NCBI RefSeq assembly: GCF_026151205.1
Contig: NC_087072.1
Span: forward strand, 26,067,799 to 26,131,798
DNA length: 64,000 bases
Source of the DNA: Bolinopsis microptera
Taxonomy: Eukaryota > Ctenophora > Tentaculata > Lobata > Bolinopsidae
Reading direction: 5' to 3'
Under the pieces are notes generated by a model. That model saw only the letters and a program-made list of their open reading frames with translations. It had not been told where the DNA came from and did no database searches. Positions 1-64,000 of this stretch are shown in pieces (position 1 is the first letter of the stretch; every line of letters starts with the position of its first letter). The position numbers and the translations under genes are program-made.

Positions 1-1096
1 TCGTCCCTTGAACAGTTCAGTATGATGGAGCCCTGCTCAGTTGCTAGATCGACTATGGGCCTACCGCTGTTGCACAGGGTGATGATTCGTTCCGCTTGAC
101 ATTGTAGATTTGTGTCCACAAGCTCACAACTTGATAGTAGGTGCAGTGCTGTTTGCTCATCCGAGCCACAGATGCACAGCGGAGAGGCCGCTGCTCTGTC
201 AACTCTGAAGAGAAACGAGTTCAGTAGATTGTTCTTGTACATGAGACTCATAACCAATACTTCCACTTCGCGGCTCACTCCAAAGGGGATGGGAAGGGGG
301 TTGCAGGAGACTCTTGGAATATCAGACCATCCTTCCATAAGTAGTAGGTTTTGTAGACTTTCTTGCCAAAGTAGCTCTGTGAATTGCTGTATCATTCCCT
401 TGGTGTACTTGTAAGTCTTTGGGGATAGTAGCAGAATGTGGTCCAGGTTTCTGTGGCTGATTTCATCGAGGTCACAGGCCTGAACTTCTGTGTTAAAATG
501 TTCTGCTTTCCATTGTAGGAACTTCTGCACCTCTCGGAGATGACAGAGCACTGTTGGGTTCTTTTCATTTAGCTGAGTTTTCACAAAGTCATAGTGAATG
601 TCATGGAGAACCTTGAGGTAGTGTTTGATCGAGTTTATTCTTCCCAAAGTTTGGAGTGGTGGCACACCGTACCCAGAATGACTTCAAGAATGGCCCCATG
701 GACGTTGAAAACAGCTCCAACTGCAGCTTTAGACACTCTGTACCATAGTTTGTTTATGTCTGACATATTTGAATTGTTCGTCCATATGGTAGAACCATAA
801 AACAAGGTCGAGAACAGAATTGTTTTGGTCACTCTCACTATAACTGCTTGGTTCATGCCCCAGTTTCTGTTTGCATAACGGCTCTTACGAACCCAGCGGT
901 ATACTAGATTGTTGTATACATACTTACTATGCTGTTTGAAGGTTAACTTACTGTCCAAAATGACACCAAGAACCCTTGTCTGATCCGTTAACTGAATTGT
1001 TTTCCCTCCAAGGTTGAATGAAGTCGGGACTCCAGCATGATCATAGCAGTTAAAGCATATAATTTCAGTCTTATTTTTGTTGCAGTTAATAACCAT
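1..1096 (-). mobile_element. 3' part of a non-LTR retrotransposon (LINE), decayed
   Basis: The minus strand encodes the C-terminal side of a LINE reverse transcriptase. An open stretch at 635-1096 contains the post-catalytic block VLGVILDSKLTFKQHSKYV followed by FYGSTIW, as in many LINE RT thumb regions. Downstream, after frame breaks, a cysteine/histidine cluster (C-x-C then E..A.H.L..C) lies near 120-200, as seen in LINE tails. The catalytic palm (YADD) is absent, so the copy is 5'-truncated near 1100. It may continue beyond the left window edge. The clade is not certain. Confidence 0.75.
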
Positions 1097-1403
1097 GCGC
1101 CAACAGGAGGTCCAATATATTTACAGGAAGCAGTGAATTTACATTACCCCTTATTTTGGTGCACTGTTTTCTGCCTCCAAGGTAGCTTTCAAACCAGATT
1201 AGGATTTCAACCAAAGCAAAAACTAGAAAAGCTCCATTTCTTTCAGTCTGTAAAATTTCCTGTATCTTTACTGATAATTTTGAATGTTATAGTACCTTGA
1301 AATTCTTAAATGAGTGCAAGGGGAGAATTTTGACCCCACATTCTATTACACTTTGATGTTAGCATATGTAAATTCCACTACTAGACAATGTTTCATGTAG
1401 GGT

Positions 1404-2294
1404 ATGCTAGACGAAAAGTATAGATGGATTGCAGAAAGTTTTCGAGACTTTATGGCTGGGGTGATTGGAGGCATTACAGCTGTTTATTCTACTCAACCCC
1501 TTGATACGACTAAAGTTAAAATGCAGACATTTCCTAATGAATATCGTTCTGTAATAGTAACATTATCGAAAACTTTCAAGCAAGAGGGCATCAGAGGTCT
1601 GTATGCTGGATCCATTCCTGCTGTTCTTGCCAATGTTGGTGAAAGTGCGACAGCATTCTTGGCTTATGGAAGGATCAGTTCTATAGCTCAATATATGACT
1701 GGCAGTAAAAGCCATCAAGAGTTATCCTTGTTGAGTCAAGCTTTCTGTGGTGCTGGCTCTGGAGCATGCGCTTCATTTGTCCTTACACCCACTGAACTGG
1801 TTAAATGCAGACTACAGACTCAGTATATCACTGGAAAAGCTGCAAAAGGTGTACCCACCAAACCATTTGCCATGTTCATGCACATTGCTACTAAAGAGGG
1901 ACCTCTTAAACTTATGAGAGGGTGGACGCCAACATTATTGAGAGAAACGTGGGGCTATTTTTATTTCTTTGGTGGCTATGAAGCAGCAAAAAAAGTTCTA
2001 ATGAAAGATCCTGATGAAATTTCTTTATGGAAAACTGCTGTGTCAGGCGGTGTTGGTGGAACAATGTGTTGGGGATTTGCTTACCCAATAGATGTTGTCA
2101 AGTCTCAGGTTCAGGTGGGGTCTCTTTCTTCTTTAAATGCAATGAAGAACATTTACAGCGAATTTGGTTATAAGGGATTTTTCAGAGGAATAACTCCTTG
2201 TTTAATGAGGGCTTTTCCTGGTTGTGGAGCCTTGTTCGTAGCTGTGGATTATACAAAACTAGCCTTTGACAAGGTAGCCTTTAAGCCTTACTAA
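1404..2294 (+). CDS. SLC25A15: Mitochondrial ornithine carrier (SLC25A15-like)
   Basis: A 296-residue protein, close to the usual ~300 of mitochondrial carriers. The three tandem carrier signatures Px[DE]xx[KR] are all present: QPLDTTKVKMQ, TPTELVKCRLQ and YPIDVVKSQVQ. Blocks characteristic of the ornithine/citrulline exchangers are visible: KVKMQTFP then YR, PTELVKCRLQT, a GYFYFFGGYE block and a MRAFP..GALF block near the end. Family members sit in the inner mitochondrial membrane and exchange ornithine for citrulline or H+, feeding the urea/arginine pathway. The reading frame is intact and has no intron, unlike RBMS and CLPX nearby, so it is either a naturally single-exon gene or a retrocopy. 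A possible acceptor (tttcatgtag) just before the ATG leaves room for a 5' non-coding exon. Family certain; the exact ortholog (SLC25A15 versus a close carrier) is likely but not proven. Confidence 0.9.
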   Translation: MLDEKYRWIAESFRDFMAGVIGGITAVYSTQPLDTTKVKMQTFPNEYRSVIVTLSKTFKQEGIRGLYAGSIPAVLANVGESATAFLAYGRISSIAQYMTGSKSHQELSLLSQAFCGAGSGACASFVLTPTELVKCRLQTQYITGKAAKGVPTKPFAMFMHIATKEGPLKLMRGWTPTLLRETWGYFYFFGGYEAAKKVLMKDPDEISLWKTAVSGGVGGTMCWGFAYPIDVVKSQVQVGSLSSLNAMKNIYSEFGYKGFFRGITPCLMRAFPGCGALFVAVDYTKLAFDKVAFKPY

Positions 2295-2534
2295 ACTTAA
2301 TATTCATGAATTTAATTTGAAATCGAGAATATCAATTTTTACTCTTGTAATGAGCTTATTGGCGTGCTGTAAAAAAATGAAATCAAAATGTATATTTAGT
2401 TGAATTTCTAAGTTCCTTCTGCTCCTCATTTCAGACAAACAGATGCTGCAGAATATTAGTAAGTTGTATGATGTAGCCTGGACGTGGAGGTAATTTATAA
2501 TTCTGCTTTTATTTTATAAATGAATTGGTTTTTG

Positions 2535-2671
2535 ATAGGTTTAAGTTATTAATAGGTTTAAGTTATTAATAGGCTTAAGTTATTAATAGGTTTAAGTTAT
2601 TAATAGGTTTAAGTTATTAATAGGTTTAAGTTATTAATAGGTTTAAGTTTTTAATAGGTTTAAGTTATTAT
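2535..2671. repeat. 17-bp tandem repeat, about 8 copies
   Basis: The unit taggtttaagttattaa is repeated about eight times with single-base variants, downstream of the carrier gene. A short run of tacaaggaa units follows at 2701-2730. Confidence 0.9.
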
Positions 2672-2924
2672 TTGCAGCAATTTATTAATACAGCTTGATC
2701 TACAAGGAATACAAGGAATACAAGGAATACAAATTTAAAATCTTAAGCTACAATAGTAACTGTTAAGATAATAACAATATCATAAGATTTGAATTTATTA
2801 TATTAATATAACTTAAACTAAAGTGAAAAATAAAGATTTTGATAAGAAAATATTTTGTTTACGGGCACTTTCAAAAACATCTGTCACGGAAAAAATGTTA
2901 AAATTTGCCAAAAATCAGTTTTTG

Positions 2925-4770
2925 TGGCATAATTTGGTGGATAATTTTTGGAACGGGATGAAACTCCAGGATATGGTGTGCTATACCCTAACCTTTACTA
3001 TCTGCCACTTTTTGTTTCGATTTAGGGCTAAATCTGGTGGATAAAAGTGAAACAGACCAATCCACTTCAGGTGGCCTTTAAAAATATTTAATTCCATCTA
3101 AACTCCTAAAATATGATTGAGACTTAACAATAATCGTTATAACTTCATAATTTCATAAGTAGGGCCGGGATTTTTCTTAAGGGCCAAATTTGGTGGATAT
3201 ATTTTTTTACCTCTTTTTTAAGACTGTTATTTGTTAGCTAACATCAATTTACTGGTCTTAAAATGATGCAAAGGCAATGTTAAATCTATGGCATCAACTA
3301 TGAAGTACAAGATTCAAGTTAAAAGGCTATTTTTGGTGGATATAAGTCAATATTAATTATTTAAACACGTAAATGTTACCAAAATATCAATAAATAAGAC
3401 ATCATCATGATTAGAAACAGTTGAAAAAGATGAAATATAAGATGTTGAACATTTATGCATAAGGTACTATGGCATTTTAAGCATTCAGGGCCAATTTGGT
3501 GGATAATTAACTCAAAAATACTTAAAATTTCGACCTGGATATTTTGATATCCATCAATTTTGGCCTTAAAAGTCGGCTTGAGCTTATCACATTTTGTGCT
3601 GAACAAGAAAAAGGTCTAAACAAACCAATATCAGTGTATGATTTCATAATAGAGCAAATCTAAGGCCAGAAATAGTGGATAAAAAAGCAAATTTAACCGT
3701 TTTTAAGCTAATTTCTTAGGCATTTATCCACCAAAAACGGCCCTAAATGGAGAATGTTTGGAACGTTTACTTGAAACTATAGCCCTTCTTTTCGACCTCA
3801 GAGCAATGATTTTCAGCTCTTTCGACCTTAAGATATAATTATTGGGCGTTGAAAGTGGATCACATACGTTATCAGTCAAGAAATCGTTATTTCAATCACT
3901 GAGGTAGGTTATTCACATTTAATATCCACCAATTTTAACCTTAAAAGTCGTCTTGGACTGAAAATTCTTTTGAACTGACTCAGCAAAGGGAATTTTCTAT
4001 CTAGAAACAGTTGTAGTTTCATGATAGAACACATCTAGGGCCAAAAATAGTGGATACAAAAGCAAATTTTCCCGTTTTAGTACTTTTATCCACCAAAAAC
4101 AGCTCTAAAGGCTGAAAGGAAACAGTTTGTTAAGTTCGTATGAAACTATATCCATTCATTATGGCCCTAGAGCAATAATTGTATACATTTTCAGCTTCAA
4201 GACGAGATAATTGGGGTCTAACAATGGATAACCTGCATTATTGACTCAGAAATTGACTTAAAATTAAATCAATCTTGAAGCTCCAATATATCCACCAAAA
4301 ATGGCCTAAAAATTAAATCTTCTATGCTATCATAATTATAAACTTGAAACGATTTCCGACCTGATCCGTTCACTGAGTAAAGCTGGTGAACTTGTTGACC
4401 AATATAATTTTTTCAGTTGAAAATTTTCGGTATTGAATTTTATTTCATCGTTTTATTATCCACCATATCTAGCCTTAAAATTGAAATCTTTCTTTATTTT
4501 CGCCTTTTATCATAGAGGCATATCGATTTGCTACAATTCTATCTTTAAATAATCACCATAAATTAACCACACGTAAAGTTACAGGCCAACAAATGATATA
4601 TCCACCAAACCCCTCTGAAAAGTATATCCACCATTATTAGCCCTGATTTAAATGCGTGTATCTCTGTTCATAGACATAGTAGACATTTTATTCTTTTTGT
4701 AAAGGTTGAACTATCGCAAATCCTATGCTGAAAAAAAGTTTAATCAAAATATTGAGTTTATCCACCAAAT
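2925..4770. repeat. Diverged ~380-bp tandem repeats with a dispersed TGGTGGATA motif
   Basis: No gene is visible. The motif (A)GGGCcaaa..TGGTGGATA occurs near 2935, 3034, 3190, 3335 and 3490, with AGTGGATA variants at 3673 and 4045. Its reverse complement TATCCACCA occurs near 3724, 3925, 4087, 4280, 4459, 4597, 4625 and 4756. Segments 3540-3915 and 3920-4285 align along their length as a diverged tandem duplication: both carry the accttaaaagtcg block, the tagtggata..aaagcaaatt block and the tttatccaccaaaaac block in the same order. Confidence 0.75.
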
Positions 4771-4859
4771 GAGAGCTTCTAGAAGTTGAAATTTTTCCCG
4801 TGACAGATTCGTTAACATAGTTTTTGAAAGTGCCCTTACAGTCGCCTTGATAATGCTGT

Positions 4860-5340
4860 AATGCTTGAGCCAGGCCACTTTGCACTCGTTGTTGCGCGAA
4901 AAGAAACAAAAGCGCTGGTACAGTGATTTTCAGTGTTCATGTACTGGTCAGAGAGTCGACGAACTTCTTGCGGTTGTTAAAACACGTAGTGGCAAATCTA
5001 GCAACAACTCTCGTGAGGTGGACTTGACTTTCGTTCGTGATTAATTCAATGATTTCACTGTTGCTCCAGGGATGACAGTGTAAACAGAATAAGATGTTGC
5101 AGATGGTTTGATTGAATTTGATATGATTGACTGGATCTTGTCTAGGACTTTTCGCCTCGATGTAGCGTTAAGATCACAATGGTTAAGGAAGTGATCTTCA
5201 TTCTCAATAATACCAGAACGTAATACTATATTGCACCAGGAGCATATTCGCTCATCTCGAGGAGTTTGATTATATCGGCCAAGTTCAATTTCGAGTAGAT
5301 GTGCACTGACCCGCAGTCTAAATTTTACCATGGTCATGAG
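4860..5340 (-). mobile_element. LINE C-terminal tail with C-x2-C...H-x4-C knuckle
   Basis: The minus-strand open stretch 5041-5337 contains LRVSAHLLEIELGRY, then ERICSWC and DHFLNHC. This is the conserved zinc-knuckle-like end of many animal LINE polyproteins (ISAHxLxIExGRY...C..C...E.HFL..C). No RT core is attached, so it is a short 5'-truncated fragment. Confidence 0.6.
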
Positions 5341-5697
5341 ATTGAATTTTAATGGAATGATGTCATAGTTTGGACGATTTAAAGTTTATTTCATCCGTAA
5401 ATTAATATTGCAGTTGTTGATACTTATGGAAATGTAAATGTTCCTTTAGTCTACAATGACAATTTTGTAATATGTCGACACACTATAATTTTGACACTTA
5501 CCGGTTACTGAAGTGAACTGAAGGCATATTTAATATTTCCACATAAACCTAAAGTCTCGTCCTCTTGCCTTCACGTGCCCCACTGACCCAAGGTGAGCAG
5601 GGGGAGAAGAGCAGGAGAAGTTAGCACCAGGTAGTTACTAATTGTGTTTTATTTTCTATAATGGTCCAGTTAACCACAGTTAACTGTTCAGTAGGCC

Positions 5698-8600
5698 ATG
5701 GTAGAGGCAGAGGTTGTCGACACAGCAACCGAGACGAATGGCTATGCTCACTCCGAGCCGTCCCCTGATAAACTAACTACAGTTGGTGAAGAGAAGAAAG
5801 TGAGTTAAACTAAGTTTTATATTTAGATTCACCTGAGAGAAGAAAGTGAGTTAAACTAAGTGGTAGTTTTATAAACCACTTTTAATTTATTGACCTATTA
5901 TACCTAGTGGTAGTTTTATAGACCACATTTAATTTATTAACTTATCATACTTATACAAAGCAGAATTCTACCTGACTACACTGAAGATATTGAAGTGCTC
6001 GCCTCTGACTTCAACAATTTCTTCTCAGAAAAGGTTGAAAAGATTCGAGATAACATACCAGCCTCCCCAATACCCGATTGTTCTGACACTAATGCAACAC
6101 CTCTCTTTGAATTTGAGCCAACCTGTATCTCTGAACTTGAAGATATAATCAAAGAAAGTGGAATTAACTGTTCACCTAATGATGTCTTACCACAAGATCT
6201 TGTCAAAGATAATATCACTTCTCTGTTGCATGTATGGGTTGATCTAGTTAACCAATCGCTGTCATCAGGAAGTATGGATGGTGTGAAACTAGCTGATGTA
6301 ATTCCGCTAATAAAAGATGATTCTCAGGATCCGAATATATTGAAAAACTACAGGCCAGTCTCAAACCTTACATTCCTGGGAAAACTAATTGAAAGAGTAG
6401 TTTTAAGAAGACTCAACGAGCACCTTAGTCGGAATAACCTTAATTGTCAGGAACAGTTTGCTTACAAAAAACACCATAGCACTGAAACACTCTTGATTAA
6501 AATAGTGAACGATGTCTTAATAGCAGCAGATGAAAAAACTGCTACTGTGGTGATGCTCTTGGACCTGAGTGCTGCCTTTGATACTGTGGACCATACTTTG
6601 TTACTCCGTATCTTGAAGCAAGAAATAGGAATCAGAGGAACTGCTCTTAGCTGGTTCACCAGCTTCCTTAAAGGACGTTGTCAGCGGACTAGACTCGGCA
6701 AATCTGTCTCTGAAACAATAACTATCCGATTTGGAGTACCTCAGGGCTCTGTTTTAGGCCCGGTACTCTTTAACATCTATATCAGATCGTTGTACAGATG
6801 TGTTAAAGAATCTGGTTTCTCCATTATTGGTTATGCAGATGATCATCAAATCATGAAATCTTTCAAACCCTCTGATCAGGTCAAAACCTTAACCAATCAG
6901 CTGAGAAACTGCTTCTTGACGATAAAGAATTGGATGTCACAGTACTACCTGCAACTGAATGATTCTAAAACACAACTCATAGTCTTTGGACCTAGTAAAG
7001 TGCTCAGTGAGATAGAACTTCATGGCGTTGATATAGCTCCTAACACTTTGGTAATGTTTGTGCCTACTGTTAAGAACCTTGGATTAGTAATGGACAATCA
7101 GCTGGTATTTGATAAACAGATCGTAAGTCTCAAGAAGAAATGTTTTCATACGTTACGTAATATCAGAAAAATCAGATTTCTACTGAGTCCCAAACAGATT
7201 AAGATCATCGTTAACAGTCTAGTAGTGTCATGTCTAGATTACTGTAACGGTCTGTACTTTGGTATCGGCGAGAAGCTGCTACATCAGCTCCAGTTACTTC
7301 AGAATGCTGCTGCAAAAGCTGTCACTGGTAAATATAAACATGACCATCTTGATGATGACCTGATAAAGCTTCACTGGTTAGATGTAAAGAAAAGGATTGT
7401 CTTCAAAATCTTATTACTATCTCACAAGTCACTGTTAGGATTGGCACCAATTTATCTGCAGGACATGTTCAAGTATGCTCATCATGGTCACTCATTGAAG
7501 CTTATTGTTCCTTCTTGTAATTCAAAGTTTGGTGAGCGTAGCTTCTCTGTAGTGGCTCCAAAGATCTACAATCGTCTGCCTGTTACCATCACCTCTGCTC
7601 AATCTCTGGAATGTTTTAAAGCTTTTCTAAAAACTTACCTTTTCAAAATGTCTCCAGATGAACTTGAAAAACTTTATCGATAACTATTGTGGTCATATTT
7701 GGATTTCGATATTTGCATAATATATTTAAGTACCATTTTCGGGCTTTAGTATTGACGATATATTTTCAAGCATATGTTATTTTTTAGCTCAGTATTCATG
7801 ATATTTTCTGGGATGACTAGTTCAAACACTGCTGAGTATAAGATTTATCTTAAAAGCGGTGTTATTAAATTTCAATTTATTATTATTATTACTTAGTATT
7901 TATTTTTGGTGACTGTATCACCCAGTTTTAACATTTGATAATTGTACAGTTTATTGACGACACATTGACTGAATGTTATTTTATATTCTAATTTATATTC
8001 TAGATATTTTATTTATTTTTCAACAGACGACAACTTCCTGTTTTTTCTTCTATATTAGTTACTCATATCTCTTGTACAGACTGTTTTACAAGGACATTGA
8101 CAGATGATACTCACATTAGGCATTCATTATTGCATCTAAATTATTTCACTTGCATTAGGTTTAGAAATTTATTCTCTGGTTAACAGATTTCAAATGTTTA
8201 ATCAATTTGTAGTATGACAGTAAGGCATATAAGAAGTTATTTAATTTTGCTTGAGTTATTATATTGACTATTGAGGTTTAATGATGATATGGAATTTGAC
8301 TTCTATATAAATTTACACTATGTGGTTGGGGCATTTTGCATAGTAAATATGGTTACTACTCCTATATATCATATTATTTGATTGGTATTCGATTTCTTAT
8401 TATTTCTTAGGAATATGATTATTATATCTCAATTTGGCTTTAGGTAGGGTGCCCCGCTAAAAGAACTGGATTCTTCCAGGAAGCATCCCGTGCACAGACC
8501 TTGGTCTACATATATATTAAATTATTAACCATTCATTCTGTATGTGCACGAAAATTTATTTCAATCAAGTTGTATATTTCGATTCACCTGAGACGTTTTT

Positions 8601-11600
8601 TAACTCAATTATGACATCCTTATTAATAATGACATTAAACGGTACACTACTAATATTCCCTGTCCCAGGTATTACTGAGACAGAACCACTACAGCAACAA
8701 CACAGGACTGACAAACGGCTCTATCAACAATAACAACTCTAGTAACAATGCAGTCTCCAACGATAACAACTCCAGACAGTCCCAACAGAGGAACACAGCA
8801 ATATTCTCTAATCCCATCAAACAGGCACAACAGGTGGGGTTTACAGTGTTGTGGGATTGTTGGTACTACTACAGTAGTCACATTGCAACTGCTTAGTGCT
8901 TTTCGGCTGCACTGCAGTTATACCGAGATTTAAATTATATTCGCTTGAGCCATTGAGGCTTACCACTGTCAACACTGAACAATACTACTACATAATATTC
9001 ACTATTATAGATATACCACAGGGCAGTTAAGCTGGCGTCATACTTTATTTCAAAAGTTGAGCAATCTTACTATATATAAAGCGAGACGATATATATATAT
9101 ATATATCTGTGCCATTTTACTGACACCACGGCATCGACTTTAACGCAACTTTCTGCAAAAATCGTAAAAGATATACAACTGAAACTTTTTTGGCTGGGTC
9201 AAATGCTTTAATATCCTCCAAATCAGCATGAAAAAATAAAAAATTGGCCGAGGAATAATGATTTTAGAGCCGAAAATTTGGACCCCCAAGTGGTGTCAAA
9301 AACGCCAATTAAATAGGTAATAATTATTTCAGTATCTTGAGTCTTGACACCGTTTAGGGTTATATTTCACGGGTTCCTGCTAGTATATATAATATATCTA
9401 ACTATATATAAAGCGAGACGATATATATGGTTCCGTGCCATTTTACTGACACCACGGCATCAACTTTAACGGGACTTTCCTCAAAAACCGTAGAAGATAT
9501 ACAACTGAAACTTTTTTGACTGGGTCAAATGCTTTAATGGCCTTCAAGTCAGTATAAAAGAATAAAAAATTTACCAAGGAATAAGAATTTTAGTGCCCAA
9601 AATTTGGACCCCCAAGTGGTGTCAAAAACGCGAATTAAATAGGTAATAATTATTTTAGTCTTTTGAGTCTTCCTGCTAGTGTATATAATATACAGAAAAA
9701 TGTTACCTTTCGTATTATATATAAAGGTAACACTTTCCTGTACCTTGCTTTCGTTTTATTTGTATTGCTTACACACTTCACGCTATAATGTATCTCTTGT
9801 TCCACGCACTGTGCACAGTATATATGTATAAATAGTAATATTATGTTTTAATATCCAGCCTGTTCTCCTCAGATGCCCTACAAAAGATCGCCCAGTCCAG
9901 CCCAGCAGCAGTGGCAGAGTAACCGAGGTAACTACTGGTCCGGTCAGCAGAAAATGTCTTACCACTCCCCCTACATGCAGAACAATAATTATAATGTGAG
10001 TATAAACTCCTCCTACATGCAGAACAATAATTATAATGTGAGTATAAACTCCTCCTACATGCAGAACAATAATTATAATGTGAGTATAAACTCCTCCTAC
10101 ATGCAGAACAATAATTATAATGTGAGTATAAACTCCTCCTACATGCAGAACAATAATTATAATGTGAGTATAAACTCCTCCTACATGCAGAACAATAATT
10201 ATAATGTGAGTATAAACTCCTCCTACATGCAGAACAATAATTATAATGTGAGTATAAACTCCTCCTACATGCAGAACAATAATTATAATGTGAGTATAAA
10301 CTCCTCCTACATGCAGAACAATAATTATAATGTGAGTATAAACTCCTCCTACATGCAGAACAATAATTATAATGTGAGTATAAACTCCTCCTACATGCAG
10401 AACAATAATTATAATGTGAGTATAAACTCCTCCTACATGCAGAACAATAATTATAATGTGAGTATAAACTCCTCCTACATGCAGAACAATAATTATAATG
10501 TGAGTATAAACTCCTCCTACATGCAGAACAATAATTATAATGTGAGTATAAACTCCTCCTACATGCAGAACAATAATTATAATGTGAGTATAAACTCCTC
10601 CTACATGCAGAACAATAATTATAATGTGAGTATAAACTCCTCCTACATGCAGAACAATAATTATAATGTGAGTATAAACTCCTCCTACATGCAGAACAAT
10701 AATTATAATGTGAGTATAAACTCCTCCTACATGCAGAACAATAATTATAATGTGAGTATAAACTCCTCCTACATGCAGAACAATAATTATAATGTGAGTA
10801 TAAACTCCTCCTACATGCAGAACAATAATTATAATGTGAGTATAAACTCCTCCTACATGCAGAACAATAATTATAATGTGAGTATAAACTCCTCCTACAT
10901 GCAGAACAATAATTATAATGTGAGTATAAACTCCTCCTACATGCAGAACAATAATTATAATGTGAGTATAAACTCCTCCTACATGCAGAACAATAATTAT
11001 AATGTGAGTATAAACTCCTCCTACATGCAGAACAATAATTATAATGTGAGTATAAACTCCTCCTACATGCAGAACAATAATTATAATGTGAGTATAAACT
11101 CCTCCTACATGCAGAACAATAATTATAATGTGAGTATAAACTCCCCCTACATGCAGAACAATAATTATAATGTGAGTATAAACTCCTCCTACATGCAGAA
11201 CAAGTTGGAAAGTGCAGCACGCTTGCATAGTTAGGAAATCTTTTAACTGCAGAATTTTGTACAAACCTTGTTAACAGATACACCGTATTGTACTTTGTAG
11301 GCTCACTTAGCGTGAAGTTACACAGATGTACACTGTACAGAGATGCATGGTTTTTCTCTTGTTCATAAATTTACCTACAAACAACATCTTGTAAGTGGTG
11401 ATATATTTGTTGATAAAAACTGGATCTGAGCCAACTACTAACAATAACTTACAACTACTACTACTACTACTAACAAACTGTAATTAACCCCCTCGATCTC
11501 TAAATTTTATCTGTCAAAATACGGAAAGTAAATGCCTAATCTTCTTACTATATATAAAGCGAGATGATATATATGGATTATGGATCCGTACCATTTTACT

Positions 11601-14600
11601 GATACCACGGCATCAACTTTAACGCGACTTTAGATATACAACTGAAACTTTTTTGACTGGGCCAAATGCTTTAATAGCCTCCAAATCAGCACGAAAAAAT
11701 AAAAAATAGGCCAAGAAATAGGAGTTTTAGAGCCCAAAATTTGGACCCCCAAGTGGTGTAAAAAACGCGAATTAAATAGGTAATAATTATTTTAGTCTCT
11801 TGAGTCTTGACACCATTTTAGGGTTATACGGGTTCCTGCCAGTTACCTTAATTAGTATGTACCTAATTACCCTTAAGGTCACTCACCAGTGTGTACTTAC
11901 CAGTGTGTACTTACCAGTGTGTACTTACCAGTGTGTACTTACCAGTGTGTACTTACCAGTGTGTACTCACCAGTGTGTACTTACCAGTGTGTACTTAGCA
12001 GTGTGTACTTACCAGTGTGTACTTACCAGTGTGTACTTACCAGTGTGTACTTACCAGTGTGTACTTACCAGTGTGTACTCACCAGTGTGTACTTACCAGT
12101 GTGTACTTACCAGTGTGTACTTACCAGTGTGTACTTACCAGTGTGTACTTACCAGTGTGTACTTACCAGTGTGTACTTACCAGTGTGTACTCACCAGTGT
12201 GTACTTACCAGTGTGTACTTAGCAGTGTGTCCTTACCAGTGTGTACTTACCAGTGTGTACTTACCAGTGTGTACTTACCAGTGTGTACTTACCAGTGTGT
12301 ACTTACCCGTGTGTACTTACCTGTGTGTACTTACCAGTGTGTCCTTACCAGTGTGTCCTTACCAGTGTGTACTTACCAGTGTGTACTTACCAGTGTGTAC
12401 TTACCCGTGTGTACTTACCAGTGTGTACTTACCAGTGTGTACTTACCAGTGTGTACTTACCAGTGTGTACTTACCAGTGTGTACTTACCAGTGTGTACTT
12501 ACCAGTATGTCCTTACCAGTGTGTACTTACCCGTGTGTACTTACCCGTGTGTACTTACCCGTGTGTACTTACCAGTGTGTACTTACCAGTGTGTACTTAC
12601 CAGTGTGTACCTACCAGTGTGTAGTACTTAAGTTAAGTGAATCAATCTTTCAATGTGAGAAAAAAGCGCATAAATTGTATCCTTCTGTTTCAACATTTAA
12701 CCGAAAAATTCTAATATGGCGATGATCCCCCAACCCCTTATAAATAATCAGCCCCCCATCCATGTGATTGTAGTTAGTATTAAATCGCTGATTGACGCAC
12801 TTTCATACTGAGATCTTGTCTTAATTCGATCATAACTCTAACTGTGTCGCATCTTACGTGTAACGTATGAGTACTATACCCTGCTACTAGAGTACTATGA
12901 GATGCTATAATACTCCTAGACATAACGTTAGATCACACCCTCCAAATGTAGCTAATACTATATAATATTACGCATTAAGTCATAGCAATTAGCGACCTAA
13001 GTCATCCACAACATTAGAACATATTTCTAAATGAGAAGCAACAACACACCCTGCACTCTATTGTATAGGCTGGTTTTGGCTGGTTGCCAGAGTGTAATGA
13101 TGTCCCTCTAAACGGTACCCTACTTAGATAAGCAGTTGTTATAGTAGTATATATTGTAGTATACAATATAGTAGTATACATAGCGCAGCTAGCAGAATGT
13201 TCATGTGGCGGCGTGTTAAGGAGCTTCTAAAGGTTTTGAGTGTACTCGTATGTTCTATTGTTTAGCCTAGTGACCATTCTAAAGTAAATATTAAACCAAC
13301 CTGTTCCACAAGGAGTTTTGGATGCAGAATTATAACACACTTATTGCAACTAGTTTAATTAGTTATAACACACTTATTGCAACTAGTTTAATTAATTAAC
13401 TAATGAGTTTAATTAATTACAGAACGGAGGAGGTTACAGGAATGATAACAACCAGTCCGAGCAGCTGAGCCGTACTAACCTTTATATACGCGGACTGCCC
13501 CACCATACCACTGATGATGAGCTGGCTAACATGTGTAAAAGGTTAGTATTCTAATATTTCCTGCTTCTGTTTTCGTTTTCAGAGCTAAAAATAAGTTTGT
13601 AAAACTGTTATGAAATTCTTTCTGACATCTTGATTTCAGGTTTGGAAAGATCACCTCGACAAAGGCCATCACTGACAAGCAGAGCAACAAATGCAAGGGT
13701 GTGTTTTACTTTGACACGTTCAACATTTACTTCTAATATTTGTCAAGCTAAAGTGCGAGAAGATAAGGCCTGTTTAAAACTGCGTGTAGACAAAGAAACG
13801 CGTTAAACCTTCTGAACATTCCCCTTATTACATCTAACACGTGTAATCATTATGTTTCTATCTTATATACTGCTATATATATCTCTTATACTGCCTTATC
13901 TTCATAAAATACCAGTGTTTTTACCAGACACTTCCTCAGGATATGGGTTTGTTGACTTTGAAAGCCCTGAGGCGGCACAGAAAGCTTGCCAACATCTTAC
14001 ATTGCAAGGAACGCAAGCATCGTTTGCTAAGGTTAGTAGCAAGGTATGTCATCTTTATCTTCTTCACTTGGCTGTGCTGAAATTTCGTGCTTTCTCTTGC
14101 ATGTTCCTTTGACATCCTCCACTCGGTGGAGTAACTTGATTACTCTTTTGTGATTGGTATTTCTTTAAAAAGCCCTTTTTTCGCCTAAGTGTCATGATTT
14201 GACTTGGTTTAAGTCATTAAAACGAAAGTGACCGTTGTCAATGTTACCGCTATGTAATTTGAATGAAAACGCAAAAAACCGCCGAAAAATTTCTCAATAA
14301 GATGTGTGCAGACAGTGTCATTGTGAGCATTTTGTGCAGTTTATTTGAGCGCGCGCGAACGCGGGAAAGGCAGTTGTACGACTGTTCTCTCAACTGCTGG
14401 CCGGGACCGCCTGCTTACTGCTTACCAGGGGTACCTATTGCACACACAATCTATTTTATAGATCTAGCGATTGATTCCCAATCGACATTTTTAAAAGTAG
14501 TTTTCCGCAGAATTCCCATATATTTTACTATTAACAAACTTCACTGCGCTATATTGAAGGATGTGACTAACTACCTTATTTCAGATGTCAATCAACGATC

Positions 14601-16339
14601 AGATAAGAAAACAACAGCACGACCCTTCAAAGATAAAGCAACACAACGACAACATAGACGTGACAAACCTGTATATCAGCAATCTACCTCGATCCTTCAC
14701 GGAGGAAGTATGCCTGAAGTTTTCATTTCTTTGTCTGTTGTCACCTAATTTTAATATATTAAGATATATCTCATCTTCTGATGTAGGTCAATATTTTCAT
14801 CCATGTATATTCAATACTTATTTTTCAGCAACTCAACAGTTTGGTGATGCCGTTCGGTGAAATAGTTTCATCTAGGATATTGAAAGACCCAGAGGGGAAC
14901 AGTAAAGGTGTTGGATTTGCCAGGTCACTGAACACCAATTAGTTAGAAAAGAAAGTTTACCAGGAAAACACCATGTACTTCAAAAACTAGTTCCTTTAAT
15001 CTTAGATATAGTTGTAGGAAAAACTTAAAATCTGTGTGCGCTATTAAGTTGCAATTTCAATAATGAGTTATTCTAAAGTTGTTAGCGAGAATTTTATTTT
15101 GAATGATATATGCCTCCTCTGTTAGGATTCACATCTGTTCAAATTGTGCGCGCTTTTCGTTCCCAGTAATACCTATTCAAATAAATCTTATATCCGTCCA
15201 TCATAGTCAGCCAATAGCAACTCTGTGTTCAGGTTGGAAAGTAAAGAATTATGCGAAAAGGCAATCAAAGCCCTGAACGGCAAACCAGTAACCCAAGGAG
15301 GAGAGCCTTTGATAGTCAAATTTGCTGAAGCTCCGAATCCAAACAAGAAACGGCCTCTAGTTTACTTCGCTCCTGCATGGGCAGCAGCTGGAGCGGGAAT
15401 GGAAGATAACGGACAACTTCCAGCAATGAGCTTCGTGCAGCCAATGTATTCAGATGTGTCGTTACAACAGAACGGAGCTTCCGCTATTCCTACACCAGGC
15501 CCTAGACCCCTACTTATACACCCTTGTGAGCTTTGCAATATTCATCTTCACTTGATATAAAAATAATATCAATTCTACCAATCTATTTTATTTGTTAAGT
15601 GCTACCTACCGGCAAATTGAAAATGGTTTAAAAGTTGTCCATAGTTACAAATTTGATCTTTGTGTGCACCACCATAGAGGAAATAAAACAAATGTTAAAT
15701 CTTGAACCTCTTTACTCCTTTTCAGCAATGCAGATGGTACCTCTACCAATTCAGTACAACAACATTCCAAACGGACAGTGGATGTCCCCGCAATTTGTTC
15801 CCCTGACTACATTCCCCCCTCAACTGTCCCCGGTTGATCATCACGCCCTGGCATCTCAGATGGGACAGTTGCACCTCGGCGGAGGCTATATAGGCACTCC
15901 AAACTCCTACACTCCATACAGCACACCTCAGGCTGTAAGCACTAACTCTATTGCCAGTGAGGTTAGGGACCTTTTACTGCGGCCGTTATAATTATACCCT
16001 CTCACTACATGATCAACTATTTTATTGTTTTCATTTTTATCGAACACCATATTGAAATCATCTCGAAGTTAATTAACTTAACAGTATATTTTTACAGAAC
16101 CACACTACTAACGATGCCCATCATCCCAACTACACTATTTATGACACCAGGTGGGTCTCCTCTCATTTTCTCGCTTGCTGACTGTAGCTCATATATAACT
16201 TGCTTATTGAAAATATGATACCATCTCTCCGCATACTTTTTTATTTGACTATCGTTTATTTCAGCCTACAATAGAACAATATGATGCCATCTCTCCACAT
16301 ACTTTTTATTTGACTATCGTTTATTTCAGCCTACAATAG
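5698..16339 (+). CDS. RBMS: RBMS-type single-stranded nucleic-acid-binding protein, 12 exons
   Basis: Exons: 5698-5799, 8669-8833, 9873-9995, 13423-13541, 13640-13698, 13940-14043, 14585-14707, 14829-14923, 15233-15525, 15726-15934, 16098-16150, and 16265-16274 or the duplicate 16330-16339. They total 1455 nt: 484 residues plus TAG, with every GT-AG junction in phase. The N-terminal ~145 residues are Asn/Gln/Ser-rich. RRM1 (about 149-220) has RNP2 LYIRGL and RNP1 KGYGFVDF; RRM2 (about 251-333) has RNP2 LYISNL and an RNP1-like KGVGFAR. The spacing and the TNLYIRGLP / TNKCKG-like blocks match human RBMS1/2/3 (MSSP/SCR2), which bind AT-rich DNA and A/U-rich RNA. The C-terminus is Pro/Gln/Tyr-rich. 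Exon 6 has an alternative donor 12 nt upstream (14032). Exon 1 and exon 2 calls rest on splice signals and phase, so they are less certain than the RRM exons. Confidence 0.88.
5791..5861 (+). repeat. Tandem duplication of the RBMS exon 1 splice donor
   Basis: A 25-bp segment spanning the exon 1 end and donor (gagaagaaa|gtgagtt...) at 5791-5815 recurs unchanged at 5837-5861, 46 bp downstream. The second GT (5846) would bring in stop codons, so only the first is useful for coding. Confidence 0.85.
5960..7900 (+). mobile_element. 5'-truncated L2/CR1-like LINE with open reverse transcriptase
   Basis: The frame is open to the stop at 7683, giving about 562 residues from 5995. RT motifs occur in order: [13 protein letters not shown] (about residue 117), [13 protein letters not shown] (about 189), [11 protein letters not shown] (about 246) and YADD (about 280). 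The C-terminal [19 protein letters not shown] block is typical of L2/CR1-type elements. The endonuclease domain is missing. The 3' end has a short TTATTATTATT tail (7875-7895). It lies in RBMS intron 1 in the sense orientation. The unbroken frame suggests a relatively recent insertion. Confidence 0.9.
7905..8660 (+). other. RBMS intron 1, no gene seen
   Basis: AT-rich intronic sequence after the LINE, ending in the polypyrimidine tract and tgtcccag acceptor of RBMS exon 2. Confidence 0.6.
9066..9395. repeat. Dispersed ~300-bp interspersed repeat, copy 1
   Basis: Starts near tatataaagcgagacgata and ends near ttcctgctagtatata. Shared blocks are ccattttactgacaccacgg, caactgaaacttttt, tttggacccccaagtggtgt and taggtaataattattt. 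No coding capacity is seen. Other copies lie at 9400-9690, 11548-11845 and 53120-53420. The family is unknown and no terminal repeats are obvious. Confidence 0.85.
9400..9690. repeat. Dispersed ~300-bp interspersed repeat, copy 2
   Basis: Tandem neighbour of the copy at 9066, with the same block order, lacking part of the 3' segment. The flank at 9700-9740 contains a gttacctt...aaggtaac inverted repeat. Confidence 0.85.
9962..11206 (+). repeat. 42-bp array, each unit carrying a GTGAGT splice donor
   Basis: The unit encodes the end of RBMS exon 3 plus the start of its intron: tacatgcagaacaataa, then ttataat|gtgagtata, then aactcctcc. The GT of the donor falls at 9996 and recurs every 42 bp to 11172, giving 29 donors. 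Units are nearly identical; the ccc for tcc variants in the first unit and near 11143 are the only ones noticed. 42 is a multiple of 3, so the sense frame stays open through the array, as do two antisense frames. A 30th partial unit ends at acatgcagaacaag. Confidence 0.97.
11548..11845. repeat. Dispersed ~300-bp interspersed repeat, copy 3
   Basis: Same family as 9066 and 9400, in the same orientation. It directly precedes the 14-bp array. Confidence 0.85.
11878..12625. repeat. 14-bp tandem array (cagtgtgtacttac), about 52 copies
   Basis: A near-perfect 14-bp period with scattered single-base variants (ctcacc, cttagc, ccgtgt). All long open frames here are by-products of the repeat. The reverse complement of each unit reads CTG|GTAAGTAC, an ideal 5' splice-site sequence on the strand opposite to RBMS. 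It lies in RBMS intron 3. Confidence 0.95.
12640..13415 (+). other. RBMS intron 3, no gene seen
   Basis: AT-rich intron sequence. A short duplication (ttataacacacttattgcaa) lies at 13330-13390, just before the exon 4 acceptor. Confidence 0.6.
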
Positions 16340-16340
16340 A
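16212..16340 (+). repeat. 65-bp tandem duplication of the last RBMS acceptor and stop codon
   Basis: The segment ccatctctcc...atttgactatcgtttatttcag|cctacaatag appears twice, with a 65-bp offset. Either acceptor (exon start 16265 or 16330) yields the same end, Ser-Leu-Gln-stop. Confidence 0.85.
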
Positions 16341-16344
16341 ACAA

Positions 16345-18535
16345 AAGCGCAGTAGAAGGCTGAAAAAGGCACTAAAGAAATGCATGCACCTGCACAACAG
16401 GGAGTCGTCGCGAATTATTTGCAGAAACTTTAATTCATCAACCGAACTCTTGAAATTCTCGAACGATCTGTAAAATTTGTCAATGATTTCGACGAAAAAT
16501 ACCAAAAAAAATGTGATAATGGTTTGAAAAGAACCGACGAAGCTTTTGATTTTCTCGATGTATTCGAATCGTTCCAAAACATCAAAATTTGGAAGTGATA
16601 TGCCAAACAGTTTGTTTTGTCAAAAATCTGGCGACGAAACAAACGAGTAGCGGCCCCAGTGGTAGGCTCTGAGAGGGACTGTCTTCAGAAGATCAGATTG
16701 TATCTGATAGGTTGTGTACTGTGAATCTTTCTATTGTGACTAAAGGATGCGCAAACCCATTTACACCATTTAGTTCCCCGTAAGTTGTTTTCCGATTTAA
16801 TTTTTGCAATGATATTTGTCAATTTCTAGGTCTTTTTAAGATGTTTTAATAATGTTTGGGTGTATTTAAATATTGGGTTTCGACTTGGGCATATAAATCT
16901 CCTTTTCTATTCTTGATTAGTCAGCATAGCTCATATATCTTCTGTCACAAGACATTTTGTTGCTTAATTTTTGTACTGGAACTAAAGATTTGAAAAAACT
17001 GCCTGATCAGATGATACGGTTGATTGCCGACACACCATTTAACGTGTAAAAATGGTTATTTGCCGACACACCATTTAACAAATGGTTATTTGAAAATGAT
17101 TTGTGAAAATCTTTTTCTTGTTTTTAAAATATTGGTGCTCATGTTAGGTTTATTTTTTCACAGAATTTTGAGTCCGGAGCACATAGGTACCCCTGAATTT
17201 AAAAATCACTGTGGGATTCCAAACTTTGGACATGTTGATGTAGTCCTACGTATCATGAAGCTCCTTTTGTACTGTACAGTTGGGCTTAAAATCTAGCGTA
17301 TTATTTGGGATCGTTGAGAGATTCAGGGGTGCCTTTATTTTGATTGAGAATGAAAATTGATTCAAACATTCGAAGAATTCAGTTCCTTCTAAACGGCTAA
17401 CAGGAACAGGTTTTGTTGTTTTTATTTTGTATTTCTGCGAGCGAAATGTTTTTACGTGTCCAGTAGCCATTTTTATTTGATTGTTTTCTTTAATAGAAAT
17501 TTATTTGAAAAAATTCCTGTCCTCGAAGGGAAATTTTCTTACGGCTCCCAAAACCTTCCCAGTATGAGGTGTCTCCCTTCTTCCCTGAAGCTCATTTTTA
17601 ATTTAATTTTTTAAGTGAGTATACTTTTAGCAGGTGACTGATGTTTTTATAAGTCAAGTTTTTATGCTAGTGCTAGACAGAACTCCAGGACTGCAGATTG
17701 TGTTGTGTGGCATTATATCGAGAGCTTGAGTCGCACTGATTTTGTCTAGATGATCATATCTAGATATGATCCTTATCCGACTCGAATGATTTTAATCACA
17801 TTCCAACTTGCTGCTCTGCCATTTAACTATTACATCTTGTTTATTCAGTTGAGTCACAGAGAATGGCAGTGCTTTAAGTTTAAATGTTATTTAGTTTTGG
17901 AACACCCTGTAATTTGTATGTAAGGTGTGCCAGTGTGTTATATCACCAGATGGAGAGGTGTCTCTAGCAGCAGCTGTGTAATTTGGATCCAGAAACTTTG
18001 TTTACAATAAATTGGTAGGATTTACCTTATCTTCAGATTATGAGATGGTTTTTTGAATTTTTAGATGTGCAGAAATGCAGTGGTTAGGTGTATTATTTGG
18101 AATAATTTGACGAAAAGTGCCGGCAAATATGAAATATGTCACGAAATTGAGTATTCCCTGACTTGATAGCTCTGTACATAAATTTAAAATTGAATTCTTT
18201 GAAATCAGTGTTTCTATTTGTATTCGTGTGGTGTAGTGCAGCCGGTGTAGTGGTCTGGTGAGCCACATTCCAGATCTTCATCAGCCGATACGATTTCGTG
18301 CAGGCTGGATCTTAAAATGTTCAAGACTATAATTGTTCGACGGCGCAGTTTTAATCTCCACAGAAAGCACAGTGCACACCCCAAATATTCACTTGGAATA
18401 CTCTAGAAAGAGAATATGTATAATAAAACTAAATACAGCAAACACGAGAAATACATCAAGTGGCAGAGTTGAGAGTATTCACTACTTTTTTCGAACATCT
18501 TTATTTCTTTTTCTGAGAAGTTTAATTTCGACGTT
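16345..18535. other. RBMS 3' UTR and intergenic sequence, no gene seen
   Basis: AT-rich sequence with only short uncorrelated frames. A duplicated gccgacacaccatttaac occurs at 17026-17080. The 3' end of the RBMS transcript cannot be placed; aataaa at about 18006 is one candidate poly(A) signal. Confidence 0.5.
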
Positions 18536-18544
18536 TAGTTGTCT

Positions 18545-18835
18545 GTATAAGCAAGAAGGACGTTTCAACGATTCCCGTTCAGACGAGCAGGGGAACCACT
18601 CCTATCTGTCCAGTTCCGCTAATTTCTTCTTGATGTTTCGAACAGTTGTCTCGCCGATTCCAAAGTGTAGGGCAACTGAAGAGGAGGATTTGCTGCTCTT
18701 CGACATTTGGATCTCTTCTGTCCGATGGTTAGAACTTACAGATGTCGATAGCTATACTACATACTAGTGATAATACAGATTTCGATACGATTTGCAATGT
18801 ACTGCAAAGAAAGCAAGAATTTGAGTCAATTTCTA
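18545..18835 (-). pseudogene. Fragment of a pogo/Tigger-type (CENP-B-like) transposase
   Basis: On the minus strand near 18720-18625 an MSKSSKSSSSVALHFGIG stretch followed by ETTVRNIKKK resembles the helix-turn-helix of Tigger/jerky/CENP-B DNA-binding domains (SxxALHFGIGExTVRxIKK). A stop follows soon after, and no DDE catalytic part is seen. The adjoining segment 18740-18835 recurs inverted at about 62490-62570, showing a shared repeat family. Confidence 0.55.
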
Positions 18836-18909
18836 TTACATATATTACTTACTAATATATAATATACTATTAATGAATAAGTTACTGAGTAAGACTATCA
18901 GGAATACCC

Positions 18910-19288
18910 TTGTAGGTTTACAACCTACCAGGACGCGCGCCGAGTTGGACTCGTCGACGGTCCAATATATGGAACAGATATTTTACGAGTATCACCCGTT
19001 AAGTGATCAGTGATTGAAACAGTTTTTTAGAGTGATTTAGCTTAACGGGTGATACTCTTAAAATATTTGTTCCAATTATCCAGGACCATCTTGTATCACG
19101 TGGTGACCCCCACTGTTGCTTCACTATAGTAGAGTTTCGACGATACAAGGGGAGCCGCGCACTCGTGCGCGGCGGGTCATACAACGTATGACATGACAAG
19201 GACCATCGACAAGACCAACTCGGCGCGCGTCCTGGTACCATCGACAAGTCCAACTCGGCGCGCGTCCTGGTAGGTTGTAAACCTACAA
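18910..19288. mobile_element. 379-bp foldback element with long terminal inverted repeats
   Basis: Both ends begin TTGTAGGTTTACAACCTACC reading inward and stay complementary through the gacgcgcgccgagttgg block. An inner arm pair (gagtatcacccgttaag / cttaacgggtgatactc) makes almost the whole element a palindrome. The right arm holds a partial duplication of the gcgcgcgtcctgg block. It contains a nested ~109-bp element (19091-19199). No coding capacity, and no clear target-site duplication. Confidence 0.85.
19091..19199 (+). mobile_element. ~100-bp structured mini-element, copy A (nested)
   Basis: Begins TTGTATCACG and ends GACAA. It is flanked by the perfect 8-bp direct repeat GGACCATC (19083-19090 and 19200-19207). 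It contains the conserved GC-rich hairpin arms GCCGCGCAC/GTGCGCGGC and the TGACCC...GGGTCA pairing. It is inserted in the foldback element at 18910-19288. Confidence 0.85.
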
Positions 19289-19556
19289 CCGAAATACCGC
19301 TTTTAAAGCACCACCCTTAGCCTGATATCAGCTGAGCACAAACGCATAAATTGTTTCAGGATTTTCACAACAGATCAGCTTGTACATACTATTACCATTG
19401 AATATTGCTTATTAGTATGTAAAAGTTTTGATACATAATATATAATATAATACATGTTAAAAAGTTTAGTGTCTAGTATTTGTATTTGTGTCTAGTATTT
19501 GTATCTGTTATTATTAAGTTCGATTGAAATATCTTGTCATACATCATACGTTGCAT

Positions 19557-19775
19557 ATTTGTAGGTTTACAACCTACCAGGACGCGCGCCGAGTTGGACT
19601 CGTCGACGGTCCTGTTCCAATATATGGAACAAATGTTTTACGAGTATCACCCGTTAAGTTGCATATGCAATATGACCCGCCGCGCACGAGTGCATTACTG
19701 GGCCGCGCTCAGCCTGTCATTCCGTTGTAGCGCGATGCACTACTGGGTCGCGCCGCGCATCAAATAATTCTTCTC
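19557..19775. mobile_element. Partial copy of the foldback element plus an inverted fragment of the mini-element
   Basis: The left arm of the 18910 family (TTGTAGGTTTACAACCTACC... to tcacccgttaag) is followed by tatgacccgccgcgcac, which is the mini-element end in reverse. A ttactgggccgcgctcagcc block follows, which reappears inverted at about 36700. Confidence 0.75.
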
Positions 19776-19799
19776 GCAACGCTAAATTATAATGACATC

Positions 19800-20005
19800 A
19801 ATGTGTTTAAAGAAATCGTGGGCATCACTCAGTAAACTGCGCGTCTTTAGCGCGTGTCTTGTTGTTATGCATCAATCCTTCGGTAGATCGGCGAGATGCA
19901 CCACTGTGCCTCACCGAGCTGCGAAGGATTGACATCGTGAATCAAGTCATTCCGCCGAATCTCTATTCAATTATCATGTTTATGAACATGATAGCCTGAG
20001 GTCTT
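19800..20005. repeat. Hairpin-rich repeat
   Basis: Inverted arms caatccttcg/cgaaggattg surround an inner gcgag/ctcacc pair. A downstream segment (tcattccgccgaatctctat... tcatgtttatgaacatga) matches, inverted, the 82-bp insertion at 36641. Non-coding. Confidence 0.5.
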
Positions 20006-20147
20006 TATGTAAACGAGTGCATCGCAGTAATATATACTTACTTTTAAACTTCATGACTTGAGATCTTTTGCAGCATATAATCAAAATTAATTTGTGCACT
20101 TATGTCTTATACATACATCAACATACATACATCAACATACAAATGAC

Positions 20148-20250
20148 TTGTATCACGTGGTGACCCCCACGGTCGCTTCACTATAGCGTCTTCGACGCTA
20201 CAGGGGGAGCCGCGCACTTCGTGCGCGGCGGGTCATACAACGTATGACAA
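20148..20250 (+). mobile_element. ~100-bp structured mini-element, copy B
   Basis: Flanked by the perfect 8-bp direct repeat CAAATGAC (20140-20147 and 20251-20258). Starts TTGTATCACG and ends GTATGACAA. Hairpins visible: TCAC(gtg)GTGA, TAGCGTC(ttc)GACGCTA, GCCGCGCAC(ttc)GTGCGCGGC and TCATAC(aac)GTATGA; the C5/G5 runs could pair around the second. Confidence 0.9.
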
Positions 20251-20259
20251 CAAATGACA

Positions 20260-21250
20260 ACGTACTTGGAACAGTGAAATATTTTTGAAAGAGAATAACA
20301 AACTCAAAAACGCATAGTTCTTTGTAAAAAGTCAAATTACCTTCAAGTCAATTTAGTGCAGAATCAAGCGAAATGTTCAATGTTGAACTATTTTATAAAT
20401 ATCAAATTTGATGTGCTGTCTATTATATTGAGATATAGTTTTTTTTCATTGTTAATAGATTGACCCGGCCCGAAGCTATTTGGAAGCTTCGTGCCTATTT
20501 TTCGAGAAGAAAGCAGCGCGCGCTATATTTCGAAGAAATTTTGACGAGTATTATATATTATCCGTCACGATATAGTGCGCGCCATAATCAATAATATAAT
20601 ATGAAATACTATAAAACCTTGTGTTGTATGGTAAGATCGAGCGCTCAGTTTCAGTACATATAAAGTTCTCTGACACAAATATAAGAAATAAGCAGTTCTG
20701 CCGCAATGTTATCGTCATCCTTGACATGTTATCATTGTTTTACCCTAACCCAACCCATAACTTGAAGATCTTGTGTTTTACGTGTTTTCGCTAATCAATC
20801 AAAACACGTTTCGGCAGAGCTGCTGTGGGGCTGTCAGTATTTCCTCGAAGTAATTTTCTTGGAGCACTGTTTGCCGCAGATCATAACCGATGTCTCCTGT
20901 TCTTTGCAAGTGTTTCTTGTTATCACTTGTAATGGGTCGACATCGAACACCTTACGAAGTTATTCTTTCATTTTTTGATGCATGGCATTCGATATAATTG
21001 GGTATATCTTAGGATGCAGCTTAGATGTGTTCTTCATATTTCTGCTGCGAAATAAATGTACTACATAAAGTTTGTGTTGTAATAATTTATCATTTGGTAG
21101 TCTAGATGCACGGAAACGATCAGGGAACAGGCTTCAGAATTTTGGTTATATTGTAAAATGATGTGCATAATTTATCTTAGAAATCAACAAGTGAGATTGA
21201 AAATAATAAAAATGTTAGGCTCTCACTGAACATGATCTAACAGGGATGGT
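20260..21250. other. Intergenic region upstream of CLPX
   Basis: No gene is seen. A GC-rich palindromic block at 20461-20590 (gacgagtattatatattatccgtc, with gcgcgc stretches) resembles 50400-50520, suggesting another dispersed element. The CLPX promoter must lie in the right part, but no specific site is recognisable. Confidence 0.5.
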
Positions 21251-21258
21251 AGTGAGTA

Positions 21259-24200
21259 ATGTTGAGTCAAGTATCCATACAATCAGTAAGAGTGTTAAGA
21301 TGTCTGGGCACGTTTAAAGTGCAATGTTGTAAGCAACATTACTCCTGCCTGCAACCTCCTCACCTTTCTACTACTACTCCTAAACACCTTTCTCGCCAGG
21401 TTAGTGTAAATCACTTATTATCTATTGTCGGCTATAAGTCTAAATGCCGGGACAAGAAATTAAATGGACATATTCATAGCATTACATAGTTTTACTGTCT
21501 AAAAGCTAGAGGGTGGCACATTAAATAACTCTACATATTTTGTGATGATATTAACCTCCTGCACCCTCAGTTGTCCAGTACTTCTGATCCAGATGACCCT
21601 ATCTCCCGCTGCCCCAAGTGCGGAGGCCCACTAAACAATCTGAAGGGAGTTTCCACCACCCCACGATTTGTGAAATGTCAGCAATGTGAATATTTCTACG
21701 TTTGTGACATTTTCAACAATGACATGAGAGTCGAATCAAGGTCAGATATCCTTGAAATTACTGATTCATACCAGTTGTACCAGTAATAAATTATATTAAT
21801 TAAATATACTAATAAAAATGGAAGTGCATCATTTGCTTTCTCTGCAATGAAGAAGAAGTATTATAACTTGATACATTTCAGCCACCTTGACCCAGCGTAC
21901 GACACCAAAGAAGACAGACTTCCTACCCCTAAAGAGATATTCTCGTATCTGAACGAGTATGTTATAGGACAGAGCCACCCGAAGAAAGTGCTATCAGTTG
22001 GTATCTACAATCATTACAAGAGGATACAGATAAACTTATCTGAGAAGAAATCATCTAGAGTGTCGGGTATCTCCAAGATGGATAAAACTAACGTCCTGCT
22101 TCTCGGTCCTACAGGTTTTAAAGAATACTTGTGTTGAAACAGGAAACATTATAAATAATCTTTATTTCATTTCAAAACAGAGAGAATCCCGTTATATTAT
22201 ATACGCAATTACCGTTAATTACCGGTGATAACTCACAGTTAACATTGCGACAGGGACGGGTAAGACCTTGTTAGCTCAGTCACTGGCCCATTGTCTAAAA
22301 GTTCCTATGACTATTTGTGACTGCACTTCTCTAACTCAAGCTGGGTATGTGGGGGAGGATGTGGAGTCTATTATCGCTAAACTTCTTATTGCTGCCGACT
22401 TTAATGTGGACAAGTGTCAGCGGGGCATCGTCTTTCTCGATGAGGTAAAATAAACACTTGCTTTGGGGGTCGTCAGCTATTTATATCATCTGTATGTTTA
22501 AACATTACTTTTATTATGTTTAATTCTTATACTATCTGTAATGTTAATAATTTCTGCAATGTTTATATTATCTGTAATGTTCATATATTTTCTGCAATGT
22601 TTATATTATCTGTTATGTTCATATATTTTTTGTAATGTTTATATTATCTGCAATGTTTATATTATCTGTAATGTTCATATGTTTCTGTGATGTTTATATT
22701 ATCTGTAATGTTTATATTATCTGTAATTTTCATATATTTTCTGTAATGTTTATATTATCTGTAATGTTTATATTATCTGTAATGTTTATATTATCTGCAA
22801 TGTTTATATTATCTGTTATGTTCATATATTATCTGTTATGTTCATATATTTTCTGCAATGTTAATATTATCTGTTATGTTCATATATTATCTGTTATGTT
22901 CATATATTTTCTGTAATGTTTATATTATCTGCAATGTTTATATTATCTGTAATGTTCATATGTTTTCTGTAATTTTTATATATTTTCTGTAATGTTTATA
23001 TTATCTCCAATGACCCCCCCTCTCTGAACAAGCTCTTTATTATTGTATTATATCAGGTTGATAAGATCTCGATGCGGTCTAAAGATGTACATGTGCGGGA
23101 CGTATCAGGTGAGGGAGTACAGCAGGCTCTCCTCAAACTTCTAGAAGGAACTTTAGTTACTATTCCTGAACGACTTATTCCCTCTCGAAAACTCAGATCG
23201 GAGCCCATTCAGATTGATACGACCAATATTCTTTTCATTGCTTCCGGAGCTTTTGCGGGGATCGAGAAGATTGTCAGGTATGTTTGGGAAATTGTCCGGT
23301 ATGCTTGGGAAGATTTTCCGGTATGTTCGGGAAGATTGTCCGGTATGTTTGGGAAAATTGTCCGGTATGTTTGGGAAGATTGTCCGGTATGTTTGGGAAG
23401 ATTGTCCTGTATGTTTGGGAAGATTGTCCGGTATGTTTGGGGAGATTGTCCGGTATGTTTGGGAAGATTGTCCGGTATGTTTGGGGAGATTGTCCGGTAT
23501 GTTTGGGAAGATTGTCCGGTATGTTTGGGAAGATTGTCCGGTATGTTTGGGGAGATTGTCCGGTATGTTTGGGAAGATTGTCCGGTATGTTTGGGGAGAT
23601 TGTCCGGTATGTTTGCGAAGATTGTCCGGTATGTTTGGGGAGATTGTCCGGTATGTTTGGGAAGATTTTCCGGTATGTTTGGGGAGATTGTCCGGTATGT
23701 TTGGGAAGATTGTCCGGTATGTTTGGGGAGATTGTCCGGTATGTTTGGGGAGATTGTCAGGTATGTCATGTTTGGGAAGATTGTCCTGTATGTTTAGGAA
23801 GATTGTCCGGTATGTTTGAAATAATCTCATTAGACCGTATGTCTCAATCCAAGCCGAGGGATTAAACGTTCTCACTTCAGAGGGCTAAGCCACCTAAATA
23901 TATCTAAAAATGACTCATGAGCGGATAAATAAAAAGATATTATGAGCATGAATACTGGTTTTTGTAAAAAATATCTCTCTTTTGCAGAAACAGAAAAGTT
24001 AAGAAAACGGTCGGGTTTGGTAGCCCTATTTCTAAAGATGCAGCTATTCTTGATCAGACCAAAAACAAAGAAAACTTCGAGCAACAACTTAAAATTAACG
24101 ATGACTTTTTAAAGGTGACACCATAGTTCTGACCATTCAAATTATAAGATTAAATTACACTTTTTGTATGGTGAGCTCAATAAAATAATAATGATATTAA

Positions 24201-27200
24201 TATTAATCATTGAAGTGAATTTTATATTATGTACCATTAAAAAGCCCTTCCTGTTGACTATAATGGAATTGGTGTACAGGAGATTGACGCAGAAGATCTG
24301 GTGAACTACGGGATTATACCTGAGTTTGTGGGCAGAATGCCCCTCTGTGTATCTCTCATGTCATTAGGTAATCTAACTATTTGAATCAAATGATGGAGTA
24401 CAGTTCGCTGTTTATTTAGGGCCCCTCCCTAGTTGAGGACCCCTCCTCCCTTGTTGAGTGCCCCCCTCTCTTGTTGAGGGGCCCTCCACCCTAGTTGAGG
24501 GGCCCTCCCCCCGGCCCCTAGTCGAGGCCCCCTTCCCCCTAGTTGTGCCCAGAAGCAAAGGTTTCTAGTTGAGGGCCCCTCCTCCCTTCACTGGTTGTAC
24601 CCCCTCCCCCCTAGCCGAGAGCTCCTCCTCCCTTGTTGAGGGCCCCCTTCCCCCTAGTTAAGGGCCCTCTCCCCCGAGTTTAAAGTGTAATTCCCTCAGA
24701 TCGCGAGGCTCTGGTAACGATCCTAACCCAGCCCAAGAACTCAATAATATCTCAATACAAGTACATGTTCACTTTGGATGACAGCGCACTCGTTTTCACT
24801 GATGATGCTCTGGACGCCATTGCTGAACTGGCCATCAAGAAACGAACTGGTAAATCTTTAAAATAGTTTTCTTTTTATTTGATTTGTCAATATCATGTTT
24901 GTTTTTTTGGAAGTTATCTGTGAAGGAAACGCGAGTTAAATAAAATCTAAAGTTACATTATAATATGTGAATTAAAAGTAAGCTCCTATCAGCAGAATTA
25001 CACGACAATCTGCAGAATAACGCTCTGTAAACTGCAGTATCCAGCGTTAGCCCAGTCTGCAGAGTCCAATAACGCTCTGTAAACTGCAGTATCCAGCGTT
25101 AGCCCAGTCTGCAGAGTCCAATAACGCTCTGTAAACTGCAGTATCCAGCGTTAGCCCAGTCTGCAGAGTCCAATAACGCTCTGTAAACTGCAGTATCCAG
25201 CGTTAGCCCAGTCTGCAGAGTCCAATAACGCTCTGTAAACTGCAGTATCCAGCGTTAGCCCAGTCTGCAGAGTCCAATAACGCTCTGTAAACTGCAGTAT
25301 CCAGCGTTAGCCCAGTCTGCAGAGTCCAATAACGCTCTGTAAACTGCAGTATCCAGCGTTAGCCCAGTCTGCAGAGTCCAATAACGCTCTGTAAACTGCA
25401 GTATCCAGCGTTATCCCAGTCTGCAGAGTCCAATAACGCTCTGTAAACTGCACAGTATCCAGCGTTAGCCCAGTCTGTATTGGTCCTCATCTGAACAAGA
25501 CCTACAATTCTCTTCCATATATTTGTTGTTGTGATTGTTACAGTGGCCTTGTCTGGTCCAGTAGGAACAGTTAGTGTTGAGGTCTTGACATGGAGTAGGG
25601 GACTCAGTTGTTGGTTCCTCATCTTTATCACAGTCCATCTTCATCTCCTGAGTAAACTCAGCGGCTCTACATACCTTACAGCGGCTCTAGATACCTTACA
25701 GTGGCTCTAGATACCTTACAGTGGCTCTAGATACCTTACAGCGGCTCTACATACCTTACAGTGGCTCTAGATACCTTACAGCGGCTCTAGATACCTTACA
25801 GCGGCTCTACATACCTTACAGTGGCTCTAGATACCTTACAGTGGCTCTAGATACCTTACAGCGGCTCTAGATACCTTACAGCGGCTCTACATACCTTACA
25901 GTGGCTCTAGATACCTTACAGTGGCTCTAGATACCTTACAGCGGCTCTAGATACCTTACAGCGGCTCTACATACCTTACAGTGGCTCTAGATACCTTACA
26001 GTGGCTCTAGATACCTTACAGTGGCTCTAGATACCTTACAGCGGCTCTAGATACCTTACAGTGGCTCTAGATACCTTACAGTGGCTCTAGATACCTTACA
26101 GTGGCTCTAGATACCTTACAGTGGCTCTAGATACCTTACAGCGGCTCTAGATACCTTACAGCGGCTCTAGATACCTTACAGTGGTCGAGGATGATGTTTT
26201 GACATGGGAAGACTTCTTTGATAAGAGCAAATACTTGAGGAGCTTATCCCTAGTGTTAATGTGGTTGTGAATACTATTTGGAGGGTTTGATCTGTACCCC
26301 TTCTGCAAAGTACAGCAGTTGACATTGCATAAGTACAGTGTGCCCTGTCTCCTCCTCACAGTGTGCCCTGTCTCCTCCTCACAGTGTGCCCTGTCTCCTC
26401 CTCACATTGTGCCCTGTCTCCTCCTCACAGTGTGCCCTGTCTCCTCCTCACAGTGTGCCCTGTCTCCTCCTCACAGTGTGCCCTGTCTCCTCCTCACAGT
26501 GTGCCCTGTCTCCTCCTCACAGTGTGCCCTGTCTCCTCCTCACAGTGTGCCTTGTCTCCTCCTCACAGTGTGCCCTGTCTCCTCCTCACAGTGTGCCCTG
26601 TCTCCTCCTCACAGTGTGCCCTGTCTCCTCCTCACAGTGTGCCCTGTCTCCTCCTCACAGTGTGCCCTGTCTCCTCCTCACAGTGTGCCCTGTCTCCTCC
26701 TCACAGTGTGCCCTGTCTCCTCCTCACAGTGTGCCCTGTCTCCTCCTCACAGTGTGCCCTGTCTCCTCCTCACAGTGTGCCCTGTCTCCTCCTCACAGTG
26801 TGCCCTGTCTCCTCCTCACAGTGTGCCCTGTCTCCTCCTCACAGTGTGCCCTGTCTCCTCCTCACAGTGTGCCCTGTCTCCTCCTCACAGTGTGCCCTGT
26901 CTCCTCCTCACAGTGTGCCCTGTCTCCTCCTCACATTGTGCCCTGTCTCCTCCTCACAGTGTGCCCTGTCTCCTCCTCGTACCAGTATCTGAGGCACCCT
27001 GATATCGCGTACTTGGCTCCCAGCAGGTGAACACCGTGCGCAAACTCGTGGAGGAAGATATTCTCTGTCGCGTACTGGTCCTGCGCGTAGCACAGGATAT
27101 TCTCCTCGGCACCGAGATAGGCCACGCTTCTGTAGCTCCTGTAGTACTATCTCTGCCTGTTATAGAAGTAACCCAATTTGACGAGAAATACTAAAATACA

Positions 27201-28911
27201 GTATGTTACTGTATAGTACTATAGTGTAACGAGTAATCGTACATTTATGGAGGGGCGGTCAGCTCCTTATTTATAACCTGTTGAGATAGGCCAATCTTCT
27301 GTAGCTCCGAGTCCTCTAGCCCTGGCATTCCAGAATACAGGTCCAACCAGCTATGTTCAGGAATGTTTGTGGTGTACTCAGTGGTTGCCATGATGCCCAC
27401 TCTCCCGTATCTTTGGTAGTAATTGTTCCTGACTCCTGAATGATCTGCCAACAGGAACCTCAATACGTAGCAAGCTCTCTTCAAGGCATCGTCCGGAACT
27501 CTGCTGGAAGACACAACTGGTATACCGTACGCTTCAGTGTATTTCTGATAGAACTGAGTCAGACCGTGCGGGTACATTTCACTTGCATACCTAAGTTTTT
27601 GTGGGAGCCCTCTTATTCGATCTGTTGGTTTTGGTCTTCCTGTTTTAGTAAGTCTCAAATACCAAGCGAGGAGTTTAGTGATCTTCTGAATGGTGCTATA
27701 AAGCTAAGCCGCTGCATTGCAACAAAAGAAGAATGGCGTATAGCTTCATTTTGTGATGTTGAACTAACTTTGTCGCGTTTATATATAGTCCTGATATTAT
27801 TAGGTTCTGAGCTGAGAAAACGAGATCTTCTTAATGTTTTAATGTTGTTACTGATCATTTCATTATTGTTGAGGGTTTTAATAAACTTATACCTGTATTA
27901 TATAACTTATGCTTATATTACACATTCAATAAAGGCCGTGAGAATAATCAAATTGTCGACCCAGATGTTAACTATGTTAATGCTGTGTTAACTATGTTAA
28001 CTATGTAAATGCTGTGTTAACTATGTAAATGCTGTGTTAACTATGTAAATGCTGTGTTAACCATGTTAACTATGTAAATGCTGTGTTAACTATGTTAACT
28101 ATGTAAATACTGTGTTAACTATTTTAACTATGTAAATGCTGTGTTAACTATGTTAACTATGTAAATGCTGTGTTAACTATGTTAACTATGTAAATGCTGT
28201 GTTAACTATGTTAACTATGTAAATGCTGTGTTAACTATGTTAACTATGTAAATGCTGTGTTAACTATGTAAATGCTGTGTTAACTATTTAAATGCTGTGT
28301 TAACCATGTTAACTATGTAAATGCTGTGTTAACTATGTTAACTATGTAAATACTGTGTTAACTATTTTAACTATGTAAATGCTGTGTTAACTATGTTAAC
28401 TATGTAAATGCTGTGTTAACTATGTTAACTATGTAAATGCTGTGTTAACTATGTTAACTATGTAAATGCTGTGTTAACTATGTTAACTATGTAAATGCTG
28501 TGTTAACTATGTAAATGCTGTGTTAACTATTTAAATGCTGTGTTAACCATGTTAACTATGTAAATGCTGTGTTAACTATGTAAATACTGTGTTAACTATT
28601 TTAACTATGTAAATGCTGTGTTAACTATGTTAACTATGTAAATGCTGTGTTAACTATGTTAACTATGTAAATGCTGTGTTAACTATGTTAACTATGTAAA
28701 TGCTATGTTAACTTGTTCGTTATCAGGTGCACGTGGTCTGAGGAGTATATTAGAGAATGTACTAATGGAGATAATGTACGAAGTTCCAGGATCAGACATA
28801 ACTCAAGTCACGATAACGAGGGAAGTGGTGGAGAAGCAGTCACAACCTCTCTACAAACGAGTTGATAAAGGGGACAAGGAAGAGAGTGCAGCAGCTGCTA
28901 TTAAAATATAA
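21259..28911 (+). CDS. CLPX: Mitochondrial ATP-dependent protease ATPase subunit ClpX, 9 exons
   Basis: Exons: 21259-21399, 21571-21740, 21882-22114, 22254-22444, 23057-23277, 23988-24114, 24280-24367, 24700-24849, 28727-28911. They total 1506 nt (501 residues plus TAA) with all phases consistent. Exon 1 encodes a basic Ser/Gln-rich N-terminus suited to mitochondrial import. Exon 2 holds the ClpX zinc-binding motif (CPKC ... KCQQC). The AAA+ core shows Walker A GPTGTGKT, pore loop GYVG, Walker B GIVFLDE and sensor-2 GARGLRS. The ClpP-docking loop tripeptide reads VGF (KKTVGFGSP) where human has LGF and bacteria IGF. The protein unfolds substrates for ClpP in the mitochondrial matrix and, in other animals, activates ALAS. 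Introns 4, 5 and 8 hold tandem arrays, and intron 8 encloses an opposite-strand peptidase pseudogene. Confidence 0.95.
22490..23010 (+). repeat. Irregular AT-rich tandem repeat in CLPX intron 4
   Basis: Variants of (tgtaatgt)ttatattatc and ttcatatattttctg alternate for about 0.5 kb. It appears purely intronic. Confidence 0.85.
23268..23815 (+). repeat. 22-bp array repeating the CLPX exon 5 donor junction
   Basis: The exon ends gaagattgtcag|gtatgtttggg, and the array repeats gaagattgtccg|gtatgtttggg about 25 times (period 22 bp; some units cag, cct, or ggag instead of gaag). Each unit therefore contains the last ~10 bases of the exon and the first ~12 of the intron, including a GTATGT donor. 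Confidence 0.95.
24415..24680 (+). repeat. C-rich degenerate repeat in CLPX intron 7
   Basis: Variants of gggcccctcc(c)tagttgag recur about ten times between exons 7 and 8. Confidence 0.85.
25005..25485 (-). repeat. 52-bp tandem array, about 9 copies
   Basis: The period is exactly 52 bp (cgctctgt at 25021, 25073 and so on). On the minus strand each unit contains cagactgggctaacgctgg. That segment matches the last codons and TAA stop of the ShKT exon at 25465-25647, so the array copies the end of that coding region and its 3' flank. Confidence 0.9.
25660..26182 (-). repeat. 20-bp array repeating a peptidase exon donor junction
   Basis: On the minus strand the exon ends cactgtaag|gtatctagagcc, and the unit tgtaag|gtatctagagccgc (or ccac) repeats about 26 times. 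It fills the intron up to the gagtttactcag acceptor of the ShKT exon. Two unit variants (ctag/ctac and gcgg/gtgg) alternate, suggesting higher-order duplications. Confidence 0.95.
26337..26982 (-). repeat. 23-bp array starting at a peptidase exon donor
   Basis: On the minus strand the HEFAH exon runs into gtacgaggaggagacagg, then units gtgaggaggagacagggcac (plus act) repeat about 27 times. Each unit begins with a GTGAGG donor-like sequence. Read on the plus strand, the units resemble 3' splice sites (cctgtctcctcctcacag). All long frames here are repeat artefacts. Confidence 0.95.
27139..27236. mobile_element. Truncated MITE related to 37936-38036
   Basis: The right end gtatagtactatagtgtaacg and the internal cccaatttgacgagaaatac block match the 101-bp inverted-repeat element at 37936. 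The opposite end is cut at tagtactatctc, where a duplicated ggagctacagaag peptidase segment begins. Confidence 0.7.
27960..28712 (+). repeat. AT-rich tandem repeat (ttaactatgtaaatgctgtg) in CLPX intron 8
   Basis: The basic units are ttaactatgtaaatgctgtg and ttaactatg, combined into a longer period (a block at 28020-28260 recurs at 28260-28500). It runs almost to the exon 9 acceptor at 28726. Confidence 0.95.
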
Positions 28912-29039
28912 TGAGGGATTATGAGATGTTTTAGAGTCCATTGAGGCGGAACGAAATTCAGAAATTGATAAAAACCTGATCTTGTTTGACAAATATTTGA
29001 AAATTGAAGATATAGATTCTCAACAGTGACCTTATTATG

Positions 29040-29302
29040 TCCAGCCCCCCCCCCTCACCAGCCCAGTCACCATGGTTACAGCCCCCCCTCACCAGCCCAG
29101 TTACCATGGTTACAGCCCCCCCCCCCCCCTCACCAGCCCAGTTACCATGGTTACAGCCCCCCCTCACCAGCCCAGTCACCATGGTTACAGCCCCCCCTCA
29201 CCAGCCCACTTACCATGGTTACAGCCCCCTCACCAGCCCAGTTACCATGGTTACAGCCCCCCCCCCCCCCCTTCACCAGCCCAGTTACCATGGTTACAGC
29301 GA
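29040..29302 (+). repeat. C-rich ~30-40-bp tandem repeat
   Basis: Eight variants of ccctcaccagcccagttacc followed by atggttacagcc with variable C-runs, within 150 bp of the CLPX stop codon, so probably in its 3' UTR or just after. The frames on both strands are by-products. Confidence 0.9.
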
Positions 29303-29309
29303 CCATTGA

Positions 29310-29895
29310 CCCAGTCATCTTATTCCTTGTAATGTATTGTATTAAATCGCATCTCAAGTGGTGCCAACTTATTTTTTTGAAATAACCAAAGAGTCTTTAA
29401 ATCACAAAAGCATGAGAATGAGAACAAATTGGATTATTAAGTTATTACATCCTAGTGATTGTTATACTTGATTAGTTTTTATCATTGAACTAATGCAAAA
29501 CTTTCCGAAATATTGTTTTGTTTATGATTTTATACGGGTAGTCAAAATGTTTTGGGGTTGAATTGAAGTATGAAGACACACTTCACATGTTATTGTATAC
29601 AGTGAAACCGATTTTAAAATGTGAAATAAAGCGTGTTTGTACTATATTAATAGAATGCCAGACAGGAGCACGCCTTCAGCCTGATCTGGGAAGTAACACA
29701 ACCGACCCCTCGTTTGTGTACATTCACGTTAGCTATTGCTCGTTTATTGTTAGTTGTCATGTGGGGACGACCCTAGGGGCGCAACTGCAAACGCGCCGTA
29801 TTGCGCGCGCGCAGGTTGTATAGCTGCAAGTCGATCAAATCAAGTGCAATATCTCTTCCTTGTATAATTGACATTATCATCCATTAAAGGATAGA
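29310..29895. other. Intergenic, no gene seen
   Basis: AT-rich sequence downstream of CLPX. It contains aataaa at about 29625. Confidence 0.5.
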
Positions 29896-29901
29896 CACGC
29901 C

Positions 29902-30027
29902 CTATATTGTAGCTGATCTTGTCACACACTCCATTCGGTTGCAGATACCGGGGCTGAGGCACACATCCTGTCCTTGTAAGGTGATCACTTTCTGCTGGGG
30001 GGAGTTATGAGTCAGCCCAGATACATT
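29902..30027 (-). CDS. Possible terminal exon of an unrecognised gene
   Basis: The minus-strand frame starts directly after a good acceptor (acccaccacag) and runs 41 codons to TAG. The sequence (VSGLTHNSPQQKVITLQGQD, then a three-cysteine tail) looks protein-like but matches nothing I know. It could belong with the coding-like stretches at 30242-30475 and 30556-30700 on the same strand, but I could not find phase-compatible joins. Confidence 0.3.
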   Translation of the reverse strand, partial: NVSGLTHNSPQQKVITLQGQDVCLSPGICNRMECVTRSATI

Positions 30028-30241
30028 CTGTGGTGGGTGGTTAGAATTGAGAGGAGCGTTATCAATTATCATCCGTAGTATAATACTCCACACGTCTCAT
30101 TGCACTATGAACACTATTTAATATAATTTAGAAACATTATAATATTTAACGATTCACATATCAGGTTATTATAACATGATATTATTATTATTATTATTAT
30201 AAAACAGGATCTTACCGACAAAAATGATTCATAAAAATACC

Positions 30242-30475
30242 TTAATGCGGTAAATTGTACCCGTGAAACAGATTTTCCCAACATCTGTTGTATGCAGCTA
30301 TATCTTTGATTTCGTTTAATTCATACAAGTTATCGATGTGCAAATTTCTACTACTTAGATCACTTAAATAAATTATCTGATTCAATAGCAAAAGAGAGAG
30401 AGCCGTTTGGGCTGGGGTGCTTTCCATACTCCTGAGAATGTGTCTTTCATACAATGCTTTGTTGCTTATCGTACC
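30242..30475 (-). CDS. Possible exon or last exon, unrecognised
   Basis: The minus-strand frame follows a possible acceptor (cctaaag) and encodes about 77 residues, including ALYERHILRSMESTPAQTAL and a Leu-rich NLHIDNLYELNEIKDIAAYN, then stops. Composition is protein-like. Another frame upstream on the same strand (30700-30556; HKSNQEVIRKMNKIKWPPNF) may be a further exon. Function unknown. Confidence 0.35.
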   Translation of the reverse strand, partial: GTISNKALYERHILRSMESTPAQTALSLLLLNQIIYLSDLSSRNLHIDNLYELNEIKDIAAYNRCWENLFHGYNLPH

Positions 30476-30889
30476 TTTAGGCCATTTGATGTTTGATATG
30501 ATAGCACAACTTAAAGATTAGTGATAACGCAAATCCGAGTTAAACTCAATTATTCATAAATCAAACTATATTTTTCAAAGTCCCTACTGCTACACTCAAG
30601 CATTGCAATGTTCCGAATATATTGGAAATTTGGTGGCCATTTGATTTTATTCATCTTCCTAATTACTTCCTGATTGCTCTTATGTAGAACGATCATGACT
30701 AATATAAATATATAATATACAGCTTCAGAATTACAACTTTTGCTTGCCAGGGTCTCACACTTATAGTTATACTTATAGACTGCATCAGTTTTATCTGATT
30801 GTGAAGTTTGAAAGAATGAAGAAGTTACAGCAATGCGCGCAATTAGGGGAGTGTGCCTTCGGTGGAGATATAACCTGCGCCTTTGATAT

Positions 30890-31480
30890 GGGGTCGTTCA
30901 CATATTACGTAATCAATATTTTAGCAATTTTTACCCCCTCCCCCTTCCGTAATCAACCTTGTATCACGTTGCGACCCCCACGGTCGTTTCACTATGTGAC
31001 GATACAGGGAGAGCCGCGCACTTCGTGCGCGGCGGGTCATACAACGTATGACAAAATCAACCGTAATCAAGACCCAACCCCCCCCCCTCCTGACAGCAAT
31101 ATTACGTAATCATGGCCTGACCACCCCCGACCCCCCCTTTACTTTTTTCCTAGAAATCACTTTTCTCTACGTTTCATGCTACCCTGATCATGCTATCATG
31201 ACGAGCCGAAATCATTGTTATGATATCCGGCCAAGCACCTTCTAAACTACTTACTATTATAGCCGGATATTCGATAAATTTCTAAATTTTATCACTATCA
31301 GAGTGAAATTGAGTGGAATTTGAATTAAAATATTGTCAAATTGTTATTATTCTAGAGGGTAAAAAAGAAAATTTTGATTACGTAATCAACGGCCGAAACC
31401 CCCCCCCCCCCGTAATCAACCGTAAGCATTTGGAAACCCCCCTCCCCCCTCGGCTGATTACGTAATATGTGAACGACCCC
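30890..31480. mobile_element. 591-bp non-autonomous DNA element with 26-bp perfect terminal inverted repeats
   Basis: The left end starts GGGGTCGTTCACATATTACG and the right end is its exact reverse complement over 26 bp. The interior is full of cgtaatcaacc-type motifs and C-runs and has no coding frame. A ~96-bp mini-element is nested at 30959-31054. The superfamily cannot be assigned from the ends alone. Confidence 0.9.
30959..31054 (+). mobile_element. ~100-bp structured mini-element, copy C (nested)
   Basis: Flanked by the perfect 8-bp direct repeat AATCAACC (30951-30958 and 31055-31062). It starts TTGTATCACG and ends GTATGACAA. The strongest hairpin (GCCGCGCAC/GTGCGCGGC) is intact; the TAGCGTC hairpin seen in copy B is shortened here. 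Confidence 0.9.
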
Positions 31481-31575
31481 TAAAATAAAAGTGTTTCTGC
31501 AAATGAAGACCTTACTGGGAATGGGGAAACTGAAATTATATTATGCAAACTGGAAAAAAGTTTGTGTTAAACTTG

Positions 31576-31640
31576 TAGGTTAATAACCTTCAACCTATGT
31601 ACCAAGACGCGCGCCAAACTGGACTCGTCGATGGTTAATA
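31576..31640 (+). mobile_element. Decayed half-copy of the foldback element
   Basis: tgtaggttaataacc..., accaagacgcgcgcc and ggactcgtcgatggt follow the left arm of the element at 18910, with substitutions. Confidence 0.6.
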
Positions 31641-32062
31641 TTTGTTCAAATATTTTAAAATATCATTATCATTATCAGACGTGAAATAATCAGCGATGCG
31701 TGTTGGCCAAGTGGATGAATTTATTTTAAAATTATTTGCTTTTAAAAGCAATGCCCTTTTTAGTCTCCCATAAAATAGGAGATTCAATTAATACTAATAA
31801 AATTTGATTATAATTTACCAGTCAAACGTAATTTAAATCAACAATAACGAAATTACTGGTCTCATTTTATTTTTGAAGTGGCAGGCATGAACCTGGTAAT
31901 ATTATTTTAAAGCTAGGTATGACTGTCATGGCTTCGGATAACGATTTACACGATTTAACACGATTAGAAAATTTGTTTGTTATACTGGAATAATAACAAT
32001 TTTAAAATATAAAATAAATTACTTCCCTCTGAAGTAGATCAGATGATGGGAGAGCTTCAAAC

Positions 32063-32099
32063 ATGGCGATGGAGGGAAGCGGTGTCTCACCGCTGGGAG
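32063..32099 (+). CDS. Possible first coding exon of an unknown gene
   Basis: An ATG in a GC-richer pocket encodes MAMEGSGVSPLG and runs into a donor-like G|GTAAAT. A further short frame at 32475-32600 (MSGDLLAHSQDSVGVIELRG, 41 codons in total) has protein-like composition. No later exons were found, so this is weak. Confidence 0.2.
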
Positions 32100-32609
32100 G
32101 TAAATTAATACCCGTATCGCGATGGTAACAGGTAACGCTATTAACTCCGGTTAATGCGATTACACTAGCAGATCTAAGAGTAAAATTTATTGATGGTCAC
32201 CATTTTGTGTAGCACGATGTTGTTGTTGCAACAACACATGACTGGGTTACAGTTGTGTTCAGAGTCGAGAGGTTTTCCGGATTGTCCGTCAGAATGTGTA
32301 GTTAGTAGTGTAGAGTGATTAATCATCATCCGTATTGGACCCTGGTCGTAATAGAAACACCCCTAAAAGTTCGTTTTGACAAAAAATTTAAAACTTCTGT
32401 AATTTCATTTCTGTTTTAGTTAGGCATTTGATTTTTGGTATGCGTATAGAAAATCGATACGGCTTTAAAATGAGATGTCCGGCGACCTCCTAGCTCACTC
32501 ACAAGACTCAGTAGGAGTGATTGAACTGCGAGGGACAATTGAGGCTAACGAATTAGCCTCATCACTTTCAAAAAAGAACTTTCTCATGTTACGTCCATGA
32601 TATCCGAGT

Positions 32610-34690
32610 TGCAAGTATAACTATAATCCATAGTGATTTTTATTTGATTGGACACACAGTATTAGTAAACACACAAGGTTCCGGTTGAAATCTTCATAGA
32701 AAAACTACATCATGAGACCTGAATACGTAAGTCAGAAAACTTTTATGAACTAAAACAGACCAATGTCTGAAAACTCGCCAACCAGGGAATCAAAATTCGA
32801 ATGGGGAAAATCATGTACAAATAATCAGAACTCAATATTAAAATGCAGTGACAACACATAGAAACATGAAGATGAAAATATATAAATATGAAATCATCTA
32901 ACAACTACTATCCTATTTAAGCCCCAAATCTAAGTCCTAAATTTATCAATCAGTCTGGCCTCTTCTCTATCTAAATCCAGCGGCTTCACTTTCTTAACAA
33001 GAATTTCGCCGCGGTAATACCACGCACGATCAAATTTCCCTACTGCATACAATTAAATTGTTCTACTTTATTGTATCCCAGAGTGGTGTTTGGCGCATGT
33101 ACAATGTAATAAACGTTTATATTATACTAGGCGTGCAGAACTTGAAAAATCCTGCGCGCATCTGAGGTGTCGCCGTCGATCTGTATGTGGTTTGGTTGTA
33201 GATCATTTCATACTTTGCGCGGTTTTGTTTCGTGTTAATACGATATGCGTATCATGTCACGTCATATTACTGCATCGTATGCCAACTTATTGACTGTAAT
33301 AAAATATGCTGTCTCGTCTTAGTTATTATTTGTATCTAACATAAACTAATACATTTTGATTCTTAAGCTCGACACATCACAGCACCATCGACTTTCGAGC
33401 CTTTTATTTGATATAGGATTCTTTAAAAGCATACCACAATCTTGATATTATAGTTGCTTCTTGAATGTAACTGTGAAGTAACATTTGTTCTCAACTATGT
33501 ATTCCAATGCTTTCTACCATTCAGTGTCGATTAACTGTTAAATAATCAGCCCACAGCCACGAGTTTATCAGCTGACATCATAATTTTATTTGTTTTGACT
33601 TGCTGAATTTTATCACTCGGTAATTTGTTAAGCTTGTTTCACACAAATAACACCTATATTGATGATTGATCCGTTTGTAACAGTCGTCAAGCACCAAAAA
33701 CTGGTTGCTATGCCTGTAATTAATTAACTCATAACCAGCGTCGCGCGCGCAAAATAGACTCCTTTTATACACATAATTATAGGGGAGTGGTCTATATTGC
33801 GAAGGAGCAGACTTTTGTCGACACCGTAGGACCGTCGGGCCAGCTCATATATCCAAACCCGATTACTTATTCCCTACGATCTTTTTGCCTTCGGCAAGAG
33901 TAGGGAAAAAAATTCCTAATTTATAAAATGACATGTTAAAGGAGGATTTATGGGTCAAAAAACAATGTATTGAAAGGGCCGATTTCTCATAAGTCAAAGA
34001 ACTGTCTATCTTAAATTTATTTCTATGGCCATTCATGCGCAGTGCGCACATGCATGGGGTAAAGTTAAACAGTTTGTCCAAAATAGGTGTCCTCCTTCAA
34101 TTTTTGGGGCAAATTGCTAGAAAGGGTACACTGTGCAATGTATATGATGCTGTTGCTTTTGCAATCGAGTCTGCAATCCAAGCGTAGTTCCTCACCATTC
34201 TCATCTTAATTAAACAAGTAAACAAGTGTTACATCCTCTTCCTCCACACTTCTGATCCTTCAATGATCCATATTGATATAGTGATTATACTTGATCGAGA
34301 TCTAAGCTTTAAATATTAAAGGCGAAAATATGAGGCTAACCACCTTTTGAGAGGGTGAAATGAGGCTAACAAGTATAATTTTGTGTATATTTTCGAGTAG
34401 GTTCGGTATTGTGACTGTCTAATATGTAAACAATAAAGATTGATTCATCCTCTTCAAGCTCAACATTTCAGAAATCGCCGAGTCTACTTGTAGGAGGCCA
34501 AAATGAGGTTAATAAATAATTTTACCTAAAAAACTTGTAATTGTAGCCCGAAGGTTATTGAGACTTTATCGAAACTTATTTTACGTCATTAACATCCCTT
34601 GATGACGTCATCAAGTTAACCGTTTTTTAATTGATTTTGACAAAGTAACAACTTTTCAAATTGATTTTACACCATTTAGGAGTAATTTTA
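32610..34690. other. Gene-free AT-rich region
   Basis: No supported gene. The gaggctaac/gaggttaat motif recurs at 34330, 34361 and 34503, as it does near 63.2-63.95 kb. Confidence 0.5.
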
Positions 34691-34699
34691 TTCAAAATT

Positions 34700-37115
34700 T
34701 GAGGCCATATTGAAGTTAAATAATTGTTCAAGCATTCTGAAAACTTACCAGAAAGTTTTGTTAGCTTGCTCCTTCATAAAGATATTTGCTATTGAAGCCC
34801 TAAATGAGACTTGGCTCAAAAAGTCTATCTCTAGCAACGAAATCTTTCCTTCTTCTCAATATTATGAAGTCTTCCGCAATGAACGTACGAGAAAGACTCA
34901 TCCTCAAGATCCTGTTCGGTCTGATCTCGACGCCACTAAAACCCGACTATCAGTTAGCCTAGCCGCAGCTCTAGCCTTCCTAGAGTGTACTCATGTAGAA
35001 AGAGGGGGCGACCGCCCCCCCCCCCCCCATAAAATCTGGAAAAGGGGCCAACATTAAAGGGGCCAACATTTTTCCTGAATTTTATAAAATTCAGGAAACA
35101 TTGCTAGTTACTCTTTTGTGCCGTGTTTAGTATCTTCAAGTAAATTAGCAGGATACAATCCAGCTGTGAGCTGGCATGAACCAGAAATCTGACAATTTAT
35201 ATTACATATTCCGATATTACATGTCAGGATTCATCAGAAGTTCAGGAACCTAGCGATTATAAAATTCAGATAACTTTGCTGGTTACTCTTCTATGCCGTG
35301 TTCAGTATTTTCAATACCAGAATTTTTCAATGAACCAGAAATCTGTTAATTTATATTGCATATTCTGATATTAAACGAATAGCTGATTTTGATAAAATAA
35401 CATTGTGATCCGGCGTGATTAATTATTTTAATTGAAGTACAACTGCTGCACCCCTGACTTTTTAACTTAATTATAATAAGAGACGTATATATTAGGAAAT
35501 TTGTAATTTGATAAAATTTTTGGTGTGTGAATTAAAGGTCTTTAAAACAAAACATATTACATGTCAGGATTCATCAGAAGTTCAGAAGCCTAGCGATTAT
35601 AAAATTCAGATAACATTACTGATTACTCTTTTATGCCGTGGGAGTAAATTTCTTTTATCACCAGTTTTCGGATCCTTCATTTTATGACACTGACATCTCC
35701 TATGTCAATGATGTTAATTTTGATATTGACTTTGATCATCGGGATGTTCGTAAGCTTCTTTCAAATATCAATTCAAATAAAGCCCATGGCCCAGATGGTT
35801 TACACGGTAAAGTTCTCAAGAATCGTTCCGTAGGTTTAGCTTACCCTCTAACATGCATCTTTCGTGGTTCCTACAACAGCGGCTACATTCCACAAGAATG
35901 GAAACTTGCAAATGTTGTCCCAATATTTAAGAAAGGTAAGAAAAGTGAGGTTGAAAACTATAAACCAATACCTTTACTTGTCTAGTCATGAAAGTTTTTG
36001 AGCGCATTGTTAAACGTAAACTGCTTTCTTTGACAAGTACCCTTCTTGATCCCAGGCAGCATGGTTTTCTAGAGCACAAGTCATGCACAACCAATATTGT
36101 TGACTTTTGTGATAGCCTGGCATTGTCTCTTAACGAAAACATTATCAATTATGTTGTGTATTTGGATTTTGCTAAGGCATTTGATTCTGTAAATCACGAT
36201 ATCCTTCTTCATAAGCTAAAGACCTTATATTAGTGCTTTTCATGCAACAAGTAAAACAAATCCTTTATGTCATGTTTCCAGGGTTTGGACTGGAATTTCC
36301 CGCTTAAAGAACATCGATGGTACACTTCTCAAATTCCTTACCAATTACCTTCAAGGCCGTTATATTACCAAAGAGTAGTTATTGGTACTGAGATGTCTTC
36401 TACCCTTTCAGTTAATTCTGGTGTCCCCCAGGGCTGTATTCTTGCTCCTTTACTCTTTGTATTGTTTATCAATGATATTCCCATTGGCCTTTCGAATGAT
36501 ACTGATATTGTTTTGTATGCCGATGATACAAAGATCTGGCGTAAAATACATTCATCTTCTCATAATGCTACTTTGCAAATGGATATAGACTATCTTTCTG
36601 ATTGGGCACTAAGGAACAAACTGCGATTCCATCCAGCAAATTACCTGGGGACCCCAAGCTATTATATTTATGTTCATAATCATAGAGATTAGGCGGAATG
36701 ACAGGCTGAGCGCCGCCCAGTAATCCAGCAAAGTGTAAAGTTCTTGTTGTTTCAGGGAATCTGAATCTCCTCCATTCGCATATAATCTTGATGGCTCTCC
36801 TACCCGACTACCATGAGCCTTAGAAAAAGATCTTGTAGTCGATATTACTCCTGAGCTAAGTTGGAATAGGCAATGCGGCAGAATTTATACTAAGGCCTAC
36901 CAACAACTTGGTATGGTCAGAAGAAATGGCCATATTGTCATTGATCAGAAACGTCGCCGGGCCCTTTATCATTTAAGTCAAACGTTTGACTTAAATGATC
37001 TTATTTTTTTCCACAAAGTTAAAATAAATTTAATACCTGTATCATTTCCTTTTGTTTGGGAAAGAGAGATACTGGCAGCGGTCCACTCTACCCAATTATG
37101 GGTTTTGGTCAAATT
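34700..37115 (+). mobile_element. Decayed LINE with endonuclease and RT remnants
   Basis: An endonuclease-like ALNETWLKKSISSNEIFP appears near 34793, then an unrelated stretch with a repeated aaaattcagg..ttactctt block (35091, 35264, 35603). RT pieces follow: NKAHGPDGLHGKVLK (35770), the YLDFAKAFDSVNHDIL palm block (about 36155), SGVPQGCILAPLLF (about 36415) and YADDTKIW (about 36520). Several frameshifts and stops separate them. An 82-bp insertion with target-site duplication sits at 36641. Confidence 0.85.
36641..36722. mobile_element. 82-bp insertion with 10-bp target-site duplication
   Basis: ATCCAGCAAA occurs directly on both sides (36631-36640 and 36723-36732). Removing the insert restores the RT frame around FHPAKCKVLV. 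The insert (aggcggaatgacaggctgag...) matches, inverted, segments of the 19.69-20.0 kb repeat cluster. Confidence 0.8.
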
Positions 37116-37333
37116 TTATTAATCGAAACTCAATTAGTTGAACTATAGACATGTGAAATATCATATGCCTGTCTTAAAAGTTCTTCCTGTGACAATCTTC
37201 TAAAGTTGAATTGGGAAAAACGTGGTCCATCTCGTATAAGTAGGGGGTTCCAGTGCGAACTTTCTTTATGACCAGGGTCACTATGTCGTTTTATATTATT
37301 TATGTCGTTTAAAGTTAAACAAAGTTTCTAGCG

Positions 37334-37900
37334 ATGAGGGATGCACTACTGATATTGGTAGGATTACTTGCTGTGACTCAAAGTAGTGTCATCTTCGAAC
37401 GAGCAATAGATGCTGACACTGCAGTTGTGTTTGAGGCTGAGGATGGTCCTCTCAGAAACGGTAGTCCACCACTTGGTCCAGCTGGTGTTTTAGAGTACGG
37501 AGTTCAGGCGAGGAGGGGGTCTGCAACTCAAACCCACAGCTGTAACTACGTTAGAGGTGTTCCCTCTAATCTTAGGTATGCAAGTGAAATGTACCCGCAC
37601 GGTCTGACTCAGTTCTATCAGAAATACACTGAAGCGTACGGGATACCAGTTGTGTCTTCCAGCAGAGTTCCGGACGATGCCTTGAAGAGAGCTTGCTACG
37701 TATTGAGGTTCCTGTTGGCAGATCATTCAGGAGTCAGGAACAATTACTACCAAAGATACGGAAGAGTGGGCATCATGGCAACCACTGAGTACACCACAAA
37801 CATTCCTGAACATAGCTGGTTGGACCCTGTATTCTGGAATGCCAGGGCTAGAGGACTCGGAGCTACAGAAGATTGGCCTATCTCAACAGGTTGTAAATAA
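37334..37900 (+). pseudogene. Truncated secreted metallopeptidase, second copy (N-terminal part)
   Basis: An open frame of 188 codons begins with a likely signal peptide (MRDALLILVGLLAVTQSS). It continues through the [11 protein letters not shown] region shared almost base for base with the minus-strand copy at 27.3-27.6 kb, and ends after [13 protein letters not shown] with CK-stop. The zinc-binding HEFAH region, the [11 protein letters not shown] block and the ShKT module are absent. The homology carries on through the stop into the 37936 MITE, so the gene was already broken before duplication, or the two copies share the same interruption. It supplies the N-terminus missing in the other copy. 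It might still be expressed as a short secreted protein. Confidence 0.7.
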
Positions 37901-37935
37901 GGAGCTGACCGCCCCTCCATAAATGTACGATTACT

Positions 37936-38036
37936 CGTTACACTATAGTACTATCTCAGTAACTTACTGTATTTTGGTGTTTATCGTCAAATTGGGTTAC
38001 TTCTGTAACTTGCAGAGATAGTACTATAGTGTAACG
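37936..38036. mobile_element. 101-bp MITE with 22-bp perfect inverted repeats
   Basis: The ends start CGTTACACTATAGTACTATC and are exact inverted copies over 22 bp around a ~57-bp centre, which itself contains a near-palindromic agtaac/gttact pair. A truncated relative lies at 27139-27236. Confidence 0.85.
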
Positions 38037-38094
38037 ATTTAGAATTTGTGATTGAGATTTATAATTGTAATAATAGTTGGCCTTAAGTTATTTC

Positions 38095-41000
38095 TATACT
38101 TGAAACGTTAGGAACTACTTGAAACGTTAGGAACTACTTGAAACGTTAGGAACTACTTGAAACGTTAGGAACTACTTGAAACGTTAGGAACTACATGAAA
38201 CAACTTGAAACGTTAGGAACTACTTGAAACTTTAGGAACTACTTGAAACGTTAGGAACTACTTGAAACGTTAGGAACTACTTGAAACGTTAGGAACTACT
38301 TGAAACGTTAGGAACTACTTGAAACGTTAGGAACTACTTGAAACGTTAGGAACTACTTGAAACGTTAGGAACTACTTGAAACGTTAGGAACTACTTGAAA
38401 CGTTAGGAACTACTTGAAACGTTAGGAGCTACTTGAAACGTTAGGAGCTACTTGAAACGTTAGGAACTACTTGAAACGTTAGGAACTACTTGAAACGTTA
38501 GGAACTACTTGAAACGTTAGGAACTACTTGAAACGTTAGGAACTACTTGAAACGTTAGGAACTACTTGAAACGTTAGGAACTACTTGAAACGTTAGGAAC
38601 TACTTGAAACGTTAGGAACTACTTGAAACGTTAGTAACTACTTGAAACGTTAGGAACTACTTGAAACGTTAGGAACTACTTGAAACGTTAGGAACTACTT
38701 GAAACGTTAGGAGCTACTTGAAACGTTAGGAACTACTTGAAACGTTAGGAACTACTTGAAACGTTAGGAACTACTTGAAACGTTAGGAGCTACTTGAAAC
38801 GTTAGGAGCTACTTGAAACGTTAGGAACTACTTGAAACGTTAGGAACTACTTGAAACGTTAGGAACTACTTGAAACGTTAGGAACTGCTTGAAACGTTAG
38901 GAACTACTTGAAACGTTAGGAACTACTTGAAACGTTAGGAACTACTTGAAACGTTAGGAACTACTTGAAACGTTAGGAACTACTTGAAACGTTAGGAACT
39001 ACTTGAAACGTTAGGAACTACTTGAAACGTTAGGAACTACTTGAAACGTTAGGAACTACTTGAAACGTAAGGAACTACTTGAAATGTTAGGAACTACTTG
39101 AAACGTTAGGAACTACTTGAAACGTTAGGAACTACTTGAAACGTTAGGAACTACTTGAAACGTTAGGAACTACTTGAAACGTTAGGAACTACTTGAAACG
39201 TTAGTAACTACTTGAAACGTTAGGAACTACTTGAAACGTTAGGAACTACTTGAAACGTTAGGAACTACTTGAAACGTTAGGAACTACTTGAAACGTTAGG
39301 AACTACTTGAAACGTTAGGAACTACTTGAAACGTTAGGAACTACTTGAAACGTTAGGAACTACTTGAAACGTTAGGAACTACTTGAAACGTTAGGAACTA
39401 CTTGAAATGTTAGGAACTACTGGAAACGTTAGGAACTACTTGAAACGTTAGGAACTACTTGAAACGTTAGGAACTACTTGAAACGTTAGGAACTACTTGA
39501 AACGTTAGGAACTACTTGAAACGTTAGGAACTACTTGAAACGTTAGGAACTACTTGAAACGTTAGGAACTACTTGAAACGTTAGGAACTACTTGAAACGT
39601 TAGGAACTACTTGAAACGTTAGGAACTACTTGAAACGTTAGGAACTACTTGAAACGTTAGGAACTACTTGAAACGTTAGGAACTACTTGAAACGTTAGTA
39701 ACTACTTGAAACGTTAGGAACTACTTGAAACGTTAGGAACTACTTGAAACGTTAGGAACTACTTGAAACGTTAGGAACTACTTGAAACGTTAGGAACTTC
39801 TTGAAACGTTAGGAACTACTTGAAACGTTAGGAACTACTTGAAACGTTAGGAACTACTTGAAACGTTAGGAACTACTTGAAACGTTAGGAACTACTTGAA
39901 ACGTTAGGAACTACTTGAAACGTTAGGAACTACTTGAAACGTTAGGAACTACTTGAAACGTTAGTAACTACTTGAAACGTTAGGAACTACTTGAAACGTT
40001 AGGAACTACTTGAAACGTTAGGAACTACTTGAAACGTTAGGAACTACTTGAAACGTTAGGAACTACTTGAAATGTTAGGAACTACTTGAAACGTTAGGAA
40101 CTACTTGAAACGTTAGGAACTACTTGAAACGTTAGGAACTACTTGAAACGTTAGGAACTACTTGAAACGTTAGGAACTACTTGAAACGTTAGGAACTACT
40201 TGAAACGTTAGGAACTACTTGAAACGTTAGGAACTACTTGAAATGATAGGAACTACTTGAAACGTTAGGAACTACTTGAAACGTTAGGAACTACTTGAAA
40301 CGTTAGGAACTACTTGAAATGTTAGGAACTACTTGAAACGTTAGGAACTACTTGAAACGTTAGGAATTACTTGAAACGTTAAGAACTACTTGAAACGTTA
40401 GGAACTACTTGAAACGTTAGGAACTACTTGAAACGTTAGGAACTACTTGAAACGTTAGGAACTACTTGAAACGTTAGGAACTACTTGAAACGTTAGGAAC
40501 TACTTGAAACGTTAGGAACTACTTGAAACGTTAGGAACTACTTGAAACGTTAGGAACTACTTGAAACGTTAGAAACTACTTGAAACGTTAGGAACTACTT
40601 GAAACATTAGGAACTACTTGAAACGTTAGGAACTACTTGAAACGTTAGGAACTACTTGAAACGTTAGGAACTACTTGAAACGTTAGAAACTACTTGAAAT
40701 GTTAGGAACTACTTGAAACGTTAGGAACTACTTGAAATGTTAGGAACTACTTGAAACGTTAGGAACTACTTGAAACGTTAGGAACTACTTGAAACGTTAG
40801 GAACTACTTGAAACGTTAGGAACTACTTGGAACGTTAGAAACTACTTGAAACGTTAGGAACTACTTGAAATGTTAGGAACTACTTGGAACGTTAGGAACT
40901 ACTTGAAACGTTAGGAACTACTTGAAACGTTAGGAACTACTTGAAACGTTAGGAACTACTTGAAACGTTAGGAACTACTTGAAACGTTAGGAACTACTTG

Positions 41001-42740
41001 AAACGTTAGGAACTATTTGAAACGTTAGGAACTACTTGGAACGTTAGAAACTACTTGAAACGTTAGGAACTACTTGAAACGTTAGGAACTACTTGAAACG
41101 TTAGGAACTACTTGAAACGTTAGGAACTACTTGAAACGTTAGGAACTACTTGGAACGTTAGGAACTACTTGAAACGTTAGGAACTACTTGAAACGTTAGG
41201 AACTACTTGAACGTTAGGAACTACTTGAAACGTTAGGAACTACTTGAAACGTTAGGAACTACTTGAAACGTTAGGAACTACTTGAAACGTTAGGAACTAC
41301 TTGAAACGTTAGGAACTACTTGAAACGTTAGGAACTACTTGAAACGTTAGGAACTACTTGAAACGTTAGGAACTACTTGAAACGTTAGGAACTACTTGAA
41401 ACGTTAGGAACTACTTGAAACGTTAGGAACTACTTGAAACGTTAGGAACTACTTGAAACGTTAGGAACTACTTGAAACGTTAGGAACTACTTGAAACGTT
41501 AGGAACTACTTGAAACGTTAGGAACTACTTGAAACGTTAGGAACTACTTGAAACGTTAGGAACTACTTGAAACGTTAGGAACTACTTGAAACGTTAGGAA
41601 CTACTTGAAACGTTAGGAACTACTTGAAACGTTAGGAACTACTTGAAACGTTAGGAACTACTTGAAACGTTAGGAACTACTTGAAACGTTAGGAACTACT
41701 TGAAACGTTAGGAACTACTTGAAACGTTAGGAACTACTTGAAACGTTAGGAACTACTTGAAACGTTAGGAACTACTTGAAACGTTAGGAACTACTTGAAA
41801 CGTTAGGAACTACTTGAAACGTTAGGAACTACTTGAAACGTTAGGAACTACTTGAAACGTTAGGAACTACTTGAAACGTTAGGAACTACTTGAAACGTTA
41901 GGAACTACTTGAAACGTTAGGAACTACTTGAAACGTTAGGAACTACTTGAAACGTTAGGAACTACTTGAAACGTTAGGAACTACTTGAAACGTTAGGAAC
42001 TACTTGAAACGTTAGGAACTACTTGAAACGTTAGGAACTACTTGAAACGTTAGGAACTACTTGAAACGTTAGGAACTACTTGAAACGTTAGGAACTACTT
42101 GAAACGTTAGGAACTACTTGAAACGTTAGGAACTACTTGAAACGTTAGGAACTACTTGAAACGTTAGGAACTACTTGAAACGTTAGGAACTACTTGAAAC
42201 GTTAGGAACTACTTGAAACGTTAGGAACTACTTGAAACGTTAGGAACTACTTGAAACGTTAGGAACTACTTGAAACGTTAGGAACTACTTGAAACGTTAG
42301 GAACTACTTGAAACGTTAGGAACTACTTGAAACGTTAGGAACTACTTGAAACGTTAGGAACTACTTGAAACGTTAGGAACTACTTGAAACGTTAGGAACT
42401 ACTTGAAACGTTAGGAACTACTTGAAACGTTAGGAACTACTTGAAACGTTAGGAACTACTTGAAACGTTAGGAACTACTTGAAACGTTAGGAACTACTTG
42501 AAACGTTAGGAACTACTTGAAACGTTAGGAACTACTTGAACGTTAGGAACTACTTGAAACGTTAGGAACTACTTGAAACGTTAGGAACTACTTGAAACGT
42601 TAGGAACTACTTGAAACGTTAGGAACTACTTGAAACGTTAGGAACTACTTGAAACGTTAGGAACTACTTGAAACGTTAGGAACTACTTGAAACGTTAGGA
42701 ACTACTTGAAACGTTAGGAACTACTTGAAACGTTAGGAAT
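38095..42740. repeat. 19-bp satellite (gaaacgttaggaactactt), about 244 copies
   Basis: Very homogeneous 19-bp period over 4.6 kb. Variants are more frequent in 38.4-41.2 kb (agc, gtaac, aatgtt, ttggaa); the last 1.5 kb is nearly perfect, except two 18-bp units near 41210 and 42540. A few units recur in blocks, suggesting higher-order duplication. Confidence 0.98.
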
Positions 42741-42799
42741 CTTGAAAATGGGGGAAAAACAAAAAAAAAAAAACTTTGAAAAAAAATTTTTTTTTTGGG

Positions 42800-42832
<33 letters not shown>

Positions 42833-43050
42833 TGAAAAGGGGGTTTAAAATTAGGGGGAAAAAAAAACAAAAAACTTTTTTGGGGGAAAAAAAAAAAACA
42901 AAAAAAAGTTGGGGCACAAAATTTTTTGGGGGGAAAAAAAAATTTAAAAAAAACCCTTTAAGGGAAAAAAACAAAAAAATTAAAAACTTTGAAACAAAAA
43001 AAAAAAAAAAAAAAAAAACTTAAAATTTAAAAAAAAATTAAAAAGGGGGG

Positions 43051-43084
<34 letters not shown>

Positions 43085-43640
43085 AAAAATTAAAGGAAAA
43101 AAAAAATTTTAAATTGGGGTAAAAAAAAAAAAATAATAAAAAAAAAACGTTAGGGGGGAAAAAAAAAAAAAACCCCCGAAAAAATTTAAAAAAAAAATTT
43201 TAAAAAAAATAAAACTTGGGAAAAAAACTTTAAAAAAAACGTTTAAAAAAAAACCTTTTAAAAAAAGGGTTTTTAAATTAAAAAAAAAGGGGAAAAAAAA
43301 AAACTTTAAAAAAAAAACGTTAAAGGGGGAAAAAAAACTTTGAAAAAAAAAAAAATTTGGGAAAAAAAAAAAAAAAAAAAAAAATTTTTAAAAAAAAAAA
43401 CTTTTTTAAAAAAAAACCCTTAAAACTTTTTGGGAAAAAAAATTGGAAAAATTTTTTGGGGGAAAAAAAGGGTTAAAAAAAACAAACTTTTGAAAAAATT
43501 TTAAAAAAAGGGGGGGGAAAAAAAAAAAAACGTTAGGGGGAAAAAAAAAAAAAAAAAAAAAAAATTTTATTGGGGAAATACAAAAAAAAAAAAACTAGGG
43601 GAAAAAAAAATTTTTTTAAAAACTTTTAAAAAAGGGAAAA

Positions 43641-43696
<56 letters not shown>

Positions 43697-44140
43697 GGGA
43701 AAAATTTTAAAAAATTAAAAAAAACAGGGGTTAAAAAAATTTTTAAAAAAAAAAAAAAATTTTGGGGGGGGAAAAAAAAAAAAAACTTTAAAAAATTAAA
43801 AAAAAAAAAAAAAAAAATTAGGGGGGAAAAAAAAACGTTTTTGGGAAATTTAAAAAATTTTTGGAAAAAAAAAAAAAAAGTTAGGGGGAAAAAAAAACCC
43901 GAAGGGGGAAATTTTTTTGGAAAAACTTGGGGAAAGGGGAAAAAAAAAAAATTTTTTCTTGGGGAAAAAAATTGGGAAAATTTAAAGGGGGGGGGGAAAA
44001 AAAAAAGGAAAAAATCTTTTGGGGAAAAAACGGAAAAGTTTTTAAACAAAAAAACCCCCCCCCCAAAAAAAACCCCCCCAATTTAAAAAAAAAAAAAAAC
44101 TTTTTAAAAAAAAAAAAAAAAACTTTTTTTTCCCCCACCT
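42741..44140. other. Homopolymer-inflated low-quality continuation of the satellite
   Basis: Sequence consists almost only of A-, G- and T-runs, but remnants of the satellite unit keep appearing (aacgttaggggg near 43146, 43530 and 43870; aactttgaaa; acttgaaaa). This looks like corrupted consensus rather than biology. The Lys- and Phe-rich frames on it are artefacts. Confidence 0.8.
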
Positions 44141-44174
44141 CCTGCCCCACACGTTAAACCTGTAGCCCCAATAG

Positions 44175-46696
44175 TCAGATCAGCATCAGTGTAACATGAC
44201 TTGTCCACAGCTCCGTGTTTTTAGAGAGTCCAGGATGTATCGTCCTCCGTGTCCCATGGGCCCGGAATACGTTCAGGATTGGTTCGCTCTTTATTTCACC
44301 GGGCTTGTGCAGCGCTCCTACTTCCTGCACGTGCAAACAGTTATTAATATAAACAGCATAAAGCACGATGATAAAGGCACATGATGCACATTGTTCTTCT
44401 CGAAAGGGCAAAGGGCATTCATAAGAAAATACAACTCATAGATAGCGTTGGTAACGACAATATCCCATCACTAAAAGTCGAGCAAATAGTGGGTAACAGC
44501 CCAATTTCCTCGTCACTCTACCTTAGGAACCTTACTCCTCCTCAAAACTTAGGATGCGGCGCGTCCCTGCGTAGTTACTCTGATCACCTCGCGTAACTCG
44601 ATAGTAACATCAGCCGGAATAATTGAGGACAGTTTCCCTAACATCTCCGAACATCTCGCTAGATTAATCCCAGATGCAGAGAATCGCACAGTACTTTCTT
44701 ACGATGTCCAGGAACAGGATAGTGGAAAGGTTATACAACAGCGATGGCAAATTAGTGCAATCTTTAGTGCAATATAGTGCAAATATCATGCAAACTTTAT
44801 GCAATATTAGTGCAACTTAATTTTTTAATGTTATGATTATTTTTGTAATTTTTTCATTCAGACTTTCAGATAATCACAGCTGAACAGTACATGAATATTT
44901 GCCACAAAACAAAACAAACAGGGCGGAATTTGAATAAGAAGAGAAAGGAATACTAAACGGAAAAAGCACAAGATAATGGAAGAGTACTTTTTCTTAACCT
45001 GTTTGAGTGTAATCACACTTCTCGTAAGTCTATGAGCTGCATGGTGGCAGCTTGGTTCTTCCTGTGTCCAAAGTAAAAAGGATCACAGTTAAGAGGACAT
45101 AGCCACGTTACTTTAGCTCCTGTTTTAGTTAGGAATGTTACTGGGTGAACTCGACACAGTCCTGTGGTGATGAATTGTGTTAATATATACAGTGTATGAA
45201 CTAAGAACCGAAGAAAGAACTATAACCAAAGAACAGATTGATATTTCAAACAAATATTGATCAATTTAGAGCCCACAAAAATGTGGCCTATCCAGCATGT
45301 ATCAACAACACCAGTTTCAGACTAAAGTACCTGATGTTTGAAGTATCTGCCGTTAAAGAGTAAGCCGCGTTGGCCAACATTAAACGCCTCCACTGTGTGA
45401 ACAGATCGACGAGTTTGGTTGGTGGCTGGAGATGGCGGTGGTCGTCGTATCAGCCGTTTCCTTAGAATACCGCTGTTTCCTGACTGGCTTCGTTGACCTT
45501 GGATTACTGTCGTCTTCCAGGTAGTAGAGTATCGTGGTCAACTATTTGAGGTGTTTGATTTTAAGTGGCTGTACATAATACTAGATAAACCAAATTTACT
45601 TTTTTTGAATAATAAATTGTGCCGAATAATTAAGTAAAGAGTTTCGTCATTATTCTATCACCTACTACCCAAGAGAAACACGAAAACACAAAATTTAACG
45701 ATTACACAAAAACATCACATTTTCTGAACTGTCTTCTCCTCCCTCATTCTCGTGACCCTGCCATCCTGGAAGAAAAGCCACGGAAACGAAGAACCTGCCG
45801 GTCGATGTACCACCAGGAGGGGGCTGGCTGTCCCGGCTTTTCCGTTGGGGACTATCTTAGGACTTGGGAGGATCTTCTGTCCCGGAAGAGCTTTACCTGG
45901 AGATGTATTCAGTTTAGAGGAGTGATTCCACAAACGGGACTAAGATGTAATTTACCTACATACTATACAGGGTCCATCACTTCAAAACATGTACGAAAGA
46001 AACGAAGCCAAGAAGTCTCCGGAAGGACCATTCTCTTAGGGAGACCGTGTCTGTTGAATCTGTGACAATAATATAACAACCAATGAGAGCTCAATGTTAC
46101 AGCCTGTGATTAGCTGTTTAAGATGGCTCAGCTATCAGGGCCTGCATTTCGAGTAACTATGCATACAACATTAACGTTTTGACAACTCCCCATTGGCCGT
46201 CAGGCTTCAACTGTGAAATTGCGATGCAATGACCATGACAAGCCGTGAGACAAGCAAAGAAAAGTGTCAAGCAGAAGCAAGTGGTCAGAAGACAGAACTA
46301 TATAAAAACTAACGTATTAACGTGGTGCACATGCACAAGGCAAGATATATAAATTAGTCAGCCACTGCGCAGAGAAAGTTGGGCAACACAGCAGTCTCCG
46401 CTATTATTCCAATCAGGAAAATCACTCTAAATTCAGGCACTTTAAACATCATCATATTTACCCCTACAAATTAGCGGGGCCCAGTGGCGTGAGCCTGTAG
46501 ATCCGCTTACATGGGATGCGATAACGCTGAATTTGTCTGAGATAGAGGGAGTTCTGCTGCGCCTGGCTAAGTTGCGGCTGGTGTCCACGGCTAAGACCGG
46601 TGCCAGTATGGGCTCCTCTCGGTGAGCTGAGGGGTCCAGGTTGATAGTTACAGCGTACTGGCCCCAGGGACGAAAGTCAGCAGGCAAAAGCTGCAT
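44175..46696 (-). CDS. Unrecognised multi-exon gene, minus strand (partial model)
   Basis: Coding-like exons bounded by splice signals: 46696-46511 (62 codons, includes WGQYAVTINLDPSA; donor gtaagc), about 45506-45342 (VGQRGLLFNGRYFKHQ; donor gtactt), 45161-45019 (acceptor caccacag; CRVHPVTFLTKTGAKVTWLC), about 44697-44579 (INLARCSEMLGKLSSIIPAD; donor gtaact) and 44324-44175 (acceptor cacgtgcag; VGALHKPGEIKSEPILNVF, ends in a stop). The last two join in phase. Joins between 45342/45161 and 45019/44697 are not in phase as drawn, so an exon, a boundary or a sequence error is missing. I do not recognise the family. It borders the corrupted satellite end. Confidence 0.5.
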
Positions 46697-46699
46697 ATC

Positions 46700-48195
46700 T
46701 GTTCAGTATCGGATAGCACGCGTGTGACATAGTCACGATTCAGCCCCTATCAAAATAGTGCAACAGTCGGTTACTTTTGCATAATAATAACAAGATGAAG
46801 TAGTATGAATTTTGTGCAGTGTTTTGAGTAAATATAACCAGATGCACAAATATCTGCTCCAATAACGATTATAACCATGGATTAACGAATAAACATGATA
46901 CATGTTGCTCACCGCCAAAACCGTGCCTTTACTCCCCGCCAACTACGGGACTTTCTCGTTTCGCATAACGAATGCAATGAAGGCTTCTAGGAAGTTATCC
47001 CACATCCAAGCAGAAAAGAAATTATGGTTTAAGAAAGAACGATAGAGCACACTTTTGATGGATCTATGATTTTTGAATGATTTAAAAACTCTTTCAAATT
47101 CCCAGTAATCATGTACTTAACGTTTGGAGTTGGTGGATACGTCCCGGGAAGAAACGGGAGCGCCATCCTTAGATAGAAATAGTCCCAGTAAAAAACTTAG
47201 ATTGCACAGAGGCTATATGAACAAAAGATACAAGTGATTTTTGAGTGAATTGTGCGACATGTTGAAATGTTACAACCGTAGACATGGTATGTAGCTGTAA
47301 TTACTTGTGAATGCTAATGATTGACAATTGAGACCGATTTGGGTGTATATATGTGATATGAAATTAGAAAATTGATATAAATAATTGAACATATACTACC
47401 TGATTTTGAGAAATGCAATTATGTTTAAATATCTATTGTATCGTTTATATTTTAATAGTTAGGGTGAAATACAATCTGTTTTATTTCCCAATAATGAACT
47501 ATATGGAATCACGTAAAGTCGATAATAAACTTCCTCAGCATCTCAAGAAGCATTTCAGCACAGTAAACCGCCCAGCATCGTTTCATCGGGTGCATGTAAA
47601 GGGTCAAGTTCTTGAGATTGATCTAGAAGTTATAGTTCAAAGTGTACTGTTATATGTTAGGCCACGTGATCGGCCATGGCAGTATAATACAAGCATGGGC
47701 CGCGACCACTGCCGTCATGCAGCAACTCTTTAGTTTTGATGTGAGCTGTAGGACCATCTATGAGGTAAAGCAGGATCCGAATTCGTTTACATAAATCTTG
47801 GTTTGTCTTTCACTACAGTATGCACACATTTCTGATATTGCTTCGATAATAGCGAGTTTAACTTCAGTACAGCACGTCTGGATTTCGGATTTTTAGCAGA
47901 CAAGTCGGGATATGATAAATTTCCGGATGTAGCCGGATGTTCGTTTCCTCGTTTCTCCCGTTACTGAGATATGCCACCAAGGCTCGGATAGCAGTATTAG
48001 TTTGCTCAGGTTGAAAGGGGGTGCCGGAGCAGTTGAAACAGCAACAGAGATATGGTATTTGAGAGGATTACTGAGAAATCCCACACACGGGAATCGGGTT
48101 TCCGGACTGCGACGTGGTAAAGCTTTGTTGATTAAAACCAATAAAACAACAGAATAATCGCTGGCACTTTCGACTCATGATTCTACTGTATTTTG
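46700..48195. other. No supported gene
   Basis: AT-rich. A 61-residue plus-strand frame from 47494 (MNYMESRKVDNKLPQHLKKH...) has a protein-like composition but no splice context or recognised match. Confidence 0.4.
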
Positions 48196-48199
48196 ATTT

Positions 48200-49300
48200 T
48201 ATAGTAAGTCCTTTGACACTGTCCCGCCACTTAGACTATTTACTAAATGGAGGGGTTATGGGGTCAAAGGAAAAGTTTAGGAGGTAATTCAAAGATTTTC
48301 ATTACAGACAGAACCATGAGGGTTTGTGTAGAAGACCATGGTTCTGAGGTGAAACACGTGATTTATCAGGTGTTTCCCAGGGTCAGTATTGGTCCTTTGA
48401 ATTTATCATTAATATTAAATGGGATGATTTACCTAGATATCGTCCAAGAATAAGAATTAAATTATTTGCAGATGACCTCAATTTGATTGGTTAATCAGCA
48501 TACCACGAGCATGGTAGCTGAAGAAATTGTAAATCTGGAAGTCCCTGGGTGAAGTAAATATGGCTTTGAAGTATCTCCAGCTAAATGTAAAGTTGTTCAT
48601 ATTAAAAACATAATATCAACCCTAACTTAGAATTATATAGATAAATGGCGTCGAACTTGAAGTATCTGCTCATGAAAAAGAAATTGGGGGTTATTGACAC
48701 CCAAAAGTTTCCCTGCTTTGGAATGAACAGATAAAAGCATGTATTTCCGGCAAATCGAATGATTTGCTGAGAATTGTAAGGAATTTGATAATTTAGAGAA
48801 AAATGTTGTAATGATAGCCCCCCCCATCTATAAAGCTATGATAAGACCTCATCTAGAGAATTGTGTCCAAATGTGGAATCCATAGGCGCTCATGGAAGTT
48901 GGGGGACTGTTTTTGGAGCTGGAGAGCGTCCAGAGGGCGGATTACCCTCTGATGATTGAGGGGGGTAACTCTTCCTTCACAGCCGTAGACCTGGAAATCC
49001 TTAATTAGACAACGCGGCAGAGCGGTCGAATACGTGGGGACCTTATTGAAGCTTTTAAGGATATTAAGGGCATGACTGATATGGTTCAGACATGTTCAGA
49101 CCAAGCAGATCAGCGTCTTAATCAGGTTTCATCCAATAGATGTAGTAAGAGTGGTGACAAAGTCAAAATCACAGTGTTCTTTTCTTACCAGAGCGGTTGT
49201 TCCTTATTGGAACAAACTCCCTCGGAGGTGAAGAACTGCTTGACAGTTTTGAGGTTTTTAAAATTGATTGAAAGTATTAAAAGAATATGATTCCTAAATT
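48200..49300 (+). mobile_element. Heavily frameshifted LINE remnant
   Basis: RT-like pieces in shifting frames: a RTMRVCVEDHGSEVKHVI block (about 48310), VFPRVSIGPLN in place of a [11 protein letters not shown] motif (about 48375), FADDLN after a frameshift (about 48468), then RPHLENCVQMWNP (about 48845) and a GDLIEAFK block (about 49038). The many single-base indels could be decay or sequencing error. Confidence 0.7.
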
Positions 49301-49309
49301 TGTAAATGA

Positions 49310-51660
49310 CTTTCCCATTTTTGGAATGTTTCGAACGAAGTTATTTTAACAAGAAGATGAAGGGTACCAGTTAAATCATTAAATAAGGAAAAAACACAAT
49401 TGATTATCTGTGTTCCATCCTTATGTACAAAGAAACGTTTGATAAATATCGTTACTCCACTGGGAAGAATGAATAAATTAAATTTATTGTCAATGTTTTT
49501 TAATTCATGATTAATATTTTATAAATATTACCTTTAAATTTTGATGGAGAAATAGTGTATTTTTCCATGTAGATGTGATGATACATGTAGCCTTAGTGAA
49601 GATGTTATGTCAAAAATTTTTACTTTGACTTTACTTTTACTTTAGTCTTTGACCCATTCCGCCATGGCCATGGGTGGATGGCCTTCCGTCTGTTTCGCTC
49701 GCACGGCTATCCTCTTGAAAGACCATAGCAACTCACAAGAAGTACTAATTTGAAAAGATTGTACCAAGACCGAAAATCACTAGATGTAACATTCACCCCA
49801 GTTACAGAGTTTCGATAGTAAAGTATCACTTAAACAGTAATCGAAGTGTTTGCATTAAGAACATCAGGTCAATCGCGTGCTGGTTGTTAAGCTCCTCCTC
49901 ATAAACGACAACGAATGCCATGGTAAAACCTGTACGTGAAGCATGCTCGGCGCGTGTATGTAACTACAACTTTCATTAAAAATCAAGATATAATAAACAT
50001 ATGAATTAATCACATATATATTAATAATCTGAAAACAATTTAGGTATATGCCTTTTACGAATGAAAAAAAGATATTAGTTATTGTTTTTATCATAATATT
50101 AAGTGTTTTTATTGGATATTTAACGATTAGTTGAAAATAGCATTAAATAAAATATAAGGTCGCGCATACATTACAAATTATTAAATTACAAAATAAAAAT
50201 TTTTGAGCACATCTAAATAAATTTAATTAAAAATTACATTTAATTAATATATAGATTAAATTGCATATTATATTGCGTTCTAAATCGCTATAATACACCA
50301 CCTAAAAGCTTATTTAACCAGGCCTGCAGGAACTTTTAATTTTGAATTTTGCGGTACGCCGTACTAAAAGTACCTAATGTGTTTTATATTATATAATTAC
50401 TTTGACTAATGACTGATGTCAATTTTTTTGACGGATGATACTCGTCTAAATAATTCATCGAAGTAGCGGCGCGCACGCTTTCTTCTCGATGCAAGTGCTA
50501 CGAAGTAGCGCGCGCCCGTGCCAGATCATTAAAATATATATAATATATACTAACAACCCGCTGGATCGAAAGCTTTGTTCGAGAAATTTAAAAAATCAGT
50601 TATGCTAATGTGTTAATTTCTCTTCATCATACAGCCTCTGGTTATACAGGTAGACATAAGGATTTATTTAAACAATGGCGACAGCGTTAATATTATGCGA
50701 TTCCCAAAACAACCTTTATACCGCACAAAAATCCAATCACAACAAAGTTATGGATAAAAGTCATATCATGAGCGTAAAAGTGAGCTAGTTTTGGAAGTCA
50801 ATGACGAAGCAATACAGCAGAACAACGCGCGTAGTTTAAGATGTTCTAGCTTCGCGCGGACGGGTGCAGTTTAAATCGTCGTGCTACGCAACAGCGCAGT
50901 AAACATTTGCTAAAATTAACGACATTATTCTAACGGTTTTTTACCTCACTTACATTCCGACGTATTATAAAAAATCTAAAGCCTAAATCAAAATTCTAAG
51001 AATGCAATAGCCTATTCCTAGCCTTTGTTTCTACAACCCTGCAAAAATGGCGAGTGTTCAACCTCATTTGCGAGCTGGGTTTGATATCACCAGAGGGACA
51101 TTTTGAGGTCGATTTTCGGTGTTTTTTCTTCTATGTTCCCGTTGCACGGGAAAATTTAGTCAAGTTTAAAATTATGTAAAGATTTATAAACAATGGTCAA
51201 AGTTTGTATCAAAACATTTAAATTGTTAATACATAACTGAACGCGTTTTTATTATTTGCCACGCCGCGCATTTTCAAAACGCTAGCAGAACTCTTTCTGT
51301 ATAAAAAAGAATCGAGCGCGCTACACCATTTCGTCATAATATTTAACGTTATGACTGTGTTTAGACTTTGCCGTATGAATCGAATCGCTGGTATACAAAT
51401 AGTACGACAGCAGCAATGTCGACCGAGTGAATTGAAATACGGTGTTATCTGCTGATTATGTTGCTGTTATTTTGACGTATTGAAATCATAGTGCAAAATC
51501 GGTGGCAACTCACTCTACGGTCTTTCAAAAGATAATAATAATATAATCTTACTATAAAATAATAATAAAAAATCTAAACTTATATATTATAGTGTCCCAC
51601 AACAACTTAAAATGCACAGGTTGCCACGAAAACAGTTCAAGATACAATTAAAACCTAAAA
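49310..51660. other. Gene-free AT-rich region
   Basis: No supported gene. A GC-rich palindromic block at 50400-50520 (gacggatgatactcgtc, gcgcgc) resembles 20461-20590 in inverted orientation. Confidence 0.5.
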
Positions 51661-51679
51661 GAGCAACCCACATTAAAAT

Positions 51680-53110
51680 TCTACAACCAGATAAGGGTGA
51701 TTAACTTGATTCACAAAAATAAACAAATTGAGTATGTGGTATGCTTTTACAAGTATAACCACATAGGGAAAACATAGGAATGAAAAATATTCAAGATACA
51801 TATTATGTGCACGTGTTGAAAGAAAGTTATCAGATACACCGTTAAAAGAGTCCAATGTGTACAATTCTTTAACTCAAATGTAGTTCATTCCATAATTAGG
51901 GCCTACAATCTGAAAAGATCATCTCCATATGGTGTGTGCACTCAAGGTTCATCCATTAGATAAGATGATATATAGTTTGCAAATTTATACATTGTACATA
52001 AATAATCTGGTCCCATGCCATTTAGACATTTATAAACAAGAAGTAATAATTATGTACTGAAATCTGTAACTGATAGTCCAGCCAATGAAGGTCTTTCAGA
52101 GTAATCTCCTAAATGATCATGTTATTAATATAGTCCGAACTATAGCTTTAGCAGCAGCATTTTGAAGACTTTAAGCTGATGGATGAGGTAGTCCCTGATT
52201 TCCAAAATATGCTGATTCACCATAGGTGAGCAAACACAAGAAATTTGGGTTATTCCTGGGTTGATTTTTGTAGGCATTATTCAACCATCCACGCTGGTAT
52301 TGACCTGGCGTCAATTTACTAGTGAATACCCAAAACATTAACCCTGATCACAAGGTTTGAAGGTTTTGTGTAATACCAAGGGTGGTCATCGAGCATAGCC
52401 ATGGCACGTTGACACCAGATTCCTCTAAAAACCAAGAACAGAGATGGAAGTATATGTGAAGCAAAACTGTCTAACACGAACTAGTGTTACACCCCAAATT
52501 CAAGAATTGATAGTATCACATTGTCGTGGAGCCTACCCTAGTTTCTTTGAGTACGTCCTACTAGAAGCATTTAATACCATTAAGACCAGATCCCTCTGAT
52601 ATGAACCTCTTCAGAAATAATCTTTGAGCAACTCTTCTGTGTTCTACTGTGTCAAATGCTTGCAGATAGATCAAGCATCATAAGAACAGTGGAGGATTTG
52701 CTATCACATGCCAGGAATAGTCAATTGTTCTTACAACAAGATGGTCTCAGTAGAGTGAGAAACTTTTTATAGCAGATTGTTGAGGAACCTGTGAGATCGT
52801 TTTTCCAAGTTCTCATTTAACCTTTTTAGCACACTCTTTTCGATCATTTACCAAGAAAAGAGAGGTGGCAATAGTTCGATAGCTCTTGAAGTCATTAGAT
52901 CAAGTTTGTGGTCTTTAATGGTTGGGTATTATCTCACCGTATTCAGGCCTCAAATGGTACCCTTGGTTAGGGACTGGTTGACCAGTTCGCATAAGACAGA
53001 CTAAAGTTGTGTTGATGTTATCTTTGAGAGAATCTGATGTTGGAAGAATCAGATGGTGCAGCACTTGACCCACTTTTCCTTAATGAAGTCAGACAGCTCT
53101 TCCTCTGTGC
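51680..53110 (-). mobile_element. Heavily frameshifted L2/CR1-like LINE, minus strand
   Basis: The minus strand shows, in broken frames, MMLDLSA (palm block, about 52680), LQNAAAKAI (about 52160) and a YKCLNGMGPDYLC block (about 52030). This is the same order as the element at 5960-7683, so it is a relative, with dozens of indels. Confidence 0.7.
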
Positions 53111-53119
53111 ATGGATTTA

Positions 53120-53420
53120 ATCCATGCCATTTTACTGACACTACGGCTCAACTTTAACGCAATTTCCGCAAAAACCAAAGAAGAATGTACACTGAAACTT
53201 TTTTTTGAAACTGGGTCAAAATGATTTAATGGCCTCCATATCAGTATGAAAAAATAAAAAAATTGGCCAAGAAATAGGAGTTATAGGCCCAAGAATTTGG
53301 TACCCCAAAGGTGGTCCAAAAACGCTAATTTAAATAGGTATGTAATAATTATTTTAGTCCTCTTGAGCTTGTCACCAACTTATATTATGGTATAGTTGTG
53401 GTCTAACTATCCTGCTAGTA
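53120..53420. repeat. Dispersed ~300-bp interspersed repeat, copy 4 (indel-rich)
   Basis: Same block order as the copies at 9066, 9400 and 11548, but with many 1-2-bp insertions, mostly in homopolymers (ggtaccccaaaggtggtcc versus ggacccccaagtggtgtc). Confidence 0.8.
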
Positions 53421-54059
53421 AATATAAAGTTTAATATTAGTTTTAGTTTGGTGAGGAGGGAAAGGGTAATATTGATAGTACGAATTTGTAGAAAATTGAA
53501 AGGTGCTTTGTATTAAAAGATGGATTCAGCAAGTAAGATTCCTACCAAAGATACTCCTCCATACAGAGATCGGAAAAACTATTACGAACAAGAGTAGGAC
53601 TGCCCAACGCCTTCTTGTGTAGTAAAAAGTTTAAATTAAACAAGCTTTATCTTACAAAATTTGTATCAGTAATGATGTATTTGGTGATTTGACTCAACTC
53701 TCGAACTTTAAACGAAAACAACTGTAAACAACTCTCAGTGGCCCATGTTTCTATGGTTGAAATATCATCTAGCGTGATTAAAAATCCGTGTACTCTGACC
53801 GCGGTAATGCTCTTCTAAGATTTCAAGAAGGCCTTCGACAGCGGCACCGTGACTCCTCATATAGACCTCCTCCAATGAATGTCCCAGGAGATTGTCGGCT
53901 TGAACAAAGAATGTCTGCAGATACATTTGCCGTGTGAAGTTACCGAGGATGGTCGAGTGAAGCATTCTTCATCCAAGCGGAGAGATGCAGGGTAACACTT
54001 TGGCCGCCGCTACCTATTACATAATCGAAATTGACACATAAGGAGGGGTGTCCCATGAT

Positions 54060-54520
54060 GGTGGGACTTGTTGTGGTTTACACTACACAACCCTAGAAAA
54101 AGCCAGTTAGCTATCTGTCTGGCAGTCAAGGATCACGGATGCGGACTTTTGCTGACGACCTTGCTCTTAATAACAGATAGTGTTGCCCGAAGGCACAAAA
54201 TTCCACATGGAGTCCTGGAAACTGGCGGCCAACTCAGTTTGGACTCCAACTCAACGAGGGGAAAACTAAGTACATGGGAATCAACATATAGGAATGATAT
54301 AACCCAACTCTGGTTGCTGGGAGTGGAAGAACATTGATAATATCATGACTTCGTATATTTTGGGTTAGTGAGAATGAAGAGTTCGGAGAGGACTTCGAAG
54401 TGGAGGTGAAAGCAAACGGCATGGGAGGCGTGTCCCCAGATGAGCATGTAAGGAAGTCTGAAGATCCGTAAAGATCTCAAGATCCGACTGTTTTCCTGCT
54501 ACAGTCGAGTCCAACCTATC
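54060..54520 (+). mobile_element. RTE-type LINE fragment (RT palm and downstream)
   Basis: In broken frames: DADF-x-DDLALITDSVA (the FADD catalytic block; about 54136-54182), LNEGKTKYMGINI (about 54251) and a DLKIRLF block (about 54475), as in RTE reverse transcriptases. Confidence 0.65.
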
Positions 54521-55302
54521 ACACAATTGATTTAAAAAACCAGCGGCACAGGATCTGTTGTTTTACCTACTCAGCCTCTCCCAAACCCCTCTCCTTCTCC
54601 TTTCTCAGTTTAATCTTCAATTTTTTCAATAAGATAGCAGATATACTTTCTTTCGAATTCGTAATGCAGTATACATAATTTGTATCGTATGTAAGTATTG
54701 TTTAGTGATAGCTAACTAAGGGTATGTTCCTGTAATTTTGATGAAATTTGAGCTCACGCGTCTCGCCCATGGGTTTAGTTGTAAGCTGAGTATGATGTCA
54801 AAACGCCTTACTACTTCGTATGGTGAAACATCGACAGTTTTGCCTTAACCTTTCGGGACGAGTGTTTGTGCCCCCACCGGGATCGAAAAATATGATCACC
54901 ATGAACAATACTTTGACACGTGAACTTATCAACGACTGTAATGATTCCCATTAAAATTTCTTAGTATATTTAGGCTTATTTTATAGTAGATTGACAACAC
55001 TATCACAGAATAGATGAGCACAATTGGGCTTCTTTGTTCTGCGACCGTGTTTCCACGGTGGGCCGACATGTTTTTGATGTGTATAGCGGCTGGGGGAAAA
55101 AACACGCTATAAATATCAAAGAATGTAAATATGTTAATTGACATAAGTGCCACAGTTTATGTGTGTAAAAACAAATTTATGGTCAAACATTATATTTCGT
55201 AGAAGGGCAGATAGACCCACCACTAAGCATCTGGATGGATAATTAGCACACAAGGAATAAACTGACCTTTAAACATGACCACCAGCTACACCACGTAACC
55301 AT

Positions 55303-55355
<53 letters not shown>
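55303..55355. repeat. 53-bp poly-G tract
   Basis: An uninterrupted G run following gtaaccatg. Such long G-runs are a common artefact or a form of element end in this part of the window (compare 58953). Confidence 0.95.
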
Positions 55356-55879
55356 CTCCAAAAATAAATTATTGGTGCTCTACCATAGAAACATCTGGCC
55401 TGATCTATCACATAGATGGTCCCTGGGTTCGTAAAGCCTTACAGTGCAACTGGGGGTCCTTTTACACCACAATAAAACTAGTCCATGCATACTGTCATAA
55501 ATCTGACCACTATTTAAAAATAAATATCTTTTGCTAGATTTTAAATTTTTAAGTCCATAGAAGCAATCTTCTTCAATTTTCAAATTCAAAATAACATTTT
55601 ACCCAACTATGATGTGGTGGCATTTTCATACTTAAACTTAAAATTCAACTTTGAAAGTCAATAGATTATTAGTCCACAATGAAATTATAGTTTTAAGACA
55701 TCCATTTGCATTGTGTTTCCAATATAAGAATTTATGATATGTATTGAATAATAATTGGTAATAAATTTAACTTTGTTTTATTAACTTTTGTTTTATTTCT
55801 ATATGGCTTCTGAACATGACTGTCAGCCAGACCCTCCGCAAAACGTATTGATGGATGTTATACGAGAAATGATGAGGAT

Positions 55880-56235
55880 GGCAACTGAACATTGACTGGG
55901 AAAGAGCGGCAGACCTAACGCCACGGTGAAATGGACACCTCAATCAGAGCATCTGATAGATAGCTGCACGGAGGAAGGAGACTCGCAGGTCATTTCATCC
56001 AGACATGGAAGAACTATTGATTCAATAGCATCAACTTCTCTTCTGGAACCCCTTCAAGGACATCGAGTCCGAAGGGGAAGCCCACATCTCACATACATTG
56101 ACATCCTCGGAAGGAACACGGGGCGTTGGCGACAGCAAAGAGATTAACAAACTCATGGCTTGATAGACAGTATTTGGAAGAAGACAATTTCTTTTCGACG
56201 CTGGAAGGGGCCACCCTGTAATTCGAAGTAAGTCG
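55880..56235 (+). mobile_element. RTE-type LINE C-terminal tail
   Basis: LLEPLQGHRVRRGSPHLTYI followed by DILGRNTG resembles the conserved RTE end (W.P..G.R.RGRP.LTY.D.L..DTG). It is separated from the RT part at 54060-54520 by about 1.4 kb of unrelated sequence containing the poly-G tract. Confidence 0.6.
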
Positions 56236-56259
56236 TACACTCACGGATCAAAAATACAG

Positions 56260-57530
56260 AGATTGCCCGTGTTCAATAAAATAATAATATTACCATTTCG
56301 GCTTCTTGGTTATTCCAGCGAAAGGTTCTATCGTTGGAGAAACCTCTCCTTCTGGGATCAAACTTATTTTGAAAAAGAAAAAACAAAAACAACCAGAAGA
56401 GAAAACTTATTCTTGCACATGTGTATTACAAAGCAGTCGACGAGCGATGTTGCTCGGTCCACAAACTGACACACACTGGAAAGAATCCCTATCTTGCAGT
56501 TTATGTCATTATAAAATCATATTCATTCAGAGCCATCTTGCTACGTTCACATACAACTGACACAAACTGAGAAATAAGGTTTGGGGGGGGGGGGGGCAAC
56601 AATATTAAAGTACATTAATAAATTAATTATATCACCGGTCTAATTCGGAAATATGACTTCAATTTAAGTTTATGGAAGTTTTCCTTCTATTAGATGATTT
56701 TATTTTATTCGTTAAGATTTAAATATGATCTTTAGGTTTCAAGCAGAGTAGCAAGATAAGCATGTTTAGGAATATATATTGTAGTTTCCATCAATTTTGT
56801 CCAAAATTGGCTGAGATATGAGCTTGTAAATAGATGACCAGAGTGGGGCATACAGTGTGAAATAAGTAATGGGGAAATTATAGGTTTTAAATGTGAATTG
56901 ATGGGGTTTTGTTAATAAAGATTATGTGTTAATTTAATAAGTGGGGGGTTGTTTGGGGGATAATATAAAAAGTCCTACTTGAACAATAATTGGGTAAATT
57001 TGACTTAAAATATCGGTTAGGAATAGAAGCCATCATTTTTCATTAAAAATGAATGATCTCAATATGTTTAAATATTTTGTCAATGAAGATAATTTTGGAA
57101 TCGATGTAAGGAATGAAGTTATAATTTTTTTGGGATTATTGTTTGATGTAGCCTAAAAGGATATATTCTAGTTTTTTGTAGGATATTAAAGTATATTAAA
57201 GTATATCCCAGGTCAAAATCGGAAAAATCCATACATTTAATATCGTTAATTGGTTTGCCCCCCCCCTATTCTTGCAGTTTGTGGTGGAATTAAAATCAAA
57301 CAATCGGCAATCCTTGCTTCTCACAAACGGTCACACTCAGGGGAGAAACCTTATTCTTGCAGTTGTGTGATTATAAATCAAATCACTCTGCAATCTTGCT
57401 TCTCTCAAACAGACTCAACACTGGTTAGGAAACCACTTCTTGCAGTTTTTGTGATTTTAAATCGAATCGATGGGTATCCTCGCTTCTCACAAACGGAACC
57501 ACCCACCGGGTGAGAGAAATTCCGGAAGGA
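56260..57530 (+). pseudogene. C2H2 zinc-finger gene copy A, frame-broken
   Basis: Zinc-finger pieces in shifted frames: HKRSHSGEKPYSCS (about 57322) with the TGEKPY-type linker, CSLCHYK (about 56493) and repeated HTGKK/ETHTG-like joints. The CxxC...HxxxH spacing with CDYK-type fingers suggests an array of transcription-factor fingers. A poly-G/poly-C bordered element interrupts it at 56583-57266. Indels prevent a single frame; it may be a true gene seen through sequencing errors. Confidence 0.65.
56583..57266. mobile_element. Element with poly-G/poly-C inverted ends, copy A
   Basis: The left end is G14 then caacaatattaaagtac; the right end is gtatattaaagtatat..., then ggtttgcccccccc. The ends are inverted copies (GGGG-CAAC...TTAAAGT). 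It splits a zinc-finger codon run with a likely TATT-type target duplication. Confidence 0.65.
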
Positions 57531-58599
57531 AAAATTTGGGCTACGTAATACATTAAATCTTATAGAGCTATGTTAGATAAATTTACTTCGACAGAATATT
57601 AATGACCATGTTAATTTTGATATCTACATTTTGTGGATTGATTATAATATTTTATTTAATAATTTGATGATTGAACATTAGTTTTACCAATTATAATCCA
57701 CTATAGAAACACCAAGTTGAAAGCTTGTGTTCAAGGACATCTTAAAATCAGTTTATGTTTAATTTCTCTTTATCAATCAAGCTCTGTATACTAACTCCTA
57801 ATGGGAAAAGTAGGTGATTTTTATTTGACAATGACATACAACGTTGAATTTTGAGATAATGATAACTTTTATTGACTTAGTATTAACTAGTCAACCTAAT
57901 TTAGACAATGTTGTAAAATCTTGCAACTAATGATTTGTTTGAACAAAGGAAGAAAAAAAAAATCCTTATTTAAAATCAGCACAATCAGTTTCACTTCATT
58001 ATAAATCGCAGATAATTTTCAATAATTTGTCGGAATACCTTCCAAAATCTTGTCTGGTTATCACAAACAAAATTTGACCAATATTGCAAACATAGAGTGT
58101 ACTCTGGTTTTTGGTTTATATTGTGCTCCAATCAAATTTTGAATATATATTTTATTGGATATTTTTCATGAGAATGAGTCGTTTACAAATATTAAAGAAT
58201 ATAATCTTGATATTTTAATTCATGTTTCGCTTAAGACGTAAGAGACATTGATATGCAAACATTTTTAACAGGAATGAGTCACTTCTAAAAACAGAAAGGT
58301 TTAGGGGGATAGCGATATCAAGCAAAGATGAGATGACAGACGACCACCAAGTTAACACTACTCAACCTGGTCATCATCAGGTAGCAATTGTGTAAATGTG
58401 ATGAAAGACGACGAAGTAACAATCTGAAAGCTGAAGCCGTGCTGTGTATATCATGTCTTGAAGCTAGATCAGAACACCTCCAGCAAGTAGGCGTAAGTTT
58501 TAAAAGATGATGGAAGACAGGAATGTTTCCGATGATGTCCCGCCGAAAGATGAACCTTTGGACTATGAAAGCACGCTGAATTCCACCCTAATTCGAGTA

Positions 58600-58952
58600 A
58601 GGTCGTACACCCGGAATCAAAAATACAGAATATTGCCCGTGATTCAATAATAATAATAAATTCCATTTCTGCTTCTTGTTATTCAAGCTGAAGTCTAACT
58701 TTGTGAGAACCTCTCTGTCATGGGACAACATAAGTTGAAAAAAAAAACAAAAACACCCAGGAAGAAAACTTATTCTTGCACTTTGTGTGATTACAAAGCA
58801 AGTCGATTCGGATCGAATGTGCTCGTCCACAAACTGACACACACAGGAAAGAAACCTAATCGTGCAGTTTGATGTCAAAATAAATCAATCAATCAGGCCA
58901 TCTTGCTCGTCATCAAACAACTGACAAACACACTGGAGAAAAACCTTATTGT

Positions 58953-59009
<57 letters not shown>

Positions 59010-59990
59010 ACCATATTAAAAGTAACATTAAAGAACATTAATGTATATCCCCGGGTCAAATCGGAAAAAAATCCTACATTTTAATATACATTTAATATAC
59101 CTACAAGTAGAATATTTAAATTCTTTCGTTAGATTTACATGATGAACTATAATTTTCACTCAATTCGCAAGAAAAGGCCGTTTAATAGACTATACAAGGA
59201 AGTTCCATCCAGATTGGTCAAAAATTGGCTGAGCTATGAGCTTTAAAAAAAATATGCCCATAATTGGGCATACGCTTTTCCCCCCCAAATTCGCTATTTG
59301 CCCAAATTCGATAAAAATTTCAATAGTTTCTATTAATGAGACAAACTCTATGTTGAAAGATATAACTCAGTGGATTTGTTGAATATAGTGGATACTATTC
59401 TAGAAGTACCACCAAGAACAAAATTGGGAAAATTCACAAAATATCTCGGTGTCCGAATACAAGCCAAAAGGAATTTCATTACCATTGGAAATAACTCCAT
59501 CAGTTTTTCAATAATTTTTATCAAAGAACTATTAGGAATCGATATAAGATTGCAATACAAGCTAATTTGGGCAACAAATTTGATATAGTCCTCCAAGGGC
59601 TATAGCAAAGTAGTAATGTAGGTATATTAAAGTATATTAAAAGTAAATCCCTGGTCAAAATCGTGAAATAAATCCAACATTTATCATATACTTTTAATAA
59701 GGTTGCCTGCCCCCCCCCCCCCTTTTCTTGCAGTTTGTGTGATTATAAATCAAATCATCGGCAATCATCTTCTCACAAACGGACACACACCGGGAGAAAC
59801 CTATCAATGCAGTTTGTGTGATTTATAAATCAAATCACTCTTGCAATCACGCTTCTCTCAAACAGACTCAACACTGGATAGAAAACCTCATACTTTCTTC
59901 AGTTTTTGTGATGTTTAAATCGAATCGATCAGGGTAAACACGCTTCTCACAAAACGGACACCCACCAGGGGAAGAATTCCGGAAGAAAAA
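58600..59990 (+). pseudogene. C2H2 zinc-finger gene copy B, frame-broken
   Basis: Same order as copy A. Recognisable finger pieces: CTLCDYKASRFGSNVLVHK (about 58779), a THTGKKP linker, HTGEKPYC before the G tract, and CSLCDYKSNH (about 59730) after it. Frames shift repeatedly. Confidence 0.65.
58953..59722. mobile_element. Element with poly-G/poly-C inverted ends, copy B
   Basis: The left end is a 55-bp G run then gcaaccatattaaaagt; the right end is acttttaataaggttgcctg then a 13-bp C run. The position relative to the finger codons is identical to copy A, so the insertion predates the tandem duplication. Confidence 0.7.
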
Positions 59991-61765
59991 TTTTTCGCTA
60001 GTTAATATACATAAATTATTATAGACTTAGTTTATATTTACTTCGACAGAATTTTTATGACCAAGAATCTTGTCGGTCGATCCCAGAAAATATATTTAAA
60101 TGATAATTGCAAAACGTTAGATTGTTCTCCTCGCGTTTTTTTGGTTAAAGTTGATAGCTACATTTGTGGGCATGATTAATAAAATATTTTATTTCATAAT
60201 TTGATGATTGATATTAGTTACCAATTATAATACACTAGTAAAACACGCTAGTTGAAAGCTTTGAGTACAAGGACATCTTAAAAAACAGTTATTTTAAATT
60301 TCTCTTTATCAACAAGCTCTGTATAACTACTTGCCTATGGAAAGTAGGTGATATTTAATTTGACAATGACAACAACGTTTGTGTATGAATTTTGAGATAA
60401 AGAAAACGTTTATTGACTTCGATATTAACTTAGACAACCCATTTAGACAATTTTGTAAAATCTAGCAACAATGAATTTGTTTGAAAAAGGAAAAAACTCC
60501 TTATTTAGAATCAGCTCCAGCAGTTTCACTTTCATTTTATACGCTGATAATTTCAATTATTGACGATAACTTCAAAATCTAGTGGTTAGTCACAAACAAA
60601 TATTTGACCAATAATTGCAAACTTATAGTGACTCTGATTTTTTGGTTTATTGCTCATCAAAGTTTGAATATATAATTTATTTGGTATTTTCAGATTGATC
60701 TTACAAATTATAGTAAATAATCTTTGTTATTTGAAATCTGTTCGCTTAAGACGTAAATGAACAATGATATGCAAACGATTTTTATCATGGGAAGTCACTT
60801 CTAACAACAGAAAGGTTGAGGAGATTGATATCAAAGAAGAGATGACAGACGACCAACAAGTTAACATCTACTTCAACCTGGTTCATCACAGTATTTTAAT
60901 CTAGTTTAAACCGCCCAAAATTTTACAAAGTGCTTTTCACCGACCCGAGATAAACGAGAATTCAGTTTGAATTTTCCTTCATATAAAATTGTAGGCTTTT
61001 GGAAAAAAAAGGGTTTGGGAGAATGAACACCAAAGAAGCGAATTTTTAAAAAACAATACCCACGGACCCCGGTTGGAAAGTGCTTGAGATTTTTTAGCTA
61101 GTGTTGTTGTGCGGAGTATTATTCCCCACTACTATATTAACATTCCTTTTAGTCCTGAAATGTTGTCACCTTCCGGGGACCTAAACTTGTTATTTCCATC
61201 GATCGATTGACTCAATCCTGAAAACTATTTTCATTATTTTGTTTATGCTCGCTACAAATTAGGTTATTAATCCCCTCTTTCATCTTTGGGCGTGATTTCT
61301 GTATAGATGCTTCTGATAAATTCGGATGAAACACCAGGTCACACAATCTGGCTCATAGACAAAGAAATATTTTGATCACTAGCAGTATACTTCTATTCAT
61401 GACGTCATAATATCCTCCTAAGACTATTGAGTATTAGTAAATAATTAGTGAATTTAAAATCAACCAATAGAGACAAACTAAGAAGAAACAAACTAGATTC
61501 TGACTACATCACATCATATAATAACAAATTTTGTTCTTGACAGCAGTGATAGCCTTGCATTTAATTTTACATGAAATATCAATGATGAAATAAATAAATT
61601 GTATATGATAATTTATATGATATAAAAACGTTGCTGTAGCATATTGCGACAAAACTCTAACACAGCATATACTTTTAAAATGATAAAAAATTAAAAAAAT
61701 TGTACTCAATAGTCAATAATATAATAATAGTAACAACATCATAATTTAAATTTCTGTTGAAGAAG

Positions 61766-62095
61766 TCAACCCTTGTTCATGATAAAACCGATGTCGAGGA
61801 ATTTCGGTTTGTTTCTTGACTCTCTTGAAGAACGAATTAATTTAGGGGATATTTTCTTCTCTTCCTCTTCGTTATTCCTGTACAACAACAAAACTTTTAC
61901 TTCAAAGCAGGAATAATAGTCTGTAGAACGGATATACCACAGGTATATATTATATAACATCTTATTAGTATTGATGTAGTACTTACCAAGAAACAGGTAC
62001 ACTGCGCTTTTCAATTATCTTTTCTGCAGTAGACCAACTGAATCGGACAAATTGAGGAAATCCAAAACTTCATCGACATTATCCATTAACCACTT
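61766..62095 (-). CDS. 3' end of an unrecognised gene, minus strand (two exons)
   Basis: Last exon 61877-61766: acceptor ttgttgttgtacag, 37 codons including NNEEEEKKISPKLIRSSR, ends NKG-stop. The preceding exon ends at 61987 with TCTTG|GTAAGT, and the split Trp codon (TG|G) is in phase. Upstream it reads AEKIIEKRSVPVSW, or from the acceptor at about 62112 PKTKKWLMDNVDEVLDFLN in a neighbouring frame, so one indel or a second exon boundary is unresolved. Basic/acidic charged tail; function unknown. Confidence 0.45.
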
Positions 62096-62137
62096 CTTTG
62101 TTTTTGGTCTGTAAAGAGTATATAGTCAATACCAATC

Positions 62138-62570
62138 AATCTACAGTAAAACCCCGGATTTACCGCAGGCTAAACCCGCGGTAAATCAGGTTTGCAGTAA
62201 ATCGGGGTTTTGGTTTTTGGGGTACAAAATTGGTCAAAAAAGAGGGATATTTCTGATTGTCTTACGATTGTACTCAGTAACTTAATAGTATCACATGTTA
62301 GATAAATTTCAATAACATGCGATTCGATCTCCTTGTCGACTCAGCCGAATGATTGGAAACTTAATTGAGGGTTAAATGAGTAGGGGTACCTGTTAAAAGT
62401 TCAAGGATTCACCCTTCAAGAAACTTCCTAGGATACCCCGTCACTCTTCAGTGCATACTGTAATCTGGTACTATTTACTATTATAACTATTATTCTTGAT
62501 TTCTTTGTAGTACATTGCAAATCGTATCGAAATCTGTAATTATCACTAGCTATCAACATCTGTCATGTTC
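62138..62570. mobile_element. pogo/Tigger-like non-autonomous fragment
   Basis: Starts TACAGTAAAACCCCGG with inverted internal copies (ggatttacc / ggtaaatc / gtaaatcggggtttt), resembling Tigger-type ends (TA target, CAG start). The segment 62490-62570 matches 18740-18835 inverted, next to the Tigger transposase fragment there. Confidence 0.5.
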
Positions 62571-62658
62571 AGATCGGATCAAGATCACATATTTCCCCCT
62601 ATCAAGATTCTAAAAAAAAGTGCGATGAGATTGGATTTTGAGACTAAAAAGTGCGATA

Positions 62659-62683
62659 CCCCCCCCCCCCCCCCCCCCCCCCC
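62659..62683. repeat. 25-bp poly-C tract
   Basis: Uninterrupted C run (about 25 bp) flanked by unrelated sequence. Confidence 0.9.
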
Positions 62684-62879
62684 AGCCTGCAAAATTTCTT
62701 GCCCCACATATTACTTTGTATTTAAAAACATTTCCCTTTGTACGCGAAATTGTATGTCGCTCGATGTTTATTTCTCAGAATTATAAGTATGCCGCCGTAA
62801 TTTGGATCCATACATAACGAAAAATTTACGTGTGTATTTTTATGAAGTATATAATGCTTACATATTGTAAATCTGATAA

Positions 62880-62955
62880 GCCTCACGTAGCGCCCAGTTT
62901 AGGGCGCGGCCGTTAAGCAGCTGATTCCAGGTTCGAGTCTCGTCGACGGTCATTC
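62880..62955 (+). repeat. tRNA-like fragment, possible SINE head
   Basis: GGTTCGAGTCTC is a good RNA polymerase III B-box/T-loop, and a GC-rich stem (gcgcccagtttagggcgc) lies upstream, but no complete cloverleaf forms. The tail ctcgtcgacggtc also occurs in the foldback element arms at 18950 and 19605. Confidence 0.35.
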
Positions 62956-63251
62956 TTTTGGCAATTATTAATTATTTTACTAAAATTATCATCAGAGCGC
63001 CTTGTAATATACTTTATCTGATAAATTATACAGTTCGTACTTCAGCTAGAGAAGACTGGCATTTAGGCCAGAGGGGGGGGGGGGTAAATGGCACTTTTGT
63101 AGTTTTTGCATATTTGATAATAGCTAATGGAGACGAACAAAAAGAAAAAAACCGGATCAAAATCTGACCTTGCGCTTCTGAGATATTGCGCGCTCAATTT
63201 TGAGGTTTACCTGTAATTACATGTTAAACTGGAACTTTAAACGACTGTAAC

Positions 63252-63560
63252 TTTTTTGACCTTCGATTCCTTAGTTGAGAAAACCGGCCAATCCCTGATC
63301 TTGAGATTTGTGGTTCCTTGGACAATTACCTCACATCTGGTGCAGCGATTTTTTTTATTTGACTCTGTCTCAAATTATGAGGTTAACCATGTCAAAAATT
63401 CGGAAAATTTAATTGGTTAACCTCATAATTCGAGAAACGAGTCAAATAAAAAAAATCGCTGCACCAGATATCTAGATAGTTGTCCAAGGAACCACTGTAC
63501 CAAATCTCAATATCAGGGAGTGGCCGGTTTTCTCACTAAGGAATCGAAAGGTCAAAAAAT
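63252..63560. repeat. Long inverted repeat, ~140-bp arms, ~26-bp spacer
   Basis: The left arm (63252-63388) is the near-perfect reverse complement of the right arm (63415-63560), including caccagat, gaggttaacc and aaccggcca blocks. Non-coding. The gaggttaacctc palindrome or its half recurs at 63740, 63790, 63890 and 63935. Confidence 0.9.
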
Positions 63561-64000
63561 GTGTTTTGAGATAGATGCAATTTAGTGTTGTTCAAAATTT
63601 TGATATCACTGGAATGTATCACAGTTCGTTAGTTAGGACTTTTATACACTTAATAACGTTTGGCTTGATCAGACCCCTGGCCGCTCCTAATGTTTAAGCC
63701 ACTTTCAGTAGTTTAATGGTACTTGTATGTAAAAAATGAGGTTAACCAGACTTCTCACTTCCTGTAAACACTAACTGCATAGAATTTGGGTTGTTAACCT
63801 CGCTTTGACCATATAACACTGGGAGTTGGTTTTATCAATATGTTACTATATATGTAGTAAAACATTGTACAGTATAACGATTAAGTTTTTGAGGTTAACA
63901 TGTAAGTGACTGGTCAGATATTCAAAAAATGAGAGGTTAACCTCATTTTTTGCCCATTTACGGGAAAAATCTTCTACTAAAATTTGGTCAGTTCAGATCA

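What the first reader, a model, noticed from the sequence alone, without database searches (positions are those of the whole stretch)
5698..27000. Several independent tandem arrays are seeded exactly on 5' splice sites
Four arrays of unrelated sequence and period repeat the last bases of an exon plus the first bases of the intron, or begin at the donor: RBMS exon 3 (42 bp), CLPX exon 5 (22 bp), peptidase HEFAH exon (23 bp, minus strand) and peptidase exon ending in HCK (20 bp, minus strand). RBMS exon 1 has a two-copy version, and the last RBMS acceptor is also duplicated. A fifth array (14 bp, 11.9-12.6 kb) carries a perfect CTG|GTAAGT on the opposite strand. Random slippage would not be expected to choose exon ends repeatedly, in both orientations. 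This points to a splice-site-linked amplification process, or to selection for extra donors, that I do not know described.
Basis: partly seen in the sequence, partly recalled or inferred. Interest (0 to 1): 0.9.

Follow-up and report, generated by a model that had tools for sequence, protein, structure and literature searches.

The report
Tandem repeats spanning splice donor sites
In this animal genome, which is rich in short tandem repeats, some repeats begin on the boundary between an exon and its intron, so that one gene carries nearly thirty copies of a single splice signal; the same oddity is known from amphioxus as 'mirages', and I found no proof that splicing itself causes it.

Summary
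The core observation holds. A 42-bp array (29.5 copies) spans the donor of RBMS exon 3; a 22-bp array (25 copies) spans a CLPX donor; RBMS exon 1 has a two-copy version; the last RBMS acceptor is duplicated. The minus-strand 20-bp case is plausible. The 23-bp ('HEFAH') donor is unproven, in a gene whose frame looks broken. The 14-bp array touches no exon. An inverted copy 200 kb away carries these arrays with other copy numbers. Three further donor arrays, one verified by homology across the junction, lie in 230 kb outside the window.

The phenomenon is described: amphioxus 'mirages'. Outside the window, arrays start at coding donors somewhat more often than chance (3 against 0.60, P 0.021); acceptors and two-copy duplications show no excess. 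Genome-wide, tandem GGTAAGT is common (3,840 matches), but the non-donor neighbour GGTAACT is commoner (11,294), so the donor word is not favoured as such. Best reading: mirage-type minisatellites, tolerated because the first copy keeps exon and donor intact. A donor-directed process is unproven. The genome is probably a ctenophore (Bolinopsis microptera), inferred from assembly statistics only.

The parts
9964..11203 (+). 42-bp array, 29.5 copies, over the donor of RBMS exon 3 (9995|9996); 31-32 exon bases in the first unit; 29 intact donors; frame open through the array
9873..9995 (+). RBMS exon 3 (phase 0 at its end)
23266..23818 (+). 22-bp array, 25 copies, over a CLPX donor (23277|23278); 12 exon bases in the first unit
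23057..23277 (+). CLPX exon whose donor is in the array
5790..5858 (+). RBMS exon 1 end and donor (5799|5800) with a second copy of 'AGAGAAGAAA|GTGAGTTAAAC...', the second copy broken by a retroelement
16212..16344 (+). 65-bp x 2 duplication over the last RBMS acceptor (exon starts at 16330); one copy only in the other gene copy
25659..26184 (-). 20-bp array, 26.3 copies, filling nearly the whole intron after HCK| (last exon base 26175); plausible donor array in a minus-strand gene nested in the last CLPX intron
26335..26978 (-). 23-bp array, 28 copies, beside the HEFAH coding stretch; donor not established
11881..12623 (-). 14-bp array, 53.1 copies, CTGGTAAGT on the minus strand, inside RBMS intron 3; no exon at its edge
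22512..23006 (+). AT-rich array in the preceding CLPX intron, starting at least 68 bp after the donor (ordinary intronic array, contrast case)

Best explanation
These are mirage-type minisatellites: tandem duplications that happen to include an exon end and intron start, followed by growth of the array into the intron. The first copy keeps the exon, its frame and a donor no weaker than the others, so such a duplication is nearly invisible to selection; later copies lie in the intron and turn over fast by unequal exchange or slippage. The genome makes short arrays everywhere, so some lie on donors. Shown: the geometry, the two main junctions, copy-number differences between two gene copies, high array density. 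Inferred: that the first donor is the one used (protein homology, no RNA), near-neutrality, and the mutational mechanism.
For: Verified gene models with the donor in the first unit. Copy numbers in window v inverted copy: 42 bp 29.5 v 22.4, 22 bp 25 v 12.9, 14 bp 53.1 v 13.1, 23 bp 28 v 2; at the 20-bp donor the other copy has mainly a 15-bp unit x 51. Two acceptor duplications present in one copy only. First donor at least as strong as the mean of later copies in 5 of 5 arrays. 20 strict arrays in 160 kb of 16 loci placed at round coordinates. Two-copy duplications not biased to donors outside the window (1 v 1.38). Non-donor words as common or commoner in arrays. Amphioxus mirages with regular splicing.
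Against: Outside the window, arrays of 2.8 or more copies start at coding donors more often than random positions (3 v 0.60, P 0.021; looser threshold 6 v 1.73, P 0.007; an earlier run with 200 draws gave 3 v 0.49, P 0.005), which plain neutral placement does not predict. Numbers are small, the codon model came from 2,652 codons partly in the tested loci, and two of the three donors are predictions.
Confidence: 0.68

Rival explanations
1. A donor-linked process (transcription- or splicing-coupled breakage, R-loops, or the like) makes duplications at donors expand more than others.
For: Excess of multi-copy arrays at coding donors outside the window, none at acceptors. L029: array begins exactly at intron base +1 of a homology-verified junction.
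Against: No excess among 59 two-copy duplications outside the window; non-donor neighbour word commoner in arrays than the donor word; an array can also end on an acceptor (L046).
Confidence: 0.14
2. Selection favours extra donors, for example to recruit U1 or guard against premature polyadenylation.
For: All 29 RBMS copies keep an intact donor; the three array-bearing RBMS/CLPX donors score among the six best of 18.
Against: Later copies average weaker than the first in four of five arrays; no donor-specific excess of the word genome-wide; the same array has 28 copies in one gene copy and 2 in the other.
Confidence: 0.06
3. The arrays are coding or alternatively spliced: inner donors of the RBMS array add 14-residue repeats.
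For: 42 bp is a multiple of 3 and the frame is open through all units in both gene copies; L041 (9 bp) also stays open.
Against: Units of 22, 23, 20 and 32 bp are not multiples of 3; unit differences in the other RBMS copy change the amino acid (N/K, S/P, N/T, M/T in the translation); no RNA available.
Confidence: 0.06
4. Chance alone in a repeat-rich genome, with a finding chosen after the fact.
For: Consensus units of 20 arrays in other loci carry no more donor words than shuffles (2 v 2.45); shifted controls in the window match the array starts.
Against: Three independent cases outside the window.
Confidence: 0.06

Closest known systems
Amphioxus 'mirages' (Adh3, TnC, globin and PGBD5 genes; PMC3087553 section 16 read, PMC3902484 passages read; the 2002 Adh paper itself not held)
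   Same: Tandem repeats over exon-intron boundaries, units of 10-72 bp in Adh3, copy number differing between haplotypes, both 5' and 3' boundaries affected, units carrying decoy splice signals
   Different: Another, probably very distant animal; up to 29-40 copies per array here; here no RNA evidence on splicing
Intron gain by tandem duplication of exon segments with AG|GT (Rogers model, as cited in PMC3087553)
   Same: Duplicated splice signals in tandem
   Different: In RBMS and CLPX the acceptor lies outside the array, so the array did not make the intron
Ordinary intronic minisatellites/VNTRs
   Same: Unit length, homogeneity, copy-number change
   Different: First unit includes exon end and donor

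Membership tests
Amphioxus-type mirages | Tandem repeat unit spans an exon-intron boundary | tested here: met
   RBMS exon 3 and CLPX; RBMS exon 1
Amphioxus-type mirages | Units of about 10-160 bp (Adh3 10-72, globins 150-160) | tested here: met
   42, 22, 46, 65 bp
Amphioxus-type mirages | Copy number differs between haplotypes | tested here: inconclusive
   Copy number differs between window and inverted copy, but whether these are alleles or paralogues is open
Amphioxus-type mirages | Both 5' and 3' boundaries can be duplicated | tested here: met
   Acceptor duplications in RBMS (window) and CLPX (other copy); acceptor-ending array L046
Amphioxus-type mirages | Homogenised units | tested here: met
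   27 of 29 full RBMS units identical
Amphioxus-type mirages | Regular splicing not disturbed | not testable with these tools
   No RNA; CLPX homology fits use of the first donor
Amphioxus-type mirages | Somatic instability | not testable with these tools
   No reads
Amphioxus-type mirages | Reported from cephalochordates | tested here: inconclusive
   Taxon inferred as ctenophore from 264.65 Mb and 13 large contigs only
Intron gain by AG|GT tandem duplication | The duplication supplies both donor and acceptor of the intron | tested here: not met
   RBMS array ends 11203, acceptor 13423; CLPX array ends 23818, acceptor 23988. The minus-strand 20-bp intron is not decided
Introner (dispersed intron-making) elements | Similar sequence dispersed over many introns | tested here: not met
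   RBMS array DNA found only in the window and in its inverted copy; the other units were not searched

The most novel reading that the evidence does not exclude
Duplications arise anywhere, but those that include a used 5' splice site go on to expand more often than others, through something acting at donors of transcribed genes. This would fit an excess of multi-copy arrays at donors together with no excess among two-copy duplications or at acceptors.
Probability: 0.12. Interest if true: 0.75.

Novelty: new member of a known kind. Interest (0 to 1): 0.42.

Why it matters
Such arrays are natural competition tests for splice-site choice: RBMS exon 3 is followed by 28 further identical donors, 42 bp apart, in an open frame. 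If the taxon is a ctenophore, mirage-type arrays are not peculiar to amphioxus but may come with any minisatellite-rich genome, and published annotations could test whether donors really attract arrays.

Tried and rejected
Donor word in array units: window 3 of 10 against 0.60, but other loci 2 of 20 against 2.45. A k-mer count over 53 array units (the inverted copy left out) put GTAAGT in 2 arrays and GGTAAGT in 1, unremarkable beside GTAACT (6) or GGTAAC (5). Genome-wide GGTAAGT triples looked striking against the built-in backward control (3,840 v 26) until other controls were run: GATGAGT 502, TGAGTAG 1,278, GGTAACT 11,294. A Poisson estimate rests on guessed donor numbers and is not used. 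A spliced-leader motif reported for other ctenophores (AATTTGAG) followed by GT was not found in 334 kb. The RBMS protein search was not possible. GGTGAGT, GATAAGT, CAGGTAAGT patterns and the PF10613 search (for the taxon) did not complete.

The donor scoring table was typed from recall (human-like weights), and the gene names SYNCRIP/hnRNP R, LMF1 and RBMS come from PDB or Pfam hits; RBM24/38 for L032 is recalled only.

Full report
What is there. The window lies on contig C1 (26.2 Mb) of a 264.65-Mb genome in 232 contigs, about 75 kb from the contig's end. RBMS reads as one open frame over 11 exons; a short 12th exon from 16330 is my reading of the sequence. Its RRM part matches PDB RBMS1 best. 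CLPX reads as one open frame over 8 exons and matches mitochondrial ClpX-like chains at E about 1e-132. The donor of RBMS exon 3 lies in the first unit of the 42-bp array and the donor of a CLPX exon in the first unit of the 22-bp array. Of 14 tandem-repeat rows in the two gene spans, 2 cover a sense donor and 1 an acceptor; the exon-1 duplication is found by TRF only in the other gene copy.

Minus-strand gene. Between 27.7 and 25.5 kb a gene on the minus strand sits in the last CLPX intron. Only its ShK domain is recognised; Pfam, NCBIfam and PDB gave no credible match to the rest, and frames break. The 20-bp array after HCK| fills almost its whole intron and is a plausible case. The 23-bp array is beside coding-like sequence but its donor is unproven.

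Two gene copies. An inverted copy about 200 kb away on C1 matches in pieces, the long ones about 90-98% identical; 18 of 19 exons given were found at 94-100%, the last CLPX exon lying beyond the fetched stretch. Array copy numbers differ: 29.5 v 22.4 (42 bp), 25 v 12.9 (22 bp), 53.1 v 13.1 (14 bp), 28 v 2 (23 bp), 8.8 v 124.1 (52 bp); at the 20-bp donor the other copy has mostly a 15-bp unit. The RBMS last-acceptor duplication exists in the window only; a duplication over a CLPX acceptor exists in the other copy only. Turnover is therefore recent and ongoing.

Outside the window. I took 16 loci of 10 kb at round coordinates on C1-C5 and 17 loci around RRM exons with short open frames, chosen by me from 146 RRM matches without knowing their arrays. 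Three arrays there start at or on a donor: L029 (32 bp, begins at intron base +1 after an exon that aligns across the junction to Syncrip and hnRNP R), L041 (9 bp x 40 after an RRM exon; donor predicted) and L017 (30-bp units, mostly CTG|GTAAGT, after an activin-receptor-like exon at 20.3 bits, just under the cut-off of 20.9; donor predicted). L032 and L019 start roughly 20-25 bp after a donor without covering it.

Tests. Score = donor weight plus coding score upstream of the array start. Outside the window and its copy, 44 arrays, 88 orientations: at least 10 in 3 against 0.60 (P 0.021), at least 8 in 3 against 0.84 (P 0.044), at least 6 in 6 against 1.73 (P 0.007); acceptors at least 10 in 1 against 1.63; positions shifted 150, 300, 600 bp reach 10 in 0 of 81, 1 of 80, 0 of 73. 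In the window and copy, 24 arrays: 5 at threshold 8 against 0.48, but shifted positions give 4, 5 and 4 of 47, so that part says nothing; and the test misses the verified RBMS array. Two-copy duplications outside the window (59): donors 1 against 1.38, acceptors 1 against 3.22. So there is a weak excess at donors for grown arrays and none for seeds.

Genome-wide words. Three copies with spacers of 3-33 bases: GGTAAGT 3,840 matches, its backward control 26; GATGAGT 502, backward 1,278; GGTAACT 11,294, backward 40. By clusters among the listed rows: GGTAAGT 6 in the first 3.1 Mb of C1, GGTAACT 18 in the first 2.4 Mb, GATGAGT 7 over all of C1. A word that is a poor donor is commoner than the donor, so the abundance belongs to a general GGTAAC/GTTACC-like taste of this genome's minisatellites. 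I looked at the flank of 3 of the 6 GGTAAGT clusters: one array ends on the acceptor of an LMF1-like exon on the other strand (99.8 bits), one lies upstream of a probable exon on the other strand, one shows no exon.

What it is. Tandem repeats over exon-intron boundaries are known as mirages in amphioxus (section 16 of PMC3087553 read; passages of PMC3902484). They differ in length between haplotypes, affect both boundaries, and do not disturb regular splicing in the cases studied. The present arrays meet the testable features. Six searches of the held library, judged by their listings, showed no report of this in ctenophores; that is no proof of absence. The Hormiphora paper (passages) gives 13% of that ctenophore genome as tandem repeats and many nested intronic genes, which fits.

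Taxon. Size 264.65 Mb and large contigs C1-C13 (10 lengths seen, all over 16 Mb; RRM hits on 12 of the 13 and on C160) fit Bolinopsis microptera, 265 Mb and 13 chromosomes (passages). Its published scaffold number, 346, does not match 232. No named sequence was compared, so this is an inference.

Mechanism. A duplication over a donor leaves the first copy intact, so exon, frame and donor survive and the rest becomes intron. In five arrays the first donor is at least as strong as the mean of later ones (counting later GT sites that match at least 6 of 9 bases). This explains why such arrays are tolerated. It does not explain the weak excess at donors, which needs the genome-wide intersection that I could not run.

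Noticed in passing
5859-8566: A retroelement-like insertion (reverse-transcriptase-like coding) in RBMS intron 1, absent from the inverted copy and breaking the second exon-1 repeat; its 47-bp x 2 start also occurs at L017:2340-2436.
   Followed up: partly
C1:25.853-25.877 Mb (L009-L012): Inverted copy of the RBMS-CLPX region about 200 kb away near the contig end: a misplaced haplotype or a real inverted duplication.
   Followed up: partly
9873-11250: The reading frame of RBMS exon 3 stays open through all 29 units and ends in [13 protein letters not shown] in both gene copies.
   Followed up: partly
11881-12623; L046; L048; L017:8101-8987: Three of four GGTAAGT-bearing arrays with gene context read ACTTACC in the host gene's sense strand, like the 5' end of U1 snRNA (recalled), that is, complementary to donors.
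   Followed up: no
42760-44130: A-rich stretch with scattered short T, G and C runs next to a 245-copy 19-bp array; looks like a poorly sequenced or wrongly assembled stretch.
   Followed up: no
55303-55355 and 58953-59007: Pure G runs of 53 and 55 bases.
   Followed up: no
25500-27700, minus strand: Peptidase-like (HEFAH) and ShK-domain gene nested in the last CLPX intron, with frame breaks; perhaps a pseudogene.
   Followed up: partly
genome-wide: Tandem GGTAACT triples are very common (11,294) against 40 for the word read backwards: a strong, unexplained sequence preference of this genome's minisatellites.
   Followed up: no
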